Source: Reichenbachiella agariperforans
GTDB taxonomy: Bacteria; Bacteroidota; Bacteroidia; Cytophagales; Cyclobacteriaceae
Assembly: GCF_900142205.1 (NCBI RefSeq)
Contig: NZ_FRAA01000003.1
Coordinates: 124,001-188,000, forward strand
Length of the DNA: 64,000 bases
Reading direction: 5' to 3'
Made by a program: the position numbers and the translations under genes. The notes below the pieces were generated by a model. The model saw nothing but the letters and a program-made list of their open reading frames with translations, was not told the DNA's origin and did no database searches. How positions within the stretch are numbered: position 1 is the stretch's first letter; each line of letters begins with the position of its first letter. Positions 1 to 64,000 of this stretch are shown here, piece by piece.

Positions 1-1
1 T

Positions 2-3000
2 CTGATCCCCCTTCTTATTGTTTGTATTTTTTTTGCAGGTCTATACGGGTTGTTTCACCTACAGATAGGTGAAAATTTAGATCAAACCTTGCCAGGTCAT
101 GATCAAAACTCCAGCATACAATCGTGGATAGACAAGCAAAAAAGTATCGTCGTATTTTCGCTGGACATTCCAATCAATATGACAATTGATGAGATAGAAC
201 CAATAGCCTCTGACCTTTCGAAACAAATCCAACAAACAGCTCTGATCCAAAACATACAATATCAGAACGACATAGACCCTGAAAGTTTCATCCAGCTGAT
301 ACAAGACAACCTCCCCATCTACCTAGAAGAAAAAGACTACACCCAGCTCGACAGTCTTATCGCACCAAGCTACATCACGCAAAAGCTCACCGACAACAAG
401 AAAACCCTCATGTCCCCAGAAGGGATAGGTCAAAGAAGACAACTGCTAGACGACCCACTAGGCTTTTCTCATCTGGCACTGGCACGGTTTGGGCAGCTAC
501 AGATGACAGATGACATCATCCAGAGTAATGGCTACTTTTTGATTCAAGACCGAAGCAAGCTACTCATCAAAGGACGGGCAACATTTGACATGGCCAACAG
601 TGCAGCCAACCGATCTGCGGCGCATACACTAGACAGTCTCGTAGCACAGTGGAACCAGACTCATGATGCGCATACGCTAGACTACTTTGGCACTTTCTTA
701 GTCGCGGATGAAAATGCTGAGCAAATCAAAAAAGACGTCCATCTCACGGTAACTATCGCAGTAGTGGCTATCATCCTATTACTAGCCTATTACTACCGCA
801 AAGCAATCATTCTAGTATTATTTCTTGTCCCAGGTGTGTTTGGCATCCTCACTGCTGCAGCATTCATCTACCTGATTCAAGGGCAAATTTCTGGGCTAGC
901 ACTGGCTGCCAGTGCCATTGTGTTCGGTATTGTGGCGGATTATTCGTTTCATTTTTTTACTCACTTTAAAGAGAATGGAAATGCCGTAAAGAGCCGAGAT
1001 GAAACCATGTTCCCACTCCTGATCAGTGCTGGCACGACCATCGTCGCATTTCTATCATTGCTATTTGCAGATTCTAAAACGTTGAATGACTTTGGGCTTT
1101 TTACCTCCCTGAGTCTGGCAGGAACGCTGTTCTTTATACTTACAGCCCTGCCTTTGATTCTGCGCCGCTTTGAAAAAGGTATCAAGTTCACAAAAACCAA
1201 TCCTCTTGACCGACTATTTGCTAAAATCAAAATAGGACAAAGCATACCTAGCAAATGGAGTATGTTCATTTTTATTGGCCTCACAAGCTGGATGCTATAC
1301 ATGGGCATAGACGTGCAGTTCGAAAGTGATCTGCGCAAAATCAACTACTACCCCGACGAACTCCAGCAACGGGAGATCGCACTACGCAACACCCATCCTA
1401 CTACCGAACAGCACCTCACTATGCTCTCCGTCGCAGCTGACGACCACAGCCCAGAATGGAACAATGAGCAGCTCGCCGACAAACTACATGAACTACAAAA
1501 CCAAAACATCATCAAGTCTCATTTTTCCCTTGCGCCTTTTCTAATATCCAAAGAAAAACAACAGGAGAGAATAGCAAGATGGAACAGCTATTGGGAACAA
1601 AAAAGAACCCCTTTCTTGCACTCATTTCAAAATGCAGCGACGCAGCAAAACTGGAAACCACAGTATTTCGATAGGTTCTACGACATGGTAGAAAACGATT
1701 ATCAAACCTACGACCTCAACGATTTCATAGCAAGTAGTGACAACCTCAGCGACATGACGCTAACAGACGAAGAACACACCGAAATCCTCACTACAGTCGT
1801 CTGTCCGATCGATCAAGTAGACAGTGTCAAACAAGAATTAGCCTCACTTTCGGGCATCGTACTCATAGACAATATGAGCATCGTCACCAAAATCGTAGAT
1901 AGCGTCAAAGACGACTTCAATTTTCTACTACTCTATGCTGGATTGGCGGTATTCATCGCCTTCCTACTCATCTATGGCAATATCGAGCTGACGCTCGTTT
2001 CGTTCATCCCCATGGTGCTAAGCTGGATCTGGGTACTTGGCATGGCATCTCTTTTGGATGTCAAATTCAACTTCATCAACATCATCCTGACCACCTTTAT
2101 CTTCGGTCTAGGTGATGACTTTAGCATCTTCGTCACGGACGGACTCCTGCATCGCTATAAGTACCGCAAAGAAGTCATGGGACAGTATAAAACAGGGATC
2201 GTACTCTCCTCCGTCTCTACCATCATAGGTACTGGCGTTTTGCTATTCGCCAAACATCCTGCGCTACAATCCATCGCACTGCTAAGTATCATCGGGATTG
2301 GCATCATAGTACCCATCACATTTTTTATCCAGCCGGTACTTTTCAGGATGCTAATCAGTCACCGTACCGAAGAGGGAAAACCTCCCTATTCCATCGCCAA
2401 TATTCTGTTCAGTATCTGGGGATATGGCATGTTTATCGGCGGTAGTCTATTGAGTGTAGCGATGACTTTTGGACTAAAGATGTTACCTCTCTCTACGGAA
2501 ACAAAAAAACTAGGCACGCATCGCATTCTCCAAAAAGTATCAGGTTTCCAACTCGATATTCTGTGGAAAAGTAAAAAGCGCCACATCGGAATGGAAAATC
2601 TGGATTTTGCCTCTCCATCGATTATCATCGCTAATCATACATCCTTCTTTGACATATTGGCATTGGTTAGGTTACATCCCAAGATGGTACTGCTCGTCAA
2701 CGAGTGGGTATATAACTCTCCCCTCTTTGGACCAGCGATTCGCTACGCGGACTACATCCCAGCCTATCAAAACATGGAGGATCAGCTACCCAAGCTACGC
2801 CAACTCGTAGCGGATGGCTACACCATAGCCATCTTCCCAGAAGGAAAAAGATCAGAAGACGGCACAATGGGTAGATTTCACAAAGGAGCCTTCTACCTAT
2901 CCGAAGAACTCCAACTAGACATCACACCGATATTACTGTATGGGCATGGCTATGTCATGCCTAAGAATGAGTACTACTTCAAAGACTCTCCCTGTGACAC

Positions 3001-3778
3001 AGTCATCCTACCACGTATCTCATGGAACGACCCGAAATTCGGATCAGGGTATCGTGAGCGTACAAAAAAAATATCTACGTACTATAAAGCTGCCTTTAAG
3101 ACATATATTGAAAGTACAGCCTGTCTCGATCACGCCTATGCACCACTTCTGTATAGTTTTTATTACAAAAGCCCTATACTACCTTGGTATTTCCGAATAA
3201 AGTGGCGCTTTGAAAAAAACAACTACGAACACTACCATCAACTCATCGGAACGGGGACTAAAAGAATCTATGACCTAGGCTGTGGGTATGGTTACTTAAG
3301 CTACTTTCTATGGCTGAGAAATAACGAGCGAACCGTTATTGGGGTAGACTATGATAATGAAAAAGTAGCCTTAGCACAAAATAGCTATTTGAAATCAGAC
3401 CAAGTAGAATTCACAGTCGACAAAGCAGAAGAAACATCTATCCAAGACGCAGACGCCATAGTACTAGCAGATACGCTCCACTATCTATCTCCAGAGTCAC
3501 AACAACAGTTACTAATTAAATGTGATCAAGGTCTAAAACCTGGCGGAATCCTATTAATAAGAGACGGCATTTCTGATCAAGAAGAAAAACACAAATGGAC
3601 AGAGAAATCGGAAAAATGGTCTACTCAATTAATCAAGTTCAACAAGACCAATGGAGCGCTACATTTCATAAAAAAAAGGGAAATAGAAGCATGGGCAGAG
3701 CATCATCACTATAGCCTATCTATAGAGTCACAATCGGATAAATCTTCTAACACACTATTTATTCTCTCCAAGAATTAA
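2..3778 (+). CDS. RND/MMPL-family exporter fused to acyltransferase and methyltransferase (5' truncated)
   Basis: The reading frame is open to the left edge, and the residues before the first possible start (TTG at 50) form a hydrophobic helix, so the true N-terminus lies outside the window. Counting from 50, residues 1 to about 800 form an RND/MMPL exporter with two sets of transmembrane helices (first near 230-390, second near 640-790). Residues about 840-1040 are a PlsC-like acyltransferase with NHTSFFD near 861 and FPEGKR further on. Residues about 1070-1242 are a class I SAM methyltransferase with DLGCGYGYLS near 1074. Related exporter-acyltransferase genes are known from aryl-polyene and flexirubin clusters, where they are thought to move the acylated pigment to the outer membrane. 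The substrate here is inferred from the neighbours. The gene ends just before a strong palindrome. Confidence 0.85.
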   Translation: MIPLLIVCIFFAGLYGLFHLQIGENLDQTLPGHDQNSSIQSWIDKQKSIVVFSLDIPINMTIDEIEPIASDLSKQIQQTALIQNIQYQNDIDPESFIQLIQDNLPIYLEEKDYTQLDSLIAPSYITQKLTDNKKTLMSPEGIGQRRQLLDDPLGFSHLALARFGQLQMTDDIIQSNGYFLIQDRSKLLIKGRATFDMANSAANRSAAHTLDSLVAQWNQTHDAHTLDYFGTFLVADENAEQIKKDVHLTVTIAVVAIILLLAYYYRKAIILVLFLVPGVFGILTAAAFIYLIQGQISGLALAASAIVFGIVADYSFHFFTHFKENGNAVKSRDETMFPLLISAGTTIVAFLSLLFADSKTLNDFGLFTSLSLAGTLFFILTALPLILRRFEKGIKFTKTNPLDRLFAKIKIGQSIPSKWSMFIFIGLTSWMLYMGIDVQFESDLRKINYYPDELQQREIALRNTHPTTEQHLTMLSVAADDHSPEWNNEQLADKLHELQNQNIIKSHFSLAPFLISKEKQQERIARWNSYWEQKRTPFLHSFQNAATQQNWKPQYFDRFYDMVENDYQTYDLNDFIASSDNLSDMTLTDEEHTEILTTVVCPIDQVDSVKQELASLSGIVLIDNMSIVTKIVDSVKDDFNFLLLYAGLAVFIAFLLIYGNIELTLVSFIPMVLSWIWVLGMASLLDVKFNFINIILTTFIFGLGDDFSIFVTDGLLHRYKYRKEVMGQYKTGIVLSSVSTIIGTGVLLFAKHPALQSIALLSIIGIGIIVPITFFIQPVLFRMLISHRTEEGKPPYSIANILFSIWGYGMFIGGSLLSVAMTFGLKMLPLSTETKKLGTHRILQKVSGFQLDILWKSKKRHIGMENLDFASPSIIIANHTSFFDILALVRLHPKMVLLVNEWVYNSPLFGPAIRYADYIPAYQNMEDQLPKLRQLVADGYTIAIFPEGKRSEDGTMGRFHKGAFYLSEELQLDITPILLYGHGYVMPKNEYYFKDSPCDTVILPRISWNDPKFGSGYRERTKKISTYYKAAFKTYIESTACLDHAYAPLLYSFYYKSPILPWYFRIKWRFEKNNYEHYHQLIGTGTKRIYDLGCGYGYLSYFLWLRNNERTVIGVDYDNEKVALAQNSYLKSDQVEFTVDKAEETSIQDADAIVLADTLHYLSPESQQQLLIKCDQGLKPGGILLIRDGISDQEEKHKWTEKSEKWSTQLIKFNKTNGALHFIKKREIEAWAEHHHYSLSIESQSDKSSNTLFILSKN

Positions 3779-3797
3779 CCAAATTCCTTTGACCTTA

Positions 3798-3841
3798 AAA
3801 CAAAGAGAGCTTGTCACATATGTGACAAGCTCTCTTTGTTT
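3798..3841. terminator. Perfect 44-nt palindrome, probable bidirectional terminator
   Basis: Positions 3798-3819 are the exact reverse complement of 3820-3841. The hairpin core reads AAGAGAGCTTGTCACAT and is flanked by A-rich sequence on the left and T-rich sequence on the right. It lies 20 nt after the exporter fusion gene and 86 nt before the TetR gene. It probably insulates the two transcription units, although a protein-binding role is also possible. Confidence 0.7.
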
Positions 3842-3886
3842 ATACATAATTTTGAAAAAATTAAACACAAAAGCACTTCCATAAAC

Positions 3887-3901
3887 AATAGTATTACTAT
3901 T
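3887..3901. promoter_or_regulatory. Candidate TetR operator (15-bp palindrome)
   Basis: AATAGTA-T-TACTATT is a perfect inverted repeat around one central base, ending 26 nt before the TetR start codon. A partial copy (AATTACTAT) follows at about 3912-3920. TetR-family proteins commonly bind such palindromes in their own promoters, so this is a plausible autoregulatory site. The assignment rests on position and symmetry only. Confidence 0.4.
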
Positions 3902-3927
3902 ATTACACGAATAATTACTATCGGAAC

Positions 3928-4629
3928 ATGCTAGATATCTCAATTGTTATAGAGGAAGAGTACTACAACAAAGACCCTCAGTCCACGGAACTTGGCAAAA
4001 ACATCATTTCAGCCAGCATTTCCCTCCTAAACGAGCTCGGTTTCGAACAGTTCACTTTTAAAAAACTAGCTGAAAAAATTAAATCGACAGAAGCCTCAGT
4101 CTATAGATACTTTGACAATAAACTGAAGATGTTGCTGTACCTCACGCGCTGGTACTGGGCATGGTTAGAATATCAAATCGACTATCAGACACACCATATT
4201 CGGACTCCGGAGGAAAAGCTCAAAGAAATCCTCAAAATTCTCAGTTATAGTCAAACCGAAACGTCTCAAATCACTATCTGTGGAACTGACACAATCTCCC
4301 TGAGACGTGTCGTCATGAGTGAGTCTGACAAAACCTACTTGAACAAGCAAGTAGATGAAATCAATAGTCAGGGACTCTTTAGAGGCTTCAAAAAACTATG
4401 TCACAAAATCGCAGAAGTACTGATAGAAATCAATCCAACATATGGCTACCCTCATGCATTGGTGAGTAACATCTTAGAGACCACTCACCAGCAAACGTTC
4501 TTTGCCAACCACCTGCCTTCTTTGACAGAAATATCGACCAAGAAAGAGCAGTCACTCAACGTCCAAGTCTATGATTTCATCGAAGATATGATTTTCAAAG
4601 TATTGAAAAACGTACCTCAACAAACCTGA
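3928..4629 (+). CDS. TetR/AcrR-family transcriptional regulator
   Basis: This 233-residue protein has a TetR-type helix-turn-helix at about residues 24-70, including FTFKKLAEKIKSTEASVYRYF. The C-terminal part would be the ligand-binding and dimerisation domain and has no recognisable signature. TetR repressors usually control a neighbouring exporter. This one is the first gene of an apparent operon, 14 nt ahead of the ABC gene and followed by HlyD and TolC genes, so it probably represses that pump. A 15-bp palindrome just upstream could be its operator. The ligand is unknown; a pigment intermediate is a reasonable guess. Confidence 0.85.
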   Translation: MLDISIVIEEEYYNKDPQSTELGKNIISASISLLNELGFEQFTFKKLAEKIKSTEASVYRYFDNKLKMLLYLTRWYWAWLEYQIDYQTHHIRTPEEKLKEILKILSYSQTETSQITICGTDTISLRRVVMSESDKTYLNKQVDEINSQGLFRGFKKLCHKIAEVLIEINPTYGYPHALVSNILETTHQQTFFANHLPSLTEISTKKEQSLNVQVYDFIEDMIFKVLKNVPQQT

Positions 4630-4643
4630 AAAGCACTACCACT

Positions 4644-6356
4644 ATGAACCAAAATCAGAGCTCCCAAGAAGTTAAGCTGACTCCTTTCAAACGGCTTTTC
4701 AGAATGCTATCCCTAGACAAGCGAGAGATCCTGATCATCTATGCCTACGCCATATTCAATGGACTGATCAACCTATCACTTCCGCTCGGAGTTCAGGCTA
4801 TTATAGGTTTTGTGATTAGTGCCGAATACTCTGCATCTCTTAGTATTTTGATATTTATAGTGGTTCTAGGTGTAGCTGCAGCGGGAATCATTCAGATTCT
4901 ACAATTGTCACTCACGGAACTACTACAACGCAGGATTTTTGCCCGTTCTTCCTTCGAGTTTGCCTACCGCATCCCTCGGTTCAAAATGGAGTCTATCTCT
5001 GGATTCTATGCTCCTGAGCTTATGAATAGATTTTTTGATACACTTAATATCCAAAAAGGGCTTTCCAAAATCCTCATCGATGTATCTAGTTCTACTTTGC
5101 AAATCATCTTCGGATTGTTGTTACTATCGCTCTACCATCCGTTTTTTGTTTTCTTTGGTATTACCCTCGTTAGCCTTGTTACATTGATCTTTTTCCTAAC
5201 TGGCCCCAAAGGTCTAAAAACAAGTATTCTTGAATCCAAATACAAGTATCAAGTGGCACACTGGTTGGAAGAGCTAGCAAGGGTTATGGGTACTTTTAAA
5301 CTAGCAGGAAAAACCGATCTACCTATCGATAAGATGAATGAATATGTAGGAAACTATCTCAAATTCAGAAAACAACATTTCCATATACTTATCCTCCAAT
5401 TTTCTAATATCGTAGGATTCAAAACAGTGATTACCGCTGGCTTACTGATCCTAGGTAGCATATTGGTCATCAATCAAGAAATCAATTTAGGTCAATTTGT
5501 GGCTTCTGAGATTATCATACTACTGGTGCTCAGCTCTGTCGAAAAACTGATACTCAGTATGGAGACCGTCTACGATGTACTCACTGGAATCGAAAAGCTC
5601 GGACAAGTGACCGATATAGAGATGGAAAATGAAGATGGAATAGACCTAGAAGCCATGACCGTGGGTAAGAAAATCTCAGTAGAGTTATCAAATCTTACTT
5701 TTTCCTACCCCTCTACTACCTCCCCTGCGATACAGAACCTCAACCTGAAAGTAGAAGCGGGTGAAAAAGTATGTATCACTGGAGTAAATCAATCCGGAAA
5801 ATCAACGTTAATAGCACTCATATCAGGCTTATACAGTCACTACGATGGATCTATCATGTTTAATGGTGTACCGCTAAGCAACCTAAATACGATGAGTTTT
5901 CGGTCCGTCATAGGTGACAACCTTAGCATGCAAGACTTATTCTATGGCACACTAGCTGAAAACATCACTGTAGGAAAAAAGCAAATAGACACAGCGGATA
6001 TACTCTGGGCTATCAAGCAAGTAGGCTTGAGCGAATACTTCAAAGAGCTGACCAAAGGGCTCAACACCATGATACAACCAGAAGGTCAAGGTCTATCCTC
6101 TAGTGTACGACAAAAAATCATCCTCGCCCGTACTATAGCCGAAAGACCCAAAATCATCGTCATGGACAACACGCTGCAAGGGCTAGAATTCACAGACAGA
6201 AAACTCATCAGTACGATCCTAACCTCTCCAGAGCAACCATGGACACTACTAGCTGTAACCAACGATCCACTGATGATGAACCATTCGGACAAAATCGTCA
6301 CCATGGAAAAAGGCAACATAGTCGATATCAAAGAACAAAAACCATCAATAATCTAA
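4644..6356 (+). CDS. ABC exporter half-transporter with degenerate ATPase motifs
   Basis: This is a 570-residue fused membrane and ATP-binding protein. Hydrophobic helices fill residues about 25-310 and the nucleotide-binding domain follows from about 345. Walker A is intact (GVNQSGKST, about 380-388). The other catalytic elements depart from the family: the Q-loop position reads DNLSMQD, the signature LSGGQ is replaced by LSSSV (about 484), the residue after the Walker B aspartate is Asn instead of Glu (IIVMDN, about 503), and the switch histidine position reads VTND (about 537). No N-terminal peptidase domain is seen. It lies between TetR and HlyD genes and would form a tripartite efflux or type I secretion-like pump. 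Whether it hydrolyses ATP is uncertain. Confidence 0.85.
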   Translation: MNQNQSSQEVKLTPFKRLFRMLSLDKREILIIYAYAIFNGLINLSLPLGVQAIIGFVISAEYSASLSILIFIVVLGVAAAGIIQILQLSLTELLQRRIFARSSFEFAYRIPRFKMESISGFYAPELMNRFFDTLNIQKGLSKILIDVSSSTLQIIFGLLLLSLYHPFFVFFGITLVSLVTLIFFLTGPKGLKTSILESKYKYQVAHWLEELARVMGTFKLAGKTDLPIDKMNEYVGNYLKFRKQHFHILILQFSNIVGFKTVITAGLLILGSILVINQEINLGQFVASEIIILLVLSSVEKLILSMETVYDVLTGIEKLGQVTDIEMENEDGIDLEAMTVGKKISVELSNLTFSYPSTTSPAIQNLNLKVEAGEKVCITGVNQSGKSTLIALISGLYSHYDGSIMFNGVPLSNLNTMSFRSVIGDNLSMQDLFYGTLAENITVGKKQIDTADILWAIKQVGLSEYFKELTKGLNTMIQPEGQGLSSSVRQKIILARTIAERPKIIVMDNTLQGLEFTDRKLISTILTSPEQPWTLLAVTNDPLMMNHSDKIVTMEKGNIVDIKEQKPSII

Positions 6357-6366
6357 AGGAAGAATC

Positions 6367-7731
6367 ATGCTCAATATATCACACAATTCGATCGACAGAG
6401 ATGAGATTCTCAAAAACCAATCTTCCTATCAGGAGGTCATGCGTACGAAAGCCTCTAGAACACTGGTTCGGCTACTTTCTGTATTATTTTTCCTAGGATT
6501 TGTAATGCTGTTTCTCCCATGGACTCAAAGCATACGGGCACGAGGTACACTCACAACATTGAGACCAGAAAACCGGGAACAAGAGATTCATTCGGTGATC
6601 TCTGGTCGCGTCGAAAAATGGTTCGTCAGAGAAGGACAGTTCGTCGCTAAAGGAGACACAATCATCTTCATCTCTGAGATGAAATCAGAATACCTCGATC
6701 CAGACCTCATCGAAAAATCCAAGAACCAAACCAATGCCAAGGAAGCTTCAATCACATCCTATAAAAGTAAAGCAGAGGCACTTAGAAATCAAATTGATGC
6801 ACTAGAAAACAACCAAAAACTGAAACTCAAACAAGCGAAGAACTATCTAAGTCAACAGCGTCTAAAGGTGAATTCGGACAGCATAGAATACGAAACTGCG
6901 ATCATCAATCTAGACATAGCCCAAAAACAATTTGCCCGACAAGAGAAGCTGTATGAACAAGGATTAAAATCCCTAACAGAACTAGAACAACGAAGACAAA
7001 AGCTACAAGAAGCCGTCAATAAAAAAACTTCCTACCAAAACAAATGGTTCACGAGTCAAAACGAACTAATCAACGCACAACTCAATATCAATACCATCCA
7101 AGGGGAGTTTCAAGAGAAAATCGCCAAAGCACAATCCGACCTCATGTCTGCAGTTTCCATGTCCTTGGAGGCAGAGAGCGACTACAACAAACTGTCCATT
7201 CAGCAGTCCAACTATACACAGCGTTCTGGATTCTACTATATCAAAGCCCCACAAGACGGGTATGTCACCAGAGCCATCACCACTGGAATAGGTGAGACAG
7301 TCAAAGAAGGAGACCCCATTTTCAGTTTTATCCCATCGGATTACGATTTAGCCCTTCAAATGTACATTCGACCCATCGATTTACCTCTAGTAGAGGAAGG
7401 GCGAAAAGTACAGATCCAATTTGATGGATGGCCTGCTTTGGTTTTCAGTGGCTGGCCCAACCTCTCCTTTGGAACCTACACGGGCCGAGTGGTCGCCTAT
7501 GACAAAGCCGCTACTGCCAACGGTGAGTTTAGAGTATTGGTATCTCCAGACCCTGACTCGCCCGAATGGCCACAATTGCTCAGGATAGGGTCTGGTGCCT
7601 ATGGCATCTCTTTACTCAAAAATGTCCCTATCTGGTACGAAATGTGGCGAAACCTCAATGGTTTTCCTCCCGATTTTTATATCAATGAACAATTGAAAGA
7701 ACCAAAAGCTAAAAAAGGTAAGGTAAAATGA
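6367..7731 (+). CDS. HlyD-family membrane fusion protein
   Basis: This 454-residue periplasmic adaptor has one transmembrane helix near residues 36-55. A first biotinyl-lipoyl half follows (ISGRVEKWFVREGQFVAKGD, about 75-95), then a long coiled-coil hairpin (about 115-290) and a second lipoyl half (PQDGYVTRAITTGIGETVKE, about 298-320). The last third contains the beta-barrel. Adaptors of this type connect an inner-membrane ABC exporter to a TolC channel, and both partners flank it. An AAGGAAG sequence precedes the ATG. The stop codon overlaps the TolC start (ATGA), so the two genes are translationally coupled. Confidence 0.9.
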   Translation: MLNISHNSIDRDEILKNQSSYQEVMRTKASRTLVRLLSVLFFLGFVMLFLPWTQSIRARGTLTTLRPENREQEIHSVISGRVEKWFVREGQFVAKGDTIIFISEMKSEYLDPDLIEKSKNQTNAKEASITSYKSKAEALRNQIDALENNQKLKLKQAKNYLSQQRLKVNSDSIEYETAIINLDIAQKQFARQEKLYEQGLKSLTELEQRRQKLQEAVNKKTSYQNKWFTSQNELINAQLNINTIQGEFQEKIAKAQSDLMSAVSMSLEAESDYNKLSIQQSNYTQRSGFYYIKAPQDGYVTRAITTGIGETVKEGDPIFSFIPSDYDLALQMYIRPIDLPLVEEGRKVQIQFDGWPALVFSGWPNLSFGTYTGRVVAYDKAATANGEFRVLVSPDPDSPEWPQLLRIGSGAYGISLLKNVPIWYEMWRNLNGFPPDFYINEQLKEPKAKKGKVK

Positions 7732-9131
7732 ATCGTATCATACTATTTTTCGTTTCAACACTGCTCATACAGCTGACCCATTCAGTTCATGCCCAAGAGT
7801 CAAATCAAGTACTTTCCCTTGATGATTTCTATCAAATGGTGGTCAATAACCATCCTGTGGCTCGTCAAGCCCGACTACTCAACCAACGTGGAGAGTTAGC
7901 GATCCAACAAGCAAAAGGTCAATTTGACCCGAAGCTCTCTTCAAGTTATAATAGCAAAGAATACAACGGAAAGGACTATTACAACCTATGGAATAGTTAC
8001 TTGGAGATGCCCACCTTACTCAACGTGGACTTTAAGGCAGGGTATGAAAGAAACAGCGGAACATATCTAAACCCGGAGCACAATGTCCCCACAGATGGAT
8101 TATACTATGCAGGGATCTCAGTACCGCTAGGACAAGGTTTGATCCATAATCCTCGAAAGATCAACCTACAAAAAAGTCGCTATGAAGAGCAGCAATACAT
8201 GAATGAATCCGTTCTGGTGTTAAACAACCTGTTGTATGATGCTAACCATGCCTTTTGGTGGTGGTACGAGTTTCATCAGAAGTACGTCGTAGTACAAAAC
8301 AACTTGACTTTAATGCGCAATCGTTTCGAGGCAATCAAAGAATCTGTAGCCAATGGAGAAAACGCAGCAGTAGACTCTTTAGAAACACTAATTCAAGTCC
8401 AAAAATGGCAAAACCTACACAGAGACGCGCAGATGCAACTACAAAACAGTACACTGTACATGAACAACTATATTTGGTCGGATAGTCTAGAGATAGACAT
8501 GTTCGAACCCAAGTATGCTACCCAAAACACGCTATTGGATTTTGTAGCACTCGAAGAGCAAATATTAGCTTCGCATCCTAATCTAAAGAAGTTGACCCTA
8601 AAAAATGAAATTCTAGAACTGGATCGTAAACTGAGTGTAGAACAGATCAAACCTGTTTTGGATGTGAATTACAACTTTTTGTTACATCAGCAGGACAATG
8701 AATATGACACCTACTTTAACAACAACTACAAATTAGGCTTTCAATTCGAGTTCCCGATTTTGGTAAGAAAGGAGCGTGCAAAACTGCAAAGCACAAAACT
8801 AAAAATTCAGGAGAATGAATTAATGATTGATGAAAAAACGAGACAAACGCTAAACAAAGTCCGACAATCCTACAACAAGGTGCTTACTCTCAATCAAATG
8901 ATAGCACAACAGGAAGAGATCCTCGCCAACTACCAAAGACTCCTAGTGGCAGAGCAAATCAAGTTTAACAATGGAGAAAGCTCGGTATTCCTACTCAATA
9001 GTCGTGAAAACAAAAAGCTAGAAAGTGAGCTCAAATTGATCGAACTTCGTGCAAAGTATGGCAAATCCATCGGTGAGCTCAAATGGTCCGCTGGTATATT
9101 GCATCAAGAAATTCAAGACCTCACACTATAA
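7728..9131 (+). CDS. TolC-family outer membrane efflux protein
   Basis: This 467-residue protein starts with a signal peptide ending near HSVHAQ (residue 23). It has the two internally related, helix-rich halves of the outer membrane efflux protein family, with long amphipathic helices near 180-240 and 370-440. Its start overlaps the adaptor gene by 4 nt. It should be the outer-membrane duct of the TetR-controlled pump. The substrate is unknown; the setting suggests the pigment or a precursor. Confidence 0.9.
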   Translation: MNRIILFFVSTLLIQLTHSVHAQESNQVLSLDDFYQMVVNNHPVARQARLLNQRGELAIQQAKGQFDPKLSSSYNSKEYNGKDYYNLWNSYLEMPTLLNVDFKAGYERNSGTYLNPEHNVPTDGLYYAGISVPLGQGLIHNPRKINLQKSRYEEQQYMNESVLVLNNLLYDANHAFWWWYEFHQKYVVVQNNLTLMRNRFEAIKESVANGENAAVDSLETLIQVQKWQNLHRDAQMQLQNSTLYMNNYIWSDSLEIDMFEPKYATQNTLLDFVALEEQILASHPNLKKLTLKNEILELDRKLSVEQIKPVLDVNYNFLLHQQDNEYDTYFNNNYKLGFQFEFPILVRKERAKLQSTKLKIQENELMIDEKTRQTLNKVRQSYNKVLTLNQMIAQQEEILANYQRLLVAEQIKFNNGESSVFLLNSRENKKLESELKLIELRAKYGKSIGELKWSAGILHQEIQDLTL

Positions 9132-9140
9132 ATCACCATT

Positions 9141-9506
9141 CTAAACAAGAACTGATGATTGATTCACTTTATGGTTAAAATTCTCGATCAGAGCACGTTC
9201 CTCTGGTACGATTCCTTCGTAGGCGTTGGCCATACGATTCATCAAGTCTAGGAAGTAAGGCATGTGTACATCAGTCTTCAAAGTCTGAAATATCCGCATG
9301 TTTTTATAGAATACCATTTTGGGATCCATCTCTAGATTCATCGCCGCATCAAAGGACAATTTGATGCGGTGCGCCCAGTCATCTTGATCAACCATCTTTT
9401 GCAAGGCTTCTCTTTCTTCTTTCTGGATACCTCCATCTGCCATAGCTAGGGCATAGAGGATTTTTCCAAATACATCTAGGGTTATTTCATCGGGATTGTT
9501 CATCAT
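9141..9506 (-). CDS. TerB-like small cytoplasmic protein
   Basis: This 121-residue protein is all-helical and acidic, with no signal peptide or membrane segment. The N-terminal stretch (GKILYALAMADGGIQKEEREAL, abbreviated here) has the ADGxxxxEE pattern of TerB/DjlA-type helical domains, and PEERALIENF near the end resembles the second repeat. TerB domains are often tied to envelope stress or metal response, but no specific function can be given. It converges on the TolC gene, 9 nt away, and is transcribed from the same gap as the divergent methyltransferase. Met1 and Met2 are adjacent, so the start could be 3 nt shorter. Confidence 0.6.
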   Translation of the reverse strand: MMNNPDEITLDVFGKILYALAMADGGIQKEEREALQKMVDQDDWAHRIKLSFDAAMNLEMDPKMVFYKNMRIFQTLKTDVHMPYFLDLMNRMANAYEGIVPEERALIENFNHKVNQSSVLV

Positions 9507-9899
9507 GCTTTTGGTTTTAGAACAGGCGTTCTATGTTTAGTAAATCAGTCAAAAAATCAAATCACTTTGATCAGAAAAATGCACTATAATAATCACATAA
9601 GCACATTTACCACTTCCACAATTGAGTACTATTTCCTCCATTTAAAGGTAGTCGATTAATCACTCATAACCAACGTTTTAACACTTATTAATACACTAGT
9701 AAATAACCAATCCTCCTTTCCTAAACAGAAACTAAAAACGGCATAAAACTCACCACAAGAGACATAACTCTAATCAGAATCTAATCTTGTTTTTCACGAT
9801 TTATCAAAATATCATGGCTTATTTGTGTGACTAGAAAGACAGATCGACTTATCTTTTCGTCTTGATAGTTTTTAAGAGAGTAGATTGACAGAATCACAC
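9507..9899. other. AT-rich divergent intergenic region
   Basis: About 390 nt lie between the divergent TerB-like and methyltransferase genes. No credible ORF or RNA is seen. A short inverted repeat, TAGAAC-aggc-GTTCTA (9518-9533), lies 11 nt before the TerB-like start and could be an operator. Both promoters should be here, but no clear TAnnTTTG element was found. Confidence 0.5.
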
Positions 9900-10949
9900 A
9901 TGAATATATCCGCAATAGACGCTAAATACGAAGCACAAAAAATTGCTTTTGCCCCAATAACTTTCCAAGCCATCATGGCGATGAAAAACCTAGGTGTCAT
10001 GGAGTACATCTACAAAAAAAGAGGGAATGCTACCCAAGCTGAAATCATTGAAGATCTAGGCATTAGTAAGTACTCGGTAGAGGTTATGTTAGAAACCGCT
10101 GAAGTGATGGATATCATCGAAACCAAGGAGGGAAAATTATCTCTCTCGAAGATTGGTTTTTTCCTATTGCGTGATGAGTTGACTCGTGTCAATATGAACT
10201 TCGTCAATGATGTATGCTACGACGGATCTAAATATCTCGAAGAATCACTCGCAACGAACAAGCCAGCTGGACTCAAAGTATTTGGTGAATGGGACACCGT
10301 GTACGAAGGTTTATCTAAGCTAGAGAAGCCAGTCAGAAAATCATGGTTGGAGTTTGATCACTTCTATTCTCAAGATGCTTTTGACTCTGCGTTAGAGATT
10401 GTATTCAAAAACAAACCAGGTAAGCTGTTCGATATAGGTGGCAACACGGGCAAGTGGTCTATCAAATGCTGCGGTTATGATTCTGATGTGAATATTAAAA
10501 TTTTGGATCTACCAGGGCAGATCGAAATGGCAAAAAAGAACATCGCTGATAACAACCTACAGGACAGAATTGAGTTTCATCCCATCAACCTGCTAGACAC
10601 CACACAAAAAATTCCACAGGGAGCTGACGTCATCTGGATGAGTCAGTTCTTAGACTGTTTCTCAGAAGAGGAAATCTTAGTGATCCTACTCAACTGCGCA
10701 CAGGCATCTACCAAGGATACGACCATTTACATCATGGAGCCTTTCATTGATAATCAGCCCTATGAAGCTGCCACCTACTCTCTGGTCGCTACTTCACTAT
10801 ACTTTACATGTATCGCGAATGGCAACAGTAAGATGTACAAACTGGAGACTTTCAAGGAACTGATAGACAAAGCAGGTATGCAAATCATCGAAACCCACGC
10901 ACTCATCGGTGATAGCTACCACACCATATTGGCTTGTAAGTTGAAATAA
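9900..10949 (+). CDS. SAM-dependent O-methyltransferase (plant/acetylserotonin type)
   Basis: This protein of about 349 residues has an N-terminal winged-helix dimerisation region (about 10-90, with NATQAEIIEDLGISKYSVEV) and a C-terminal class I SAM-binding fold. Motif I is DIGGNTGK (about 178-185). ILDLPGQIEMAKKN follows as the acidic ribose-binding strand, then DVIWMSQFLDCFSEEE. This is the layout of the Methyltransf_2 family, whose members methylate aromatic hydroxyls. In a flexirubin-type cluster it could methylate an aryl ring. ATG at 9900 was chosen; a TTG at 9885, preceded at a good distance by AAGAGAG, would add five residues. The gene stands alone between oppositely oriented genes. 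Confidence 0.75.
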   Translation: MNISAIDAKYEAQKIAFAPITFQAIMAMKNLGVMEYIYKKRGNATQAEIIEDLGISKYSVEVMLETAEVMDIIETKEGKLSLSKIGFFLLRDELTRVNMNFVNDVCYDGSKYLEESLATNKPAGLKVFGEWDTVYEGLSKLEKPVRKSWLEFDHFYSQDAFDSALEIVFKNKPGKLFDIGGNTGKWSIKCCGYDSDVNIKILDLPGQIEMAKKNIADNNLQDRIEFHPINLLDTTQKIPQGADVIWMSQFLDCFSEEEILVILLNCAQASTKDTTIYIMEPFIDNQPYEAATYSLVATSLYFTCIANGNSKMYKLETFKELIDKAGMQIIETHALIGDSYHTILACKLK

Positions 10950-10960
10950 CAACTATAAAT

Positions 10961-11308
10961 TTATAGCGCATCACAGCTGTCTCGAGTCTCATCGAGACTC
11001 GTATTCCATTGATCTAAACCATCACGATAAGCTTGCTTTTGAGCACCGGGGATGCAATCGAGATATTCATACACTTCAGTGACATAAGTATCCATAGCGG
11101 ATACATAGCTATTGCATGTCGAGGTTGTAGGATCATTGGTATATGCAGTCTGTGCAGCAGTCAACTCTTCTAAAAGGCTGTTAATCTCTGTATCATAACC
11201 ATTGCAGCCAAACAGATCATCTTCTATAGAATCTTTGACTTTACACGCACTACTAAGTGCGGTGAGTGAAATGAATATCACTACGAACGGAAGTTTAGAT
11301 TTAAACAT
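10961..11308 (-). CDS. Small cysteine-containing lipoprotein of unknown function
   Basis: This 115-residue protein has a signal sequence ending in LSSAC, which puts the lipid-modified cysteine at residue 22. The mature part is predicted helical and contains several further cysteines (for example DLFGCNGYD, STCNSY, YLDCIPG, DSCDAL) that could form disulfides in the periplasm. No family is recognised. It converges on the methyltransferase gene, 11 nt away, and reads in the same direction as the halogenase-like gene, from which it is separated by a terminator. It probably has its own promoter in the 102-nt gap. Confidence 0.6.
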   Translation of the reverse strand: MFKSKLPFVVIFISLTALSSACKVKDSIEDDLFGCNGYDTEINSLLEELTAAQTAYTNDPTTSTCNSYVSAMDTYVTEVYEYLDCIPGAQKQAYRDGLDQWNTSLDETRDSCDAL

Positions 11309-11329
11309 AAAGAATCTAGTATAGGTGAA

Positions 11330-11349
11330 TAAAAAAGCCCAATCGGGCT
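11330..11349 (-). terminator. Rho-independent terminator of the halogenase-like gene
   Basis: On the minus strand AGCCC-gatt-GGGCT is followed by a run of six T. It lies about 60 nt beyond the stop codon of the minus-strand flavoprotein gene and before the small lipoprotein start, so it should end that transcript. Confidence 0.7.
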
Positions 11350-11410
11350 AATATTCACTTAACGAAAACACCTCCAAAATATTGACTAGGATGTATAAAA
11401 TCTAATTGGG

Positions 11411-12649
11411 TTATTTAGACTTTTCAGAAGCAGCATCTACTTCCATATCTACCACATGAGCCACAGTCTTAATAAGCTTCCGGTTTCGTTTCACAAAAGG
11501 ATTGGTCAAATCCCAAACATAACCAGCCAAAATTGAGGTCAGTTGTTTTTTTATTTCCACCTTGATTTCGGAATGAAAAAATATTTTTTGTAACTCCCCA
11601 TTGTACCAAGTGTCTACGACTGCCTTGAATACCTCTGTGGCTTGTTTCATATGCTGCACATACTCCTTATCCCAGTCAGGTTTTTCTCCATTTAATTCTC
11701 GTTCGATCAACTTTGCACTACGCATCGCGGACTCTGTAGCGATCGCTACTCCTGACGAAAACACAGGATCGATGAACCCCGTAGTATTACCAGCCAGTGC
11801 AAAACGATGACCATACAACTGTGTAGAAGAATTGGTGTAATCATCCGCTCCTCGCACGTCATACAAAAATTCTTTGCCCTCAAATCGCTCAATGAAATGC
11901 TCGGATTTCTCCATCATCTTACGAAACAAATCATTCTTATCCGCTGCTGGAATATCGAACCATTTCTTATTCCCTACAAAACCTAACGAAGTATTGCCAT
12001 TAGAAAATGGGATCACCCAATACCATAGATCCTGCTCCAGAACCTCAAAAGTAATGCGGAGTGGTCGTTTGAATTCCTCACGGTTGGTCTCTTTCACCTG
12101 AGTAAAAAGCGAACACCTGCCCGTCTCTGCATAGTCGATATCAAAGTTGAGCATTTTGGATAACACGCCAGCATTACCACTAGAGTCCAATACATATCTA
12201 AACTCGTGCGTCTCAACTTTACCGCCATCCTCTATCTCCGTGACAACTTTATCTTCTTGAAAATCTATAGAAGCAATAGTTGACTCGTATTTGAAATTAG
12301 CGCCTTTCTTCTCAGCTTCCTTGGCAAGGATGTGGTCGAACTCATCTCGTGGCACCTGCCAAGTCCAAGTCCAACCTGGGGTGAAATTTTCATCAAACGA
12401 AATATCCATTTCGTCATCCTTTCGAACAAATAACGCACCTGACTTTACTTCAAAATTCGCAGCCTTCAATGCATCCAGCATACCCACTTCTTCGAAGTGT
12501 TCCATACTCAAGGGTAACAAACTCTCACCGATCGTAAATCGCGGAAACTTTGATTTCTCAACCACAGTCACACTAAAACCCTGATTCACTAAATACGCTG
12601 CTGCTACACTACCTGCTGGACCAGCTCCTATCACCAATACATCCGTCAT
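11411..12649 (-). CDS. Probable flavin-dependent halogenase / FAD oxidoreductase
   Basis: This 412-residue protein has an N-terminal FAD-binding motif (VLVIGAGPAGSVAA, residues 4-17) and FPRFTIGESLLP (35-46), typical of the tryptophan-halogenase and geranylgeranyl-reductase superfamily. It carries WYWVIP at 209-214, matching the WxWxIP motif of flavin-dependent halogenases, and a lysine in FEVKSG (Lys69) near where the catalytic lysine is expected. Flexirubins of some Bacteroidota are chlorinated on the ring, which fits. The alternative is a non-halogenating oxygenase or reductase of the same fold. It is divergent from the C45-acpS operon with a 143-nt gap and ends at a clear terminator. It would need a separate flavin reductase, which is not in the window. 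Confidence 0.75.
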   Translation of the reverse strand: MTDVLVIGAGPAGSVAAAYLVNQGFSVTVVEKSKFPRFTIGESLLPLSMEHFEEVGMLDALKAANFEVKSGALFVRKDDEMDISFDENFTPGWTWTWQVPRDEFDHILAKEAEKKGANFKYESTIASIDFQEDKVVTEIEDGGKVETHEFRYVLDSSGNAGVLSKMLNFDIDYAETGRCSLFTQVKETNREEFKRPLRITFEVLEQDLWYWVIPFSNGNTSLGFVGNKKWFDIPAADKNDLFRKMMEKSEHFIERFEGKEFLYDVRGADDYTNSSTQLYGHRFALAGNTTGFIDPVFSSGVAIATESAMRSAKLIERELNGEKPDWDKEYVQHMKQATEVFKAVVDTWYNGELQKIFFHSEIKVEIKKQLTSILAGYVWDLTNPFVKRNRKLIKTVAHVVDMEVDAASEKSK

Positions 12650-12737
12650 TTTTTGTTATTTTTCCCCGACTATTCCGCTTCTATTCATCTCCAATAGATC
12701 AATGATTAGAGATGAAATCGCTAAAATTGCGCTTTGG

Positions 12738-12745
12738 TATCTTTG
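12738..12745 (+). promoter_or_regulatory. Candidate -7 promoter element of the C45-acpS operon
   Basis: TATCTTTG matches the Bacteroidota -7 consensus TAnnTTTG. It lies 47 nt before the TTG start at 12793. No good -33 TTTG was found at the usual distance, so support is partial. Confidence 0.3.
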
Positions 12746-12792
12746 CAATAGATAAGGCTAGTCTAGATTTTGTCCAAAACTAAAAAATACTA

Positions 12793-14445
12793 TTGAAAAA
12801 GCGTTATATATTTTTAATCGTACTCTCGGTGATATCTACCCTCAGTGCTATCTGGTTTGTACAACGTGTCATCTACGATACGCCCACACTCCCTGTCTCT
12901 ACTGTGCATTCGTCACAGTTAGAAATGATCGCGGAGCATCACTATGCGCTGGGAAACTCATGGCTCAAGCAAAATAAATACGGTAACTGGGAGAGCTATA
13001 TCGAAGGGAGTGCCTACGACAGAGGTCGTACGATCGGTATCCTCCATCAACAGCTGATTCAGGATCAAGAAAAAGTATTCGTGGATGAAATCGACAGAAA
13101 CGTCTCCTCATGGTTTCTCCGAAAAATGCTCATACTAGGCATATCATGGTTTAACCGAGACCTAGATCAATACATTCCCGAAGAGTACCGTCAGGAAATA
13201 TATGGTATATCTGAATTCTTCTCCGACGAATATGACTACATCGGCCCTAAATTCAACCGTATCATCAACTACCATGCTGCCCATGACATAGGCCATGCCG
13301 TACAAAATATGCATTTAGTCGGTTGTACATCTGTAGGAATATGGAACTTCAACGACTCGACAGAGCTAATGATGTCCGGCCGAAACTTCGACTTCTACTT
13401 TGGTGATGAATTTGCCAAAAATAAAATCGTACTACTCTGCAATCCTTCCGAGGGCTATAAGTATCTCTCTGTCACTTGGGGTGGATTCTGTGGTATCGTC
13501 TCAGGGATGAACGAACATGGACTTAGCATCACACTAAACTCCGCCATCTCAGAGATCCCTACTAAGTCAGGTACTCCTGTCTCTATTATTGCCAGAGACA
13601 TCTTACAGTATGCAGCCACCATCGATGAAGCCAAAACCATAGCAAATCGCTATGACAGCTTTGTCTCTGAGCTATTTACTATCTCATCTCTGAAGGATAA
13701 ACAAATGGCTGTGATAGAAAAGTCCCCAACAAACACTGGGGTATTCTACCCATCCGAAGACACCTTGATCGTCACCAACCACTACCAAAGTAAAGAACTC
13801 AAAGATATTCCTCTCAATCAGGAACACATGATCAACTCCGAATCTGTAGATCGCTATACCCGTACAAAAGAGCTCACCGCCCAGCTCCCTAAATGTAATA
13901 CAGAGGGCATCGCAGGAATCCTCCGCAACCAAGCGGGTATTAAGGATAAAGACCTTGGTATTGGCAATCCTAAAGCGATCAACCAGTTACTCGCACATCA
14001 TGCAGTTCTCTTTGACAATGTCAAGAAGCGCGTTTGGGTCTCCAACTATCCTTTTCAGGAAAATGTCTTTGACACCTATGATTTAAATGACTTTGATCAA
14101 TGGCCAGGTACAAAAAACGATATTACGATTGATTCACTCTCTATCGCAGCTGACCCGTTTTACTTTAGCGAAGGCTATCAGACATTTAAAGTCTTCAAGC
14201 AGCTCAAGGCCAAAATCATCCGCCAGACGGCCAAAGAGCAACCCATGGACAGTACACTAATCCAAACCTTCCTAGAGACGAACCCTGCCTACTACGAAAC
14301 CCATCGACTCGTCGGCAACTACTACGCTAGCCTAGGGCAAAACGAAAAAGCCATCGCTGCCTATCGCGAGGGATTGACCAAAAATATCGCCTACAAAGAG
14401 GATGAAACGTTCATGAAAGAACAAATCAAAACGCTCACCCCATGA
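12793..14445 (+). CDS. C45-family autoproteolytic acyltransferase/hydrolase, membrane anchored
   Basis: This 550-residue protein starts at TTG with a basic-hydrophobic segment (residues 2-22) that acts as a signal anchor. The C45 (penicillin acyl-coenzyme A acyltransferase-like) core carries LVGCTSVGIWNF, where Gly177-Cys178 would be the self-cleavage site and nucleophile, followed by SGRNFDFYFGDEF. The C-terminus (about 495-535, ETHRLVGNYYASLGQNEKAI) resembles a TPR hairpin. It is the first gene of a tight operon with acpS, an AMP-ligase and an oxidoreductase. C45 proteins form or hydrolyse amide or ester bonds, so it may acylate or trim the pigment outside the inner membrane. The specific reaction is inferred. 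The 3' end overlaps acpS by 4 nt. Confidence 0.75.
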   Translation: MKKRYIFLIVLSVISTLSAIWFVQRVIYDTPTLPVSTVHSSQLEMIAEHHYALGNSWLKQNKYGNWESYIEGSAYDRGRTIGILHQQLIQDQEKVFVDEIDRNVSSWFLRKMLILGISWFNRDLDQYIPEEYRQEIYGISEFFSDEYDYIGPKFNRIINYHAAHDIGHAVQNMHLVGCTSVGIWNFNDSTELMMSGRNFDFYFGDEFAKNKIVLLCNPSEGYKYLSVTWGGFCGIVSGMNEHGLSITLNSAISEIPTKSGTPVSIIARDILQYAATIDEAKTIANRYDSFVSELFTISSLKDKQMAVIEKSPTNTGVFYPSEDTLIVTNHYQSKELKDIPLNQEHMINSESVDRYTRTKELTAQLPKCNTEGIAGILRNQAGIKDKDLGIGNPKAINQLLAHHAVLFDNVKKRVWVSNYPFQENVFDTYDLNDFDQWPGTKNDITIDSLSIAADPFYFSEGYQTFKVFKQLKAKIIRQTAKEQPMDSTLIQTFLETNPAYYETHRLVGNYYASLGQNEKAIAAYREGLTKNIAYKEDETFMKEQIKTLTP

Positions 14446-14813
14446 TAGCAGGAATAGGTACTGATATCGTGGAAACAGATCGATTCAAAAAAAAACTTCT
14501 TAACCTCCCTTTTCTACAGACGGTTTTCACACCCCTAGAAATAGCCTACTGCCAAAAAATGGGGCATCCAGAGCAGCACTTCTCTGCTCGTTTTGCCGCA
14601 AAAGAGGCCTATATGAAAGCGCTCGGGACAGGGTGGGCAGAAGGAGCAGATTTTAAAGAAATCGAAGTACAAAACAATGCAGAAGGAGCCCCCTCTATTC
14701 ACCTACTAGGAGGAAGTAAAAGATATTTTGATAAATCAGAACTGAAAGACATATTTGTATCATTAAGTCACACGAGTACTCATGCTGTGGCTTACCTAAT
14801 CATAACTAAGTAG
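14442..14813 (+). CDS. acpS: Holo-[acyl-carrier-protein] synthase
   Basis: This 123-residue protein has both AcpS signatures: GIGTDIVETDRF (residues 4-15, metal-binding Asp8) and FSARFAAKEAYMKALG (47-62, Glu55). It transfers 4'-phosphopantetheine from CoA to a serine of acyl carrier proteins. It overlaps the preceding gene (ATGA) and lies within the pigment operon, so it probably activates the ACPs of the polyene synthase rather than serving only fatty-acid synthesis. A separate housekeeping copy may exist elsewhere. The length is normal for the family. Confidence 0.92.
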   Translation: MIAGIGTDIVETDRFKKKLLNLPFLQTVFTPLEIAYCQKMGHPEQHFSARFAAKEAYMKALGTGWAEGADFKEIEVQNNAEGAPSIHLLGGSKRYFDKSELKDIFVSLSHTSTHAVAYLIITK

Positions 14814-14818
14814 GCATT

Positions 14819-16120
14819 GTGGAGATAGACCCAAACCAAGATTATTTATCCAAATCAGAGATACGACAGTTGCAAAACGAGTGCTTCCTCTCCCACCTAA
14901 AGTACACCTACTCCCATGCCAAGCACTATCGGGACAAACTAGATAAGTGCGGTATAACACTTGAAGATATCTCAAGTCTAGATGACCTCACGAAAATCCC
15001 TGTTACGACCAAAGAAGAGATCGAAACGAACAATCTAGACTTTCAGGCAGTCAGCCCACGGTCTGTTGTAGAATATGTCACCACCTCCGGCACGCTAGGC
15101 AATCCCATCAGTATTGCGCTAACACTCGAAGACCAAAAGCGGCTCACTTGGAACGAAAAACGTTCGTTGAATATGTGTGGCATCACTGCGGATGATGTGA
15201 TACAGATCACCACGACACTAGACAAGCGTTTCATGGCGGGTATCGCCTACTACTTAGGCGCGACAGCACTAGGTGCTGCTGTGATCCGATCGGGTATCGG
15301 TGATCCAGATTTTCAGTTGGATAATATCCGTCGCTTTCAACCCACCGTACTGATCGCAGTTCCCTCATTCGCTTACAAATTCGGCAACTATCTACTCTCT
15401 AAAGGAATAGATCCTAAAAGCACCTCGATCCGAAAGATCGTTTGTATAGGCGAACCGATTAAAGACACATCCTTTGCTCCCAATACACTCAACCAAAAAC
15501 TGATGGAAATCTGGGATGTACAATTGTACTCTACCTATGCCAGTACAGAAATGGCGACAGCCTTTACCGAATGTGAAGCGGGTCAAGGGGGACATCTACT
15601 ACCCGAACTAGTTCACGTAGAGCTACTCGATGATCAGAATCAGCCCGTAGCAGATGGTGAAGTCGGTGAGGTGACGGTCACTCCTTTTGGAATCGAAGGC
15701 ATGCCGCTGCTCCGCTACAAAACAGGCGATCTAGCTCGTCTGCATACAGAAACTTGTAGCTGTGGTCGCAACACGAGCCGGCTTGGCCCTGTAGAAGGGA
15801 GAAAAGGTCAGATGATCAAATGGAAAGGCACTACACTTTTTCCGCAGCAGATCGAAAACGTTCTGAATCATATCAGCGAAATCGACAATTACATCATCGA
15901 ACTGTCCCTAGACGATCTAGGGCTAGACCTACTCAAAGTGATACTGCCAGACCATCTGGAGCGCAATGTATTAGATCAGGCGCAGCGACTACTACAGCAA
16001 AGCCTGAGAGTCAATCCGATTTTAGAACAAAATACCGCGGCCTACATCGCCAGCGAAATCCTACCCAAAGGAAGTCGCAAGCCCAGAAGGTTCGTAGATA
16101 AACGACAGCTAGCCAATTGA
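14819..16120 (+). CDS. Phenylacetate-CoA ligase-like AMP-dependent ligase
   Basis: This 433-residue enzyme belongs to the adenylate-forming PaaK group. It has the phosphate-binding loop TTSGTLGNP (about 88-96), a YASTEMA motif in the middle and RYKTGDLARL before a small C-terminal domain. A CxC pair (ETCSCGRNTSRLG) follows, as in PaaK relatives. It would activate an aromatic acid as its adenylate for transfer to CoA or an ACP. In aryl-polyene and flexirubin pathways a 4-hydroxycinnamate starter is activated this way; that substrate is inferred. The start is GTG at 14819, 5 nt after the acpS stop. The end overlaps the next gene (TTGA). Confidence 0.8.
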   Translation: MEIDPNQDYLSKSEIRQLQNECFLSHLKYTYSHAKHYRDKLDKCGITLEDISSLDDLTKIPVTTKEEIETNNLDFQAVSPRSVVEYVTTSGTLGNPISIALTLEDQKRLTWNEKRSLNMCGITADDVIQITTTLDKRFMAGIAYYLGATALGAAVIRSGIGDPDFQLDNIRRFQPTVLIAVPSFAYKFGNYLLSKGIDPKSTSIRKIVCIGEPIKDTSFAPNTLNQKLMEIWDVQLYSTYASTEMATAFTECEAGQGGHLLPELVHVELLDDQNQPVADGEVGEVTVTPFGIEGMPLLRYKTGDLARLHTETCSCGRNTSRLGPVEGRKGQMIKWKGTTLFPQQIENVLNHISEIDNYIIELSLDDLGLDLLKVILPDHLERNVLDQAQRLLQQSLRVNPILEQNTAAYIASEILPKGSRKPRRFVDKRQLAN

Positions 16121-17643
16121 AAAAGATAGAAGATAAATACGATGTAGTCATTATAGGATCAGGTATGGCGGGACTCTCCTGTGGCCTCATCCTAGCCATG
16201 GAAGGAAAATCCGTCTGTGTATTGGAGAAAAACGCACAGATCGGTGGGACACTCCAAACCTTTAAACGGGACGGAGGAAAGTTCGACACAGGTGTACACT
16301 ATGTCGGTGGATTAGATGAAGGTCAGCCGCTCCACCCTTACTTCAAGTATCTCGATATATTCAAAGACATTGATATCATGAAGCTGAATGAGAACGCCTA
16401 TGATGTCATTACCTTCGCCGGAGACAGCAACGAGTATCCTCATGCACAGGGTTACGAAAACTTCAAGGAACAACTCCTCAAGTTTTTTCCAGACGAAAAA
16501 GAAAATTTAGATCGATATGTAACGGATATTAAAGCACTCTGTAAAAAATTCGCACTGTACAATGTCAATGACATGCCTGCCAGAACCAACGAACTTGAAT
16601 ACATGTACGATGGAGCCAGCCAACGCATTAGAACCTATACTTCTAACGAAAAACTACAGCGTGTACTCGCAGGATCCAACCTTCTCTACGCAGGGGAAGA
16701 AGACAAAACCCCGTTTTACGTCCACGCCCTCATCATCAACTCTTATATGATGAGTGCTTACAAATTTCACCATGGAGGTAGTCAAATTAGTCGATCACTC
16801 AACTATTCAATCAAAGAACGAGGAGGCAACATTGTCAGAAATGCCGAGGTAGCAACCATCGATCACAATAACACTTCGGTATCTAGTGTCACGTTAGTCG
16901 ATGGGCGAAAAATCAAAGCAGACCTATTCATCTCCAATGTCCATCCCACTGAAACTATCAAAATGATGGATCAGGGACTTATGAGAAAATCCTATACATC
17001 TAGGATCGCGGGACTAGAAAATACCGTATCGGTATTCACACTCTATCTGGTACTCAAGCCTCAAACTGTGAAATATCGCAACTCCAACTTCTATAACTTT
17101 AACGAGAATAAAGTATGGGGTCTGACCAATTATAAGCCCGAAGATTGGGGGAAAGATTTTGCTGTATTTTATCTCCCCGATAACAAAAACCCAGCGTATG
17201 CCAGTGTAATCACCGTCATGGCCTACATGAAAATGGAAGAGATGTTGCCATGGATGAACACCTTCAACACGACACTTCAAGAAAGCGACAGAGATGAAAG
17301 CTATCAAAATTTCAAGGAATTAAAAGCACAATTCCTGCTAGAAAAAATGGAAGGCTTTTCTCCTGGTCTCAGGAAAAACATTAAGAGCTACCATACCTCC
17401 ACGCCTCTAACGCAACGAGACTATCTCAACACAACTGGAGGATCACTCTATGGCATCTCTCGGGATCATAATTTCCCATTAAAATCCCAGATCAATACCA
17501 AAACTAAAATGAAAAACATGTACTTCACGGGGCAAAACATCATCCTCCATGGCGTCCTAGGTGCTACGATCAGTTCGGTGGTCACCTGCGCAGAGATACT
17601 AGGTAGAGACTATCTGTTGAAAAAAATCAAATCGGTATTATAA
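16117..17643 (+). CDS. Phytoene desaturase / carotenoid isomerase-like FAD oxidoreductase
   Basis: This 508-residue protein has an N-terminal dinucleotide-binding motif (VVIIGSGMAGLSCGLILA, about 9-26) followed by EKNAQIGGTLQTF and FDTGVHYVGG, the pattern of the CrtI/CrtISO and retinol-saturase group. Near the C-terminus NMYFTGQNIILHGVLGA is the FAD-binding ATG-like end typical of that group. Such enzymes desaturate, saturate or isomerise polyenes, fitting a polyene pigment route. The start is TTG at 16117, sharing bases with the stop of the ligase gene, so translation is coupled. The exact step is not known. Confidence 0.8.
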   Translation: MKKIEDKYDVVIIGSGMAGLSCGLILAMEGKSVCVLEKNAQIGGTLQTFKRDGGKFDTGVHYVGGLDEGQPLHPYFKYLDIFKDIDIMKLNENAYDVITFAGDSNEYPHAQGYENFKEQLLKFFPDEKENLDRYVTDIKALCKKFALYNVNDMPARTNELEYMYDGASQRIRTYTSNEKLQRVLAGSNLLYAGEEDKTPFYVHALIINSYMMSAYKFHHGGSQISRSLNYSIKERGGNIVRNAEVATIDHNNTSVSSVTLVDGRKIKADLFISNVHPTETIKMMDQGLMRKSYTSRIAGLENTVSVFTLYLVLKPQTVKYRNSNFYNFNENKVWGLTNYKPEDWGKDFAVFYLPDNKNPAYASVITVMAYMKMEEMLPWMNTFNTTLQESDRDESYQNFKELKAQFLLEKMEGFSPGLRKNIKSYHTSTPLTQRDYLNTTGGSLYGISRDHNFPLKSQINTKTKMKNMYFTGQNIILHGVLGATISSVVTCAEILGRDYLLKKIKSVL

Positions 17644-17647
17644 TCCC

Positions 17648-18667
17648 ATGGCGAGCAAACGGCTATTTAGCAAAACCAAAAAGCGAAAAGAACCCAAAAC
17701 CCTAATACTGGGTGTACATGGATTAGGTAATAAGCCTTCTCACGCAACACTCAAACTTTGGTGGAAAAAAGCTTTGGTCGAGGGACTCAAAAAAATCGAA
17801 GGAGCTCCCAAAACATTTCAATTTGAGATGGTGTATTGGGCGGATATCATGTACCCGCATTCCCTCAATCCACGCATTAAAAACCCCGATCACGATCTAC
17901 ATATCGAGGAGCCCTACATCGCTGAACCCATCCCTACTCCTACGATACGCTACACGCCTTGGCATCTCGCCAAATTGGGATTTAATAAGATGAAGGAAAT
18001 CGCTTTTCTGAGTAAAAACGGACTAGCCAACTACCGCCTACCCTTCAATTTTGTCGTCAAACAATCTTTCAAAGACCTAGACGCTTACTATAACGAAGAT
18101 CAGACGAAGGCTGAGTTCATGGATCAACTGCCCGTTAAAAGCTTGATTCGTAACCGACTCAGACGACTGCTATACAAAAACAGGCACAAACGCATCCTAA
18201 TCGTAGCGCATTCTATGGGGTCTATCATCACCTATGATGTACTCTATCTGCTACAAAACATCTACGAGATAGATACTTTTGTATCGATGGGTTCTCCATT
18301 AGGTCTTCCCTTAATCAGAGAGAATATTGCCAATGAACACCAACTGGACTATAAAGAAGGTACTCTACTCCCAACACCTGAGTCGATCAACAACTGGTAT
18401 AATCTTTCGGACAAAGAAGACCATTTCGCTGTATTCGACGAGCTCGCAGAATTTTTCGCTCCTAACAGCAAAGAGATCAAGCCCATCGATCATCTCGTGG
18501 ACAATGATTACAAAAACTGGGTAACTAACAATGCACACAAATCCTATGGTTACCTCCGTACACCAGAGATGGGACGCATCGTCGCAGACTTTCTCAACAA
18601 AAAACCAGACACCGTCTGGGAGAAAACCAAAAAACTACTCAAAGACACGCTATCCAAACTCGATTAA
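17648..18667 (+). CDS. Alpha/beta hydrolase, lipase-like
   Basis: This 339-residue protein has no signal peptide. It contains an oxyanion-type HGLGN near residue 24 and the nucleophile elbow AHSMGS with Ser189, preceded by the strand RILIVA. DHLVDNDYKNW and NAHKSYGYL near the C-terminus may supply the acid and histidine. The fold matches esterases and lipases; the substrate is not evident. It starts 4 nt after the oxidoreductase stop and is likely the last gene of the pigment operon, where it might act as an editing thioesterase or remove an acyl group. That role is speculative. Confidence 0.7.
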   Translation: MASKRLFSKTKKRKEPKTLILGVHGLGNKPSHATLKLWWKKALVEGLKKIEGAPKTFQFEMVYWADIMYPHSLNPRIKNPDHDLHIEEPYIAEPIPTPTIRYTPWHLAKLGFNKMKEIAFLSKNGLANYRLPFNFVVKQSFKDLDAYYNEDQTKAEFMDQLPVKSLIRNRLRRLLYKNRHKRILIVAHSMGSIITYDVLYLLQNIYEIDTFVSMGSPLGLPLIRENIANEHQLDYKEGTLLPTPESINNWYNLSDKEDHFAVFDELAEFFAPNSKEIKPIDHLVDNDYKNWVTNNAHKSYGYLRTPEMGRIVADFLNKKPDTVWEKTKKLLKDTLSKLD

Positions 18668-18711
18668 CCCTAAATAGTTTTTCGATCTGATCTCCAAGCA
18701 TAGATCAATGA

Positions 18712-19350
18712 TCACTTACTATGTTTCTTAATCAATTTTTCTCGGAGTTTTGAGGGCAAATACTCATCACTAAGAAGGGTACGCAGCAATTCGGGTTCGG
18801 CGTACTGGCCATAGGTTAGATCAAATACATCGGCAATTGACAACCCTCCCTTAACCGCCTCCAGTAAAACGAATTGATCACCTTTTTGCACTTGCCCTTC
18901 GTCGATTACCCGTAGATACACACCAGCGTATTTAGCAGCGATGAATTCTTTTAGAACTCCTTGATCTCCGAAACGAACACCTAGTTTGTAGCAAGGCTGT
19001 CTGGGTTCTGAAATCTGCACCTTAGCTTCTCCTAGTTGATAGACATCTCCTAAGATCATCTTCGTTTCATCCAAACCAGCTACGGTTAGATTCTCTCCAA
19101 ACATCCCATAAGGTAAATCAAGGGTTGGATATTTTTCTCTCCAAAAAGGATAGTAATCTGCGGAGTACAAATAACAGGCCTTGTCCACACCACCGTGATA
19201 TTTTCTATCGATAACTGCATCTCCTTTCACATCTGCCTTACCCAGATACAATGGCTGATCGGTAGGCTCCTTGTAGATGCCTGTTTGTTCCTCTTTACCA
19301 TTCCAAACGATAGTTCTCGAAGTGGCAATATTTGTAGATACTATTTCCAT
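18712..19350 (-). CDS. MOSC domain protein, YiiM-like
   Basis: This 212-residue cytosolic protein has the MOSC core: DRKYHGGVDKACYLYSADYY (about 48-67), MFGENLTV (83-90) and EPRQPCYKLG with the conserved Cys120. The C-terminal three-helix region (about 165-210) matches the YiiM subgroup, which reduces hydroxylated or oxidised N-compounds with molybdenum cofactor. It converges on the hydrolase gene and shares no obvious function with either neighbouring locus. It probably marks the boundary between the pigment cluster and the mannan locus. Confidence 0.85.
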   Translation of the reverse strand: MEIVSTNIATSRTIVWNGKEEQTGIYKEPTDQPLYLGKADVKGDAVIDRKYHGGVDKACYLYSADYYPFWREKYPTLDLPYGMFGENLTVAGLDETKMILGDVYQLGEAKVQISEPRQPCYKLGVRFGDQGVLKEFIAAKYAGVYLRVIDEGQVQKGDQFVLLEAVKGGLSIADVFDLTYGQYAEPELLRTLLSDEYLPSKLREKLIKKHSK

Positions 19351-19504
19351 CTCAATTTTGTTTGTGTAAAAATGGGCAGTCTATCTCAAAAGCCTATACC
19401 ACCGCAAGAAAAAACTATTACCGTTTAGTCTAGAGTGGTGTAGAAACGAGTCACTTTCGGGTAAGGTCGGAGCGATAAAAACCCAACAGGCTATCACCCT
19501 CCGA

Positions 19505-20794
19505 TTAATCCTCTAACTGAGATGTCGCAGATTTGATCTCCTCGATGGTGGTAGCATCCGTGTCATATACCGAATACCAACCTTGGAGCTCATGAGCAGG
19601 GTCTCCTATCAGATCATCTCCTTTCTCCCACAACTGACCAGGATCGGAGGGGCATCCTTCGCCTCCCCATGACCAGAAATTACAGCCTTGAATAATCCCT
19701 CCAGCCTTAATACTATTGAGTGTATAGTTGAATATAAAATCGTAATAATCATCACGGTAGCTCACCGGTGCTGTATTCCGAAAGTCTCCATTATCTCTAG
19801 ATACACCAAACTCTTCGATTACCAGCGGCTTGCCTAGCTTACGTGCTTTCTCTTGTTGCCCTTCGAGATATTCAATAGTGAGTTGTTTGGCTTCCTCATA
19901 ACTTGCCTCATTCTTAGGATCGTACCACGCCCAGTTCTGTATCCACACGTGAGTAGTCGCATAGTCTACATCAGGTGATAGATTATCCTCATATAGGTCG
20001 TTGCCCGAGTAGTCTGCCGCTGTATCTCCTTCTGTACCTAAGCACACCAGATGCTTCTTATCATGCTTCTTGATCAGCTTTGCGGTTTGATTGACCCATG
20101 CACGAAACGCAGGCACTTGTTTATATCCTCGGGGCTCGTTCGCTAGTTGCCATGCCATGATGGTCGGATCGTTCTTATACTTTACCCCGCTGATGCTATT
20201 GGTACGATTGATTATGAATTTGACGAAATCAAAATACATTTTCATCGCCTTCTTGTTGTTGTAAAAAGACTGTGCATAATTGATAAATGGATCCCAAGTA
20301 CCGCCCCCCATCACATCTGGATACGGAATTTCTGATCCATCAGCCCATGACACATACTGCGGAAAACCACCACTCCACATCCAGAAATTACCCAAACAAA
20401 CCACGGCCTTCATGTCACGCTTGCCCATCTCAACGAGAAAATAGTCCAAACCAACAAGCAAGTCTTCATTGTATACACCTGGTGCAGTCTGGAGTATAGG
20501 TTTGTTCTGATAAGGGCTATCCTCAGCACCTTCACTAGCGGCCATCACTCGGAGATTTTTTAATCCCATATCTGTCATTCGATCCAGCTCGCGGTTAAGT
20601 CGGTCTCTATCTCCTCCCTCACCTGTAGACCCGAGATTCATTCCATACCAAAAATTAGTTCCAATGTATTTATATGGGCTTCCGTCAATCTCAAATCCTA
20701 ACCCTTCTACTCTTACAAAGCCCTCTTGAGCAAAGGCCAAACCGCTACACAGTAGCAGCGCCAATACAAATATCTTACGCATATTGATGTTCAT
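19505..20794 (-). CDS. GH5 (subfamily 7-like) endo-beta-1,4-mannanase
   Basis: This 429-residue protein has a signal peptide cut after about residue 23 (LAFAQ). The (beta/alpha)8 catalytic domain shows MAWQLANEPRGY with acid/base Glu220, THVWIQNWAWYDP as in GH5_7 mannanases, and the nucleophile Glu328 in VIEEFGVSRD. It would cut internal beta-1,4-mannosyl bonds of mannan, galactomannan or glucomannan. There is no lipobox or T9SS tail, so a periplasmic location is likely. It is the last gene of the mannan locus, 110 nt after the hybrid regulator gene. Met1 and Met5 are both possible starts. Confidence 0.88.
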   Translation of the reverse strand: MNINMRKIFVLALLLCSGLAFAQEGFVRVEGLGFEIDGSPYKYIGTNFWYGMNLGSTGEGGDRDRLNRELDRMTDMGLKNLRVMAASEGAEDSPYQNKPILQTAPGVYNEDLLVGLDYFLVEMGKRDMKAVVCLGNFWMWSGGFPQYVSWADGSEIPYPDVMGGGTWDPFINYAQSFYNNKKAMKMYFDFVKFIINRTNSISGVKYKNDPTIMAWQLANEPRGYKQVPAFRAWVNQTAKLIKKHDKKHLVCLGTEGDTAADYSGNDLYEDNLSPDVDYATTHVWIQNWAWYDPKNEASYEEAKQLTIEYLEGQQEKARKLGKPLVIEEFGVSRDNGDFRNTAPVSYRDDYYDFIFNYTLNSIKAGGIIQGCNFWSWGGEGCPSDPGQLWEKGDDLIGDPAHELQGWYSVYDTDATTIEEIKSATSQLED

Positions 20795-20840
20795 TAATTA
20801 GAGCAGCAAGATGGAGCAAATGTGTAGAGAACAGGGCATA

Positions 20841-20861
20841 CAAATCGTTCAGCAAACCGTT
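20841..20861 (-). promoter_or_regulatory. Candidate tandem regulator site upstream of the GH5 gene
   Basis: On the minus strand AACGGTTTG-ctg-AACGATTTG is a 9-bp direct repeat with one mismatch and a 12-nt period, 47-67 nt before the GH5 start. AraC-type domains often bind tandem half-sites, and such a domain is encoded by the adjacent gene. No second locus copy was found, so support is weak. Confidence 0.25.
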
Positions 20862-20904
20862 CTATTTTGCACAAAGTGAGGTGCAACTAACAAAATAATC
20901 AGGA

Positions 20905-23900
20905 CTACCGTCCGCCTTTCTTTGTTTTGATATAGTTGGATGGAGTTTCACCAAACTGATCTTTGAAACACTTTCTAAAATAGGCTGGATCAGAAAAACC
21001 CACTTGATAGGTGACTTCTGACACATTATAATCCCCATGCTCGAATAGCTGTGCTGCACGTTTGATGCGCATCATTCGGATAAACTCGTTCGGTGACTTT
21101 CCTGCCAGCGCCTTGAGTTTGCGATAGAGCTGCATACGACTCAGCCCGATCTCCTTACCGAATTCAACCACAGAATATTCCGAATTGGCCATATTTTCTT
21201 CTATAGTTTCTATACATTTTTGGATAAAAATCTCATCTGCAGAGGTCACAGTCACCATTTTTGGTTCAAGTATCAGTTGCTTATTGTCTTGAACCAACAG
21301 TCTACTTTCTTCCCGTGATTTAATCAGGTTACGTACTTTGAGTTTAATTACTTCGATATGAAATGGCTTGGTGACATAGTCATCCGCTCCTTTTTCGAGT
21401 CCCTCCACATTGTAAATAAAAGAGGTTCGTGCCGTGAGTAAAATCACAGGAATATGCGATGTACTGAGGTTCGTCTTTAGTTTATCACATAATGTGATAC
21501 CATCCATCACCGGCATCATGACATCACTAATCACCAAATCAGGATTTTCTTCTTCGGCTATCTCCAGTCCTTCCTGTCCGTTGGCTGCTTCAAAAACGGC
21601 GTATTCGTATTGAAACAGTGACTTGAGAAAACTACGCACATCATGGTTGTCCTCCACCAACAAGATGCGTTTCATGTCCTCTACATTTTTGACTGTCTTG
21701 GGCAGTTCAGTATCCTGCTTCACCACTTCTGATTCTGGGACTTCAAGCACCACATCACGATACAAGTCAATGTGCTCGCTGTCCTTGAAGTTGGTAATCA
21801 ACTCGGCTTTCTCAAAATGCTCAAAACCTTTCGGCAACAACACTTCGAATGTCGATCCCTTCCCTATTTCACTCTCCACAAGAATTTGTCCATGATGCAA
21901 CTCTACCAAACTCTTGCACAGTGCCAGACCAATCCCACTCCCTGTACCTGACTCCTGATCTCCAGAGTAAAACCGATCAAAAACTTTGTGAACAGACTCT
22001 TTGGAGATTCCCTCTCCATGATCTATCACCGATAAGGATATCGCCTCTTCTCTCTCTACCAGTTTGATGATGATAGACTGACCTCCAGAACAATGTTTGA
22101 AGGCATTAGATAGCAAATTAAAGAGTATTTTCTCGAACTGATCACGATCAAAGTAAGCATTGACAACATTGGATGAAGCCTCAAAACTATAATCGATACC
22201 TCGCTGTGCTGCTAGACTATCAAAGGAAAGCTTCACCTCCTTGACAAATTTATAGAAATTACCCTCTGCCACACGGAGTTTAAGACTACCTGCCTCTGCT
22301 TTTCTAAAATCCAACAGCTGACTAATCAATCGTTGTAGTCTGCTTGCATTTTGAGACACTAATTTGAGTTGTTTCTGTACGTTTAGACCACCCTCTCCAG
22401 CGTTCATCATCTGCTCCACGATCCCAAGTATCAGTGTCAACGGTGTCCTAAACTCATGAGAAATATTGGTAAAAAACTGCAATCGGGATTTATTGAGTGC
22501 TACCGTATTTTCTCTTTCCAATCGTTCAAACTTCAATTCATGTTCATATCCCGAGCGAATCAAAATCAATCTTCGAAACAGGTATAGAAATATCATCGCT
22601 ATCCCCACATATAGCAGTACGGCCCACTGTGTCTTCCACCACGGAGGCGTGATCACTACATGAATGGCCGTTCCCTCTTCATTCCATAGTCCATCGTCAT
22701 TCGAGGCTTTGACGGTGAACTTATACTTACCCGAGTGTAAGTTCGTGTACCGAACAAAGCGTCTATTGGCTGATGTAGATTTCCAATCCTCATCAAATCC
22801 CTCCAAACGATATGCATATTTATTTTTGGCAGGGTTCGCATAGCTAAGTGATGCAAATTCAAACGACAATGTATTTTCATCATGATGTAACACGATCTCA
22901 TTGGTCAAACTAATGGGCTTGTCCAGTACTACTCTCCCATTGAATATTTTCCCTGGCTCTAGACTCACATCGGATGCAGTTATTTCTTTAATCACTACAG
23001 ATGGTATGTGAGGATTGTGATAGATGTTTTTAGGATTTATAACATTAAACCCATTCGATCCACCAAAAATGAGTGCTCCGGATTTGGTTTTCAAATTGAC
23101 TTCATTGAAGAAAAAACCTCCCTGAATTCTATCCTGCGTATCGAGATGATTGACAAACATTTTTTCCTTGCCTGGATCCATCACAGAAATCCCTTCATAG
23201 CCTGCCAGCCACAGTTGGCCATTACCATCCTGCATGATACTGATCACATCCCGTGGCAACTCACTATCCCGTTCATTCATCAGTACGAAAACATCATTTT
23301 CTTTGTCATACAAGCTGAGTCCATCTTCTGTCCCTACCCATAGTCGCTGCTGTACATCTTGAAAGATGACATTGACGAAATCATTGGATAAACCTCCACC
23401 TGATTCGTCATACTCATAGCGTTGAAAATCAATGATACTATCCCCTTCGATTTTCAACCGTAACAAGCCATTGCCTCGGGTACCAATCCATAAATACCCT
23501 TCAGAATCCTCAAACAATGATGCAAAAACAATATGCTCCAATCGTTCCTCTCGAAAAACAATCACTTTGCCGGATTCAGTGATCAAATTTAAACCTCTAT
23601 TCCATGTACCAGCCCACATTCCTCCACCATTGGAAGGGTAGAGCGACATCACATAGTCATCCGATATCGCATTGGACTCATCATGCATACCGTAGTGTCT
23701 ATAGGGATTAATGGTGTGTTTAGAATGATCTATGCCAGACTTATCTATCACATAGATTCCAGCTCCAGCTGTGCCCACCCAGAGCCTCCCTTTGTGATCC
23801 ACTTCCAGTTTCTGTATATAGTTGGTATAATCAACCTCATCCTCGGTCAGAATATCATAATTCTCTATTTGCATCACTTGATCACCATTCATCGTGATCT

Positions 23901-25086
23901 GAAACAAGCCACTTCCTAGCGTACTCATCCAGTATTGGCCATTAGGCAACTGCCGAATGCCACTGATGATACTATTGGTGGGATCAAAAGATTTGGTGCG
24001 GTATAGGCCTATATTGTTGTCGTAGGTATCGAACTTATTGAGCCCTTTTCGTGTGCCTGCCCATAGCACACCGCTGTTGTCCATCATCAGCGCAGTGACC
24101 GTGTTTTGACTGAGGTTCACCTCCTTATCATAGTCGCCAAAGAACCGCACATATTCATTTTTCTTGACATCAAAAACACTCAATCCCATCTCAGAACCCA
24201 AGAGTAAAAATGGCTCATTGGTTTTCACCAAAGCCATAGACCTAAAGAAGTTAAAAGACGAGACCCCTCGCTTCACTTCATAGTTTTGCAATTTGCCTTG
24301 ACTATACTTTTTCAGTCCCTTTTTGGTCACCCAGTAGATATTGACTCCTTGCGCATTTTCAACAGCTCCCATATCAAAAACATAGTTATGCAGCCCGTTA
24401 TTCCCAAAATCCTCTAGGTATTCGATACGCTTGAAAACTGGATTTTCATGATTGATAGTCTCCATGACACTGACGCCGTACTCTGTCGCAATCCAAAGTC
24501 TCTTTTTGGGGTCTATCATTAACCGTGTAATGAAACTATTGCCGAGTGTATTGACATCTGCAGGATCAGTATAAAAGGCCGTAAACTTTCCAGTCTTTCG
24601 GTTCAAATGATTGAGTCCATTTTCTGTAGCTATCCAGAGGTCTCCATTTTCGTCATCGACGACATCCCACACGTGCTGATTGCTCAGACAGTTCTTCGCT
24701 CCTTCTTGATAAGTGTATTGATAAAACTCGTCTGTCACCTTATCCTTGCGAAACAAGCCTCCACTACGAGTAGCAACCCACAGCGTCGAATCGCGACTTT
24801 CGAAAACTCTAACGATTTTGTTACTCTTGATTTTGCCTGGCGTACTGTTGTCTGCACGAAACAGCTTGGTCGTATAACCATCGTATTTGATCAGACCAGA
24901 CCATGTACCTATCCATAGATAGCCTTCGTGATCCTGCATCACGCAGTTGATAGATCGCTGGGACAACCCCAAATCCATCGACAATTGCTCAAAATATACA
25001 TTTTTGGTCATGATACTCTGGGGCTGAGTATACCCCACATACATCAGACCCACGACGAATACCACCCCTATCACTAAACTCTTCAT
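20905..25086 (-). CDS. Hybrid two-component system sensor-regulator (HTCS)
   Basis: This 1393-residue protein combines sensor, kinase and DNA-binding regulator. After a short signal-anchor, residues about 40-700 hold repeated propeller blades (GYLWIGTWSGLIKYDG type), followed by a Y_Y_Y domain to about 800 and a transmembrane helix near 815-835. The histidine kinase has NISHEFRTPLTLILG (His about 876) and an ATPase lobe with GSGIGLALCKSLVELHHG. A receiver domain follows (ILLVEDNHDVRSF; phospho-acceptor Asp in VISDVMMPVMDG about 1190), then an AraC-type HTH at about 1290-1390. HTCS proteins sense oligosaccharides in the periplasm and switch on adjacent polysaccharide loci. Its position makes mannan oligosaccharides the likely signal. 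Confidence 0.92.
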   Translation of the reverse strand: MKSLVIGVVFVVGLMYVGYTQPQSIMTKNVYFEQLSMDLGLSQRSINCVMQDHEGYLWIGTWSGLIKYDGYTTKLFRADNSTPGKIKSNKIVRVFESRDSTLWVATRSGGLFRKDKVTDEFYQYTYQEGAKNCLSNQHVWDVVDDENGDLWIATENGLNHLNRKTGKFTAFYTDPADVNTLGNSFITRLMIDPKKRLWIATEYGVSVMETINHENPVFKRIEYLEDFGNNGLHNYVFDMGAVENAQGVNIYWVTKKGLKKYSQGKLQNYEVKRGVSSFNFFRSMALVKTNEPFLLLGSEMGLSVFDVKKNEYVRFFGDYDKEVNLSQNTVTALMMDNSGVLWAGTRKGLNKFDTYDNNIGLYRTKSFDPTNSIISGIRQLPNGQYWMSTLGSGLFQITMNGDQVMQIENYDILTEDEVDYTNYIQKLEVDHKGRLWVGTAGAGIYVIDKSGIDHSKHTINPYRHYGMHDESNAISDDYVMSLYPSNGGGMWAGTWNRGLNLITESGKVIVFREERLEHIVFASLFEDSEGYLWIGTRGNGLLRLKIEGDSIIDFQRYEYDESGGGLSNDFVNVIFQDVQQRLWVGTEDGLSLYDKENDVFVLMNERDSELPRDVISIMQDGNGQLWLAGYEGISVMDPGKEKMFVNHLDTQDRIQGGFFFNEVNLKTKSGALIFGGSNGFNVINPKNIYHNPHIPSVVIKEITASDVSLEPGKIFNGRVVLDKPISLTNEIVLHHDENTLSFEFASLSYANPAKNKYAYRLEGFDEDWKSTSANRRFVRYTNLHSGKYKFTVKASNDDGLWNEEGTAIHVVITPPWWKTQWAVLLYVGIAMIFLYLFRRLILIRSGYEHELKFERLERENTVALNKSRLQFFTNISHEFRTPLTLILGIVEQMMNAGEGGLNVQKQLKLVSQNASRLQRLISQLLDFRKAEAGSLKLRVAEGNFYKFVKEVKLSFDSLAAQRGIDYSFEASSNVVNAYFDRDQFEKILFNLLSNAFKHCSGGQSIIIKLVEREEAISLSVIDHGEGISKESVHKVFDRFYSGDQESGTGSGIGLALCKSLVELHHGQILVESEIGKGSTFEVLLPKGFEHFEKAELITNFKDSEHIDLYRDVVLEVPESEVVKQDTELPKTVKNVEDMKRILLVEDNHDVRSFLKSLFQYEYAVFEAANGQEGLEIAEEENPDLVISDVMMPVMDGITLCDKLKTNLSTSHIPVILLTARTSFIYNVEGLEKGADDYVTKPFHIEVIKLKVRNLIKSREESRLLVQDNKQLILEPKMVTVTSADEIFIQKCIETIEENMANSEYSVVEFGKEIGLSRMQLYRKLKALAGKSPNEFIRMMRIKRAAQLFEHGDYNVSEVTYQVGFSDPAYFRKCFKDQFGETPSNYIKTKKGGR

Positions 25087-25207
25087 ATCCTCAAATGCTG
25101 TATTTCAATTCCTCGTCAATCACTAAATATAGTATTTTTGAGTATAAAAATTTAGTACTTAGACAATAGTCGCGTATAGATAGCCAAAACCAATACTTGC
25201 TCAACCA

Positions 25208-26917
25208 TCAACGTCTAATGATCAGTTGTAGACGCTCTGTGGTCTGTCCGTTTTGGAAGACCATCATGTAGTAGCCATCGCTCAGCCCAGATACATCTAC
25301 AGTATCTGACTGCTGCGGCCATTGACCTACAGACCTACCTGTCATGTCATACACCGTTAGATCTACAAATGTCCCTCCCAATACTTGCACCTGATCGTGG
25401 GCTGGATTAGGATACAGCCGCATTCCTCCACTCCCCAGTTTGACATCCAAGACAGGTTCTTCTGGTTCGATTGTCTCATCTTCTTCCTCCCTGATAATCA
25501 GATTATAATCATCATCAAAAACCAGTACTCTCCAATAGCCATACACTTGCTGAATATGTCCATTGCTATTTTGCTCAAAAACCAGATTACTCCAAGACAT
25601 AAACATCGACCAAGGAGCACCCTCCCCAAAAGAGGTTTTAAAATCTGGTATAGGGCCATTTTCGGTCATCGCGATGATTTTCTTCCCTTTGGTTATTTCA
25701 TAGACCTGATCATACATCTGTGTCTGTGGGACATAATTTTCAGCACCCGGATAAGAGTCATATCCGATAAAATCCACCTTTTCATTCCCAGGATACCAGT
25801 CCTCCTCTGGTGTAGACCAAGACCAAACCAAGTTATGAATACCATGATGATTTTGCAGACGATCATAGACGATATCCCAAAGCTGGAGGCAAGGTTCAGC
25901 ACCTTTCGCTCCCCACCAAAACCATCCTCCACCCGCTTCGTGCAGGGGTCGCCAGATAATAGGGACTCCCGCATTACTCAGCTTCTGCAATTGTACCGCG
26001 ATGGCATCAATATCTCTGATGACCAATTCGTACTCTGCTGTACCTTTCTTCACCGCTTCACGCACATCGAAATCGGTCTGGTCTGTATAAAAAGAATTGG
26101 TACCAGCTTCTCCCCCACTCGGCGAGTGCCAGTGCCATTGCCAATTGACTATACCCTGACCTCCAGTAGCTTCATACCAAGTAATAGCTGTACTCACTTG
26201 TCCATCATCTACTGCCCCAAAAGTATGGCCTCCGGCTTGATTGTCCCAAGCGTAAGTATAGCCCTCAGTATAAGATTGAAAATCAAAAGTCCGCATCAGT
26301 GGTCGATAGCCTGCCTCGTCGGCCAAGTCTTCATACGTGTCATTAGTCTGACCTGAAATGACCCGTTTACCAAAATGCTCCAACATAAAATCATATAGTA
26401 GCCCTGCATCTTCGTTAGCTTCAGGATCAATCAGAGTAGTTGTCACATCATAGCTCTTTTCTTCTACCTCGTAGAGCGTAAAATTGTCTATATCAATATA
26501 ACCCCAATCACTTTGCAACTTTAGTTTGTTGCTCCCACTGTTGAAACGATAAGTCCCTGATCGCTGGACTAACCACTCGCCACTATTCGTTCCTTCGAAA
26601 TGTATGGGGTGAGCTCCTTCATCATTGATAAATATTTTTTGCGTCCGAGAACCTGCTGACGAACTATAACCTATCTCTAAGCGGTACAAATCTCCTTGCG
26701 ATATATTAATCTGCACTTCTACATAGTCATTACCATTGTCAAATCCCGTGACGTAACCTTCACCTGAGTAACCAGAAGTACTTGAAGAACTCTGCACACC
26801 ATTGAGCACACCTTCTTCTGCTTCTACACTCGCCACGGGGTCTTGTCCTCTCGCGACCCATGAAGCGAATAGGATAACAATCAGCGCAGATGTTCTGAAC
26901 ATTTGTTTCATAGTCAT
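25208..26917 (-). CDS. Secreted CBM35-GH26 beta-mannanase with T9SS sorting domain
   Basis: The chosen ATG at 26917 gives MTMKQMF and a signal peptide ending near ARGQ; an upstream in-frame start would run into the terminator of the GH27 gene. Residues about 28-150 resemble a CBM35/CBM6 jelly-roll (EAEEGVLNGV, then GYIDIDNFTLYEV). The GH26 domain follows, with acid/base Glu327 in WRPLHEAGGGWFWWG and nucleophile Glu419 in MTENGP. The last 80 residues are a type IX secretion sorting domain (MRLYPNPAHDQVQV, ending LQLIIRR). The enzyme should be exported to the cell surface or medium and cut mannan bound by its module. It is the only T9SS-tagged mannanase of the locus. Confidence 0.9.
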   Translation of the reverse strand: MTMKQMFRTSALIVILFASWVARGQDPVASVEAEEGVLNGVQSSSSTSGYSGEGYVTGFDNGNDYVEVQINISQGDLYRLEIGYSSSAGSRTQKIFINDEGAHPIHFEGTNSGEWLVQRSGTYRFNSGSNKLKLQSDWGYIDIDNFTLYEVEEKSYDVTTTLIDPEANEDAGLLYDFMLEHFGKRVISGQTNDTYEDLADEAGYRPLMRTFDFQSYTEGYTYAWDNQAGGHTFGAVDDGQVSTAITWYEATGGQGIVNWQWHWHSPSGGEAGTNSFYTDQTDFDVREAVKKGTAEYELVIRDIDAIAVQLQKLSNAGVPIIWRPLHEAGGGWFWWGAKGAEPCLQLWDIVYDRLQNHHGIHNLVWSWSTPEEDWYPGNEKVDFIGYDSYPGAENYVPQTQMYDQVYEITKGKKIIAMTENGPIPDFKTSFGEGAPWSMFMSWSNLVFEQNSNGHIQQVYGYWRVLVFDDDYNLIIREEEDETIEPEEPVLDVKLGSGGMRLYPNPAHDQVQVLGGTFVDLTVYDMTGRSVGQWPQQSDTVDVSGLSDGYYMMVFQNGQTTERLQLIIRR

Positions 26918-26943
26918 CGTGTTTTCATAAAATGGATGGGAAT

Positions 26944-26980
26944 AAAAAAAGCACGTCATCCCTAGCGAATTGACGTGCTT
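26944..26980 (-). terminator. Rho-independent terminator after the GH27 gene
   Basis: Inverted repeat AGCACGTCA / TGACGTGCT (26950-26958 and 26971-26979) is followed on the minus strand by seven T. It lies 9 nt after the GH27 stop and 27 nt before the GH26-CBM35 start, so the latter gene may need its own promoter or read-through. Confidence 0.8.
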
Positions 26981-26988
26981 GTCATGGT

Positions 26989-28194
26989 CTATTTCTTGCT
27001 CAGACGAAGCATCAATACATCTCTGCCTGGCAATGAAGCCTTCAGTGCTTTCTTGGTATTGCCTGCTTTCTTGTGTGTCCAGACGTTGTAGATGTCATAG
27101 CGAGACTGTGCAAAATCAGTCGTGTGTCCAAAATCAGGGTCTACAAGTTTGTTGGTCGCCCAGTCAAACGTGATGTCCATCGCTTCTTCGGTTCTGTTGA
27201 GGAAACAAATCGCTACGTCACCACCGGCGAGTGGCTTGACCCATACTTCGTAATCCTCCTCATCGATATGCTTGTAGCCCTGTACACCGAGCGTGTCTTG
27301 ATCGATCGCGATCACATCCTTGTTGGTCAGGATCTCCAGAGTCTCTGGTGACATATTTCGGATGTCATTGCCGGCAATCAGCGGAGCAGCCTGCATTGCC
27401 CAAAGCGCAAAGTGTGCTCTATCCTCGTTGACAGTCATGCCATTGCCAACCTCCATCATGTCTGGATCGTTCCAGTGACCAGGCCCTGCAGCGCTACGGA
27501 TACCCGGGTGCATGTCGATAATCTGCAGCACGCCCCACGACGACCAAGTCCCGTGATCTTCTTCACAGTCAAAACAATTGTAGATGTCACCCGTCGTCCT
27601 CCAGAGGTGACCGATAGGCTCGGCCCAATCCCACGGATCGTTGTCTCCCCACTCGCAGATGCTGAGTACAATCGGGCGACCTGCCTCATAGAGCGCGTCA
27701 CGCATCGTCAAATAGGCTCCTTCTGCTTTGAGACCTTCGGTATTGCACCAGTCGTATTTGAGGTAGTCTACTCCCCAGCTCGCATAGGTCATCGCATCTT
27801 GGTACTCTCTACCCCGACTCCCCGGTCGACCTCCACACGTTTGCCATCCCGCATCAGAATAGATGCCAAATTTCAAGCCTTTGGAATGCACATAATCTGC
27901 CAAAGCCTTGATCCCAGAAGGAAAACGCGCTGGGTCTGCTTGGATAAACCCTAAACTGTCTCGCTCTCCATGCCAACAGTCATCTATCACGATGTATTCG
28001 TATCCTGCATCCTTCATACCCGAAGACACCATGGCGTCTGCCGTTTCTTTGATCAAATCTTCGGTCACATCACAGGCGAATTTATTCCAGCTGTTCCATC
28101 CCATCGGAGGAGTGTCTGCTAGTCCTTCGAACTTTTGTGCTTTTGCACCTAGTGCAAAAACAGTGATCATTGCTACTATGAGTATCTTTTTCAT
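26989..28194 (-). CDS. GH27 alpha-galactosidase
   Basis: The ATG at 28194 gives a clean signal peptide (MKKILIVAMITVFALGAKAQ). The 401-residue protein carries the GH27 hallmarks TPPMGWNSWNKFACDV, IVIDDCWHGERD, FGIYSDAGWQTCGG, YLKYDWCN (nucleophile Asp148) and WRTTGDIYN (acid/base Asp203), followed by a C-terminal beta domain. It removes alpha-1,6-galactose side chains from galactomannan oligosaccharides, probably in the periplasm. It follows the esterase gene by 76 nt and ends at a strong terminator, so it is the last gene of the enzyme operon that begins with GH26. A longer in-frame start exists but lacks a signal peptide. Confidence 0.92.
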   Translation of the reverse strand: MKKILIVAMITVFALGAKAQKFEGLADTPPMGWNSWNKFACDVTEDLIKETADAMVSSGMKDAGYEYIVIDDCWHGERDSLGFIQADPARFPSGIKALADYVHSKGLKFGIYSDAGWQTCGGRPGSRGREYQDAMTYASWGVDYLKYDWCNTEGLKAEGAYLTMRDALYEAGRPIVLSICEWGDNDPWDWAEPIGHLWRTTGDIYNCFDCEEDHGTWSSWGVLQIIDMHPGIRSAAGPGHWNDPDMMEVGNGMTVNEDRAHFALWAMQAAPLIAGNDIRNMSPETLEILTNKDVIAIDQDTLGVQGYKHIDEEDYEVWVKPLAGGDVAICFLNRTEEAMDITFDWATNKLVDPDFGHTTDFAQSRYDIYNVWTHKKAGNTKKALKASLPGRDVLMLRLSKK

Positions 28195-28270
28195 GCTATT
28201 CGTTTTGTTTGAACTGTCCTCTTCCTCTCTGCGCTCCCAAAATGGAAGGAAAGACGAGCGGTCTATTTGA

Positions 28271-30178
28271 TCAATATTGTCTCTCCCAGTCGTCGGTGCG
28301 AAAAGGCACCGCTGGCAATTCTTCTTCGTTGTACAGGCTAGTCGCGGGATTGTCTGCCCAAGCATAGCGTACCGCTACTGGCACGGCCACTTCCGACGCA
28401 GACAAGACCACTTGGTCGCCTACTATTTTGGCATCCGCCCAATAGAACTTCTGATCTTCTCCTGCAATCGCAAACCCCAGTACTTTGTCCTCACTAGACT
28501 TCAGTCCCGTACCGATATTGTCAAAGGTCACCGTCACAGCATTGCCTTCCACTTGATGACTCTTGTACATCGGGCCTGCATAGACCACATCATCCCCGTA
28601 GGACACCTTTTTGGCACTCAGCCAAAGTCTCTGCCCTACATCCAGCTTGTTGCGGGGATGGATATCGTCCGCATCCCCTATATCGATCGTCACTGCCATA
28701 CCCGTCTTTGGGAGACTCAAAGTCTCAGTCTGCGCATCTCTCAATCTCGCCCAGTCACTATCGCTTGGCTCGTCTTTTCTGGCCATGAAATTCGCCAACT
28801 GTACATACTGAAAGGCCAGATCATCCCCCCATAGCTTTCTCCAGTCCTTGATCACATTGGCAAACAAGTCACGGTAGTATTGTGGTTTGTCGGCATTGGA
28901 CTCTCCTTGATACCAGATCACTCCTCGCGCCGTGTATCCACCGATCGGCGCGATCTTGGCATTGTAGAGGAAGGACGGCAATTGATACATCTTGATCGAC
29001 TCTGGGATCTTCGACTCCACGTCATTAGAGTATTTCCATGCTCCTTCGAGTGACTGTTGTTGTCCATTGACTTCTAGCCACATCTCGCCTGCACGACCGA
29101 AGTACACGTTGTTGTCCCACGAGTTGGCTACACGGTATGTGATGACGTTTTTCCCCTCTTGTACGAGTTCTTTCGGAATCTCCAGCGGCTCTATGCCATC
29201 GCTCCATACTTTGGCCCAGATCAGCTCCCCATTGAAGAAGACAAAAGCTTCCTGCACGACATTGTTGATGTAGAGTTTCAGATCTTCTACACTATCTGGG
29301 GACAACTGCACTTCCTTTCTTAGCCAAGCCAAATCGGTCATTTTTGCATTGCTGGGAAGCTCGTAGGTGGTCCAACTGCTGTCGTCATACTCGACCTGCT
29401 GTGCCCCGCTGGCGATGGCTCCATCTTTGTCTCGCATCAACTCCCACTTTCGTGCTTCTTTGGCTTGGTTTTTCTCCGTAAACTCCTCCCAACTGATCTC
29501 GGGATTGATGATCTTCTCTGCTGCTGCTTCGTATCCTGGGGTCTCGGTCAGCGTCTCGACAGAAGCCCATGCTTCGGCAGGTGTGCCCCCCCAGTGGCTC
29601 TCGATCACTCCTACAGGTACATTTTTTTCTCGATGGTTTTGCTTCGCAAAAAACCATGCTACAGCCGAAAAGCTCGGGGTATTTTTGGGTCCCGCCAAGA
29701 GCCATTCTCCTGCGCTGATATCTTTTTGTGGGCTTGTCGCAAATTCGTTGGGCACCTGAAAAAACCTGATCTCTGGATAGTCACTGTCTTTGACTTCCTC
29801 TTCCCAGTTGTCCACCTCCCATTGCATCTGCCACTCCATGTTGGACTGTCCTCCTGCGATCCAGACATCACCGATCAAAATATCGGTATAAGTGATCGTC
29901 GTATCTGCGGCTACCGTCAGCGTATAGGGACCTCCTGCTGTTTTGCCGTCGAGGTATGCTTCGAAGTAGCCTGTATCATCGGCTTTGGTTTTGACTTTCT
30001 GGTCGTCAAACTGCAACTTGATTTTTTGTTTGGGACTGGCCCAACCCCAGATTTTGGTGGGCTGGTTGCGTTGGAACACCATGTGGTCCGCAAACAATCT
30101 AGGTAAGGTAAGATCCGCCGCATAAGATTGCATCACCAGCAACATCGGTAGGATGAATAATAGTCTTCTCAGTTTCAT
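28271..30178 (-). CDS. SASA-family carbohydrate acetylesterase
   Basis: This 635-residue protein has a signal peptide ending at about residue 21. The SGNH/SASA fold is shown by IAGGQSNMEW (nucleophile Ser112), GVIWYQGESNADKPQYY and DIGDADDIHPRNK with the catalytic Asp-His pair. Between about 240 and 390 an inserted jelly-roll-like segment (EYDDSSWTTYELP, then VFFNGELIW) is usual in long members annotated sialate O-acetylesterase. In a mannan locus the likely job is removing acetyl groups from acetylated galactoglucomannan; that substrate is inferred. It lies between the symporter gene and GH27 in one direction of transcription. Confidence 0.85.
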   Translation of the reverse strand: MKLRRLLFILPMLLVMQSYAADLTLPRLFADHMVFQRNQPTKIWGWASPKQKIKLQFDDQKVKTKADDTGYFEAYLDGKTAGGPYTLTVAADTTITYTDILIGDVWIAGGQSNMEWQMQWEVDNWEEEVKDSDYPEIRFFQVPNEFATSPQKDISAGEWLLAGPKNTPSFSAVAWFFAKQNHREKNVPVGVIESHWGGTPAEAWASVETLTETPGYEAAAEKIINPEISWEEFTEKNQAKEARKWELMRDKDGAIASGAQQVEYDDSSWTTYELPSNAKMTDLAWLRKEVQLSPDSVEDLKLYINNVVQEAFVFFNGELIWAKVWSDGIEPLEIPKELVQEGKNVITYRVANSWDNNVYFGRAGEMWLEVNGQQQSLEGAWKYSNDVESKIPESIKMYQLPSFLYNAKIAPIGGYTARGVIWYQGESNADKPQYYRDLFANVIKDWRKLWGDDLAFQYVQLANFMARKDEPSDSDWARLRDAQTETLSLPKTGMAVTIDIGDADDIHPRNKLDVGQRLWLSAKKVSYGDDVVYAGPMYKSHQVEGNAVTVTFDNIGTGLKSSEDKVLGFAIAGEDQKFYWADAKIVGDQVVLSASEVAVPVAVRYAWADNPATSLYNEEELPAVPFRTDDWERQY

Positions 30179-30298
30179 AATTTATATGCCTTAATTTCTA
30201 ACAACTGCAATATGAAGGAGTCTGAATTGATTTGGAATCCCTATGGTTTTTCCTTACCCTAAATCCATTCATTTCTTACCCCAATTTTTAGTTTCTCA

Positions 30299-31696
30299 TC
30301 ACTCTTCCGTGGCATTCCTGTTCAACTCCGCATTGACCTTTTCCATGAATTTTTCATCCAATTTGTAATACTGAATCGCTAAAAAGGATACAAAAGCTCC
30401 TGCTGCCGCAAACACACTAAACATGAGTCGAATACCCAACAAAGACAGCTCGGTTTGCTCTTGATTCGCCTCGAAACCGTAAGCTGCCAATATCCATCCG
30501 GACAAGGCACCACCCAACGTCCAGCCAAACTTCTGCGACATGGACGAAGAAGAAAACACCAGGCCTGTCGCTCTACGTCCAGTCTTCCACTCTGAATAAT
30601 CCGCGATATCGGCGTACATCGACCAACCGAGCGGCATCACCAATCCTGCACTGATCCCAATGAAGACATTGAGTCCAAAAATCACGACTATCTGAGACGG
30701 CTCTAAGAAGAAAAACAACATACTCAAGAAGGCCGACACCAAAGCAGCATAACCGAAGGTCTTCTTTTTGCCCAGTCGGGCAGAAATGGGCTTGGCCAAC
30801 ACTACTCCGATGATATTGGACCCGAGCCAAAGCGTCATGTATACCGAGGACAACACAGCTGTCGTCAGCTGGTAAGTCGTCCCAAATAGACTAAGCGTTT
30901 GGTCTTGGACGTAGTACTTGAAGTAAAACAAAATCGAACCGTCTCGCAGCGACATAAATATCAAGATGCAAATATTGGCCGCCAGCATGATGAACCAAGG
31001 CTTGTTCTTTGCCAAATCTTTGAGGTCATTTTTGAGCGATCCCTGCTGCTCCTTGGTCGGAATCAGTCGCTCCTTGGTGCCCAAAAAGGTGAGTCCAAAC
31101 AAGATCGCCGCGACTACCGCATAGAGTGCGATCGTCGTTTGATAACCCTGAGCCTGTGTCGTACCCTCGCTGAAGTAGGCTACCAGTACGGTCGCAGTAG
31201 AGGTCACCAGCATCCCCCCAGAATAAGCACCAATGAACCGCCATGACGCCAAAGCAGTCCGCTCGTTGCTGTCGCTACTGATCACCGCCAGCAACGAACC
31301 ATATGGGACATTGACAACCGTGTAGGCCATCATCATCAGCGTATAAGTCACGTAGGCATAGATCAACTTGCCCGTACTGTCCAAGTCAGGCGTAGTGAAA
31401 GTCAACACCCCCACGATCCCAAAAGGAATCGCTCCAAAGAGCAAAAAGGGTCTGAACTTGCCCCAGCGGGTCTGCGTGCGGTCCGAGATGATCCCCATCA
31501 ATGGGTCATTGGCGGCATCCCAGACGCGCGTCACCAAAAACATGGTCCCCACCGCTGCTGCAGATATCCCAAAGATATCGGTGTAGAAAAACAGCAAAAA
31601 CATCGAAAATAGCTTCCAAAACATAGAAGACGCAAAATCCCCCAAGCCATAGGCCATCTTTTCTCTCAACCCAACCTTCATACTGGTGTCTTTCAT
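30299..31696 (-). CDS. GPH-family sugar:cation symporter
   Basis: This 465-residue inner-membrane protein has about 12 transmembrane helices. The N-terminal GLREKMAYGLGDFASSMFW and RVWDAANDPLMGIISDRT are typical of glycoside-pentoside-hexuronide:cation symporters (MelB/YicJ group). It would import mannosyl disaccharides or short mannooligosaccharides from the periplasm. The start lies only 5 nt after the GH130 gene end, so the phosphorylase and importer are cotranscribed, the same pairing known from Bacteroides mannan operons. A 120-nt gap separates it from the esterase gene. Confidence 0.9.
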   Translation of the reverse strand: MKDTSMKVGLREKMAYGLGDFASSMFWKLFSMFLLFFYTDIFGISAAAVGTMFLVTRVWDAANDPLMGIISDRTQTRWGKFRPFLLFGAIPFGIVGVLTFTTPDLDSTGKLIYAYVTYTLMMMAYTVVNVPYGSLLAVISSDSNERTALASWRFIGAYSGGMLVTSTATVLVAYFSEGTTQAQGYQTTIALYAVVAAILFGLTFLGTKERLIPTKEQQGSLKNDLKDLAKNKPWFIMLAANICILIFMSLRDGSILFYFKYYVQDQTLSLFGTTYQLTTAVLSSVYMTLWLGSNIIGVVLAKPISARLGKKKTFGYAALVSAFLSMLFFFLEPSQIVVIFGLNVFIGISAGLVMPLGWSMYADIADYSEWKTGRRATGLVFSSSSMSQKFGWTLGGALSGWILAAYGFEANQEQTELSLLGIRLMFSVFAAAGAFVSFLAIQYYKLDEKFMEKVNAELNRNATEE

Positions 31697-31701
31697 ATGG
31701 C

Positions 31702-32895
31702 TTACTTTAATCCTATTGACTTCAAATAAGCCAAATTGCTATCTATGAGTTTGTTTCTCGTCGCTACACTCGCATAGGATCGGTATCCGTCCTCTGGTGT
31801 GTGCTTGCAGTAGTCCACTAGCTGCGCGACCGATGAGGTCGCTACATGCATCCGTGTATCCGAAGACGCGTAGTAGATCAATATCTCACCATTGTCTTTT
31901 TTGATCCATCCGTTGGTGAAGAGTACGTTGGACACATCGCCCACCCGCTCCTCGTCGATTGGCCCCATGAAGTGTCCTCCCGGTCTGTGGATCACCTCCG
32001 ACGGGTCGTCCAGTGAGGTCATAAACATGTACAGTACATAACGCAAACCCGCAGCGGTATTTCGTACACCGTGCGCGAGATGCAGCCAGCCTTCTTCTGT
32101 TTTGATCGGTGCTGGCCCTTGCCCATTTTTTACTTCTTTGATCGTATGATAGACCTTCGGATCGATGATCTTCTCAGCACCCGTCTTGGCATTGTCCATG
32201 CTCTCGATGAGGCACCAGCCGATTCCTCCGCCCTTGCCTGCCTCGATGAATCCATCTTGTGGACGCGTATAGAGGGCGTACTTCCCCTCGATGAATTCGG
32301 GGTGCAGTACCACATTTCTTTGTTGATTCTTGCCAGAATCCAAGTCAGCCAATCGCTCCCAAGTCACCAAGTCTTTGGTACGAGCGATTCCACACTTGGC
32401 ATCTGCGGCAGACTGATCTGCATCGGATGCAGAGGGGTCTCTCCGCTCCGTACAAAACAGCCCGTAAATCCACCCATCCTCGTGACGAGTGAGTCGCATA
32501 TCGTAGACATTGGTGTCTGGCTCATGAGTCTCAGGCAAAGTGATGGGGTGATCCCAAAATCGAAAATTATCGATCCCATTTTGACTCTCTGCGATCGCAA
32601 AAAATGACTTGCGATCGTCTCCCTCTACCCGCACGGCCAAGCAAATTTTCCCGTCAAAGACGATAGCCCCCGAGTTGAAAGCCACATTGACTCCCAGTCG
32701 CTCCATGAGTAGGGGATTGGTCTCTGGATTCAAATCATAGCGCCAAAACACAGGCGTATGCTTGGCAGTTATGATCGGGTTTTGGTAGCGCTGTATCACT
32801 CCATTGAATTCCTCTTTTGGAGTATTGGCTGTAGCCAAAAATGCTTCGTGATCGGCAATCAGTTGTTTGACTGCTGCTATATGTTCTTTGCTCAT
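31702..32895 (-). CDS. GH130 beta-mannosyl-glucose phosphorylase-like enzyme
   Basis: This 397-residue cytosolic protein has no signal peptide. It shows the five-bladed propeller family features of GH130: NVAFNSGAIVFDGKICLAVR, DTNVYDMRLT (proton donor Asp132), TRPQDGFIEAGKGGGIG and a terminal YYASSDTRMHVATSS. Length and motifs fit the GH130_1 4-O-beta-mannosylglucose phosphorylases, which convert Man-Glc and phosphate to mannose 1-phosphate and glucose. Subfamily 2 (mannooligosaccharide phosphorylase) is the alternative. It precedes the symporter gene directly, so imported disaccharide would be split phosphorolytically, saving ATP. No 2-epimerase gene is found beside it. Confidence 0.9.
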   Translation of the reverse strand: MSKEHIAAVKQLIADHEAFLATANTPKEEFNGVIQRYQNPIITAKHTPVFWRYDLNPETNPLLMERLGVNVAFNSGAIVFDGKICLAVRVEGDDRKSFFAIAESQNGIDNFRFWDHPITLPETHEPDTNVYDMRLTRHEDGWIYGLFCTERRDPSASDADQSAADAKCGIARTKDLVTWERLADLDSGKNQQRNVVLHPEFIEGKYALYTRPQDGFIEAGKGGGIGWCLIESMDNAKTGAEKIIDPKVYHTIKEVKNGQGPAPIKTEEGWLHLAHGVRNTAAGLRYVLYMFMTSLDDPSEVIHRPGGHFMGPIDEERVGDVSNVLFTNGWIKKDNGEILIYYASSDTRMHVATSSVAQLVDYCKHTPEDGYRSYASVATRNKLIDSNLAYLKSIGLK

Positions 32896-33130
32896 CTGTT
32901 TTCTTTCTTTCCTCCCCCGTCCCCTCGACGAGGGAATAACGGTAGAGACCTCCTTAATTTCGTATCATTATCCGAATGATCAGGTACACTCCTTTTAGTA
33001 AGAATAACAGCCCCCCCTCGAAGGGTTACTCCTCAATCAATCTACCATTGATCGATTCCATTCTGAATTCTATTAACAAAACCCTTGGAGGGATTCAGCC
33101 ACTTAATGAGCGTATTCTGTTCGTATTCAG
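32896..33130. other. Intergenic region with three CCCT-N-AGGG mini-palindromes
   Basis: The 235-nt gap between GH26 and GH130 genes holds CCCTCG-a-CGAGGG (32922-32934), CCCT-cga-AGGG (33015-33025) and CCCT-tgg-AGGG (33082-33092). None has a T-run on either side. They could be weak hairpins that adjust expression between the two genes or remnants of a dispersed repeat. No ORF is credible here. Confidence 0.4.
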
Positions 33131-34276
33131 CTATTTTCTATACATTCCATTCAAATCATCTTCCATCAATACAGCATCGTCTGCACAAAACTTCTTGAAC
33201 CCATCTACTGAGGCATGTCCTGGGTAGGGTGCGTAGTGATGTTTTTCGTTGGCATTTCTCCATACCAACACATAGGACATTTTGATCTTGTCCGAAGACT
33301 TGATCGGACTGAGGATATGCGCATCGAACCAATCAGGATTGGTGATCGACTCTAACCCTGTCTCTGTGATGGCTGTCGCCTTGCCCTTGTCATCTGCCAG
33401 GCGCGTGACAAGTTCGAGTATTTCTACAAACACAGCTTTTTGTTCATCTAGACTGAGCTTGTTGGCATCACGGCCGACGTTCCAGTAGTCATCGATACCG
33501 AGCATATCTACATAGTCATCGCCCGGATAGCCGTATAGGTAACCCGCTTCGAGATTGGTCGTCCCCATGCGACTCGCATCGGGAGAGAAAGCATAGATCA
33601 GGTTGTGCAATTTCTTTTCATCGCGGAGATAGTCTACCGTAAACTTCCATATAGCGATGTACTCTTCTTCGGTACAGAGGCCTTTCCCCCACCAAAACCA
33701 ATCGCCATTGTGCTCATGAAAAGGTCTGAAGATCATCGGCACCATCGTCTTGCCTACTTTGACAGACTGAATGAAGTCCGCAAGTTCGTCGAGCTGCTGC
33801 ACATATCGCTCGTGTGCTGAGCCTCCGGGCAGAATATGCTTGACTGCTGGAGTCAAATCCCACGAGTTGCCTCCCGTAGCGAAGTTGTCCCAGTGCAGGG
33901 AAATCGTGTTGATGCCTCCACGAGTATAGATGCTCTTCATCCACTCCCGCATGTCATCTATGGATATGCCATCCAAACTTTTGCCTGTCTTGATGCGTCC
34001 GAGATCCCAACCGTGCACAGCGGGAAACGAACCGACGATATCTTTGACGTCAGACTTCCCTTCGATCTTTTCCCAACCGACTCCATAGGCCATGTCGTCT
34101 TGGTGTCCAAACATGATCTGACCGTCGGCAATCTTGATCAGATTGTTGAAGAGATTTTTGGTTTCTTTGGTCGCTTTATGATCGAGAAGATCGTACTGTG
34201 CCCAAGCAGGCATGACTGCTAGCATGGAAGCTAGTATGAGTACAGAAGCGAAAATTTTCAATGTATGCTTTTCCAT
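33131..34276 (-). CDS. GH26 beta-mannanase / mannobiohydrolase-like
   Basis: This 381-residue protein has a signal peptide ending at PAWAQ (about 27) and a single GH26 domain. The acid/base Glu188 is in RPFHEHNGDWFWWG and the nucleophile Glu305 in AITETGLES. It has no carbohydrate-binding module, lipobox or sorting tail, so it is probably periplasmic. Related Bacteroides GH26 enzymes encoded beside GH130 release mannobiose from chain ends; whether this one is endo- or exo-acting cannot be read from the sequence. It is the first gene of the enzyme operon, behind a 302-nt upstream region with several inverted repeats. Confidence 0.9.
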   Translation of the reverse strand: MEKHTLKIFASVLILASMLAVMPAWAQYDLLDHKATKETKNLFNNLIKIADGQIMFGHQDDMAYGVGWEKIEGKSDVKDIVGSFPAVHGWDLGRIKTGKSLDGISIDDMREWMKSIYTRGGINTISLHWDNFATGGNSWDLTPAVKHILPGGSAHERYVQQLDELADFIQSVKVGKTMVPMIFRPFHEHNGDWFWWGKGLCTEEEYIAIWKFTVDYLRDEKKLHNLIYAFSPDASRMGTTNLEAGYLYGYPGDDYVDMLGIDDYWNVGRDANKLSLDEQKAVFVEILELVTRLADDKGKATAITETGLESITNPDWFDAHILSPIKSSDKIKMSYVLVWRNANEKHHYAPYPGHASVDGFKKFCADDAVLMEDDLNGMYRK

Positions 34277-34451
34277 TCTTGGTTGTTATTTCTTAAATGA
34301 TATCCGGACTTCATATTTATTCCAAAATGAAGTTCCTTGACGTGCTTACTTTTAATTTATCTCACAAATATCTCGTGAATAGAGTCCTCACAGGAGGGTG
34401 TGATTTCACAGAAATGGGTGTCTTATTATCTTCCTTGATACTTTACAAACT

Positions 34452-34482
34452 ATGTAACAAGACCTCACTACAATTGTTACAT
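34452..34482. promoter_or_regulatory. Candidate mannan-locus operator (inverted repeat), copy 1
   Basis: ATGTAACAA-N13-TTGTTACAT is a perfect 9-bp inverted repeat about 176 nt upstream of the GH26 start. A closely similar sequence (same ATGTAACA, same internal CACTAC, same TGTTAC, one base longer) lies at 43361-43390 upstream of susC. A second hairpin, TTGACCT-atgtt-AGGTCAA, follows at 34482-34500. The pair may be binding sites of the hybrid regulator. Confidence 0.4.
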
Positions 34483-34505
34483 TGACCTATGTTAGGTCAA
34501 GAAAA

Positions 34506-34538
34506 AAATAGCCAGACACCAATGGTGCCTGGCTATTT
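34506..34538 (-). terminator. Rho-independent terminator of the SusCD-TIG operon
   Basis: AAATAGCCAG-a-CACC / GGTG-c-CTGGCTATTT forms a stem of 14 pairs with one mismatch and a 3-nt loop. On the minus strand it is followed by a T-run and lies 41 nt beyond the stop of the six-TIG lipoprotein gene. It separates the surface-transport operon from the enzyme operon. Confidence 0.85.
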
Positions 34539-34578
34539 CCACTCTAAATTTTATGTATGCTTTATAAAATTCACTCTT

Positions 34579-36618
34579 CTACTTGAGACCAATATGATCC
34601 ATATACACTGTCCCAGTAACGCCTTGATCTTGGAACCAGACCTCTGATATCTCAGCAGGGCTACCAAAAACAGATAGATCAATCACAAAATCCGTCCACT
34701 CACCAGCAGTAAGCGTCAGCTCTCCATTTGCCGAACCACTGATATTGAGTGCTAGTTTTTGTCCATCAACTACGCCATCTCCACCATATACTGATACCAA
34801 GAAACTGGTCATTCCTGCAGTAGACAAGGGAGAATTGCCCCATGTACCCAGCTGACAGGCTCCTCCCCAGTCACCTCCATAGGTAACCTTGACAGAGGCG
34901 GATCCAGACCTTACCATTTCCGTACTGGCAAAATCAGTTGTGGTAGTACCCCAGCCTCCACCTTGACCGAACGGACTATTGTTGACATCTTCATAAATGA
35001 CAACCGCCAAATCCTGCAACGCCGTAAAGTTGATATCCGTAGATTCAGTAAAATCAGTACCATAAGTTGTAAAAGTGATTTTACCCATACCCTGTTGTAC
35101 GTCATCTGGAACATATACCTCAAGTATCTCTGTAGTTCTATTCCCAAACTTAGTTGCCTTCACATCACCAGGGAACACTACCTCATTGGTGAGGTTCAGT
35201 TTTTCTCCAGTTAAAGTCAACATCTCTCCTGGTTCTGCTTTGGCAGGAAAGGAATCAAATACAGGCACCTCAGCCAAAATAGTCAAAGCACTCGTTGATA
35301 CTACCTCTACACCATTGTTAGCTACCAAAGTAACTACACCAGTATTGGTTCCAACTGGTACAGTAACTACTAAGTTCGTCTCAGTAGCCGTCCCAATCGT
35401 TCCCATCGTTCCGCCTGTAAACCAAACTTCCTTGACAATGTCCAAGTTCTCACCTGTAATGGTGATATCCTCATTCAACTTAACCTCAGCAGTCATAGTC
35501 GTAATCCCTGGTCTCACCATATCGACTGCTACAGAAGTTACGCTCTTGTTAGCCTGTGTACGGAATTCAATCGTTCCACTCTCTGCGTCTGCAGGAATTT
35601 CTACTGTGATCGAAGTATCAGAACCACCCGCGATTATTGTTCCTTCTTTATCTCCTGCAAACACAACTTGGCTCACTAGATCAAGATTAGTGCCTGTCAC
35701 GGTAAGGTTCTGTCCTGTTTTGGCAGGATTTGGTGTCAAATCTGTCAAAGTTGGCACGACCAGTGTCAAAGCCTCTGTAGAAGTCACTTTAACTGTAGAA
35801 GGTGCTGCTAAAGCAATCTCCCCATCGTTGGTAGCGGCAGGTACAGCCACTACGATCTGGCCAGCAGTTGCACTCACGAAGTTGGCACTATCGACAATCT
35901 GGCTACCACCAAACTCTACGCTCATCACCAAATCCAAGTTACTACCCTTGATGGTCACATTACTTCCTGCCTTCACTGTCAAAGGAGTAACCCCTGAAAT
36001 CGCTGGCAAAGTTACCATCAGCTCTTCCTCTGTTTGGATTTCGTTAGGAATCTCTTCTGAGTCCAACAATACCAAAGTTCCAGTCTGAGCATCTGCTGGC
36101 ACCATTAACTTCAACTCACCTCTACTCTGCTCTTCGAAAGCCGTAACCGATTTATTGGTCGCAAAAACCACCTCTTCGATCAAATTAAGGTAAGTACCCT
36201 TGATGGTGATGATAGAACCTGGTCTAACCGCCTTGTCTGGCATAGACGTAATGGTAATAGGTTCTAGGATACTCAAAGGAGTTTTCGTCACCAGGTTGTC
36301 CTCTTTTCCTTTCACCTGCAAAGACACTAGACCTTCTACTACATCATCTGGCACATTGATCACGATCAACTTTGCCGACAAGCTATCAAATTCTGATGCT
36401 TCGATCACCACATCCTTAGGTAGGATGATTCGCTCTACATCTTCCAAATTTTCACCAATAAATTTGAGCTGTCCTCCGCGCAACACAGAGGGACCGAAAC
36501 TATATAAAGTTACCTCATTGCTCAATTCATCTTCCTTTTCCTCACAAGCACTCCATAGCGCGACGAGCGCTAGCAGTACCACTGGAAAAGCATATTTTAA
36601 GCTTATATTTTTAAACAT
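34579..36618 (-). CDS. Surface glycan-binding lipoprotein with six IPT/TIG repeats
   Basis: This 679-residue lipoprotein has its lipobox at ALWSAC (Cys25). Six immunoglobulin-like IPT/TIG units of about 80 residues follow (about 38-530), each with a variant of the phrase TITGENLDLVxEVVF. The C-terminal 150 residues (VIYEDVNNSPFGQGGGWG to TVYMDHIGLK) look like a beta-sandwich carbohydrate-binding domain. The layout, a spacer stalk with a terminal binding domain, is that of SusE/F-type surface glycan-binding proteins. As the last gene of the SusC-SusD operon it should hold mannan at the cell surface. The number of repeats is high for the group. Confidence 0.85.
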   Translation of the reverse strand: MFKNISLKYAFPVVLLALVALWSACEEKEDELSNEVTLYSFGPSVLRGGQLKFIGENLEDVERIILPKDVVIEASEFDSLSAKLIVINVPDDVVEGLVSLQVKGKEDNLVTKTPLSILEPITITSMPDKAVRPGSIITIKGTYLNLIEEVVFATNKSVTAFEEQSRGELKLMVPADAQTGTLVLLDSEEIPNEIQTEEELMVTLPAISGVTPLTVKAGSNVTIKGSNLDLVMSVEFGGSQIVDSANFVSATAGQIVVAVPAATNDGEIALAAPSTVKVTSTEALTLVVPTLTDLTPNPAKTGQNLTVTGTNLDLVSQVVFAGDKEGTIIAGGSDTSITVEIPADAESGTIEFRTQANKSVTSVAVDMVRPGITTMTAEVKLNEDITITGENLDIVKEVWFTGGTMGTIGTATETNLVVTVPVGTNTGVVTLVANNGVEVVSTSALTILAEVPVFDSFPAKAEPGEMLTLTGEKLNLTNEVVFPGDVKATKFGNRTTEILEVYVPDDVQQGMGKITFTTYGTDFTESTDINFTALQDLAVVIYEDVNNSPFGQGGGWGTTTTDFASTEMVRSGSASVKVTYGGDWGGACQLGTWGNSPLSTAGMTSFLVSVYGGDGVVDGQKLALNISGSANGELTLTAGEWTDFVIDLSVFGSPAEISEVWFQDQGVTGTVYMDHIGLK

Positions 36619-36643
36619 CTTGTTTTTCGTTTAAATGAAATAA

Positions 36644-37801
36644 TTAGTTAGGCACCACACGGAAGTTGTCCATACCGATGTTATAAATAGCCGCATTAGG
36701 CCCATGGAAATAGATATACATACCATATCCACTTGGGTCATAATCAAAACTAAGGTTAGCTTCATATACTTCCTCCCAAGGAATACTTATGGTCTGCCAT
36801 ACACCCTGCGTATCGACATTAGACTCCCAGATATAATAGATGTTGTTTCTATCATCACCAAAAGTGCTGCCATCACCATTACCCAAGTATAAACGCATAG
36901 TTGCTCCCACGAAAGTCTCTTGCGAGTTCAATTCAAACTTCAAAGAATAAGCCTCTGGATTGTCAAATGCATCCGCTGGAATATTTCTGGTTTCAATATT
37001 TGTATCACTTTCTTGAGGCCCACCATAGACTTCAATGTATGGGTATGCGGCTTGCGCTCCATTATTGAGACGAATAAAATCACCACTAATGTTGGCAATA
37101 TCTGCATCACTGGAGACTACATAATCAGCTCCTCTCCACATCCCTTCAAAAGTCTCATCAAAACTCGCAATGATGTTTCGATCATCTCTGAAGTAAGCTT
37201 TAGATTTTGAAGTACCAAAATTAGAAGTAATGGAAATTGGTCCGGCTTCAGCGCCTGTTGGCACTCTAATCAAAAGCAGGTCGTCTTCTACTGAAAGAAT
37301 TTCTCCCGCTACATCTCCAGAGAAAGTCACAGACAGCGGTTCATAGAAGTAATTTCCATAAACAACAGCAACATCTCCTTCATTAACGTACTCACTCAAG
37401 AATCTATCAACACTAGGAGCACTAATTCTTACCTCAAAAGGAACTTTCAGTGAGTCACCATTGCTAAACACCATCGTCATCAAATTATTGATTTCAGAAG
37501 GAATTTTTGACGGTACAGTCACTATCACAGAACTACTCGTGATAAATGACGGGTTCAAAGTCGCTGGCCTGTCATTAAAGTAAAGTTGTTTTACATTTTG
37601 GAGGTTTTCTCCCATGATCGAGATCATCTGACCTTGACCCGCAGAGACAACCAAAGAGTCTGCAGACTCAGGAGCAGTTATCCTGATGAAAGACACCATT
37701 GGTTCTCCTCCACTCATATCATCTTCTTGACAAGAAGACAATCCTCCCCAGATGACCACTGTCATCGCAAGGAATAATGTATATCTAAGTATAGAATTCA
37801 T
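36644..37801 (-). CDS. IPT/TIG surface glycan-binding lipoprotein
   Basis: This 385-residue lipoprotein has its lipobox at GLSSC (Cys24). Two TIG-like units cover about 35-215 (ISIMGENLQNVKQLYF, then AVVYGNYFYEPLSVTF). The C-terminal part (about 220-385, ASFDETFEGMWRG to IGMDNFRVVPN) is a predicted beta-sandwich of the kind seen in surface glycan-binding proteins next to SusD. It lies between SusD (90 nt upstream) and the six-TIG protein (25 nt downstream) in one operon, so it is expected to bind mannan and pass it to the SusCD complex. Confidence 0.82.
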   Translation of the reverse strand: MNSILRYTLFLAMTVVIWGGLSSCQEDDMSGGEPMVSFIRITAPESADSLVVSAGQGQMISIMGENLQNVKQLYFNDRPATLNPSFITSSSVIVTVPSKIPSEINNLMTMVFSNGDSLKVPFEVRISAPSVDRFLSEYVNEGDVAVVYGNYFYEPLSVTFSGDVAGEILSVEDDLLLIRVPTGAEAGPISITSNFGTSKSKAYFRDDRNIIASFDETFEGMWRGADYVVSSDADIANISGDFIRLNNGAQAAYPYIEVYGGPQESDTNIETRNIPADAFDNPEAYSLKFELNSQETFVGATMRLYLGNGDGSTFGDDRNNIYYIWESNVDTQGVWQTISIPWEEVYEANLSFDYDPSGYGMYIYFHGPNAAIYNIGMDNFRVVPN

Positions 37802-37890
37802 ATTTTTATATTTTTAATGATCTATGAGAAGTAAAACCCAATTGAAGTAACACGCACCTCATGTTTACCTCTCTCATTTTAAATTTTATC

Positions 37891-39603
37891 CTACTCTCCG
37901 TCACCAAAATCATAAGCCTCTGGCTCTTCTGCCAAGCTAGGAGACTGACTCATTTCCGATGCAGGTATAGGGATCAAGAAATTACCCGAGTTTGCAGTTG
38001 CATTTCTAAATGCCTGATCAGGGGTTTTCGAGAATGTCCATGCAGATGGGTCTGGCCACTGGTTAGGCTCGATAGCAAATAAACCTCTATCCTGAGCATT
38101 GATAATGTCATATGCCTCGCTAGGGTCATAGTAGTGCAGTCTCACCAAATCATACCAAGTGATACTTTCCATAGCAAACTCTCTAACTCGTTCTTCGAAG
38201 ATATCGTCCCAAGTCAACGGATCCTCAAACTCAGGAAGGCCTGCTCTCATATGTACTGCATTGAAGGCCGTCAAAGCGGCCGCATCTGTAGTGGAGCCAC
38301 TGTTTCCTAACACTGCCTCAGCATAGATCAAATACATCTCTGCCAAACGCAACATGTAGGTATTATTAGGATAATCCTGCGCATCTGCGTCTCCCTCTAA
38401 ATAGGCCCCTCGTCCTATGACATATTTTTTGATGCTGGCAAAAACTTGGTAAGGATCCTCTCCTGGATCAGCAACTACCAAATCCTGATTTACATTGTTG
38501 CCCTCATCATCTTTTACCGTTTGGATGACACCTGGATAAGTAAAGCCTGGCAACATAAAAGTAGCTTTCAATCTTTGATCTAAAGTAAAACCTGGCGTAG
38601 CACCATCGTCCTGAATCAACCCATCATAGAGAGTCAACATCCACCAAGAAGCACTGAGATCGCCTCCCCAACCGTCTCCATTGGCAGCTACTTCATTGTT
38701 GGGATTGATTTGCGAAATCATCGTATTTGAGGCTTCATACTGAGTAGAACTCCCTTTGGGAGAATACGACCATTGCAATTCGAACAAAGACTCATTGCCA
38801 TTGTCGTACGGATAAGTAAACAGATCAGCATAGTTAGACAACAAAGATTTTCCACTGTTGTTGATCACATCTGCTGCATAATCTCTGGCTTTATCTAGAT
38901 GGCCTTGATCTCTACCTCCTGCTGATGCGCCTAAGCCTGCTAAGGTAAGATGTGTTCTAGCCAACATACCTTTGGCAGAATAACTAGTCAATCGTCCATC
39001 AGCTAAAGAAATTTCAGACAGGTTCTCTGCTGCAAACTCATAGTCACGAAGAATGAATTCCCAGACATCTTCCACGTTGTTTCTACGCAACTGAGGATTG
39101 TTCAAATGATCCAAGTTATTTTCAATGATAGGAACAGCACCAAAATTCATCACAAGATGTGTATATGCCGTCGCTCTCATGAATCGCGCTTCACCCAAAG
39201 CGTGGTTTTTAACCGCCTCTGTAACACCACTACCCGCATAGGTATTGATGTTGTTCATGATCAAATTGGATTGTCCTATTACAATGTAGAACGCACGGTA
39301 AGCATATTCACTAGCGTCTGATACAGCAGTAATATTGAACTCGACCGCATCCCTGTCGTTCCAGGCACGGTACAATGTTCCTCCACGTATATCGCCCAAT
39401 TTAAAATTGGCCTTGTCTGCATAATCCTTCCATACCGCACTGTAAAGTGGTGCAGTCCCTGACAATAACTGATCGTCCGTTTGATAAAAGCCTGCGTCAA
39501 CCAATCTATCTTTAGGTGGTCTGTCCAAAAAGTCTTCTGAACAGGACACGGTCAACCCTAAAATAGAGAGAAGCGCAACGTATATATATTTATAGTTTTT
39601 CAT
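37891..39603 (-). CDS. RagB/SusD-family nutrient-binding lipoprotein (mannan locus)
   Basis: This 570-residue lipoprotein has its lipobox at LTVSC (Cys21), followed by SEDFLDRPPKDRL, typical of the SusD N-terminus. The TPR-rich core includes ARFMRATAYTHLVMNFGAVPII, and the C-terminus has YMLRLAEMYLIYAEAVLG and FEERVREFAMESITWYDLVR. SusD proteins form a lid over their SusC partner and bind the glycan. It follows the SusC gene by 20 nt and precedes two glycan-binding genes, so it is the mannan-oligosaccharide receptor by context. Confidence 0.95.
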   Translation of the reverse strand: MKNYKYIYVALLSILGLTVSCSEDFLDRPPKDRLVDAGFYQTDDQLLSGTAPLYSAVWKDYADKANFKLGDIRGGTLYRAWNDRDAVEFNITAVSDASEYAYRAFYIVIGQSNLIMNNINTYAGSGVTEAVKNHALGEARFMRATAYTHLVMNFGAVPIIENNLDHLNNPQLRRNNVEDVWEFILRDYEFAAENLSEISLADGRLTSYSAKGMLARTHLTLAGLGASAGGRDQGHLDKARDYAADVINNSGKSLLSNYADLFTYPYDNGNESLFELQWSYSPKGSSTQYEASNTMISQINPNNEVAANGDGWGGDLSASWWMLTLYDGLIQDDGATPGFTLDQRLKATFMLPGFTYPGVIQTVKDDEGNNVNQDLVVADPGEDPYQVFASIKKYVIGRGAYLEGDADAQDYPNNTYMLRLAEMYLIYAEAVLGNSGSTTDAAALTAFNAVHMRAGLPEFEDPLTWDDIFEERVREFAMESITWYDLVRLHYYDPSEAYDIINAQDRGLFAIEPNQWPDPSAWTFSKTPDQAFRNATANSGNFLIPIPASEMSQSPSLAEEPEAYDFGDGE

Positions 39604-39623
39604 TTTCTTCTTCTTTAATCGTT

Positions 39624-42600
39624 TTAGAATTCAAGTCCTACGCTAAATGAGTAGACAGGAGTCAATGGATATCTACCATAGTCAACGCCCATAAAGCCCG
39701 AAGCAGCACCTACTCCTCCACTATCTCCAACAAAAGTTCCTACTTCTGGATCATACCCACTGTACTTGGTGAAGGTGTAGACGTTTTGTGCACTCACACC
39801 CAAAGTGACATTTCTAATCACGCGCTGTCTGTCTATCAATGATGAAGGCAGTACATACGAGAGACTAATGTTTTTCACTCTGATGTAAGAACCATCCTCA
39901 ACATATTTATCTGTCAATCTATCATAGTTACCGTTAGCACTTGAGCTAGTCAATCTTGCTACATTGGTACCTGGATTTTCCAAAGCTGGATTTCCCGCCT
40001 CATCGACTCCTACTCTAGCATAATTCATCGCATCGACAACCATATTTTGTCCCAAATTGATGTTATTAGGATTGCTGTTTTGGAAGCGCAAATAATTGTA
40101 AACATCGTTTCCATAGCTCCCAATCAACAGCACACTCAAACTCAACCCTTTGTAAGAAAAAGTATTGGTAAACCCACCATAAAACTCTGGAAGAGGATTG
40201 CCAATGAAAGTCATATCTTTTTCATCGATGATGCCATCACTGGCATCCGCTACGCCATCTCCATCAGTATCTTCCGTGAGCTGATCTTTGTACTTGACAT
40301 CTCCAACCCAAACACCATCTTCTGCAACTGATAGTCGGTCTCCATTGTTATCAACAGGTATTGCACTCGCTTCGATATCTTCTACACTTTCGAAAATCCC
40401 TTCTTCCTCATAGCCAAAAAACCTCCAAGGGGACTCTCCTATCACAGAGCGCTGTGCAAAGCCTTTTAGAAACCAATCTTCTCCTCTACGGGTGATATGG
40501 GTAGCTCCAGCACTCAACGCGGTGATTTCTGTATCAACGCTCGTTACATTAAAATTAGACTCCCATTTGAAGCCATTGTTGTCAATGTTGATGGTATTGA
40601 GGCTAATAGCCCAGCCCTTGTTCTGTAACGATCCTATGTTAACTGTTGGTGCTGTTACAGATGCTGCTCCATTGGTCCCCATGTAAGAAGGCAAAGCTGC
40701 TTGTAGGATAAGGTTGTCTGTACTTCTTATAAAATAATCTACATCTAACTGGATGCGACTACCAAAAAGTCCAAGCGTAACTCCGTAGTTATCCGTCTGT
40801 GTTTGCTCCCACTGATAGTCAGGGTTAGGATAAGACGCTGGTCGGAAACCAGTACCTAAATCTGTAGGAATCGCTGATGACATACCTGCATATATAGGCC
40901 CCGCATTCCCTTGGTTACCCGTCAGACCAATCTCATATCTGAATCTCAAATCAGAGATGAAGTTCACGTTAAAAAACGCCTCTTCGGACACTCTCCATGC
41001 CGCTGAAACAGATGGAAAATATCCCCATTTGTTTTCAGGGCCGAAGTTAGAAGAACCATCTGCTCTAAATGCCGCAGTAATGATATAACGATCATTATAA
41101 TTGTAATTCACCCTTCCCAAATAAGAGTCCTGAGCCCAATCAGCCTGTTGACCAGAGTTGGAAGATAGTTCGGGGTTACCTGCTTCTAAATCAAATAGGG
41201 TATTGGTACTAAAGCCTTGTCTGGACGCACCTACATTCTTCCAATAAGACGACTGAGCCTCGTGTGTCACCATAGCGTTCACATGGTGCTTACCCAGTTG
41301 CTTGGTGTATTGGAGTGTTTGGTTCCAATTCCACCATGTATTGTAGTTATGATTGTTGGTCAACTGCGCCAAGTCATTTACTTGCCAGCCAAACTCATAC
41401 GTTGGTCTGTAATAAGTAGATGCTTGGAAGCCCATGTTGGTATTGATGCTAGAACGAAGTTCCAAGCCATCAATGATTTGGAATTTCACATTGACCCCAC
41501 CAATTAACTTCCTTTCCATACGCTCATTGGTAATCATATTACCCAAAGCGACAGGGTTAACTGGAGCAAATTGCTCTGCATTATTATCTAAGTTTCCACC
41601 TCCATAGCTTCCATCGATATTGGTAACAGGAATTTGAGGTGCTAATCGAAGACCATTAGAAATCAAATTGCCCTGAGTAGAAGCAATTTCTTCATCTGTC
41701 TGCGTTAGGTTGAGGTTAACACCCACAGAAAACCAGTCCCTTGGCTTGGTATCTAAATTGACTCTCATAGAAGTCCTTTCAAAACCAGACCCTACAGCAA
41801 CACCCTCTTGCATAAACCGCTCACCAGAAATGTAGTAGGAACTTTTCTCATCTCCACCACTGATACCTATTTGGTGCTTCTGTATGGCTGCAGAATTAAA
41901 CAACTCAGACTGCCAGTCAGTACCTTCTCCCAAAATAGAAGGATCTAAGAAATCTTCTCTCACATCACCTCCAACCAAGTCTTTGTAATCATTCTCCATT
42001 TGAGCATATTGTCTCAAATTCATCACATCCTGATTTTCTGGAGGGGTTTGAAGACTGTAACTGTAGCCATAAGTAATTTTAGCATTACCCGCCTTTCCTC
42101 TTTTGGTCGTAATCATCACAACACCATTGGTACCTCTAGAACCAAATACAGCAGTAGCTGATGGACCTTGAAGAATCTCGATACTTTCCACATCAGCAGG
42201 GTTCAAAGAAGACAATGGGTTAACTCCACTCAGTGAATTACTCCCTTGTATTTGTACTCCATCGATCACATAGAGAGGTTCGTTACTACCCCCTAAGGTA
42301 CTAAGCCCTCTAATGTTCACAGAGATACCTCCACCTGGTGCGCCCGTATTCTGTGTCACCAGTACACCCGCAGATCTACCCGCGATTGCCTGATCAATAG
42401 TCGTATTCACAGTACGATCGATTTCCTGAGAGGAAATAGAAGTTTGCGCAGAGGTTAGATCGGCCTTTCTCATCTCACCGTACCCTACAACGACCACCTC
42501 TTCCAACTCCTCTGCATTAATATCCATCGCTACATCAATAGTAGATCTACCCGAAATCGCAACTTCCTTGCTCTCATATCCGAGATATGAAAAAACAAGT

Positions 42601-42866
42601 ACCGCATCTGAAGACACACTGACCGAATAGTCTCCATTCACGTTGGTAATCGTACCATTCGTCGTGCCTTTCTGAACTACCGTCACACCAGGTAATTCAT
42701 CTCCTGTATCACCGGCGGTAATCTTGCCGGAAACTTTCACCTCCTGCGCCAAAGCTGGGGATGCTCCTAGCAGTACCACGCAGAAAACTATAAGCAGGAC
42801 TGCAGGGGTCTTAAACCCTCCGATCATCCATGCCTTACGTCTTTTGTAAACGTCTTTCATAAACAT
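39624..42866 (-). CDS. SusC/RagA-family TonB-dependent transporter (mannan locus)
   Basis: This 1080-residue outer-membrane protein has a signal peptide ending near ALAQ (41). A carboxypeptidase-regulatory-like domain follows (about 45-120, KVSGKITAGDTGDELPGVTV), then a TonB box region (EEVVVVGYGEMRKAD), a plug (LYVIDGVQI) and a 22-strand barrel ending in an aromatic-containing strand (YSFSVGLEF). With the SusD lid it imports oligosaccharides across the outer membrane using TonB energy. It is the first gene of a four-gene operon. ATG at 42866 and 42860 are both possible starts. An 800-nt gap lies upstream. Confidence 0.95.
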   Translation of the reverse strand: MFMKDVYKRRKAWMIGGFKTPAVLLIVFCVVLLGASPALAQEVKVSGKITAGDTGDELPGVTVVQKGTTNGTITNVNGDYSVSVSSDAVLVFSYLGYESKEVAISGRSTIDVAMDINAEELEEVVVVGYGEMRKADLTSAQTSISSQEIDRTVNTTIDQAIAGRSAGVLVTQNTGAPGGGISVNIRGLSTLGGSNEPLYVIDGVQIQGSNSLSGVNPLSSLNPADVESIEILQGPSATAVFGSRGTNGVVMITTKRGKAGNAKITYGYSYSLQTPPENQDVMNLRQYAQMENDYKDLVGGDVREDFLDPSILGEGTDWQSELFNSAAIQKHQIGISGGDEKSSYYISGERFMQEGVAVGSGFERTSMRVNLDTKPRDWFSVGVNLNLTQTDEEIASTQGNLISNGLRLAPQIPVTNIDGSYGGGNLDNNAEQFAPVNPVALGNMITNERMERKLIGGVNVKFQIIDGLELRSSINTNMGFQASTYYRPTYEFGWQVNDLAQLTNNHNYNTWWNWNQTLQYTKQLGKHHVNAMVTHEAQSSYWKNVGASRQGFSTNTLFDLEAGNPELSSNSGQQADWAQDSYLGRVNYNYNDRYIITAAFRADGSSNFGPENKWGYFPSVSAAWRVSEEAFFNVNFISDLRFRYEIGLTGNQGNAGPIYAGMSSAIPTDLGTGFRPASYPNPDYQWEQTQTDNYGVTLGLFGSRIQLDVDYFIRSTDNLILQAALPSYMGTNGAASVTAPTVNIGSLQNKGWAISLNTINIDNNGFKWESNFNVTSVDTEITALSAGATHITRRGEDWFLKGFAQRSVIGESPWRFFGYEEEGIFESVEDIEASAIPVDNNGDRLSVAEDGVWVGDVKYKDQLTEDTDGDGVADASDGIIDEKDMTFIGNPLPEFYGGFTNTFSYKGLSLSVLLIGSYGNDVYNYLRFQNSNPNNINLGQNMVVDAMNYARVGVDEAGNPALENPGTNVARLTSSSANGNYDRLTDKYVEDGSYIRVKNISLSYVLPSSLIDRQRVIRNVTLGVSAQNVYTFTKYSGYDPEVGTFVGDSGGVGAASGFMGVDYGRYPLTPVYSFSVGLEF

Positions 42867-43095
42867 GCTTTTTTTAGTATAAATAGTAATTAATAAGTCT
42901 TATGCCGATCGTGTTATGAACCAGCACGTATTTTTGTTTGAATTAAATTCACAGAAACTTTACTCCATGAACCTTATTGGTTTGACTCAGTCAAGAGTCC
43001 TTTTCGTGTCATGCCACCGCATTTTAAGTATTTGTTTCTCTCATTCAGCTTTAGTTTAAATAATCATTTCTCACCTGCTAGTTTAATCCCTTTGA

Positions 43096-43218
43096 CTAGA
43101 TGTCAATCAACAGCTTCAATAAGAAATAAATCAGCCCAACAATCGCAACACCCATCGAGACCTCCATCAATAGAAAGTATCTCTTCTTTGTATGCTGTTT
43201 GTCTTGCTCATTATTCAT
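43096..43218 (-). CDS. Possible 40-residue single-helix membrane protein
   Basis: An ATG at 43218 opens a 40-codon frame ending in TAG, with an in-frame stop shortly upstream. The first 14 residues are polar and basic (MNNEQDKQHTKKRY). The rest is one hydrophobic helix (FLLMEVSMGVAIVGLIYFLL) ending KLLIDI. This polar-then-hydrophobic layout is that of real small inner-membrane proteins and is not expected by chance in AT-rich DNA. No ribosome-binding site is evident, which is common in Bacteroidota. Function is unknown; it lies upstream of susC in the same direction. Confidence 0.4.
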   Translation of the reverse strand: MNNEQDKQHTKKRYFLLMEVSMGVAIVGLIYFLLKLLIDI

Positions 43219-43360
43219 CTGATATCGTCTTTATGATTGGGATTAATCCTATATGCAAGATTGTCATACTACAGCTGAAACATCCGTGAAGGATTTCACA
43301 TTGAGCGTGGACGGATTCTACAAGATGTCTAGGGGCATTATGAAGGTCATAAAGAGACGG

Positions 43361-43390
43361 ATGTAACACTGCTACACTACCCGATGTTAC
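43361..43390. promoter_or_regulatory. Candidate mannan-locus operator, copy 2
   Basis: ATGTAACA, CACTAC and TGTTAC occur in the same order and nearly the same spacing as at 34452-34482 upstream of GH26. Here GTAACA and TGTTAC form a 6-bp inverted repeat. The site is about 495 nt before susC and 277 nt before the divergent GH2 gene. Confidence 0.4.
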
Positions 43391-43578
43391 TTTAATATGG
43401 GGTGGGCAGGTAATTCGCAAGAATCACCCCACTAGGCTGATACCATCACCTAGGGTGTATAATTCTAGCCTAATAGTACACAAATGACTTTCACTAAGAA
43501 AAAAATAGGTTTTTGCTCACTCATTTAGGATGCACCCTCTGAGGCAACTTGAGACTATGCTCTCGGTGCATTTTCACC

Positions 43579-43610
43579 TTGCTACACCTCGTGTTTTTAA
43601 ACTTACTTTG
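43579..43610 (+). promoter_or_regulatory. Candidate promoter of the GH2 gene
   Basis: TTG at 43579 and TTACTTTG at 43603 are 21 nt apart, close to the Bacteroidota pattern TTG-N19-21-TAnnTTTG with one mismatch in the -7 box. It is 57 nt before the GH2 start. Confidence 0.35.
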
Positions 43611-43666
43611 GAGAAGTATAAACCTACACACCCAAAACTCATCGCAAACCATAAGTAATACTCCTC

Positions 43667-46456
43667 ATGACCAAAAGCATATACCTCATACTAGCCCTAC
43701 TTCCTCTACTGGCTTGTCAGCCAGAGACCGTTGCTACACGTGACTATATTGACCTATCTGGACAATGGGAATTTGCTCTTGACACAGCGGATATTGGGAT
43801 TGAAGAAAAATGGTACTTGAGACAGTTGGCTGATTCAATTAGCCTACCCGGCACTACAGATTCTAATCAAAAGGGCTGGCTCAATCGTGATACGACGACC
43901 ATGCACCTCAGTCGCTTATACAAATACGAAGGAGCTGCTTGGTATCGCAAAAAGGTCATCATACCTCCTACTTTTGACCAAAGACAGCTACAGCTCTACT
44001 GGGAGCGTAGCAAACCTTCGCAAGTATGGATAGACTCTACTTACCTCGGTGAGTCCATACTCCTCCAGTCTCCACAGCGATTTGATGCGACAAGCCTGCT
44101 AACACCCGGTGAACACCATATCACCGTGCGCGTGGACAATAGCCTGACACTGACGCCATACGGTCACGTACATATCTACTCCGATGACACCCAGACCAAC
44201 TGGAATGGTTTCCTAGGACAGATGCACATCGCCTCCCTCCCTACTACACATATCGCAGATCTACAGGTATACCCTGACCTCACCCATCAAAGTATAGATG
44301 TGAAGCTAAAGGTTAAAAAACCTACAACCAACCCATCGTTGACGATCGAGTTGAGTATCACTTTGGATGGTGAAAATGTAACCAATTTAACCCCTCAAAA
44401 AACCATTCATTCTGGTGATTCCGTGGTACAACTCAGCTACGTGCTTGGTGACCAAGTACAGCTATGGGACGAGTACAACCAACCGGTATATCATCTCACC
44501 GCGACGATCTCTTCTACCGACGAAACCATAGATATAATGAGCGTGCCCTTTGGTATGAGGAGCTTCGAAGCAGTCGCTAAGCAATTTCAAATCAACGGTA
44601 AGACGACTTTCCTTCGCGGGAAACACGAAGCAGGGGTATTTCCACTGACAGGACATGTACCGATGGATGTCGACAGTTGGATACGTGTCTACGAAATCTC
44701 CAAATCCTATGGCATCAACCACTATCGATTTCACTCCTACTGCCCCCCAGAAGCGGCTTTTACTGCTGCGGATCAGACAGGGATTTATTTGCAAGTCGAA
44801 CTCCCTTTCTGGGGAGGGCTAGAATCTGATACCGTGGCGATGATGCTTCGAGAAGAAGGGTTGGCCATGCTCCGAAGCTATGCCAATCACCCCTCTTTTG
44901 TAATGCTCTCCCATGGCAATGAGATATGGAGTGGACACGATCGTGCCGAACGTAACATCGTCGCACTCAAAGCATTTGATTCTAGGCCTTTGTACACCTT
45001 TGGGTCTAACAACAACATTGGCTACATGCCTCCCACCAAAAGCTCGGACTTCTTTGTGGCATCACGCACTCCCTCTGATGGAGACACTACAATGACCCAC
45101 ACCCGGTTGACGCACGCCTTTGCAGATTCGCGGGGAGGTGGTAGTCTCAACACCAAAAAACCTAACACCGAGACCAACTTTGATTACCCTATCTCCCAAA
45201 CAGATATGCCCTTGGTCAGTCACGAAATCGGGCAATACCAGATCTACCCTGACTACCAAGAGATCAAAAAATACACGGGAGTACTACGCGCTTGGAACCT
45301 GGAAGTATTCCAAGAAAGATTGAAAAAGGCAGGTATGCTCGATCAAGACAGTCTCTTCCAAAAAGCTACAGGAGCATGGTCTGCCCTCTGCTACAAAGCT
45401 GAAATGGAAGCCGCTCTGCGCACGGAACAAATGGCTGGTTTTCAACTGTTGGACTTGCAAGATTTCCCAGGGCAAGGAACTGCCTTGGTGGGGGTTTTGG
45501 ACGCATTTATGGATGACAAAGAAGTCGTCAGCCGTGAACAGTGGCTACAGTCCTGCAATAATGTAGTCCTACTCATGGAGTTTCCCAAATATGTATGGAC
45601 CAATACAGAAACATTCGAGTCTCAACTAAAAATCGCCAACTACAGCAACCAAACCCTCACTGGAGATATCCTCTGGCGATTGGTGGACAAAAAAGGAAAT
45701 GTGATCCAAGAAGGCCACTTTGATCAGCAAGAAATACCAAACGGTCGACTAAACACTATCGGTTCTATTGCCATACATCTGTCGGAGATCGAGACAGCAA
45801 AACAGCTCACTCTGCATGCCTCCATCGCTGGCACGACCTATAGCAATCAATATGATCTCTGGGTGTATCCAAGTATAGAATTAGAGGACAATATAGAGAA
45901 AGTATTCGTTTCGAAAAGTCTAAACCAAGCAACCCTAGACCGATTGGAGGCCGGACAGAACGTTTTACTTTTTCCACAATCGGAAGGCCTCAAAGACAAA
46001 AGTGTTGCGGGGCATTTTCCTCCTGAGTTTTGGAACTATGGCATGTTCAAAGGGATCAGCGAGTGGGTCAAAAAAACCGTTTCTCCAGGTACACTGGGGT
46101 TATGTATGGATCCAGAACATCCACTATTCCGGTCATTCCCCACGGACTACCACACCAACTGGCAGTGGTTTTCGATCATCAAAGCCAGCCGGTCACTTTT
46201 CTTGGATAGTACCTCAGCCCACTACAAACCAATCGTCCAAGTAGTGGACAACCTCGAACGAAACCATAAATTGGGCTTAATCTTTGAATTCAAAGTAGGA
46301 GAAGGCAAGTTACTGGTATGCATGTCTGATCTTGAAAGAATCATCGACCAACCCGAGGCTGCACAGCTATACCAAGCGATGTTGAACTATATGAACTCTA
46401 CAGATTTTTCTCCCCAACAATCAGCAGGTGTAGATGAGTTAAAAGCCTTGCTATAG
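43667..46456 (+). CDS. GH2-family glycoside hydrolase lipoprotein
   Basis: This 929-residue protein begins with a lipoprotein signal ending LLACQPE (Cys17). A sugar-binding jelly-roll covers about 25-195 (GQWEFALDTADIGIEEKWY), an Ig-like domain about 200-300 and a TIM barrel from about 305. The acid/base Glu419 lies in SHGNEIW and the likely nucleophile Glu520 in LVSHEIGQYQIYP. The last 270 residues are extra beta domains. GH2 includes beta-mannosidases, beta-galactosidases and beta-glucuronidases; the sequence does not decide which. Its place next to the mannan susC makes exo-acting beta-mannosidase attractive but unproven. It is transcribed away from susC and ends at a terminator shared with the next gene. 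Confidence 0.8.
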   Translation: MTKSIYLILALLPLLACQPETVATRDYIDLSGQWEFALDTADIGIEEKWYLRQLADSISLPGTTDSNQKGWLNRDTTTMHLSRLYKYEGAAWYRKKVIIPPTFDQRQLQLYWERSKPSQVWIDSTYLGESILLQSPQRFDATSLLTPGEHHITVRVDNSLTLTPYGHVHIYSDDTQTNWNGFLGQMHIASLPTTHIADLQVYPDLTHQSIDVKLKVKKPTTNPSLTIELSITLDGENVTNLTPQKTIHSGDSVVQLSYVLGDQVQLWDEYNQPVYHLTATISSTDETIDIMSVPFGMRSFEAVAKQFQINGKTTFLRGKHEAGVFPLTGHVPMDVDSWIRVYEISKSYGINHYRFHSYCPPEAAFTAADQTGIYLQVELPFWGGLESDTVAMMLREEGLAMLRSYANHPSFVMLSHGNEIWSGHDRAERNIVALKAFDSRPLYTFGSNNNIGYMPPTKSSDFFVASRTPSDGDTTMTHTRLTHAFADSRGGGSLNTKKPNTETNFDYPISQTDMPLVSHEIGQYQIYPDYQEIKKYTGVLRAWNLEVFQERLKKAGMLDQDSLFQKATGAWSALCYKAEMEAALRTEQMAGFQLLDLQDFPGQGTALVGVLDAFMDDKEVVSREQWLQSCNNVVLLMEFPKYVWTNTETFESQLKIANYSNQTLTGDILWRLVDKKGNVIQEGHFDQQEIPNGRLNTIGSIAIHLSEIETAKQLTLHASIAGTTYSNQYDLWVYPSIELEDNIEKVFVSKSLNQATLDRLEAGQNVLLFPQSEGLKDKSVAGHFPPEFWNYGMFKGISEWVKKTVSPGTLGLCMDPEHPLFRSFPTDYHTNWQWFSIIKASRSLFLDSTSAHYKPIVQVVDNLERNHKLGLIFEFKVGEGKLLVCMSDLERIIDQPEAAQLYQAMLNYMNSTDFSPQQSAGVDELKALL

Positions 46457-46463
46457 ATAAAAA

Positions 46464-46507
46464 AACCTGACAGATTTCACCATCCAATGAGTAAAACCTG
46501 TCAGGTT
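46464..46507 (-). terminator. Terminator-like inverted repeat between convergent genes
   Basis: AACCTGACAG and CTGTCAGGTT form a perfect 10-bp stem with a 24-nt loop. A seven-base A run on the left gives a T-run on the minus strand, so it most likely ends the transcript of the T9SS protein gene (stop at 46529). It may serve the convergent GH2 gene as well. Confidence 0.65.
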
Positions 46508-46528
46508 CAGTATTGCGGTTTACGCTTA

Positions 46529-48214
46529 TTAGCGTACCGCTATTTTTCGGGTGACTACCGAATGACCGTCTGCTACACGCAGCAGATAGATACCTGCCTC
46601 TGATAGCTGGATATCGATCTGACTATCGTCTACTTGTGCCTGTTGCACCGTTTGCCCATTGAGATTGTAGACTTGATACGCATAATGTCCAGGTTCTGTC
46701 ATTTGTGCCATGATACGCTGATTACCCAAGGCATGAATAGCCATTTGATTCAAATCTGGGCCAGCTATATCAGCATGCAGTACCGTCCCAACATAGATTT
46801 CTCTGGCACTAGACAGGATCACTTCATCTTCTGTATTACGCAATTCAAGACTAGCCATATAATAACCCGCTGAGATATCCTCAGCTGTCAAATCATAATC
46901 AGCTGTTTGACCGAGGGCATCAAAAGCAATCTCCTTTTCTACCGTAAATCCAGAAGGGTTATCCAACGACAAAACCAACGTATATACCGCATCGGACTGA
47001 AAAGTATTGAGCTCATACCCTAAGCTTTGCGACGCTTCGTTCCACAGGAGATGCAACGCCGCATGATAATCCATGGCATCTATGCCCGTCATACCGACGG
47101 TGGCACAGTAGCTTTCCTTCCAACTCTTTTGTTCGTTGGCACTGAGGGTCTCATCCGTAAAAAAGGATTCAGAAGCACCCGCCCACAATTCGATGTAGTT
47201 ATCTGCTCCCCCATTGTTGAAATCAAACATATTGTTGTCCACATTGTTTCTCCCCCATGTCCAGAGTTTCACACCTGGTGTCTCTTGGTTGTCCGAGATG
47301 CGCATGATTCCCTCCTCATTTTCATGATTGATGACGCCCCAATAGTTGGCCTTGAAATCCGCAGCATAAGCGATCCCCATGTCCACCCAATCATCGAGGT
47401 AAGCAATGTCGCTCATCGCATAGTGAGTGTTGTAGTTGCCGATCCATGCACCAGGGCTCCAGGCGGCAAAGTACTCTTCGGACGGAATGATCATTTCGGA
47501 ATTGAGCGGTGAAGCGGTCTTTCCCACCTCAGAACCGGGAGTTAGGGTGGTACATGTCCAATACTCGTAGTTCACACTTTCCGCCTCGTTGTTAATGAGT
47601 TTGACATCAAAATCCCACGACGCACTATGACTGTAGACGCTTACTTCTACGACACAAGTGATGTTGGTCGTACCGTTGTTGAACCCTCCCGGTGCACCGT
47701 CAAAACTCCTCTCGTCGGTGTATTGCATCTGGATCGTGACGGTATCAGTGGTATTTTTCACCACCGAATAGTCCCACGGCACGAGCCAAGCCTTGCCGTG
47801 CTCTGGCTCTGGAAAGGTCGGGAAAATCCCTCCCCACACCATCAGCCAATCATAGTAGAAATTGCCAGCATTCATTCCATAAGGAGAACCGCATTCGCTC
47901 TGATAGAGGTACTCGTGCTGCGTAGGCTTGTAATAATGAGACAGGACTCGTGCGCCATACTCTGGCACGACGACCAATCGGATGAGGTCATTTTCGATGA
48001 CTTTTGCTCCCGAAAAGGAAACCTCTTCGATATCCGTATTGTCAGTAGTCCATGTATCCATACTATAGTCAGGATTCAAGGCATAACTATGATGCTGCCA
48101 GGTCACCGTAGTGTCCCTCAAGATGACTTGGGCTTGTGACGAGGTATAAGATAGACCGACAATCAGTAACGACAATAGGAGGTATAATGAATTGACTTTT
48201 TTCAAATAGTTCAT
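46529..48214 (-). CDS. Secreted mutarotase-fold (DUF5107-like) protein with T9SS sorting domain
   Basis: This 561-residue protein has a signal peptide ending near SSQAQ (29). The main domain (about 45-390) resembles the galactose-mutarotase-like fold of DUF5107, with ENDLIRLVVVPEYGARVLSH near the start and many aromatic residues (YYDWLMVWGGIFPTFPEPEHG). A beta domain follows at about 395-480. The last 75 residues are a type IX sorting domain (YQVYNLNGQTVQQAQ, then VVTRKIAVR). No catalytic activity can be assigned. It is a single-gene unit between two terminators and between the two saccharide loci, so it may act on or bind either glycan outside the cell. Confidence 0.7.
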   Translation of the reverse strand: MNYLKKVNSLYLLLSLLIVGLSYTSSQAQVILRDTTVTWQHHSYALNPDYSMDTWTTDNTDIEEVSFSGAKVIENDLIRLVVVPEYGARVLSHYYKPTQHEYLYQSECGSPYGMNAGNFYYDWLMVWGGIFPTFPEPEHGKAWLVPWDYSVVKNTTDTVTIQMQYTDERSFDGAPGGFNNGTTNITCVVEVSVYSHSASWDFDVKLINNEAESVNYEYWTCTTLTPGSEVGKTASPLNSEMIIPSEEYFAAWSPGAWIGNYNTHYAMSDIAYLDDWVDMGIAYAADFKANYWGVINHENEEGIMRISDNQETPGVKLWTWGRNNVDNNMFDFNNGGADNYIELWAGASESFFTDETLSANEQKSWKESYCATVGMTGIDAMDYHAALHLLWNEASQSLGYELNTFQSDAVYTLVLSLDNPSGFTVEKEIAFDALGQTADYDLTAEDISAGYYMASLELRNTEDEVILSSAREIYVGTVLHADIAGPDLNQMAIHALGNQRIMAQMTEPGHYAYQVYNLNGQTVQQAQVDDSQIDIQLSEAGIYLLRVADGHSVVTRKIAVR

Positions 48215-48226
48215 GGTAGAATAGGA

Positions 48227-48252
48227 TAAAAAAAAGGAGGCAGTGCCTCCTT
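48227..48252 (-). terminator. Rho-independent terminator of the glucan-locus SusCD operon
   Basis: AAGGAGGCA-g-TGCCTCCTT is a perfect inverted repeat followed on the minus strand by a run of T. It lies 31 nt after the SusD stop and 13 nt before the start of the T9SS protein gene. Confidence 0.85.
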
Positions 48253-48282
48253 CTAAGTATGAATAAAACGAGCTACAATTTT

Positions 48283-49833
48283 TTAGTACCCGTCGTTCTG
48301 TGTGAAGTTGCCATTGGATAAATCCAATGCATCTTGCGGGATCGGTAAAAATCCTCTCGTTGCAACATCAAAGGTTACATCGAAGTTAACTTGCTCACCT
48401 TCGTATAATGGTCCGCGCTCTCCCACCTGTGTCAATTCGGACTCTGCGTAGGTCAATCCTTTTCGGAGCAGATCAAAATACCTCAACCCCTCCAAGGCCA
48501 GCTCCAATGAACGTTCGTTGTAGATGTTGTCAGCGGTGGCAGGTATCGACGGTACGCCAGCACGCGTTCTCACTCTATCGAGATAATCTTGTGCATTGGG
48601 GCTCCCCAATTCTGCTGCCATGAGCAAGACATCAGCAAAACGAATCACTCTAAAGTTCGTCTTTCTGTTCAGCTCCAACGAACCATCCGTACCCCAGTGC
48701 TCCTTGTCCGAAGTGTACTTCTGAGAAAAATAAGTCGTGTGCTGAAAACCATGATCCACCGTCGTATTAATTTCTGACTCGTTGAGAATCGTAGCTTCCA
48801 ACCGAACATCCGCTGGATCAAAAGCCTCTACGACTTTGTACGAAACAGGTGCATAAGACCAACCTCTATTCCAGTCACCTCCACCTCCAGCACGTGGTCC
48901 CTGTAACTGAGCCGCTAGGTTACCTTCCCCTCCAGGGATGTATCCCCAGTCTCCCCATCCAGGTGAATCTCCATAACCAATCTCAAACACGGACTCTATA
49001 CTATACTCTGACTCCAACCTAAACAACATGGCGTAATCATCTAGCAAGTCGTGCCCACTGTTGGCGATGACATCTTCTAGTTCAGCCAAAACCGCTGCTT
49101 TGTTTAAAGTCACATCACCTGCAATCAAATCTTTGCCATAGACTCCATTGTAAAACAAGAATACTCTTGCCAACAAAGATTTTGCAGCCCATTTGCTCAA
49201 CCGTCCCGTTTCGTCAGCAGCAATTACCTCTGGCAAATCCTGACTAGCCTCGTACAAATCAAGCGCGACCTGATTGTACACCACCTCTGGGTCTGCTTGA
49301 GGCATGTTATAATCAGAGCCTTTTACAGTTTCGGTCATAAAAGGAATATTCTCAAAAAACCTCAACAACTCAAAGTAAGAGTAAGCCCGACAAAATTTAG
49401 CTTCTGCAGATGTTCTCGCTTTGAAATCATCACTGGCATCTATGCCTTCTATTTTCTCCAAAAAGAGGTTGGCTCTATATACACCTACATAGTTTTTCTT
49501 CCATATAGTGCCTGTTTGAGGATTCTCTGCAGGGGTATTGAAGGTATTGAGCTGCTGATAATTGAATCCATCGTTGGCATCACTCCCACCTGCAAAAGCA
49601 TGGTCTGACAACACGTCAGAGACCGTAAGTACTGGCGCCCAGGTCGTCGCATGAGCCTGTGACTGTATCCCGTCATATACTGACATCAATGCTTGCATGG
49701 CATCTGTCTCAGTTTGGTAAAAATTTTGAGAATCTGGGTTGATCAAATCTGGTCGATCCAAGAAATCATCCGAACAACTCAATAGCATGAATGAAGCCAA
49801 CAGCGATAAAATATATTTATTATATGTTTTCAT
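48283..49833 (-). CDS. RagB/SusD-family nutrient-binding lipoprotein (glucan locus)
   Basis: This 516-residue lipoprotein has its lipobox at MLLSC (Cys20), then SDDFLDRPDLINPD. The SusD core shows AKFCRAYSYFELLRFFENIPF and the C-terminus FRVIRFADVLLMAAELG and NERSLELALEGLRYFDLLRKG. It should bind glucan oligosaccharides and cap the SusC channel encoded 19 nt upstream. The following transcript end is a strong terminator. The substrate is inferred from the two GH16 genes in the same direction. Confidence 0.95.
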   Translation of the reverse strand: MKTYNKYILSLLASFMLLSCSDDFLDRPDLINPDSQNFYQTETDAMQALMSVYDGIQSQAHATTWAPVLTVSDVLSDHAFAGGSDANDGFNYQQLNTFNTPAENPQTGTIWKKNYVGVYRANLFLEKIEGIDASDDFKARTSAEAKFCRAYSYFELLRFFENIPFMTETVKGSDYNMPQADPEVVYNQVALDLYEASQDLPEVIAADETGRLSKWAAKSLLARVFLFYNGVYGKDLIAGDVTLNKAAVLAELEDVIANSGHDLLDDYAMLFRLESEYSIESVFEIGYGDSPGWGDWGYIPGGEGNLAAQLQGPRAGGGGDWNRGWSYAPVSYKVVEAFDPADVRLEATILNESEINTTVDHGFQHTTYFSQKYTSDKEHWGTDGSLELNRKTNFRVIRFADVLLMAAELGSPNAQDYLDRVRTRAGVPSIPATADNIYNERSLELALEGLRYFDLLRKGLTYAESELTQVGERGPLYEGEQVNFDVTFDVATRGFLPIPQDALDLSNGNFTQNDGY

Positions 49834-49852
49834 AATTCAAATTCTTTTAGCC

Positions 49853-52800
49853 TTAAAATGTAATGGATGTACCCACTCTGAAGGTTCTCGCCTGTGGATA
49901 GACACCTCTATCGATCGCGATATCAAATGCACTGATCGCACCGATCTCTGGATCTGCACCACTATAGTTAGTCAGCGTAATGACGTTCTCGGCAGACACA
50001 TAGAATCTCCAAGTGTTGGCACCTATTCTGTCCAAAATACTATTTGGTAGCGTGTAGCCTAATTGGATGTTTTTCAACCTCAGATACGATCCATCTTCGA
50101 TGTACAAATCAGAAACTCTGTTGTTATTATTGGTATCCGTCCATGTGAACCTCGGCGTGCTCGTGCTTGGGTTTTCAGGTGTCCATCTATCCAACATATC
50201 TGTAGGCATGTTGGTATAGCGCAAGTCACGTCTCTGCTGTCCCGCAAAAATATCATTGCCCAAAGACCCCGTAAACAAGAAGGAGAAATCAATCCCTTTG
50301 AAATCCAATGAACCATTGAGCCCAAAAGTCCAATCTGGTGTCGGGTTACCAATGTTGGTTCTGTCTTTGTCATCGATAACGCCATCATTATTCAAATCCA
50401 CAAAACGAACATCCCCTGGTACAGCCTGAGACTGGAGTGGCTCACCCCCTGGCCCTATGTGCTGAAATACTTCTGCGTTGCTTTGAAATATACCATCAGT
50501 CTTATATCCATAGAAATAAGAGATCGGCTCTCCTTCGATCGTGTTGGTCACTGGTCCTGCCACTGCCCAACTCGCTCCTGGGATGTTGGCGTTACCCGTC
50601 CCGTCAATCTTGGTCATCGTATTTTTGTTGTAGGTCGCATTAGCACCAATGGAGTAGCTCAATTCTCCAGCTGCATTTCTGAAATTCAAAGACATCTCTA
50701 TCCCTTTGTTTTCTACCGAACCTACGTTTTGGTAGGGAGCACCGATACCTGCATGTGGCTGAATAGCAGGATTGTAAAGAAGTTTGTTGGTCGTCTTATT
50801 GTAGACATCTACCGTACCTGTTAGTCGGTTGTCCAAGAGTCCAAAATCAATCGCCAAATCTATCTGATTAGATTCCTCCCACTGAATATCGGCATTGGCC
50901 GCATAGGCGGGAGAAGCCCCTACTGTATAACCACTACCGAGCGTATATCCACGTGTATAATTCATCGGTGAAGCGTAACGGAATCTAGGAATAGATTCGT
51001 TACCGTTGATCCCCCATGAAGCACGGAATTTCAATAGATTGATCGGCCCCAAACTCTGCATAAATGCCTCGTCGCTCAGCACCCACGCCACACCTAACGA
51101 AGGGAAATAGCCATACTTGTTGTTGTCACCAAACTTGCTAGAACCATCTCTTCTCAAAATAGCCGTAAAGGAATATCTGTCTTTGAAGTCATAGGTAACT
51201 CTACCAAAATAAGAAGACAGTGCATCTTCGGTAGCACCACCCCATGCATTAGCGACTGTATCTTGTGCTTGATCGATGTACACATGATCATAATCTAGCA
51301 AAGGTGCCTTGTCTTTCGATCCACCTATATTTTCATAGGTTCTCTCCTGTGCAGAGGTACCTACTAGCACAGCAAAATTGTGATCTCCGAGCTTCTTAGA
51401 ATAGGTAATGGTATTGTCCCATTGCCAATTAAACCATCTCTGCGCTTCCTTAGTCACACTGGTTCTTTCCAGATTGCCCTGTGACCCGTTGAGATAAAAT
51501 ATGGGCGTAAAATTACTGTTAATTCCTATCGCCAAATCGATAGAATAGGCCGTTCTGATTTTCAATCCTTTGATCGGTTGAAACTCTGCAAAGACTCCAC
51601 CTACGAGCTTATCTTCGTTCCACTCACCATGCTGATTGTCTATCAGTGCTAGCGGATTTACTATTTCTGACCCTACGTTGGTAGATATTCCATACGGAAA
51701 ACCATTGTCAGCGTAGAGTACAGGTTCGCTAGAATATGGACTCTGAGACAAAATATCTGGATCTTGCTCCGTGACAGGAGTCAAAGGATCAATATTCAAA
51801 GCAGAACTATACGCGCCACCAAAAGAAGTATTACTCGAAATTCCTCTCGTTGTTTTGCGGGTATAGGCCAAGTTATTCCCGAAATCAAGCCATGATGTCA
51901 CCTGCTGACGAGAGTTAAATCTCGCAGTATATCTATCGAACTGTGATTTTTCTCCTCCGATGATCCCTTGCTGAGAAAAGGCTGATATGGAAGTCGTAAA
52001 TGATGACTTCTCTGACCCACCTGAAATTTGAATTTGGTGATTACTTATTGGTGCATTTTTAGTAAACATCTCTTCCTGCCAATCTGTATCATGTGCAGGC
52101 AACTGTGCCAAGTCGAATGGCTCATCTAGTCCACCGTTTCTAGCTCCTTCGTTTTGCATCATTCTATACTCTTCGGCATTGAGCATGTCGATTTTCTTGG
52201 CGGCATTTTGGATACCGTAGTAGCCCGAATAGGTAACATTCATTTGTCCCTTTACACCAGATTTGGTCGTAATCAGTACGACACCATTGGCAGCTCTGGC
52301 TCCATAGATGGCAGCAGATGCTGCATCCTTTAGCACATCCATACTTTCGATATCTCCTGGGTTGAGGTAGTCGATCCCTCCGACTACCATGCCGTCTACG
52401 ACATAGATCGGGTTAGCATCTCCAGTAGTACCTGCACCTCTGATCCTCACGGTAGGTGCATCTCCAGGCTGACCTGAGAGGTTGGTCACTTGCACCCCTG
52501 CGGTTCTACCTTGGAGCGCTTGCTCCACTCGTAGAATAGGTGTAGATTCTATCTGTTTGGCAGACACACTGGCAATAGCACCAGTAACTACTTTTTTGCT
52601 CTGCGTACCATAGCCGATCACGACTACTTCGGTCAGCTCGGTCATGGAGACTGCTAGACTTGCATCGATCACGCTGCGTCCGTTGATCGGTAACTCCATC
52701 ACTTCATATCCCACGAAGGAAATAATAACAGCCTCTGCTGCATCTGAAATATTCAAAGTATAACGTCCGTCTAGGTCTGTCACAGTCCCGTTGGTCGTAC

Positions 52801-52954
52801 CCTTCACGATGACTGTCGCTCCAGGAATTGTCTCCCCGTTGATTTCGTCCTTGACCACCCCTGTGATACTCGTTTGAGCGAATACCTGAGACGCCACCAA
52901 GGTCATCAGCAGCACTGCTAAATATTTTTGTATACGTTTATTCATGTCTTTCAT
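49853..52954 (-). CDS. SusC/RagA-family TonB-dependent transporter (glucan locus)
   Basis: ATG at 52954 gives MKDMNKRIQKYLAVLLM and a signal peptide ending VFAQ; an upstream TTG adds only five residues. The protein is about 1033 residues long. A regulatory-like domain (SITGVVKDEINGETIPGATV) precedes the TonB box region (TEVVVIGYGTQSKK), plug (PIYVVDGMVV) and barrel ending RTFRVGTSITF. It would import beta-glucan oligosaccharides with the SusD protein. It follows the GH16 genes by 22 nt, so the order PKD lipoprotein, two GH16 enzymes, SusC, SusD reads as one operon. Confidence 0.95.
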   Translation of the reverse strand: MKDMNKRIQKYLAVLLMTLVASQVFAQTSITGVVKDEINGETIPGATVIVKGTTNGTVTDLDGRYTLNISDAAEAVIISFVGYEVMELPINGRSVIDASLAVSMTELTEVVVIGYGTQSKKVVTGAIASVSAKQIESTPILRVEQALQGRTAGVQVTNLSGQPGDAPTVRIRGAGTTGDANPIYVVDGMVVGGIDYLNPGDIESMDVLKDAASAAIYGARAANGVVLITTKSGVKGQMNVTYSGYYGIQNAAKKIDMLNAEEYRMMQNEGARNGGLDEPFDLAQLPAHDTDWQEEMFTKNAPISNHQIQISGGSEKSSFTTSISAFSQQGIIGGEKSQFDRYTARFNSRQQVTSWLDFGNNLAYTRKTTRGISSNTSFGGAYSSALNIDPLTPVTEQDPDILSQSPYSSEPVLYADNGFPYGISTNVGSEIVNPLALIDNQHGEWNEDKLVGGVFAEFQPIKGLKIRTAYSIDLAIGINSNFTPIFYLNGSQGNLERTSVTKEAQRWFNWQWDNTITYSKKLGDHNFAVLVGTSAQERTYENIGGSKDKAPLLDYDHVYIDQAQDTVANAWGGATEDALSSYFGRVTYDFKDRYSFTAILRRDGSSKFGDNNKYGYFPSLGVAWVLSDEAFMQSLGPINLLKFRASWGINGNESIPRFRYASPMNYTRGYTLGSGYTVGASPAYAANADIQWEESNQIDLAIDFGLLDNRLTGTVDVYNKTTNKLLYNPAIQPHAGIGAPYQNVGSVENKGIEMSLNFRNAAGELSYSIGANATYNKNTMTKIDGTGNANIPGASWAVAGPVTNTIEGEPISYFYGYKTDGIFQSNAEVFQHIGPGGEPLQSQAVPGDVRFVDLNNDGVIDDKDRTNIGNPTPDWTFGLNGSLDFKGIDFSFLFTGSLGNDIFAGQQRRDLRYTNMPTDMLDRWTPENPSTSTPRFTWTDTNNNNRVSDLYIEDGSYLRLKNIQLGYTLPNSILDRIGANTWRFYVSAENVITLTNYSGADPEIGAISAFDIAIDRGVYPQARTFRVGTSITF

Positions 52955-52976
52955 ATTTTGTTTTGGCAATCAATTC

Positions 52977-53789
52977 TCATTGATATACTCTTACATAATC
53001 CACTTCCATTTTGACTGGCAGTGCTGTCGGGTCTATCCCCTTCAAACCTCCCCAGTTGCCCCCAAAGGCTATGTTCATCAGCAAGCGAAAACGCTGGTCA
53101 TAAGGCCACTGCGCCGATGACTTGTTTTCGTTTTGATAGGTAAAAAATAGATTCTCATCCACATAGACTCTGTACTCATCTTCGTCCCATTCCAAGATGT
53201 AATTGTGAAAAGCAGTATCACAATCTGGTACCGCTATCGCCGTGTGCTTTTGCGTCCCTTGCGCACCATTATACATACCGGTATGTGTTGCTGACACCAC
53301 ACTATCTGGATCGTAACCGACATTTTCCATGATGTCGATTTCACCACTGTGTGGCCAGCCTCCATATATCCATTCGCTCGGGAGCATCCATAGTGCAGAC
53401 CAAGTCCCCAGCGCTGAAGGTAGTTTAGCCCTGAACTCAAAGCGACCATATTTCCAACCCTTGTTGCCCGTAGATAAAAGTCGCGCTGAAGTGAATAGAC
53501 TATCTATTTCACTATCCTGACGCAACACAATGATCAGTTTGCCATCTTCGACATAGGCATTGGCTGCATCACTCGTGTATTGCTGCAATTCATTATTGCC
53601 CCATCCACAATTGTTGGGACAACCATCACCTAAATCATAAGTCCATTTGGTCGTATCAGGCACGCCTGAGTAATCAAACTCATCCGACCAGACCAGTGTA
53701 CTGTACTTTTTATCCTTGTCATCTGTAGCTGATAGACAGGATCCCAAACAAATGAGACTTAATAACACAAGGCTATTGATTCTGTTCAT
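52977..53789 (-). CDS. GH16 beta-glucanase lipoprotein (laminarinase-like), second copy
   Basis: ATG at 53789 gives a 270-residue lipoprotein with signal MNRINSLVLLSLICLGSC (Cys18). A longer frame upstream would overlap the previous gene and lacks a signal peptide. The single GH16 domain has the catalytic motif GEIDIMENVG with nucleophile Glu150, Asp152 and acid/base Glu155. The ExDxxE spacing with the extra methionine is the beta-bulge form found in beta-1,3-glucanases. WGNNELQQYT near residue 63 supports this group. It starts 5 nt after the other GH16 gene, so the pair is coexpressed. Its location is probably the outer membrane or periplasm. Confidence 0.9.
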   Translation of the reverse strand: MNRINSLVLLSLICLGSCLSATDDKDKKYSTLVWSDEFDYSGVPDTTKWTYDLGDGCPNNCGWGNNELQQYTSDAANAYVEDGKLIIVLRQDSEIDSLFTSARLLSTGNKGWKYGRFEFRAKLPSALGTWSALWMLPSEWIYGGWPHSGEIDIMENVGYDPDSVVSATHTGMYNGAQGTQKHTAIAVPDCDTAFHNYILEWDEDEYRVYVDENLFFTYQNENKSSAQWPYDQRFRLLMNIAFGGNWGGLKGIDPTALPVKMEVDYVRVYQ

Positions 53790-53794
53790 TTCCC

Positions 53795-54904
53795 TTAGTT
53801 GTTTTGAAACATCCTGATATAATCCACCTTCATCGTCTGTGGGAATGTAGTAGTAGCGTCCGGACTTCCTGGCCAATTGCCACCCACTGCGATGTTCATG
53901 ATGAAGAAATAATCCTTGTGAAACTCACTCAGTTCATCTGACGTGGTATCAATTACATTGAACTGCTTATCATCGACATACCAAGTGATTTTGCTCTCAT
54001 CCCATACGATCGAAAAGACATGGTACTCGTCTGCAAAAACCCCAGATGACAGTTTGGTCCCTTTGCCATAGCTGGCATAGTTGCCTCCATGCTCCCAGTG
54101 GACAGTCCCGTGAACTTCATCATCTCTGTCCGTGCCACCGACCAACTCCATGATGTCGATCTCCCCACAGGCCGGCCAAGTGACAGTCTGATAATTGGCG
54201 CCTAGCATCCATAGTGCCGGCCACAGACCTTGTCCTTTGGGCAACAAAGCTCTAATGTCAACTCTCCCGTAGGTGAACTCTTGCTTCTTGGCTGTCACCA
54301 ATCTAGACGAGGTATATTCTCTACCCTGAAATGATTCCTTTTTCGCTGTGATGGTTAAAACACCTTCGCCAACCGTCGCGTTTTCTTGACGATAATACTG
54401 AAGTTCGTTGTTACCCCAGCCATTGCTACCTGTACCTGTTTCGTAACTCCAGTCTGCGGTATTGAGTTTGTTGCCATTGAATTCGTCATGCCAGACCAGA
54501 TCCATTCCCTCATAACTCGTAGGAGTCGAATATCCATCTTCCAAATCAATAGGGCCTCCTTGGTCACCTACCTGAATATTAACTTCTTCGCTTTTGCTGA
54601 CATAGCGACCAGATTCTCCGTAGGCTCTAACCTCAATCTCATAGATACCAAAAGTGGAATAAGTATAAGTCAATTTGCCATCCACGCTAAACTCGAATGA
54701 CTCTGGATCTTCTCCCATGTAATAGTGATACTGTGTCACATTGTCGCCAGTAGCCACGATATCTACTTGGCCAGACCCATCTTCGGAGACGGTGACGTCT
54801 ATCACTAGATTAGAAGGGTTGGAAGTATCTATCTCTCCAGATTCTTCTTCACAGGAAATTAAAAATAAGAAAGCGATCAATATCGGTATGTAGAATTTCA
54901 TCAT
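53795..54904 (-). CDS. GH16 beta-glucanase lipoprotein with N-terminal PKD-like domain
   Basis: Starting at ATG 54904 the protein has 369 residues and a lipoprotein signal ending FLISC (Cys18). Residues about 30-115 form a PKD/Ig-like domain (YTYSTFGIYEIEVRAYG), and the GH16 domain follows from about 133. The catalytic motif is GEIDIMELVGG with Glu248, Asp250 and Glu253, the beta-1,3-glucanase form. WGNNELQYYR is shared with the sister enzyme downstream. A longer frame begins inside a 26-nt palindrome and is not preferred. It probably cuts laminarin at the cell surface, where the PKD-like module may act as spacer. Confidence 0.9.
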   Translation of the reverse strand: MMKFYIPILIAFLFLISCEEESGEIDTSNPSNLVIDVTVSEDGSGQVDIVATGDNVTQYHYYMGEDPESFEFSVDGKLTYTYSTFGIYEIEVRAYGESGRYVSKSEEVNIQVGDQGGPIDLEDGYSTPTSYEGMDLVWHDEFNGNKLNTADWSYETGTGSNGWGNNELQYYRQENATVGEGVLTITAKKESFQGREYTSSRLVTAKKQEFTYGRVDIRALLPKGQGLWPALWMLGANYQTVTWPACGEIDIMELVGGTDRDDEVHGTVHWEHGGNYASYGKGTKLSSGVFADEYHVFSIVWDESKITWYVDDKQFNVIDTTSDELSEFHKDYFFIMNIAVGGNWPGSPDATTTFPQTMKVDYIRMFQNN

Positions 54905-54924
54905 CGGATTGAAATAAGAAATGA

Positions 54925-54950
54925 AGCAGTGTACGCGCGCGTACACTGCT
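54925..54950. repeat. Perfect 26-nt GC-rich palindrome inside the glucan operon
   Basis: AGCAGTGTACGCG is followed at once by its exact reverse complement. It lies between the PKD lipoprotein stop (54970) and the GH16 start (54904). The minus-strand sequence after it is U-rich but has no uninterrupted T-run, so it may be a partial terminator, an RNA-stability hairpin or an operator. Confidence 0.6.
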
Positions 54951-54969
54951 GAGTATTATGAAAAGGTTC

Positions 54970-56478
54970 TTATTCGAATTTCAAATTCCTCACATAGAAT
55001 GTACCTGCTACACTATGTCCCGCACCACCTATGTTGATGTAGAACATATCAAGGTCCGTACGATCTTTGGGAGAAGTCCCCTCTGCTGGAGCAGCAGTTG
55101 GCGTATCAATCTGATAGGTCAAAGTAACCCAAGTGTCAAGTTCCAATTCATCTGAAGTATACTTGTAAATCGCATTCCACCATTCTTGAGTAGCACTTTG
55201 GTCCGCTATTCCTAGTTCTACAACTTTAGTTAAAGTAGTAGAGTAGTCGTTTGAGCTTGGTAAGTAGACCTCTAATGAAATGGTCGTCAAGTTATCGAAC
55301 TGGATATCCTTAGCATCAGGACTCGTCATCAACTGTGCCTCTTGATAATCTTCTGCTACACGGTCGAACTGACCTACTTTAGCTGCCGATGCGTCAGCAG
55401 GGTCATCTGCGCCGACAGTGATCAACGAATTACCAGCAATAGCACCTAACTCTACAAAATCAGTCGCCGATGCAAAAGAATGTGACATGGTTGCTGGACT
55501 AATATCTGCTAAATCTTCACCAAAAACTGGTGCTTCAGTTAGTAGATCGGGCTCATCTGCAGGGTTTTCATAACTCACATAGATTGCTTTCCAATATTGA
55601 CCATCATACTGAAAACCAACATGCAGTGTATCTACACCACTCTCTTCACCATCCATCAGCGTAGCAGAAAATGAAGTACTAGCTGGAGGAACTACGCCTT
55701 TAATATTGTATTCAGTAGTTCCTAACTTATATAATCCCATCCATGCTCCAGAACCAGTCAGTGTTATACTTCCTTCTGTAGAATTGTACTCATAACTATG
55801 TGTGTCAGACGACATCCAAGAGCTATAATCAACACCATCTACGGTCATGTTCGCAACAGACTCTTCGAAACAGGTCTCATTTAAATCCGCCTTATCAGAA
55901 TCAGCATAATAATCAGCCTCTCCCCAAAAAGTACCATTTCCATTGTATTCAAATTGGCCATCTCTGCTGAATATGAATTCATCATCATACAAGCAGTTTC
56001 TAGAACCATCGTTAACCATTGCCCACCAAGAATACCAAGTCGCTTCATCAGGGCCAATTCCTAGCGATGCACCATCTCTTAACAATTTCCAAGTTTTAGA
56101 AGTAGTACCTGCTAAAAGGGTCAGTTGAGCATCAGGATCTTTAATCGTCAATTCCGAAGAAAATTCAGCTTCTACACCCGCATCGTTAGCAGCTGTTAAA
56201 GTCACAGTATATTTTCCACCAGCAGTGTAGGTGTATACTGGATTTTCCTCAGTAGAGGTTCCAGTCTCATCACCGAAATCCCACGTGTAAGTTGTTGCGT
56301 TTTGAGAGAAGTTGGTAAATGAAACTTCAAAGAAATCAACCTCATCTACAGCAGCCTGAAAGCTGGCGATGGGATCTTTTGCCTCTGGCTCTCCGCCTTC
56401 ATCAGTAGAACATCCCATCATCACAATGCCCATGATCATCATAGACATGAGTGCGTAAATTAGTCTTGTTTTTTTCAT
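54970..56478 (-). CDS. PKD-domain surface lipoprotein, probable glucan-binding protein
   Basis: This 502-residue lipoprotein has its lipobox at VMMGC (Cys23). A PKD domain covers about 37-110 (TYTWDFGDETGTSTEENPVYTYTAGG, shortened here to its WDFGD core). The middle region (TSKTWKLLRDG, many Trp and Tyr residues) resembles lipoproteins that accompany SusCD systems, and the C-terminal 150 residues look like a beta-sandwich. It is the first gene of the glucan operon ahead of two GH16 genes, so a surface beta-glucan-binding role is likely. No catalytic motif is seen. Confidence 0.75.
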   Translation of the reverse strand: MKKTRLIYALMSMMIMGIVMMGCSTDEGGEPEAKDPIASFQAAVDEVDFFEVSFTNFSQNATTYTWDFGDETGTSTEENPVYTYTAGGKYTVTLTAANDAGVEAEFSSELTIKDPDAQLTLLAGTTSKTWKLLRDGASLGIGPDEATWYSWWAMVNDGSRNCLYDDEFIFSRDGQFEYNGNGTFWGEADYYADSDKADLNETCFEESVANMTVDGVDYSSWMSSDTHSYEYNSTEGSITLTGSGAWMGLYKLGTTEYNIKGVVPPASTSFSATLMDGEESGVDTLHVGFQYDGQYWKAIYVSYENPADEPDLLTEAPVFGEDLADISPATMSHSFASATDFVELGAIAGNSLITVGADDPADASAAKVGQFDRVAEDYQEAQLMTSPDAKDIQFDNLTTISLEVYLPSSNDYSTTLTKVVELGIADQSATQEWWNAIYKYTSDELELDTWVTLTYQIDTPTAAPAEGTSPKDRTDLDMFYINIGGAGHSVAGTFYVRNLKFE

Positions 56479-56606
56479 GCTTAGAAAATTTAGTTTTTAG
56501 TAATTGTTCTTGGAAAGAGGTCAGAAGTCTTTCGGTTTCCCGCCTCATCCATGGTTACAATTATGAGAAACTAAATCACAGCACTTCAAAATAGAGCCTG
56601 CACAAT

Positions 56607-56638
56607 AATACATCAACATCAAAAATAGAATACATCAA
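56607..56638. promoter_or_regulatory. Direct repeat AATACATCAA, candidate glucan-locus operator
   Basis: AATACATCAA occurs at 56607-56616 and 56629-56638, a 22-nt period equal to about two helical turns. The same 10-mer is found once more on the minus strand at 59828-59837, upstream of the GH3 gene. The pair lies in the 246-nt gap between the divergent PKD lipoprotein and regulator genes. Confidence 0.5.
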
Positions 56639-56724
56639 AAACTCATCAATGAGAGTCAATAATAGCTTTTGAAGCAAATAATCCACATATTTATCATGAA
56701 AGATTAATTTACATTTTCCCGACA

Positions 56725-59652
56725 ATGAACAAAGCGACTACATCACTGCTATGCGCCATCCTGTTATTCATATCTCTATTCAGCTCTTCGGCTACCGCCG
56801 ATGATTACAAGGGGATCCCCTTCATCACCACCTATCTCCCCAAGCAATACAATGCGGGAATGCAAAACAACGACCTACTACAGGATCAGCGGGGAGTCAT
56901 CTACATCGCCAACAACTACGGGCTACTAGAGTATGATGGCAGCAGATGGCGTATCTACTCCGTCAGCAACGGTACGAAGGTCAGATCCGTATCCTTACAC
57001 GCCAATGGTAGTATATATGTAGGTGCACAAAATCAGTTTGGTTACTTCTTTCCTAACGAAGAGGGTCTCATGACCTACCACTCACTCTCTGACCTACTCC
57101 CAGACAATCAACAGCAAATAGGAGAAGTATGGAAGTGCTATGTGATCGAAAAAAACATATACTTCTGCACAGACACACACATCTACAAGTATGATGGTCG
57201 ATCCGTCTCTATAGTAGCACAGGATATAGAAATCGGCTCTTCTTTTGTGATTGGCAACCAACTCTATATCTACCAAGAAAACAAAGGGCTGTACTACATC
57301 GAAAAAGACCACCAAATCATGGTCTATGGCAGTGAGAGGTTCATCAACAAACGTATCGCTGGGCTTCTGCCCCTAGCCAATGATCGGTTTTTAGTTTGCA
57401 CCGAAGAAAACGGTTTGTACTACTACAACGGGAGCAAATTTGAAAAATGGAAAGTTGGCGCGAGCCGCTTGCTCACCTCGGTCTTTATCCAGACTGTCTT
57501 GTCACTATCCAACCATACCATTGCGATCGGTACGCGCAACAACGGTATATTCCTCATCAGTAATGAAGGTGAGATTCTCGCCAAACTAGACAAGGAAAGA
57601 GGTTTCAACAACAAAGCCATCTTCGGTCTCATGGAAGATGAATTTGGCAACCTGTGGGTAGGACAAAACAATGGACTAGCCAAAATCGAAATCTCCTCTC
57701 CTTTCACTTACATCAGCCAGCAATTTGATCTTGAGGGAGCTGGCTACTGCAGTTATGCCAACAAAGACGGTCTGTACTTGGGTACTAACAATGGACTTTA
57801 CCTCATAAATAACAACAAAGAAACCCAGAACAATCTCAACGACTACAGCACCAGCAAGCCCATGAATGGTCAAATCTATTCTATTCGAGAACTAGAAAAC
57901 AAAATCCTTCTCGGGCATGAAGATGGGGCTACCTTTTTAGAACACGGAGTGGTCAATCAGTTCTCTACCACAGAAGGTGCATGGAAATTCATCACACCAC
58001 AAAACAACTCTTCCCTACTCCTCGAAGGAAATTATCTAGGAATGAAAGTCTATAGAAAAGAAAATGGACAATGGGAAAGCAATGGGCTACTCGAAGGTCT
58101 TAGGGAATCTTCACGTGTTTTTATTGAGAACGTGGACGGTTCTATCTGGATGACGCATGGCTATAAAGGCGTTTTTAAAATCTATCCAGCCAAAGACTAC
58201 AGCAAAATAGACTCAGTACGGTTCTACGGCGAAAAAAATGGTTTTGCTACCAACCGGCTGATCAATGTCTTCAGCATCAACAACGAGAATATATTCTGCT
58301 CTGGAGAAGGAATCTATCGCTATGACAAAGAAGGTGACAAATTCGTCCTACACGAGAAGTTCACAGACATCTTTGGATCTAAAATTCATATCCGTGAAAT
58401 GCAAGAGGACGCCAATGGCAATATATATTTCATCGCCTCAAACTTTTCAGGCCTCTTGACCAAAGACAAATTCAATGACTACAGCCTTGATACCAAGATT
58501 TTCAACAAGATTCATAGCAAACTGAATGATGATTTGGAAGACATATCTGTATTGGACTTTGGCAATGTACTATTTGGTGCGCACGAAGGGTTCATTCATT
58601 TCGATCCCCAAAAACAATCCGTCCTACTAAATCCCATCAAAGTACTGATCCGACGTGTTTTATCTACCAATGATGACTTGATCCTCTTCGACGGTAGCTT
58701 CCAGACCAAAGGTGAGGTAGTCTCCAGTCAACCAGCCTCTGTACTACCCGAGTACAGTTACAGTGAGAATTCCGTGCTTTTTCAATTTAGCTCCAACTTT
58801 GTAGACGAAGACATGAAAACTGAGTACAGCTACTATCTCAAAGGGTACGAGGACAACTGGTCTGCATGGACTATAAACACAGAAAAGGAATACACCAATC
58901 TCCGTGAGGGGGAATACGAGTTCACCGTCAAAGCCAAAAACATCTATGACATAGAAAGTGAAATCGCCAGCTACCACTTTAGTATCAACCCTCCTTGGTA
59001 CCGCACCAAAATCGCCTACTTCTTATATTTTGTGCTATTCGTCGGGAGTATCAGTACTGTCGTGATTTCGCAAAATGTAGTACACACCAAAGAGAAGAAA
59101 GTGATGAAACTGACTCAAAAGAGAGAATTGATCCGAAAAGACAATGAAATCGTAGAGCTATCCGAAAAGTCTAAAGCAGAAATCATGAAGCTTCAAAACG
59201 AGAACTTAGAATTGGAAATCAACACCAAGAACAAAGAACTCGCCAGCTCTACCATGAACCTGATTGATAAAAACCAGCTTTTGACAGGTCTCAAAAATGA
59301 CATCAAGCACATCCTGGATCAAGACAAGAAAAACAGCAATACCCGTTCGCTCAAAGAAATGCTCAAAAAGATTGACCGCAGTATCACACACGATGACGAA
59401 TGGGAGCACTTCCAACAGTACTTTGATCAGGTACATGGGGACTTTACGACTAGACTCAGACAAGCCTATGCCAACCTGTCTCCTCAGGAGGTCAAACTAT
59501 CCAACTATCTAAGAATGAGTCTATCTACCAAAGAGATTGCTCAGTTGATGAATATCACTACACGAGGAGTAGAAATAGCACGCTACAGACTCAGAAAAAA
59601 ACTAAACCTTGATAGAGAAGTGAATCTTTCAGAGTTCATAGGCAGATTTTAA
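56725..59652 (+). CDS. Membrane sensor-regulator: propeller, Y_Y_Y and LuxR-like HTH, no kinase
   Basis: This 975-residue protein has a signal peptide (cut near SATADD, 26) and about 650 residues of regulator-propeller blades (GVIYIANNYGLLEYDGSRW, GNLWVGQNNGLAKIE). A Y_Y_Y domain follows at about 680-755, then a transmembrane helix near 762-785 and a cytoplasmic coiled coil (about 790-870). The C-terminal HTH (LSPQEVKLSNYLRMSLSTKE, then ITTRGVEIARYRLRKKLNL) resembles LuxR/GerE. There is no histidine kinase or receiver domain, so the signal must pass directly from periplasm to DNA-binding domain. It is divergent from the glucan operon and upstream of GH3, so it probably controls both. Confidence 0.88.
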   Translation: MNKATTSLLCAILLFISLFSSSATADDYKGIPFITTYLPKQYNAGMQNNDLLQDQRGVIYIANNYGLLEYDGSRWRIYSVSNGTKVRSVSLHANGSIYVGAQNQFGYFFPNEEGLMTYHSLSDLLPDNQQQIGEVWKCYVIEKNIYFCTDTHIYKYDGRSVSIVAQDIEIGSSFVIGNQLYIYQENKGLYYIEKDHQIMVYGSERFINKRIAGLLPLANDRFLVCTEENGLYYYNGSKFEKWKVGASRLLTSVFIQTVLSLSNHTIAIGTRNNGIFLISNEGEILAKLDKERGFNNKAIFGLMEDEFGNLWVGQNNGLAKIEISSPFTYISQQFDLEGAGYCSYANKDGLYLGTNNGLYLINNNKETQNNLNDYSTSKPMNGQIYSIRELENKILLGHEDGATFLEHGVVNQFSTTEGAWKFITPQNNSSLLLEGNYLGMKVYRKENGQWESNGLLEGLRESSRVFIENVDGSIWMTHGYKGVFKIYPAKDYSKIDSVRFYGEKNGFATNRLINVFSINNENIFCSGEGIYRYDKEGDKFVLHEKFTDIFGSKIHIREMQEDANGNIYFIASNFSGLLTKDKFNDYSLDTKIFNKIHSKLNDDLEDISVLDFGNVLFGAHEGFIHFDPQKQSVLLNPIKVLIRRVLSTNDDLILFDGSFQTKGEVVSSQPASVLPEYSYSENSVLFQFSSNFVDEDMKTEYSYYLKGYEDNWSAWTINTEKEYTNLREGEYEFTVKAKNIYDIESEIASYHFSINPPWYRTKIAYFLYFVLFVGSISTVVISQNVVHTKEKKVMKLTQKRELIRKDNEIVELSEKSKAEIMKLQNENLELEINTKNKELASSTMNLIDKNQLLTGLKNDIKHILDQDKKNSNTRSLKEMLKKIDRSITHDDEWEHFQQYFDQVHGDFTTRLRQAYANLSPQEVKLSNYLRMSLSTKEIAQLMNITTRGVEIARYRLRKKLNLDREVNLSEFIGRF

Positions 59653-59948
59653 ACCCGTAGATCAAAAAACTAAACCTCTAATTCAAGATGTATAATCAGT
59701 GCTATCAACCAACAGGTCTGATGTAATCATTTTTTTATCCCTACTGTACACCGAAAACACCTATACAGCTCAAAAACACTCATTTAAGTCCAATTGTAGT
59801 GTTTTTGAAGTAGCGCACACAAGAGCTTTGATGTATTAATGTAGGGTCGAATAATTTCGGTTTCAAGTTATAGAAACTGATTATTGTATCAAGATGCAAG
59901 CGTTCAAAACAGCTTTGTCGCTAGCACTCATTACGAAATGACTTGATT
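59653..59948. other. Regulatory gap upstream of the GH3 gene
   Basis: The 296-nt gap holds a perfect inverted repeat, TCAAAAACACT / AGTGTTTTTGA, with a 17-nt loop (59770-59808). It is followed by one copy of the 10-mer AATACATCAA on the minus strand (59828-59837) and a degenerate copy about 23 nt to its left. The inverted repeat may end the regulator transcript or be an operator. No ORF or RNA gene is seen. Confidence 0.5.
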
Positions 59949-62303
59949 ATGAACAATAGTAAACAGACCAATCCGTCCGTGACGCTGCATGAGGCGTCCT
60001 CTCAATACCAATCGAACACACACAAGATAAAATGGCTAGCCAAAACCATTGTGACGCTCACCGTGAGTCTATTCTTATTCTCGTGTGGATCCAAACAAGT
60101 AGAAAACAACGAAGAAGAAGTTTTCGTCTCAGAGCTGTTAGACAAAATGACCCTAGAAGAAAAAATAGGTCAACTCCACCAGATCACCAGTCAATGGAAT
60201 ATGACAGGCCCTGCTCCAGAGTACGCCCAAGGACATGAAGAAAGACTCAAGTCTGGGCTCGTCGGTTCTATGCTCAATGTCATTGGAGCAGAAGCTACGC
60301 TCAATGCACAAAAATTAGTCGTTGAAAACAGCAGACTAGGCATTCCGCTCATATTTGGGTATGATGTCATCCATGGCTACCGCACGATGTTTCCCGTTCC
60401 ACTCGGTGAAGCTGCCTCATGGGATCCTGAGGTCGTCAAACTATCCGCATCAATTGCCGCTTTAGAATCTGCGGCAGCAGGTCTTCACTGGACTTTTGCA
60501 CCGATGATGGATGTAGGTAGAGATGCCCGATGGGGTCGTGTCATGGAAGGCGCAGGTGAAGACCCCTATCTTGCCAGTATCCTGTCAGCAGCCAGAGTAC
60601 GTGGCTTTCAAGGAGAGAATCTAGCAGACCAAAAAACGATTGCGGCCTGTGCCAAGCACTTTGCAGGCTATGCTTTTGCCGAATCAGGCAAAGACTACAA
60701 CAACGTAGACATCAGCAACGCTACACTACACAACGTCATCCTACCCCCGTTCAAAGCCAGTACCGCAGCAGGTGCAGCGACCTATATGAACTCCTTCAAT
60801 ACCATCCAAGGCCTCCCCGCCTCTTCCAACGAGTACATCCAGCGACAATTGCTCAAAGGTGACTGGGGATTTGATGGCTTTGTCGTCTCTGACTGGAACA
60901 GCATCGGAGAGATGGTCGCTCACGGTGCGGCACGCGATCTCAAAGAAGCCGCCAACATGGCGATCAATGCAGGTTCGGACATGGACATGGAGGGCAATGC
61001 CTACACCAACTTCCTCGCAGAACTGGTGGAAGAAAGCAAAGTAGATATCAAGATCATCGATGATGCGGTCAAACGTGTCTTGACTGTCAAATACCGTCTT
61101 GGGCTCTTCGAAGACCCCTACAAGTACTCCAACAAAGAATGGGAGAAAAACACACTATACAGTCTCGGCAATAAATCTGCCGCGCGCAAAGTGGCCAGAG
61201 AGTCTATCGTCTTGTTAAAAAATGAGGAGAATAAACTCCCGATCAGCAAATCAATCAAATCCATAGCAGTCGTAGGCCCACTAGCAGATGACAAAGATGC
61301 TCCATTAGGCAACTGGAGAGCCGATGCTGTCGCCAACTCGGCAGTATCTGTACTAGAAGGCATCAAAGCCAGAGCTGGAAAAGACGTAACGATCAACTAT
61401 GCCAAAGGCTGTGATCTCGTCACCAGCGAAAGAAATTTTGCAGGTGAAATCAAATTCAATACGACAGATCGTACTGGATTCGCAGCAGCAGTGGCTGCCG
61501 CCAAAAAATCCGAAATTGTATTGTTAGCCATTGGTGAGGATTGTTTCCAATCGGGAGAAGGCAGAAGCCAAGCGGACATCAGGCTCAAAGGCCTACAAAT
61601 GGAACTGTTCGACGCGATCTATGCCGTGAACCCAAACATTGTCATCGTACTGATGAACGGACGACCGGTAGCGATCCCAGAGCTAGACGCCAAAGCGCCA
61701 GCAATCCTAGAAACATGGTTCTTGGGCTCAGAGGCGGGTCATGCCATAGCAGATGTCGTATTTGGTGATCACAATCCATCTGGCAAGCTTCCTATGACTT
61801 TCCCTAGGAGCAACGGACAAATCCCTATCTACTACAACGCCATGAACACTGGCAGACCTGGCCCTAAGAACGAGGTATTCTGGTCACACTACACTGACCA
61901 AAGCAATGCACCTTTATACCCCTTTGGATATGGACTTAGCTACACAGATTTCAAATATGACAACCTAGCTGTAGATAGTAGTGATCCAAGCGCAATTCAA
62001 GTTTCGGTGACGCTACAGAACACAGGAGCAGTTACCGGTACAGAGGTCGCACAGCTTTATATCCGAGATCAATTTGCCAGTCTGGTGAGACCCATCAAAG
62101 AACTAAAAGGCTTTCAAAAGGTGACTTTAAAATCAGGAGAATCCAAAAACCTAACCTTCACTCTCACTGAAAAAGAATTGGGTTTCTATGACAATGAAGG
62201 CAACTACAAAGTAGAAGACGGCATGTTTGACGTGATGGTCGGTACCAATTCTACGGACTTACTCACAGAGACGTTCCTATTGACAGCAGAGGTTGTTCAG
62301 TAA
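59949..62303 (+). CDS. GH3 beta-glucosidase lipoprotein
   Basis: The ATG at 59949 gives 784 residues; the TTG two codons earlier is less likely. About 30 polar residues precede a lipoprotein signal ending LFLFSC. The GH3 N-terminal barrel includes GLHWTFAPMMDVGRDARWGRV (first part), CAKHFAGYAFAESGKDYN and the nucleophile Asp315 in FVVSDWNS. The C-terminal sandwich has ESIVLLKNEENKLPI and a fibronectin III-like end (EVAQLYIRDQFASLVRP). It would remove glucose from oligosaccharides released by the GH16 enzymes, in the periplasm or on the outer membrane. The gap upstream shares a motif with the operon promoter region. Confidence 0.92.
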   Translation: MNNSKQTNPSVTLHEASSQYQSNTHKIKWLAKTIVTLTVSLFLFSCGSKQVENNEEEVFVSELLDKMTLEEKIGQLHQITSQWNMTGPAPEYAQGHEERLKSGLVGSMLNVIGAEATLNAQKLVVENSRLGIPLIFGYDVIHGYRTMFPVPLGEAASWDPEVVKLSASIAALESAAAGLHWTFAPMMDVGRDARWGRVMEGAGEDPYLASILSAARVRGFQGENLADQKTIAACAKHFAGYAFAESGKDYNNVDISNATLHNVILPPFKASTAAGAATYMNSFNTIQGLPASSNEYIQRQLLKGDWGFDGFVVSDWNSIGEMVAHGAARDLKEAANMAINAGSDMDMEGNAYTNFLAELVEESKVDIKIIDDAVKRVLTVKYRLGLFEDPYKYSNKEWEKNTLYSLGNKSAARKVARESIVLLKNEENKLPISKSIKSIAVVGPLADDKDAPLGNWRADAVANSAVSVLEGIKARAGKDVTINYAKGCDLVTSERNFAGEIKFNTTDRTGFAAAVAAAKKSEIVLLAIGEDCFQSGEGRSQADIRLKGLQMELFDAIYAVNPNIVIVLMNGRPVAIPELDAKAPAILETWFLGSEAGHAIADVVFGDHNPSGKLPMTFPRSNGQIPIYYNAMNTGRPGPKNEVFWSHYTDQSNAPLYPFGYGLSYTDFKYDNLAVDSSDPSAIQVSVTLQNTGAVTGTEVAQLYIRDQFASLVRPIKELKGFQKVTLKSGESKNLTFTLTEKELGFYDNEGNYKVEDGMFDVMVGTNSTDLLTETFLLTAEVVQ

Positions 62304-62340
62304 ACAAATTTGCTCTTAGTTTAGACCGTTATTCCTTGGC

Positions 62341-62379
62341 ATGTGGCACACTGGCTAATACATAGTCTGTGTGCCACAT
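62341..62379 (+). terminator. Terminator-like hairpin after the GH3 gene
   Basis: ATGTGGCACAC and GTGTGCCACAT form a perfect 11-bp stem with a 17-nt loop, 38 nt after the GH3 stop. There is no T-run behind it, so termination would be weak or factor dependent. Confidence 0.45.
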
Positions 62380-62435
62380 TATATCAGGTTATATAATGAT
62401 GAAATTGCTTCTTTAGCCCCCCAAACGATACAAGC

Positions 62436-63824
62436 ATGAAAAACACGATACGGATTATACCCCTATTAATTGCACTCTCACTGCTACTCTCGCGGTGCAA
62501 AGAAGAAAGCAAGGAACAACTCAAAGGACAAGTCATGGATGCCTACACCGGCGCACCATTGTCAGGCGTACAAGTTCTACTGATAGAAACGGGCACATCT
62601 GTCACGACGAATGAAAATGGGAGTTTCAAATTCGCAGAAATGGACATTACCACTCTAGTTGAGGCACAGGTGGGACTAAAGTTGACCCTAGCAGACTATC
62701 GACCGCTAGAAATCAACGCTACCATAGACACCAACAATACCATCCAACTATCTCCAGCTGACATCCCCGTCTACTACTACAATCAGCCCGTACAGCTGAG
62801 CGATGGCATCACTACAGGTACCGTTCAGGATCAGAATATGGATCAGCAGCTCATTCAAAACCTGATGGACAGACTGGTCAGAGATGAATACAAAGAGATT
62901 CACAGTCTCCTAATCTACAAAGATGACATGCTGGTAGTCGAGGAGTACTACTATGGCAACAATGACACCATCGACTTTGAAAACGGTGTGACGGTCGATC
63001 ATCAACCTGCCCCTATCCAGTGGTCTCGTGAAGACAAGCACTATGTAGCCTCTGCCAACAAAGCCCTCACGGGTACGATCGCAGGAATGGTTTTGGCAGA
63101 AAAAGGAATCAGCACAGATGAAGTTATTTCGCAGTATCTACCCGACTATGCGTCTTATTTCACGGACCCCAACAAAGCGAAAGTCACCCTACACCACTGC
63201 CTCAACATGACGGCAGGTTTCCAATGGGATGAGTGGTCTGGCAATGATCTCAAAGACCTCTGGAAGTCACAGGACTTTGCCGAATTTGTCCTATCCCGAA
63301 ACAATATGTCGCCTGACTCAGAGTGGCGATACAACAGTGCCCTGCCTAACCTCATCCTCAAAGCGCTAAGCAACATCGTCGATCAGGACATCAGAGACTG
63401 GGCGGACGACAACTTCTACCAAGCACTCGGTATCACTGATTACCAATGGCAGTCACAGCCTGACGGTACGCCTGAAGGATCCGCACGCATGTACCTCAGA
63501 CCGCGAGATATGTTAAAAATCGGCATCACCCTGCTCAATAACGGACAATGGGACGGCCAACAAGTTATACCCCAAGCATGGGTCGCTCAATGCCTGGAAG
63601 TACAAGAAAACACCGACTCGGGCGAGTATAGTCATGGATTCTGGTTAAGATCACTGGATGGGATCAACTACCTATCTGCAGAGGGAGATGGGGGCAATTT
63701 CATCAATGTGTTTCCTCAGCAAAACATGGTCGTCGTGATGACCCAAGGCAACTACCTCAAGTGGCCTATCTACATCGACCAGATGGACGACATGTTAGAG
63801 AACTACATTTTCCCAGCGTTGTAA
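62436..63824 (+). CDS. Serine hydrolase (beta-lactamase fold) with N-terminal regulatory-like domain
   Basis: This 462-residue lipoprotein has a signal ending LLLSRC (Cys21). Residues about 28-105 form a carboxypeptidase-regulatory-like beta domain (GQVMDAYTGAPLSGVQVLLI). The class C beta-lactamase-type domain follows with the SxxK motif in VASANKALTG and a tyrosine in WRYNSALPNL, arranged as Y-N-S rather than Y-x-N, as in esterase-like relatives. Such enzymes act on esters, amides or peptides, and penicillin hydrolysis is not implied. It follows GH3 by 132 nt in the same direction and could remove an ester from the glucan, but no evidence fixes the substrate. Confidence 0.8.
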   Translation: MKNTIRIIPLLIALSLLLSRCKEESKEQLKGQVMDAYTGAPLSGVQVLLIETGTSVTTNENGSFKFAEMDITTLVEAQVGLKLTLADYRPLEINATIDTNNTIQLSPADIPVYYYNQPVQLSDGITTGTVQDQNMDQQLIQNLMDRLVRDEYKEIHSLLIYKDDMLVVEEYYYGNNDTIDFENGVTVDHQPAPIQWSREDKHYVASANKALTGTIAGMVLAEKGISTDEVISQYLPDYASYFTDPNKAKVTLHHCLNMTAGFQWDEWSGNDLKDLWKSQDFAEFVLSRNNMSPDSEWRYNSALPNLILKALSNIVDQDIRDWADDNFYQALGITDYQWQSQPDGTPEGSARMYLRPRDMLKIGITLLNNGQWDGQQVIPQAWVAQCLEVQENTDSGEYSHGFWLRSLDGINYLSAEGDGGNFINVFPQQNMVVVMTQGNYLKWPIYIDQMDDMLENYIFPAL

Positions 63825-63840
63825 TACGTTTTGCTGTTCC

Positions 63841-63887
63841 GTATACATGCTAAATCGTAATCCTAACTCAAGATTTAGCATGTGTAC
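63841..63887 (+). terminator. Long hairpin after the serine hydrolase gene
   Basis: GTATACATGCTAAATC pairs with GATTTAGCATGTGTAC (16 pairs, one G-U) across a 15-nt loop, 16 nt after the stop codon. No T-run follows, so it could be a terminator or a 3'-end protecting structure. Confidence 0.5.
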
Positions 63888-63926
63888 AGCACAAAAATAG
63901 AAATGGTTGGATACCAAAGTCCTTGA

Positions 63927-64000
63927 GCTTGCGCAAGCAGGGAGTTGCAGTAAGTGTAACACACGATCCAGCTTGCGCAAGCAAAAGGGCATGCTTGCCC
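63927..64000. repeat. REP-like palindromes at the window end
   Basis: The 12-nt palindrome GCTTGCGCAAGC occurs at 63927-63938 and 63971-63982. It is followed by GGGCA-tgct-TGCCC at 63987-64000. Closely spaced short GC-rich palindromes after a gene end resemble REP/BIME elements or the terminal repeats of a small mobile element. The right-hand part lies outside the window. Confidence 0.45.

Follow-up and report, generated by a model that had tools for sequence, protein, structure and literature searches.

A widespread HlyD/TolC-linked ABC exporter family with a decayed ATPase probably draws on another energy source

From its sequence, the gene at positions 4644–6356 of the window (the whole 64-kb stretch of Reichenbachiella agariperforans DNA that we analysed) probably encodes the inner-membrane part of a TetR-linked HlyD/TolC exporter in whose family ATP hydrolysis has been abandoned, with protons as the probable driving ion. 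By gene content, the operon persists with no canonical ATPase and, in two groups of relatives, with no nucleotide-binding domain (NBD) either in the gene or nearby. The exporter belongs to a widespread family whose ATP engine has decayed, and in some relatives has been lost, probably in favour of another energy source.

The operon and its exporter

Positions 3928–9131 hold a tight same-strand run of four genes:

3928..4629, + strand: TetR-family regulator, the operon's first gene (Pfam TetR_N, 1.8e-8)
4644..6356, + strand: ABC exporter half-transporter with a degenerate NBD, 570 aa (Pfam, motifs, AlphaFold2, Foldseek)
6367..7731, + strand: HlyD-family periplasmic adaptor (Pfam HlyD_3, HlyD_D23)
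7728..9131, + strand: TolC-family outer membrane channel (Pfam OEP, 3.8e-32)

Fourteen bases separate the TetR stop from the ABC start and 10 bases the ABC stop from the HlyD start, and TolC shares its first 4 bases with the end of HlyD. A sequence-only reading of this DNA had described the gene order and the HlyD/TolC linkage as intact, which Pfam upheld by placing HlyD (6367–7731) and TolC (7728–9131) directly after the ABC gene; the linked adaptor and channel that mark tripartite or type 1 export are both in the window.

The operon was compared with loci from relatives, among them a named collection of 80 loci kept out of 188 relatives, mostly Cytophagales and Saprospirales. Neighbouring genes were clustered at E ≤ 1e-8 with 50% coverage, taking in the window's first 40 kb and flanks of at most 8 kb per locus (about 1.5 kb for L006–L034). 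A TetR-cluster gene lies directly upstream on the same strand at 39 of the 73 named loci with at least 1 kb of upstream sequence, a linkage that suggests a small toxic or metabolic compound as substrate. HlyD and then TolC follow at 60 of the 67 named loci with at least 3 kb downstream, and at 7 they do not. HlyD and TolC of the usual clusters are absent directly downstream of L093, L095, L098, L101, L108, L109 and L111.

Beyond the operon, neighbours vary among loci apart from local synteny. The eleven genes directly 3′ of TolC (9141–20794) have no cluster mate among the fetched loci, a later gene (20905–25086) is a member of a common cluster, and the upstream MMPL gene clusters, besides the window's own locus, only with same-genus L006. 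On this comparison, the link of the exporter to the putative pigment genes looks local. Positions 50–3778 encode a 1242-aa single chain that joins an MMPL-type transporter region to an acyltransferase and a methyltransferase.

The ORF at 4644–6356 (+) is genuine, with an ATG start and 570 aa, and Pfam identifies ABC_membrane and ABC_tran in its product. The AlphaFold2 model is confident (pLDDT 90.9) and contains six TM helices. Foldseek matched it to type IV ABC exporters, with the best E-value for TM287/288 and TM-scores of up to 0.88 for PCAT1, 0.87 for HlyB and 0.87 for MsbA. The architecture is that of the type IV (type I exporter) ABC fold, a six-TM transmembrane domain (TMD) followed by a C-terminal NBD, and comprises the following parts:

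4677..5639, + strand: transmembrane domain, residues 12–332, the family's conserved part (pairwise identities)
5283..5318, + strand: coupling helix 2 region, residues 214–225 (AlphaFold2 helix 215–221)
5487..5612, + strand: TM6, residues 282–323, with conserved E289, E300, D311 and K318
5673..6338, + strand: degenerate NBD, residues 344–565 (Pfam ABC_tran, 2.6e-19; motif table)
5781..5807, + strand: Walker A GVNQSGKST, residues 380–388, intact
5925..5927, + strand: Q-loop position, Ser428 instead of Gln
6093..6107, + strand: signature LSSSV (484–488) instead of LSGGQ
6165..6170, + strand: Walker B D508-N509, Asp kept and catalytic Glu replaced by Asn
6261..6263, + strand: switch position, Asn540 instead of His

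Measured against a canonical ABC ATPase, Walker A is present, and LSGGQ, the catalytic Glu, the switch His and the Q-loop Gln are not. The motif alignment thereby confirmed the pattern of one intact and four replaced motifs described in the sequence-only reading; its further claim, that a homodimer would lack any canonical hydrolytic site, is borne out by the window protein's own sequence.

Motif loss across the family

None of 110 aligned homologues retains the complete ATPase set; this table includes the partial rows L062, L075 and L091, and some genomes seem to be represented twice, once from each of two collections (for example L016/L060, L019/L056, L020/L086, L022/L061 and L027/L077). Of the 110, 107 keep the Walker A Lys (the other 3 have Arg) and 104 an A-loop aromatic, so ATP binding is probably still under selection in most members, the window's included. 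The two signature glycines never occur together (Gly in one column in 5 rows, in the next column in 3). Glu at the catalytic position is found in 6 homologues, with D-E together only in L074; the switch His and an aligned Q-loop Gln each occur in 1 of 110. In 46 of 110, Gln stands one column later, as in VSQED, which may be a Q-loop displaced by one position; the window protein has Met in that column. The substituted residues lean towards a distinct consensus, such as SNDP at the switch and NDFF at Walker B. As judged from the alignment, the degenerate motifs have become fixed in a large clade.

Searches at E ≤ 1e-60 recovered homologues from 49 of 59 relative genomes, and searches at E ≤ 1e-40 from 77 of 296 phylum genomes, one of the latter (G235, L122) being a canonical protein; with the TMD as sole query, 197 of 395 class genomes gave matches at E ≤ 1e-30. 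The phylum- and class-wide counts (77/296, 197/395 and the 10/395 given below) are search matches, part of which were read individually. The reading frame exceeds 700 aa at 42 of the 80 named loci (e.g. L018, L056, L020 and L093), with about 150 extra N-terminal residues; Pfam detected no domain in this extra stretch in the three proteins scanned (L056, L127 and L163).

Another 59 loci (39 + 20) were collected. Eight of them, from other classes of the phylum, keep D-E together with the switch His and, by these residues, may hydrolyse ATP; none of the eight has LSGGQ or an aligned Q-loop Gln, and near-signatures are present in L132 and L134 (LSTGQ) and in L127 (LPGGL). L122 is fully canonical. 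L121, L128 and L171 have in addition lost either the glycines of Walker A or the motif altogether. In total, 138 loci are classed as degenerate yet retain an NBD.

One gene from Aureibacter tunicatorum pAT1 (L206, 4968–6620) is named 'ABC transporter ATP-binding protein' although its Walker A reads KYNATEKN; it is apparently the same gene as L121, with the same motifs. On a plasmid of Novosphingobium (Pseudomonadota), L207 (4653–7692) is a far relative, 28% identical in the TMD, that has a damaged NBD without Walker A and an adjoining HlyD-like gene; it keeps E289 and D311 and does not keep E300. This relative indicates that the kind may reach beyond Bacteroidota.

Relatives without an NBD

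At ten loci (L115–L119 and L155–L159), the gene encodes a TMD only (334–367 aa stop-to-stop) and HlyD and TolC come immediately after it: the HlyD frame opens from 100 bases upstream to 64 bases downstream of the final TMD codon, and TolC follows. L154, a TMD-only candidate that ends at a contig end, was left out of the ten. In nine of the ten loci (9.8–13 kb each), no other ORF of at least 90 aa matches the window NBD at E ≤ 1e-4; L156 has one 24% NBD match about 4 kb away. A different clade carries TMD–HlyD single-frame fusions without an NBD, found in ten of 395 class genomes (E ≤ 1e-120), six of which were aligned end to end. Pfam ABC_tran was absent from two TMD-only and two fusion proteins and present in three full-length ones, and ABC_membrane scored above its cut-off in both TMD-only proteins and fusion L164 and below it in fusion L165 (24.2 of 28 bits). 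The structure model of a fusion is of low overall confidence (pTM 0.44), and the 50 Foldseek matches listed for it are all adaptor proteins, with no ABC TMD among them, so only the sequence architecture of the fusion is used here.

TMD-only genes fall under family codes f11, f13, f18 and f22 and the fusions under f70, f78, f92, f95, f103 and f104. Genus g42 holds both a full-length member (G048, L162) and a TMD-only member (G222, L116), which lie in separate parts of the tree, and this pair suggests horizontal exchange. Within genus g224, fused (G683, G650) and separate-HlyD (G449, G573) forms both occur.

A careful tree included 31 of the 138 degenerate rows alongside the NBD-less ones; the five canonical proteins were left out of it, as were L169, L170 and L172, which are long, and its root was chosen on a clade of mostly Glu/His-keeping members. 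In this tree, full-length L163 is the neighbour of the TMD-only clade (100/99), and the fusions sit in another place, close to the eroded L171 (93/71); each of the two clades is whole in 100% of 200 bootstrap trees. The best tree requires two changes in NBD presence; a tree joining all 16 NBD-less rows has a log-likelihood 29.4 lower and is not rejected (p-AU 0.108). In a quick tree, which included 34 of the 138 degenerate rows and used canonical proteins as outgroups, the outgroup branches were very long and the root is untrusted. Because the root of the careful tree is chosen, we infer the direction from kept to lost residues, which the generally canonical state of ABC exporters supports. 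Before the trees and the conservation counts below, L120 and L154 (contig end) and L075, L091 and L153 (short or broken) were dropped.

Constraint on the transmembrane domain

Across 30 family members from the relative genomes (435 pairs), the TMD has a mean pairwise identity of 0.596 and the NBD one of 0.406, and the NBD is the more similar domain in a single pair; among 22 class-level degenerate members, it is so in 0 of 231 pairs. The control was a single canonical exporter, represented by 29 orthologues from the same relatives and less diverged than the family; its NBD exceeds its TMD in 355 of 406 pairs (means 0.773 vs 0.723). The eight Glu/His-keeping loci are intermediate (10 of 28 pairs). 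By this measure, the family's NBD is diverging faster than its TMD.

Coupling helix 2 docks on the NBD in this fold. Scored against the consensus of the degenerate group, its match is 0.58 in degenerate members, 0.32 in Glu/His-keeping ones, 0.07 in TMD-only members and 0.01 in fusions, making it the least kept region in both NBD-less groups, a result to which gaps contribute. The coupling helices are present in the window protein, whereas helix 2 can no longer be recognised in the NBD-less relatives, and coupling helix 1 matches at 0.60 in TMD-only members and 0.15 in fusions. TM4 is also poorly matched in the same groups (0.30 and 0.28), so the coupling-helix result, in part an effect of gaps, is not unique. 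The match of TM6 is kept (0.58 and 0.69).

Nine residues of the TMD (E92, K138, S198, K201, Y202, E289, E300, D311 and K318) are 95–100% conserved among 163 family members; those in TM6 reach 98% (E289), 95% (E300), 98% (D311) and 100% (K318). All nine are kept in TMD-only and fusion members, with E300 replaced by Asp in 2 of the 10 TMD-only proteins. On a helical wheel, E289, E300, D311 and K318 point to 0, 20, 40 and 20 degrees, on one face within 40 degrees. Five canonical proteins differ at these positions, except for Glu at 311 in two, Asp at 300 in one and Arg at 318 in all. The TMD alone has no PDB sequence relative at E ≤ 0.01, which makes solved structures unusable as a residue-level control for TM6.

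Mechanism and alternatives

In the mechanism we favour, the TMD dimer would alternate access as in other type IV exporters, and an ion gradient, probably of protons, would drive it through the TM6 acids E289, E300 and D311, with E92 of TM2 perhaps joining the ion path. The substrate would be handed from the TMD dimer to HlyD and then to TolC. In members that keep Walker A, the window's among them, the NBD probably binds ATP in a regulatory or dimer-stabilising role, and ATP may regulate these members. The conserved TM6 charges can also serve gating or packing instead. The sequence-only reading had proposed selection for another mechanism, naming ATP-gated and proton-driven transport: the shared degeneracy does point beyond canonical hydrolysis, and proton drive is, by inference, the best-supported option, whereas ATP gating cannot be common to the family, given that some relatives carry the operon with no NBD at all.

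Confined to NBD-bearing members, ATP gating, in which nucleotide binding and release or a slow non-canonical hydrolysis drives or gates the transporter, is an unlikely but serious competitor. It would account for the kept Walker A Lys and A-loop aromatic (107 and 104 of 110), for the persistence of an NBD at 138 degenerate loci and for the confident folding of this domain in the AlphaFold2 model. It sits poorly with the NBD-less relatives, which keep both the operon and the same TMD signature residues, with the missing Walker A glycines or motif in L121, L128 and L171, and with the faster divergence of the NBD.

We give the same low weight to transport that is neither ATP- nor ion-driven, with the TMD acting as a facilitated conduit or gated channel into HlyD and TolC and the substrate moving down its own gradient. 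Conserved charged residues in TM6 would be unexpected in such a conduit, and the window model retains an alternating-access ABC fold; the existence of NBD-less architectures suits it, as does the putative status of proton coupling in the family.

A heterodimer with a canonical half-transporter encoded elsewhere is very unlikely. The absence of a second half-transporter nearby, noted from the sequence, held up, as no other ABC_membrane gene lies in the 64-kb window. The genome has six ABC_membrane genes, and four of the five others were examined as partners: they have mostly canonical NBDs, as a partner would, but are 20–24% identical and lie on other contigs, which makes the partner encoded elsewhere that the sequence-only reading had offered improbable. 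The sixth gene (G000:C17:97963-98685) scored 51 bits and has a 543-aa frame. The flanks of the 80 named loci contain 15 other ABC-cluster genes, none adjoining the family gene; the nearest, at L101, is two genes away on the opposite strand, and the two possible half-transporters, at L066 and L073 (about 735 aa, one Walker A), are both five genes off. No second family member was found at E ≤ 1e-10 in the 16 NBD-less genomes (10 TMD-only, 6 fusion), where identity in the other matches peaks at 33% and the best E-value is 4e-39. An ATPase may be encoded elsewhere in these genomes, which counts against the proton-driven reading. Damage in this one chain reaches both halves of every composite site, so no partner would restore a fully canonical site.

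Local decay or a pseudogene, which the several catalytic residues missing from the window copy might suggest and which orthologues with normal motifs would have favoured, is ruled out for practical purposes, because the orthologues share the losses (0 of 110 are normal; the eight Glu/His-keeping loci of other classes are more distant), their frames are open, the TMD is strongly conserved and HlyD and TolC follow in order at 60 of 67 loci.

Discussion

These data can be read as a Bacteroidota ABC exporter lineage turning from primary to secondary transporter within tripartite pumps, in which the NBD was lost twice on the best tree and E289–E300–D311 took over coupling, a reading on which we are evenly divided. 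If it holds, living members would span the path from kept Glu and His, through pseudo-ATPase and deletion of the NBD, to TMD–adaptor fusion. An ABC-derived, ATPase-free energiser would then join the RND, MFS and ABC classes of tripartite pump. How an ATP-driven pump converts into a gradient-driven one is an open question for which SbmA shows mainly the end point; here a single operon exists in degenerate, NBD-less and adaptor-fused forms, so that comparison of natural relatives could take the conversion apart step by step. The annotation 'ABC transporter ATP-binding protein' may also stand on genes that do not encode ATPases, as with the Aureibacter copy and its lost Walker A glycines. We recognised no printed description of such a family in the open-licence PMC literature.

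Comparison with known systems

In fold (TM-score up to 0.88 for PCAT1 and 0.87 for HlyB) and in HlyD/TolC operon logic, the exporter resembles HlyB/PCAT-type type 1 secretion, from which it differs in having no canonical ATPase site. Among the best 25 of 177 NCBIfam models matched, all scored below cut-off, led by TIGR03796 (190 vs 853 bits), and the type 1 secretion families LssB (177/693), HlyB (147/726) and PrtD (139/510 bits) were likewise short of theirs. EmrAB-TolC and the RND tripartite pumps are proton-driven and share the plan of inner-membrane pump, periplasmic adaptor and TolC; here, in contrast, the inner-membrane part is ABC-derived rather than MFS or RND. EmrA gave the best Foldseek E-value for the fusion model, with low TM-scores.

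Non-catalytic site residues with an ATP-binding Walker A kept are also a feature of TmrAB, TM287/288 and MsRv1273c/72c. As described in two reports, these degenerate-site heterodimers keep one active site (PMC7756269; PMC12038006), whereas a homodimer of the window protein would keep none, and the window has no linked canonical partner of the kind that defines them.

Neither the window protein (E ≤ 0.01) nor seven relatives (E ≤ 0.1) matched the Pfam SbmA/BacA family model. The SLiPT hallmark of having no NBD is found only in the TMD-only and fusion relatives, the window protein having a degenerate one. According to one paper (PMC13316013), SbmA is an ABC-type TMD without an NBD that is proton-coupled via a glutamate ladder, is proposed to have arisen from an ABC transporter by loss of the NBD and the coupling helices, and imports peptides, and SLiPTs carry an extra TM0. 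The likeness to SbmA/BacA lies in an ABC-type TMD that would work without an NBD, in conserved acidic residues, in a proposed origin through NBD loss and perhaps, in the NBD-less relatives, in the loss of coupling helices; the differences are the HlyD and TolC genes in the operon, the six-TM model and the survival of degenerate-NBD intermediates. The window exporter is best read as a probable analogue of SbmA, yet one placed in an export pump.
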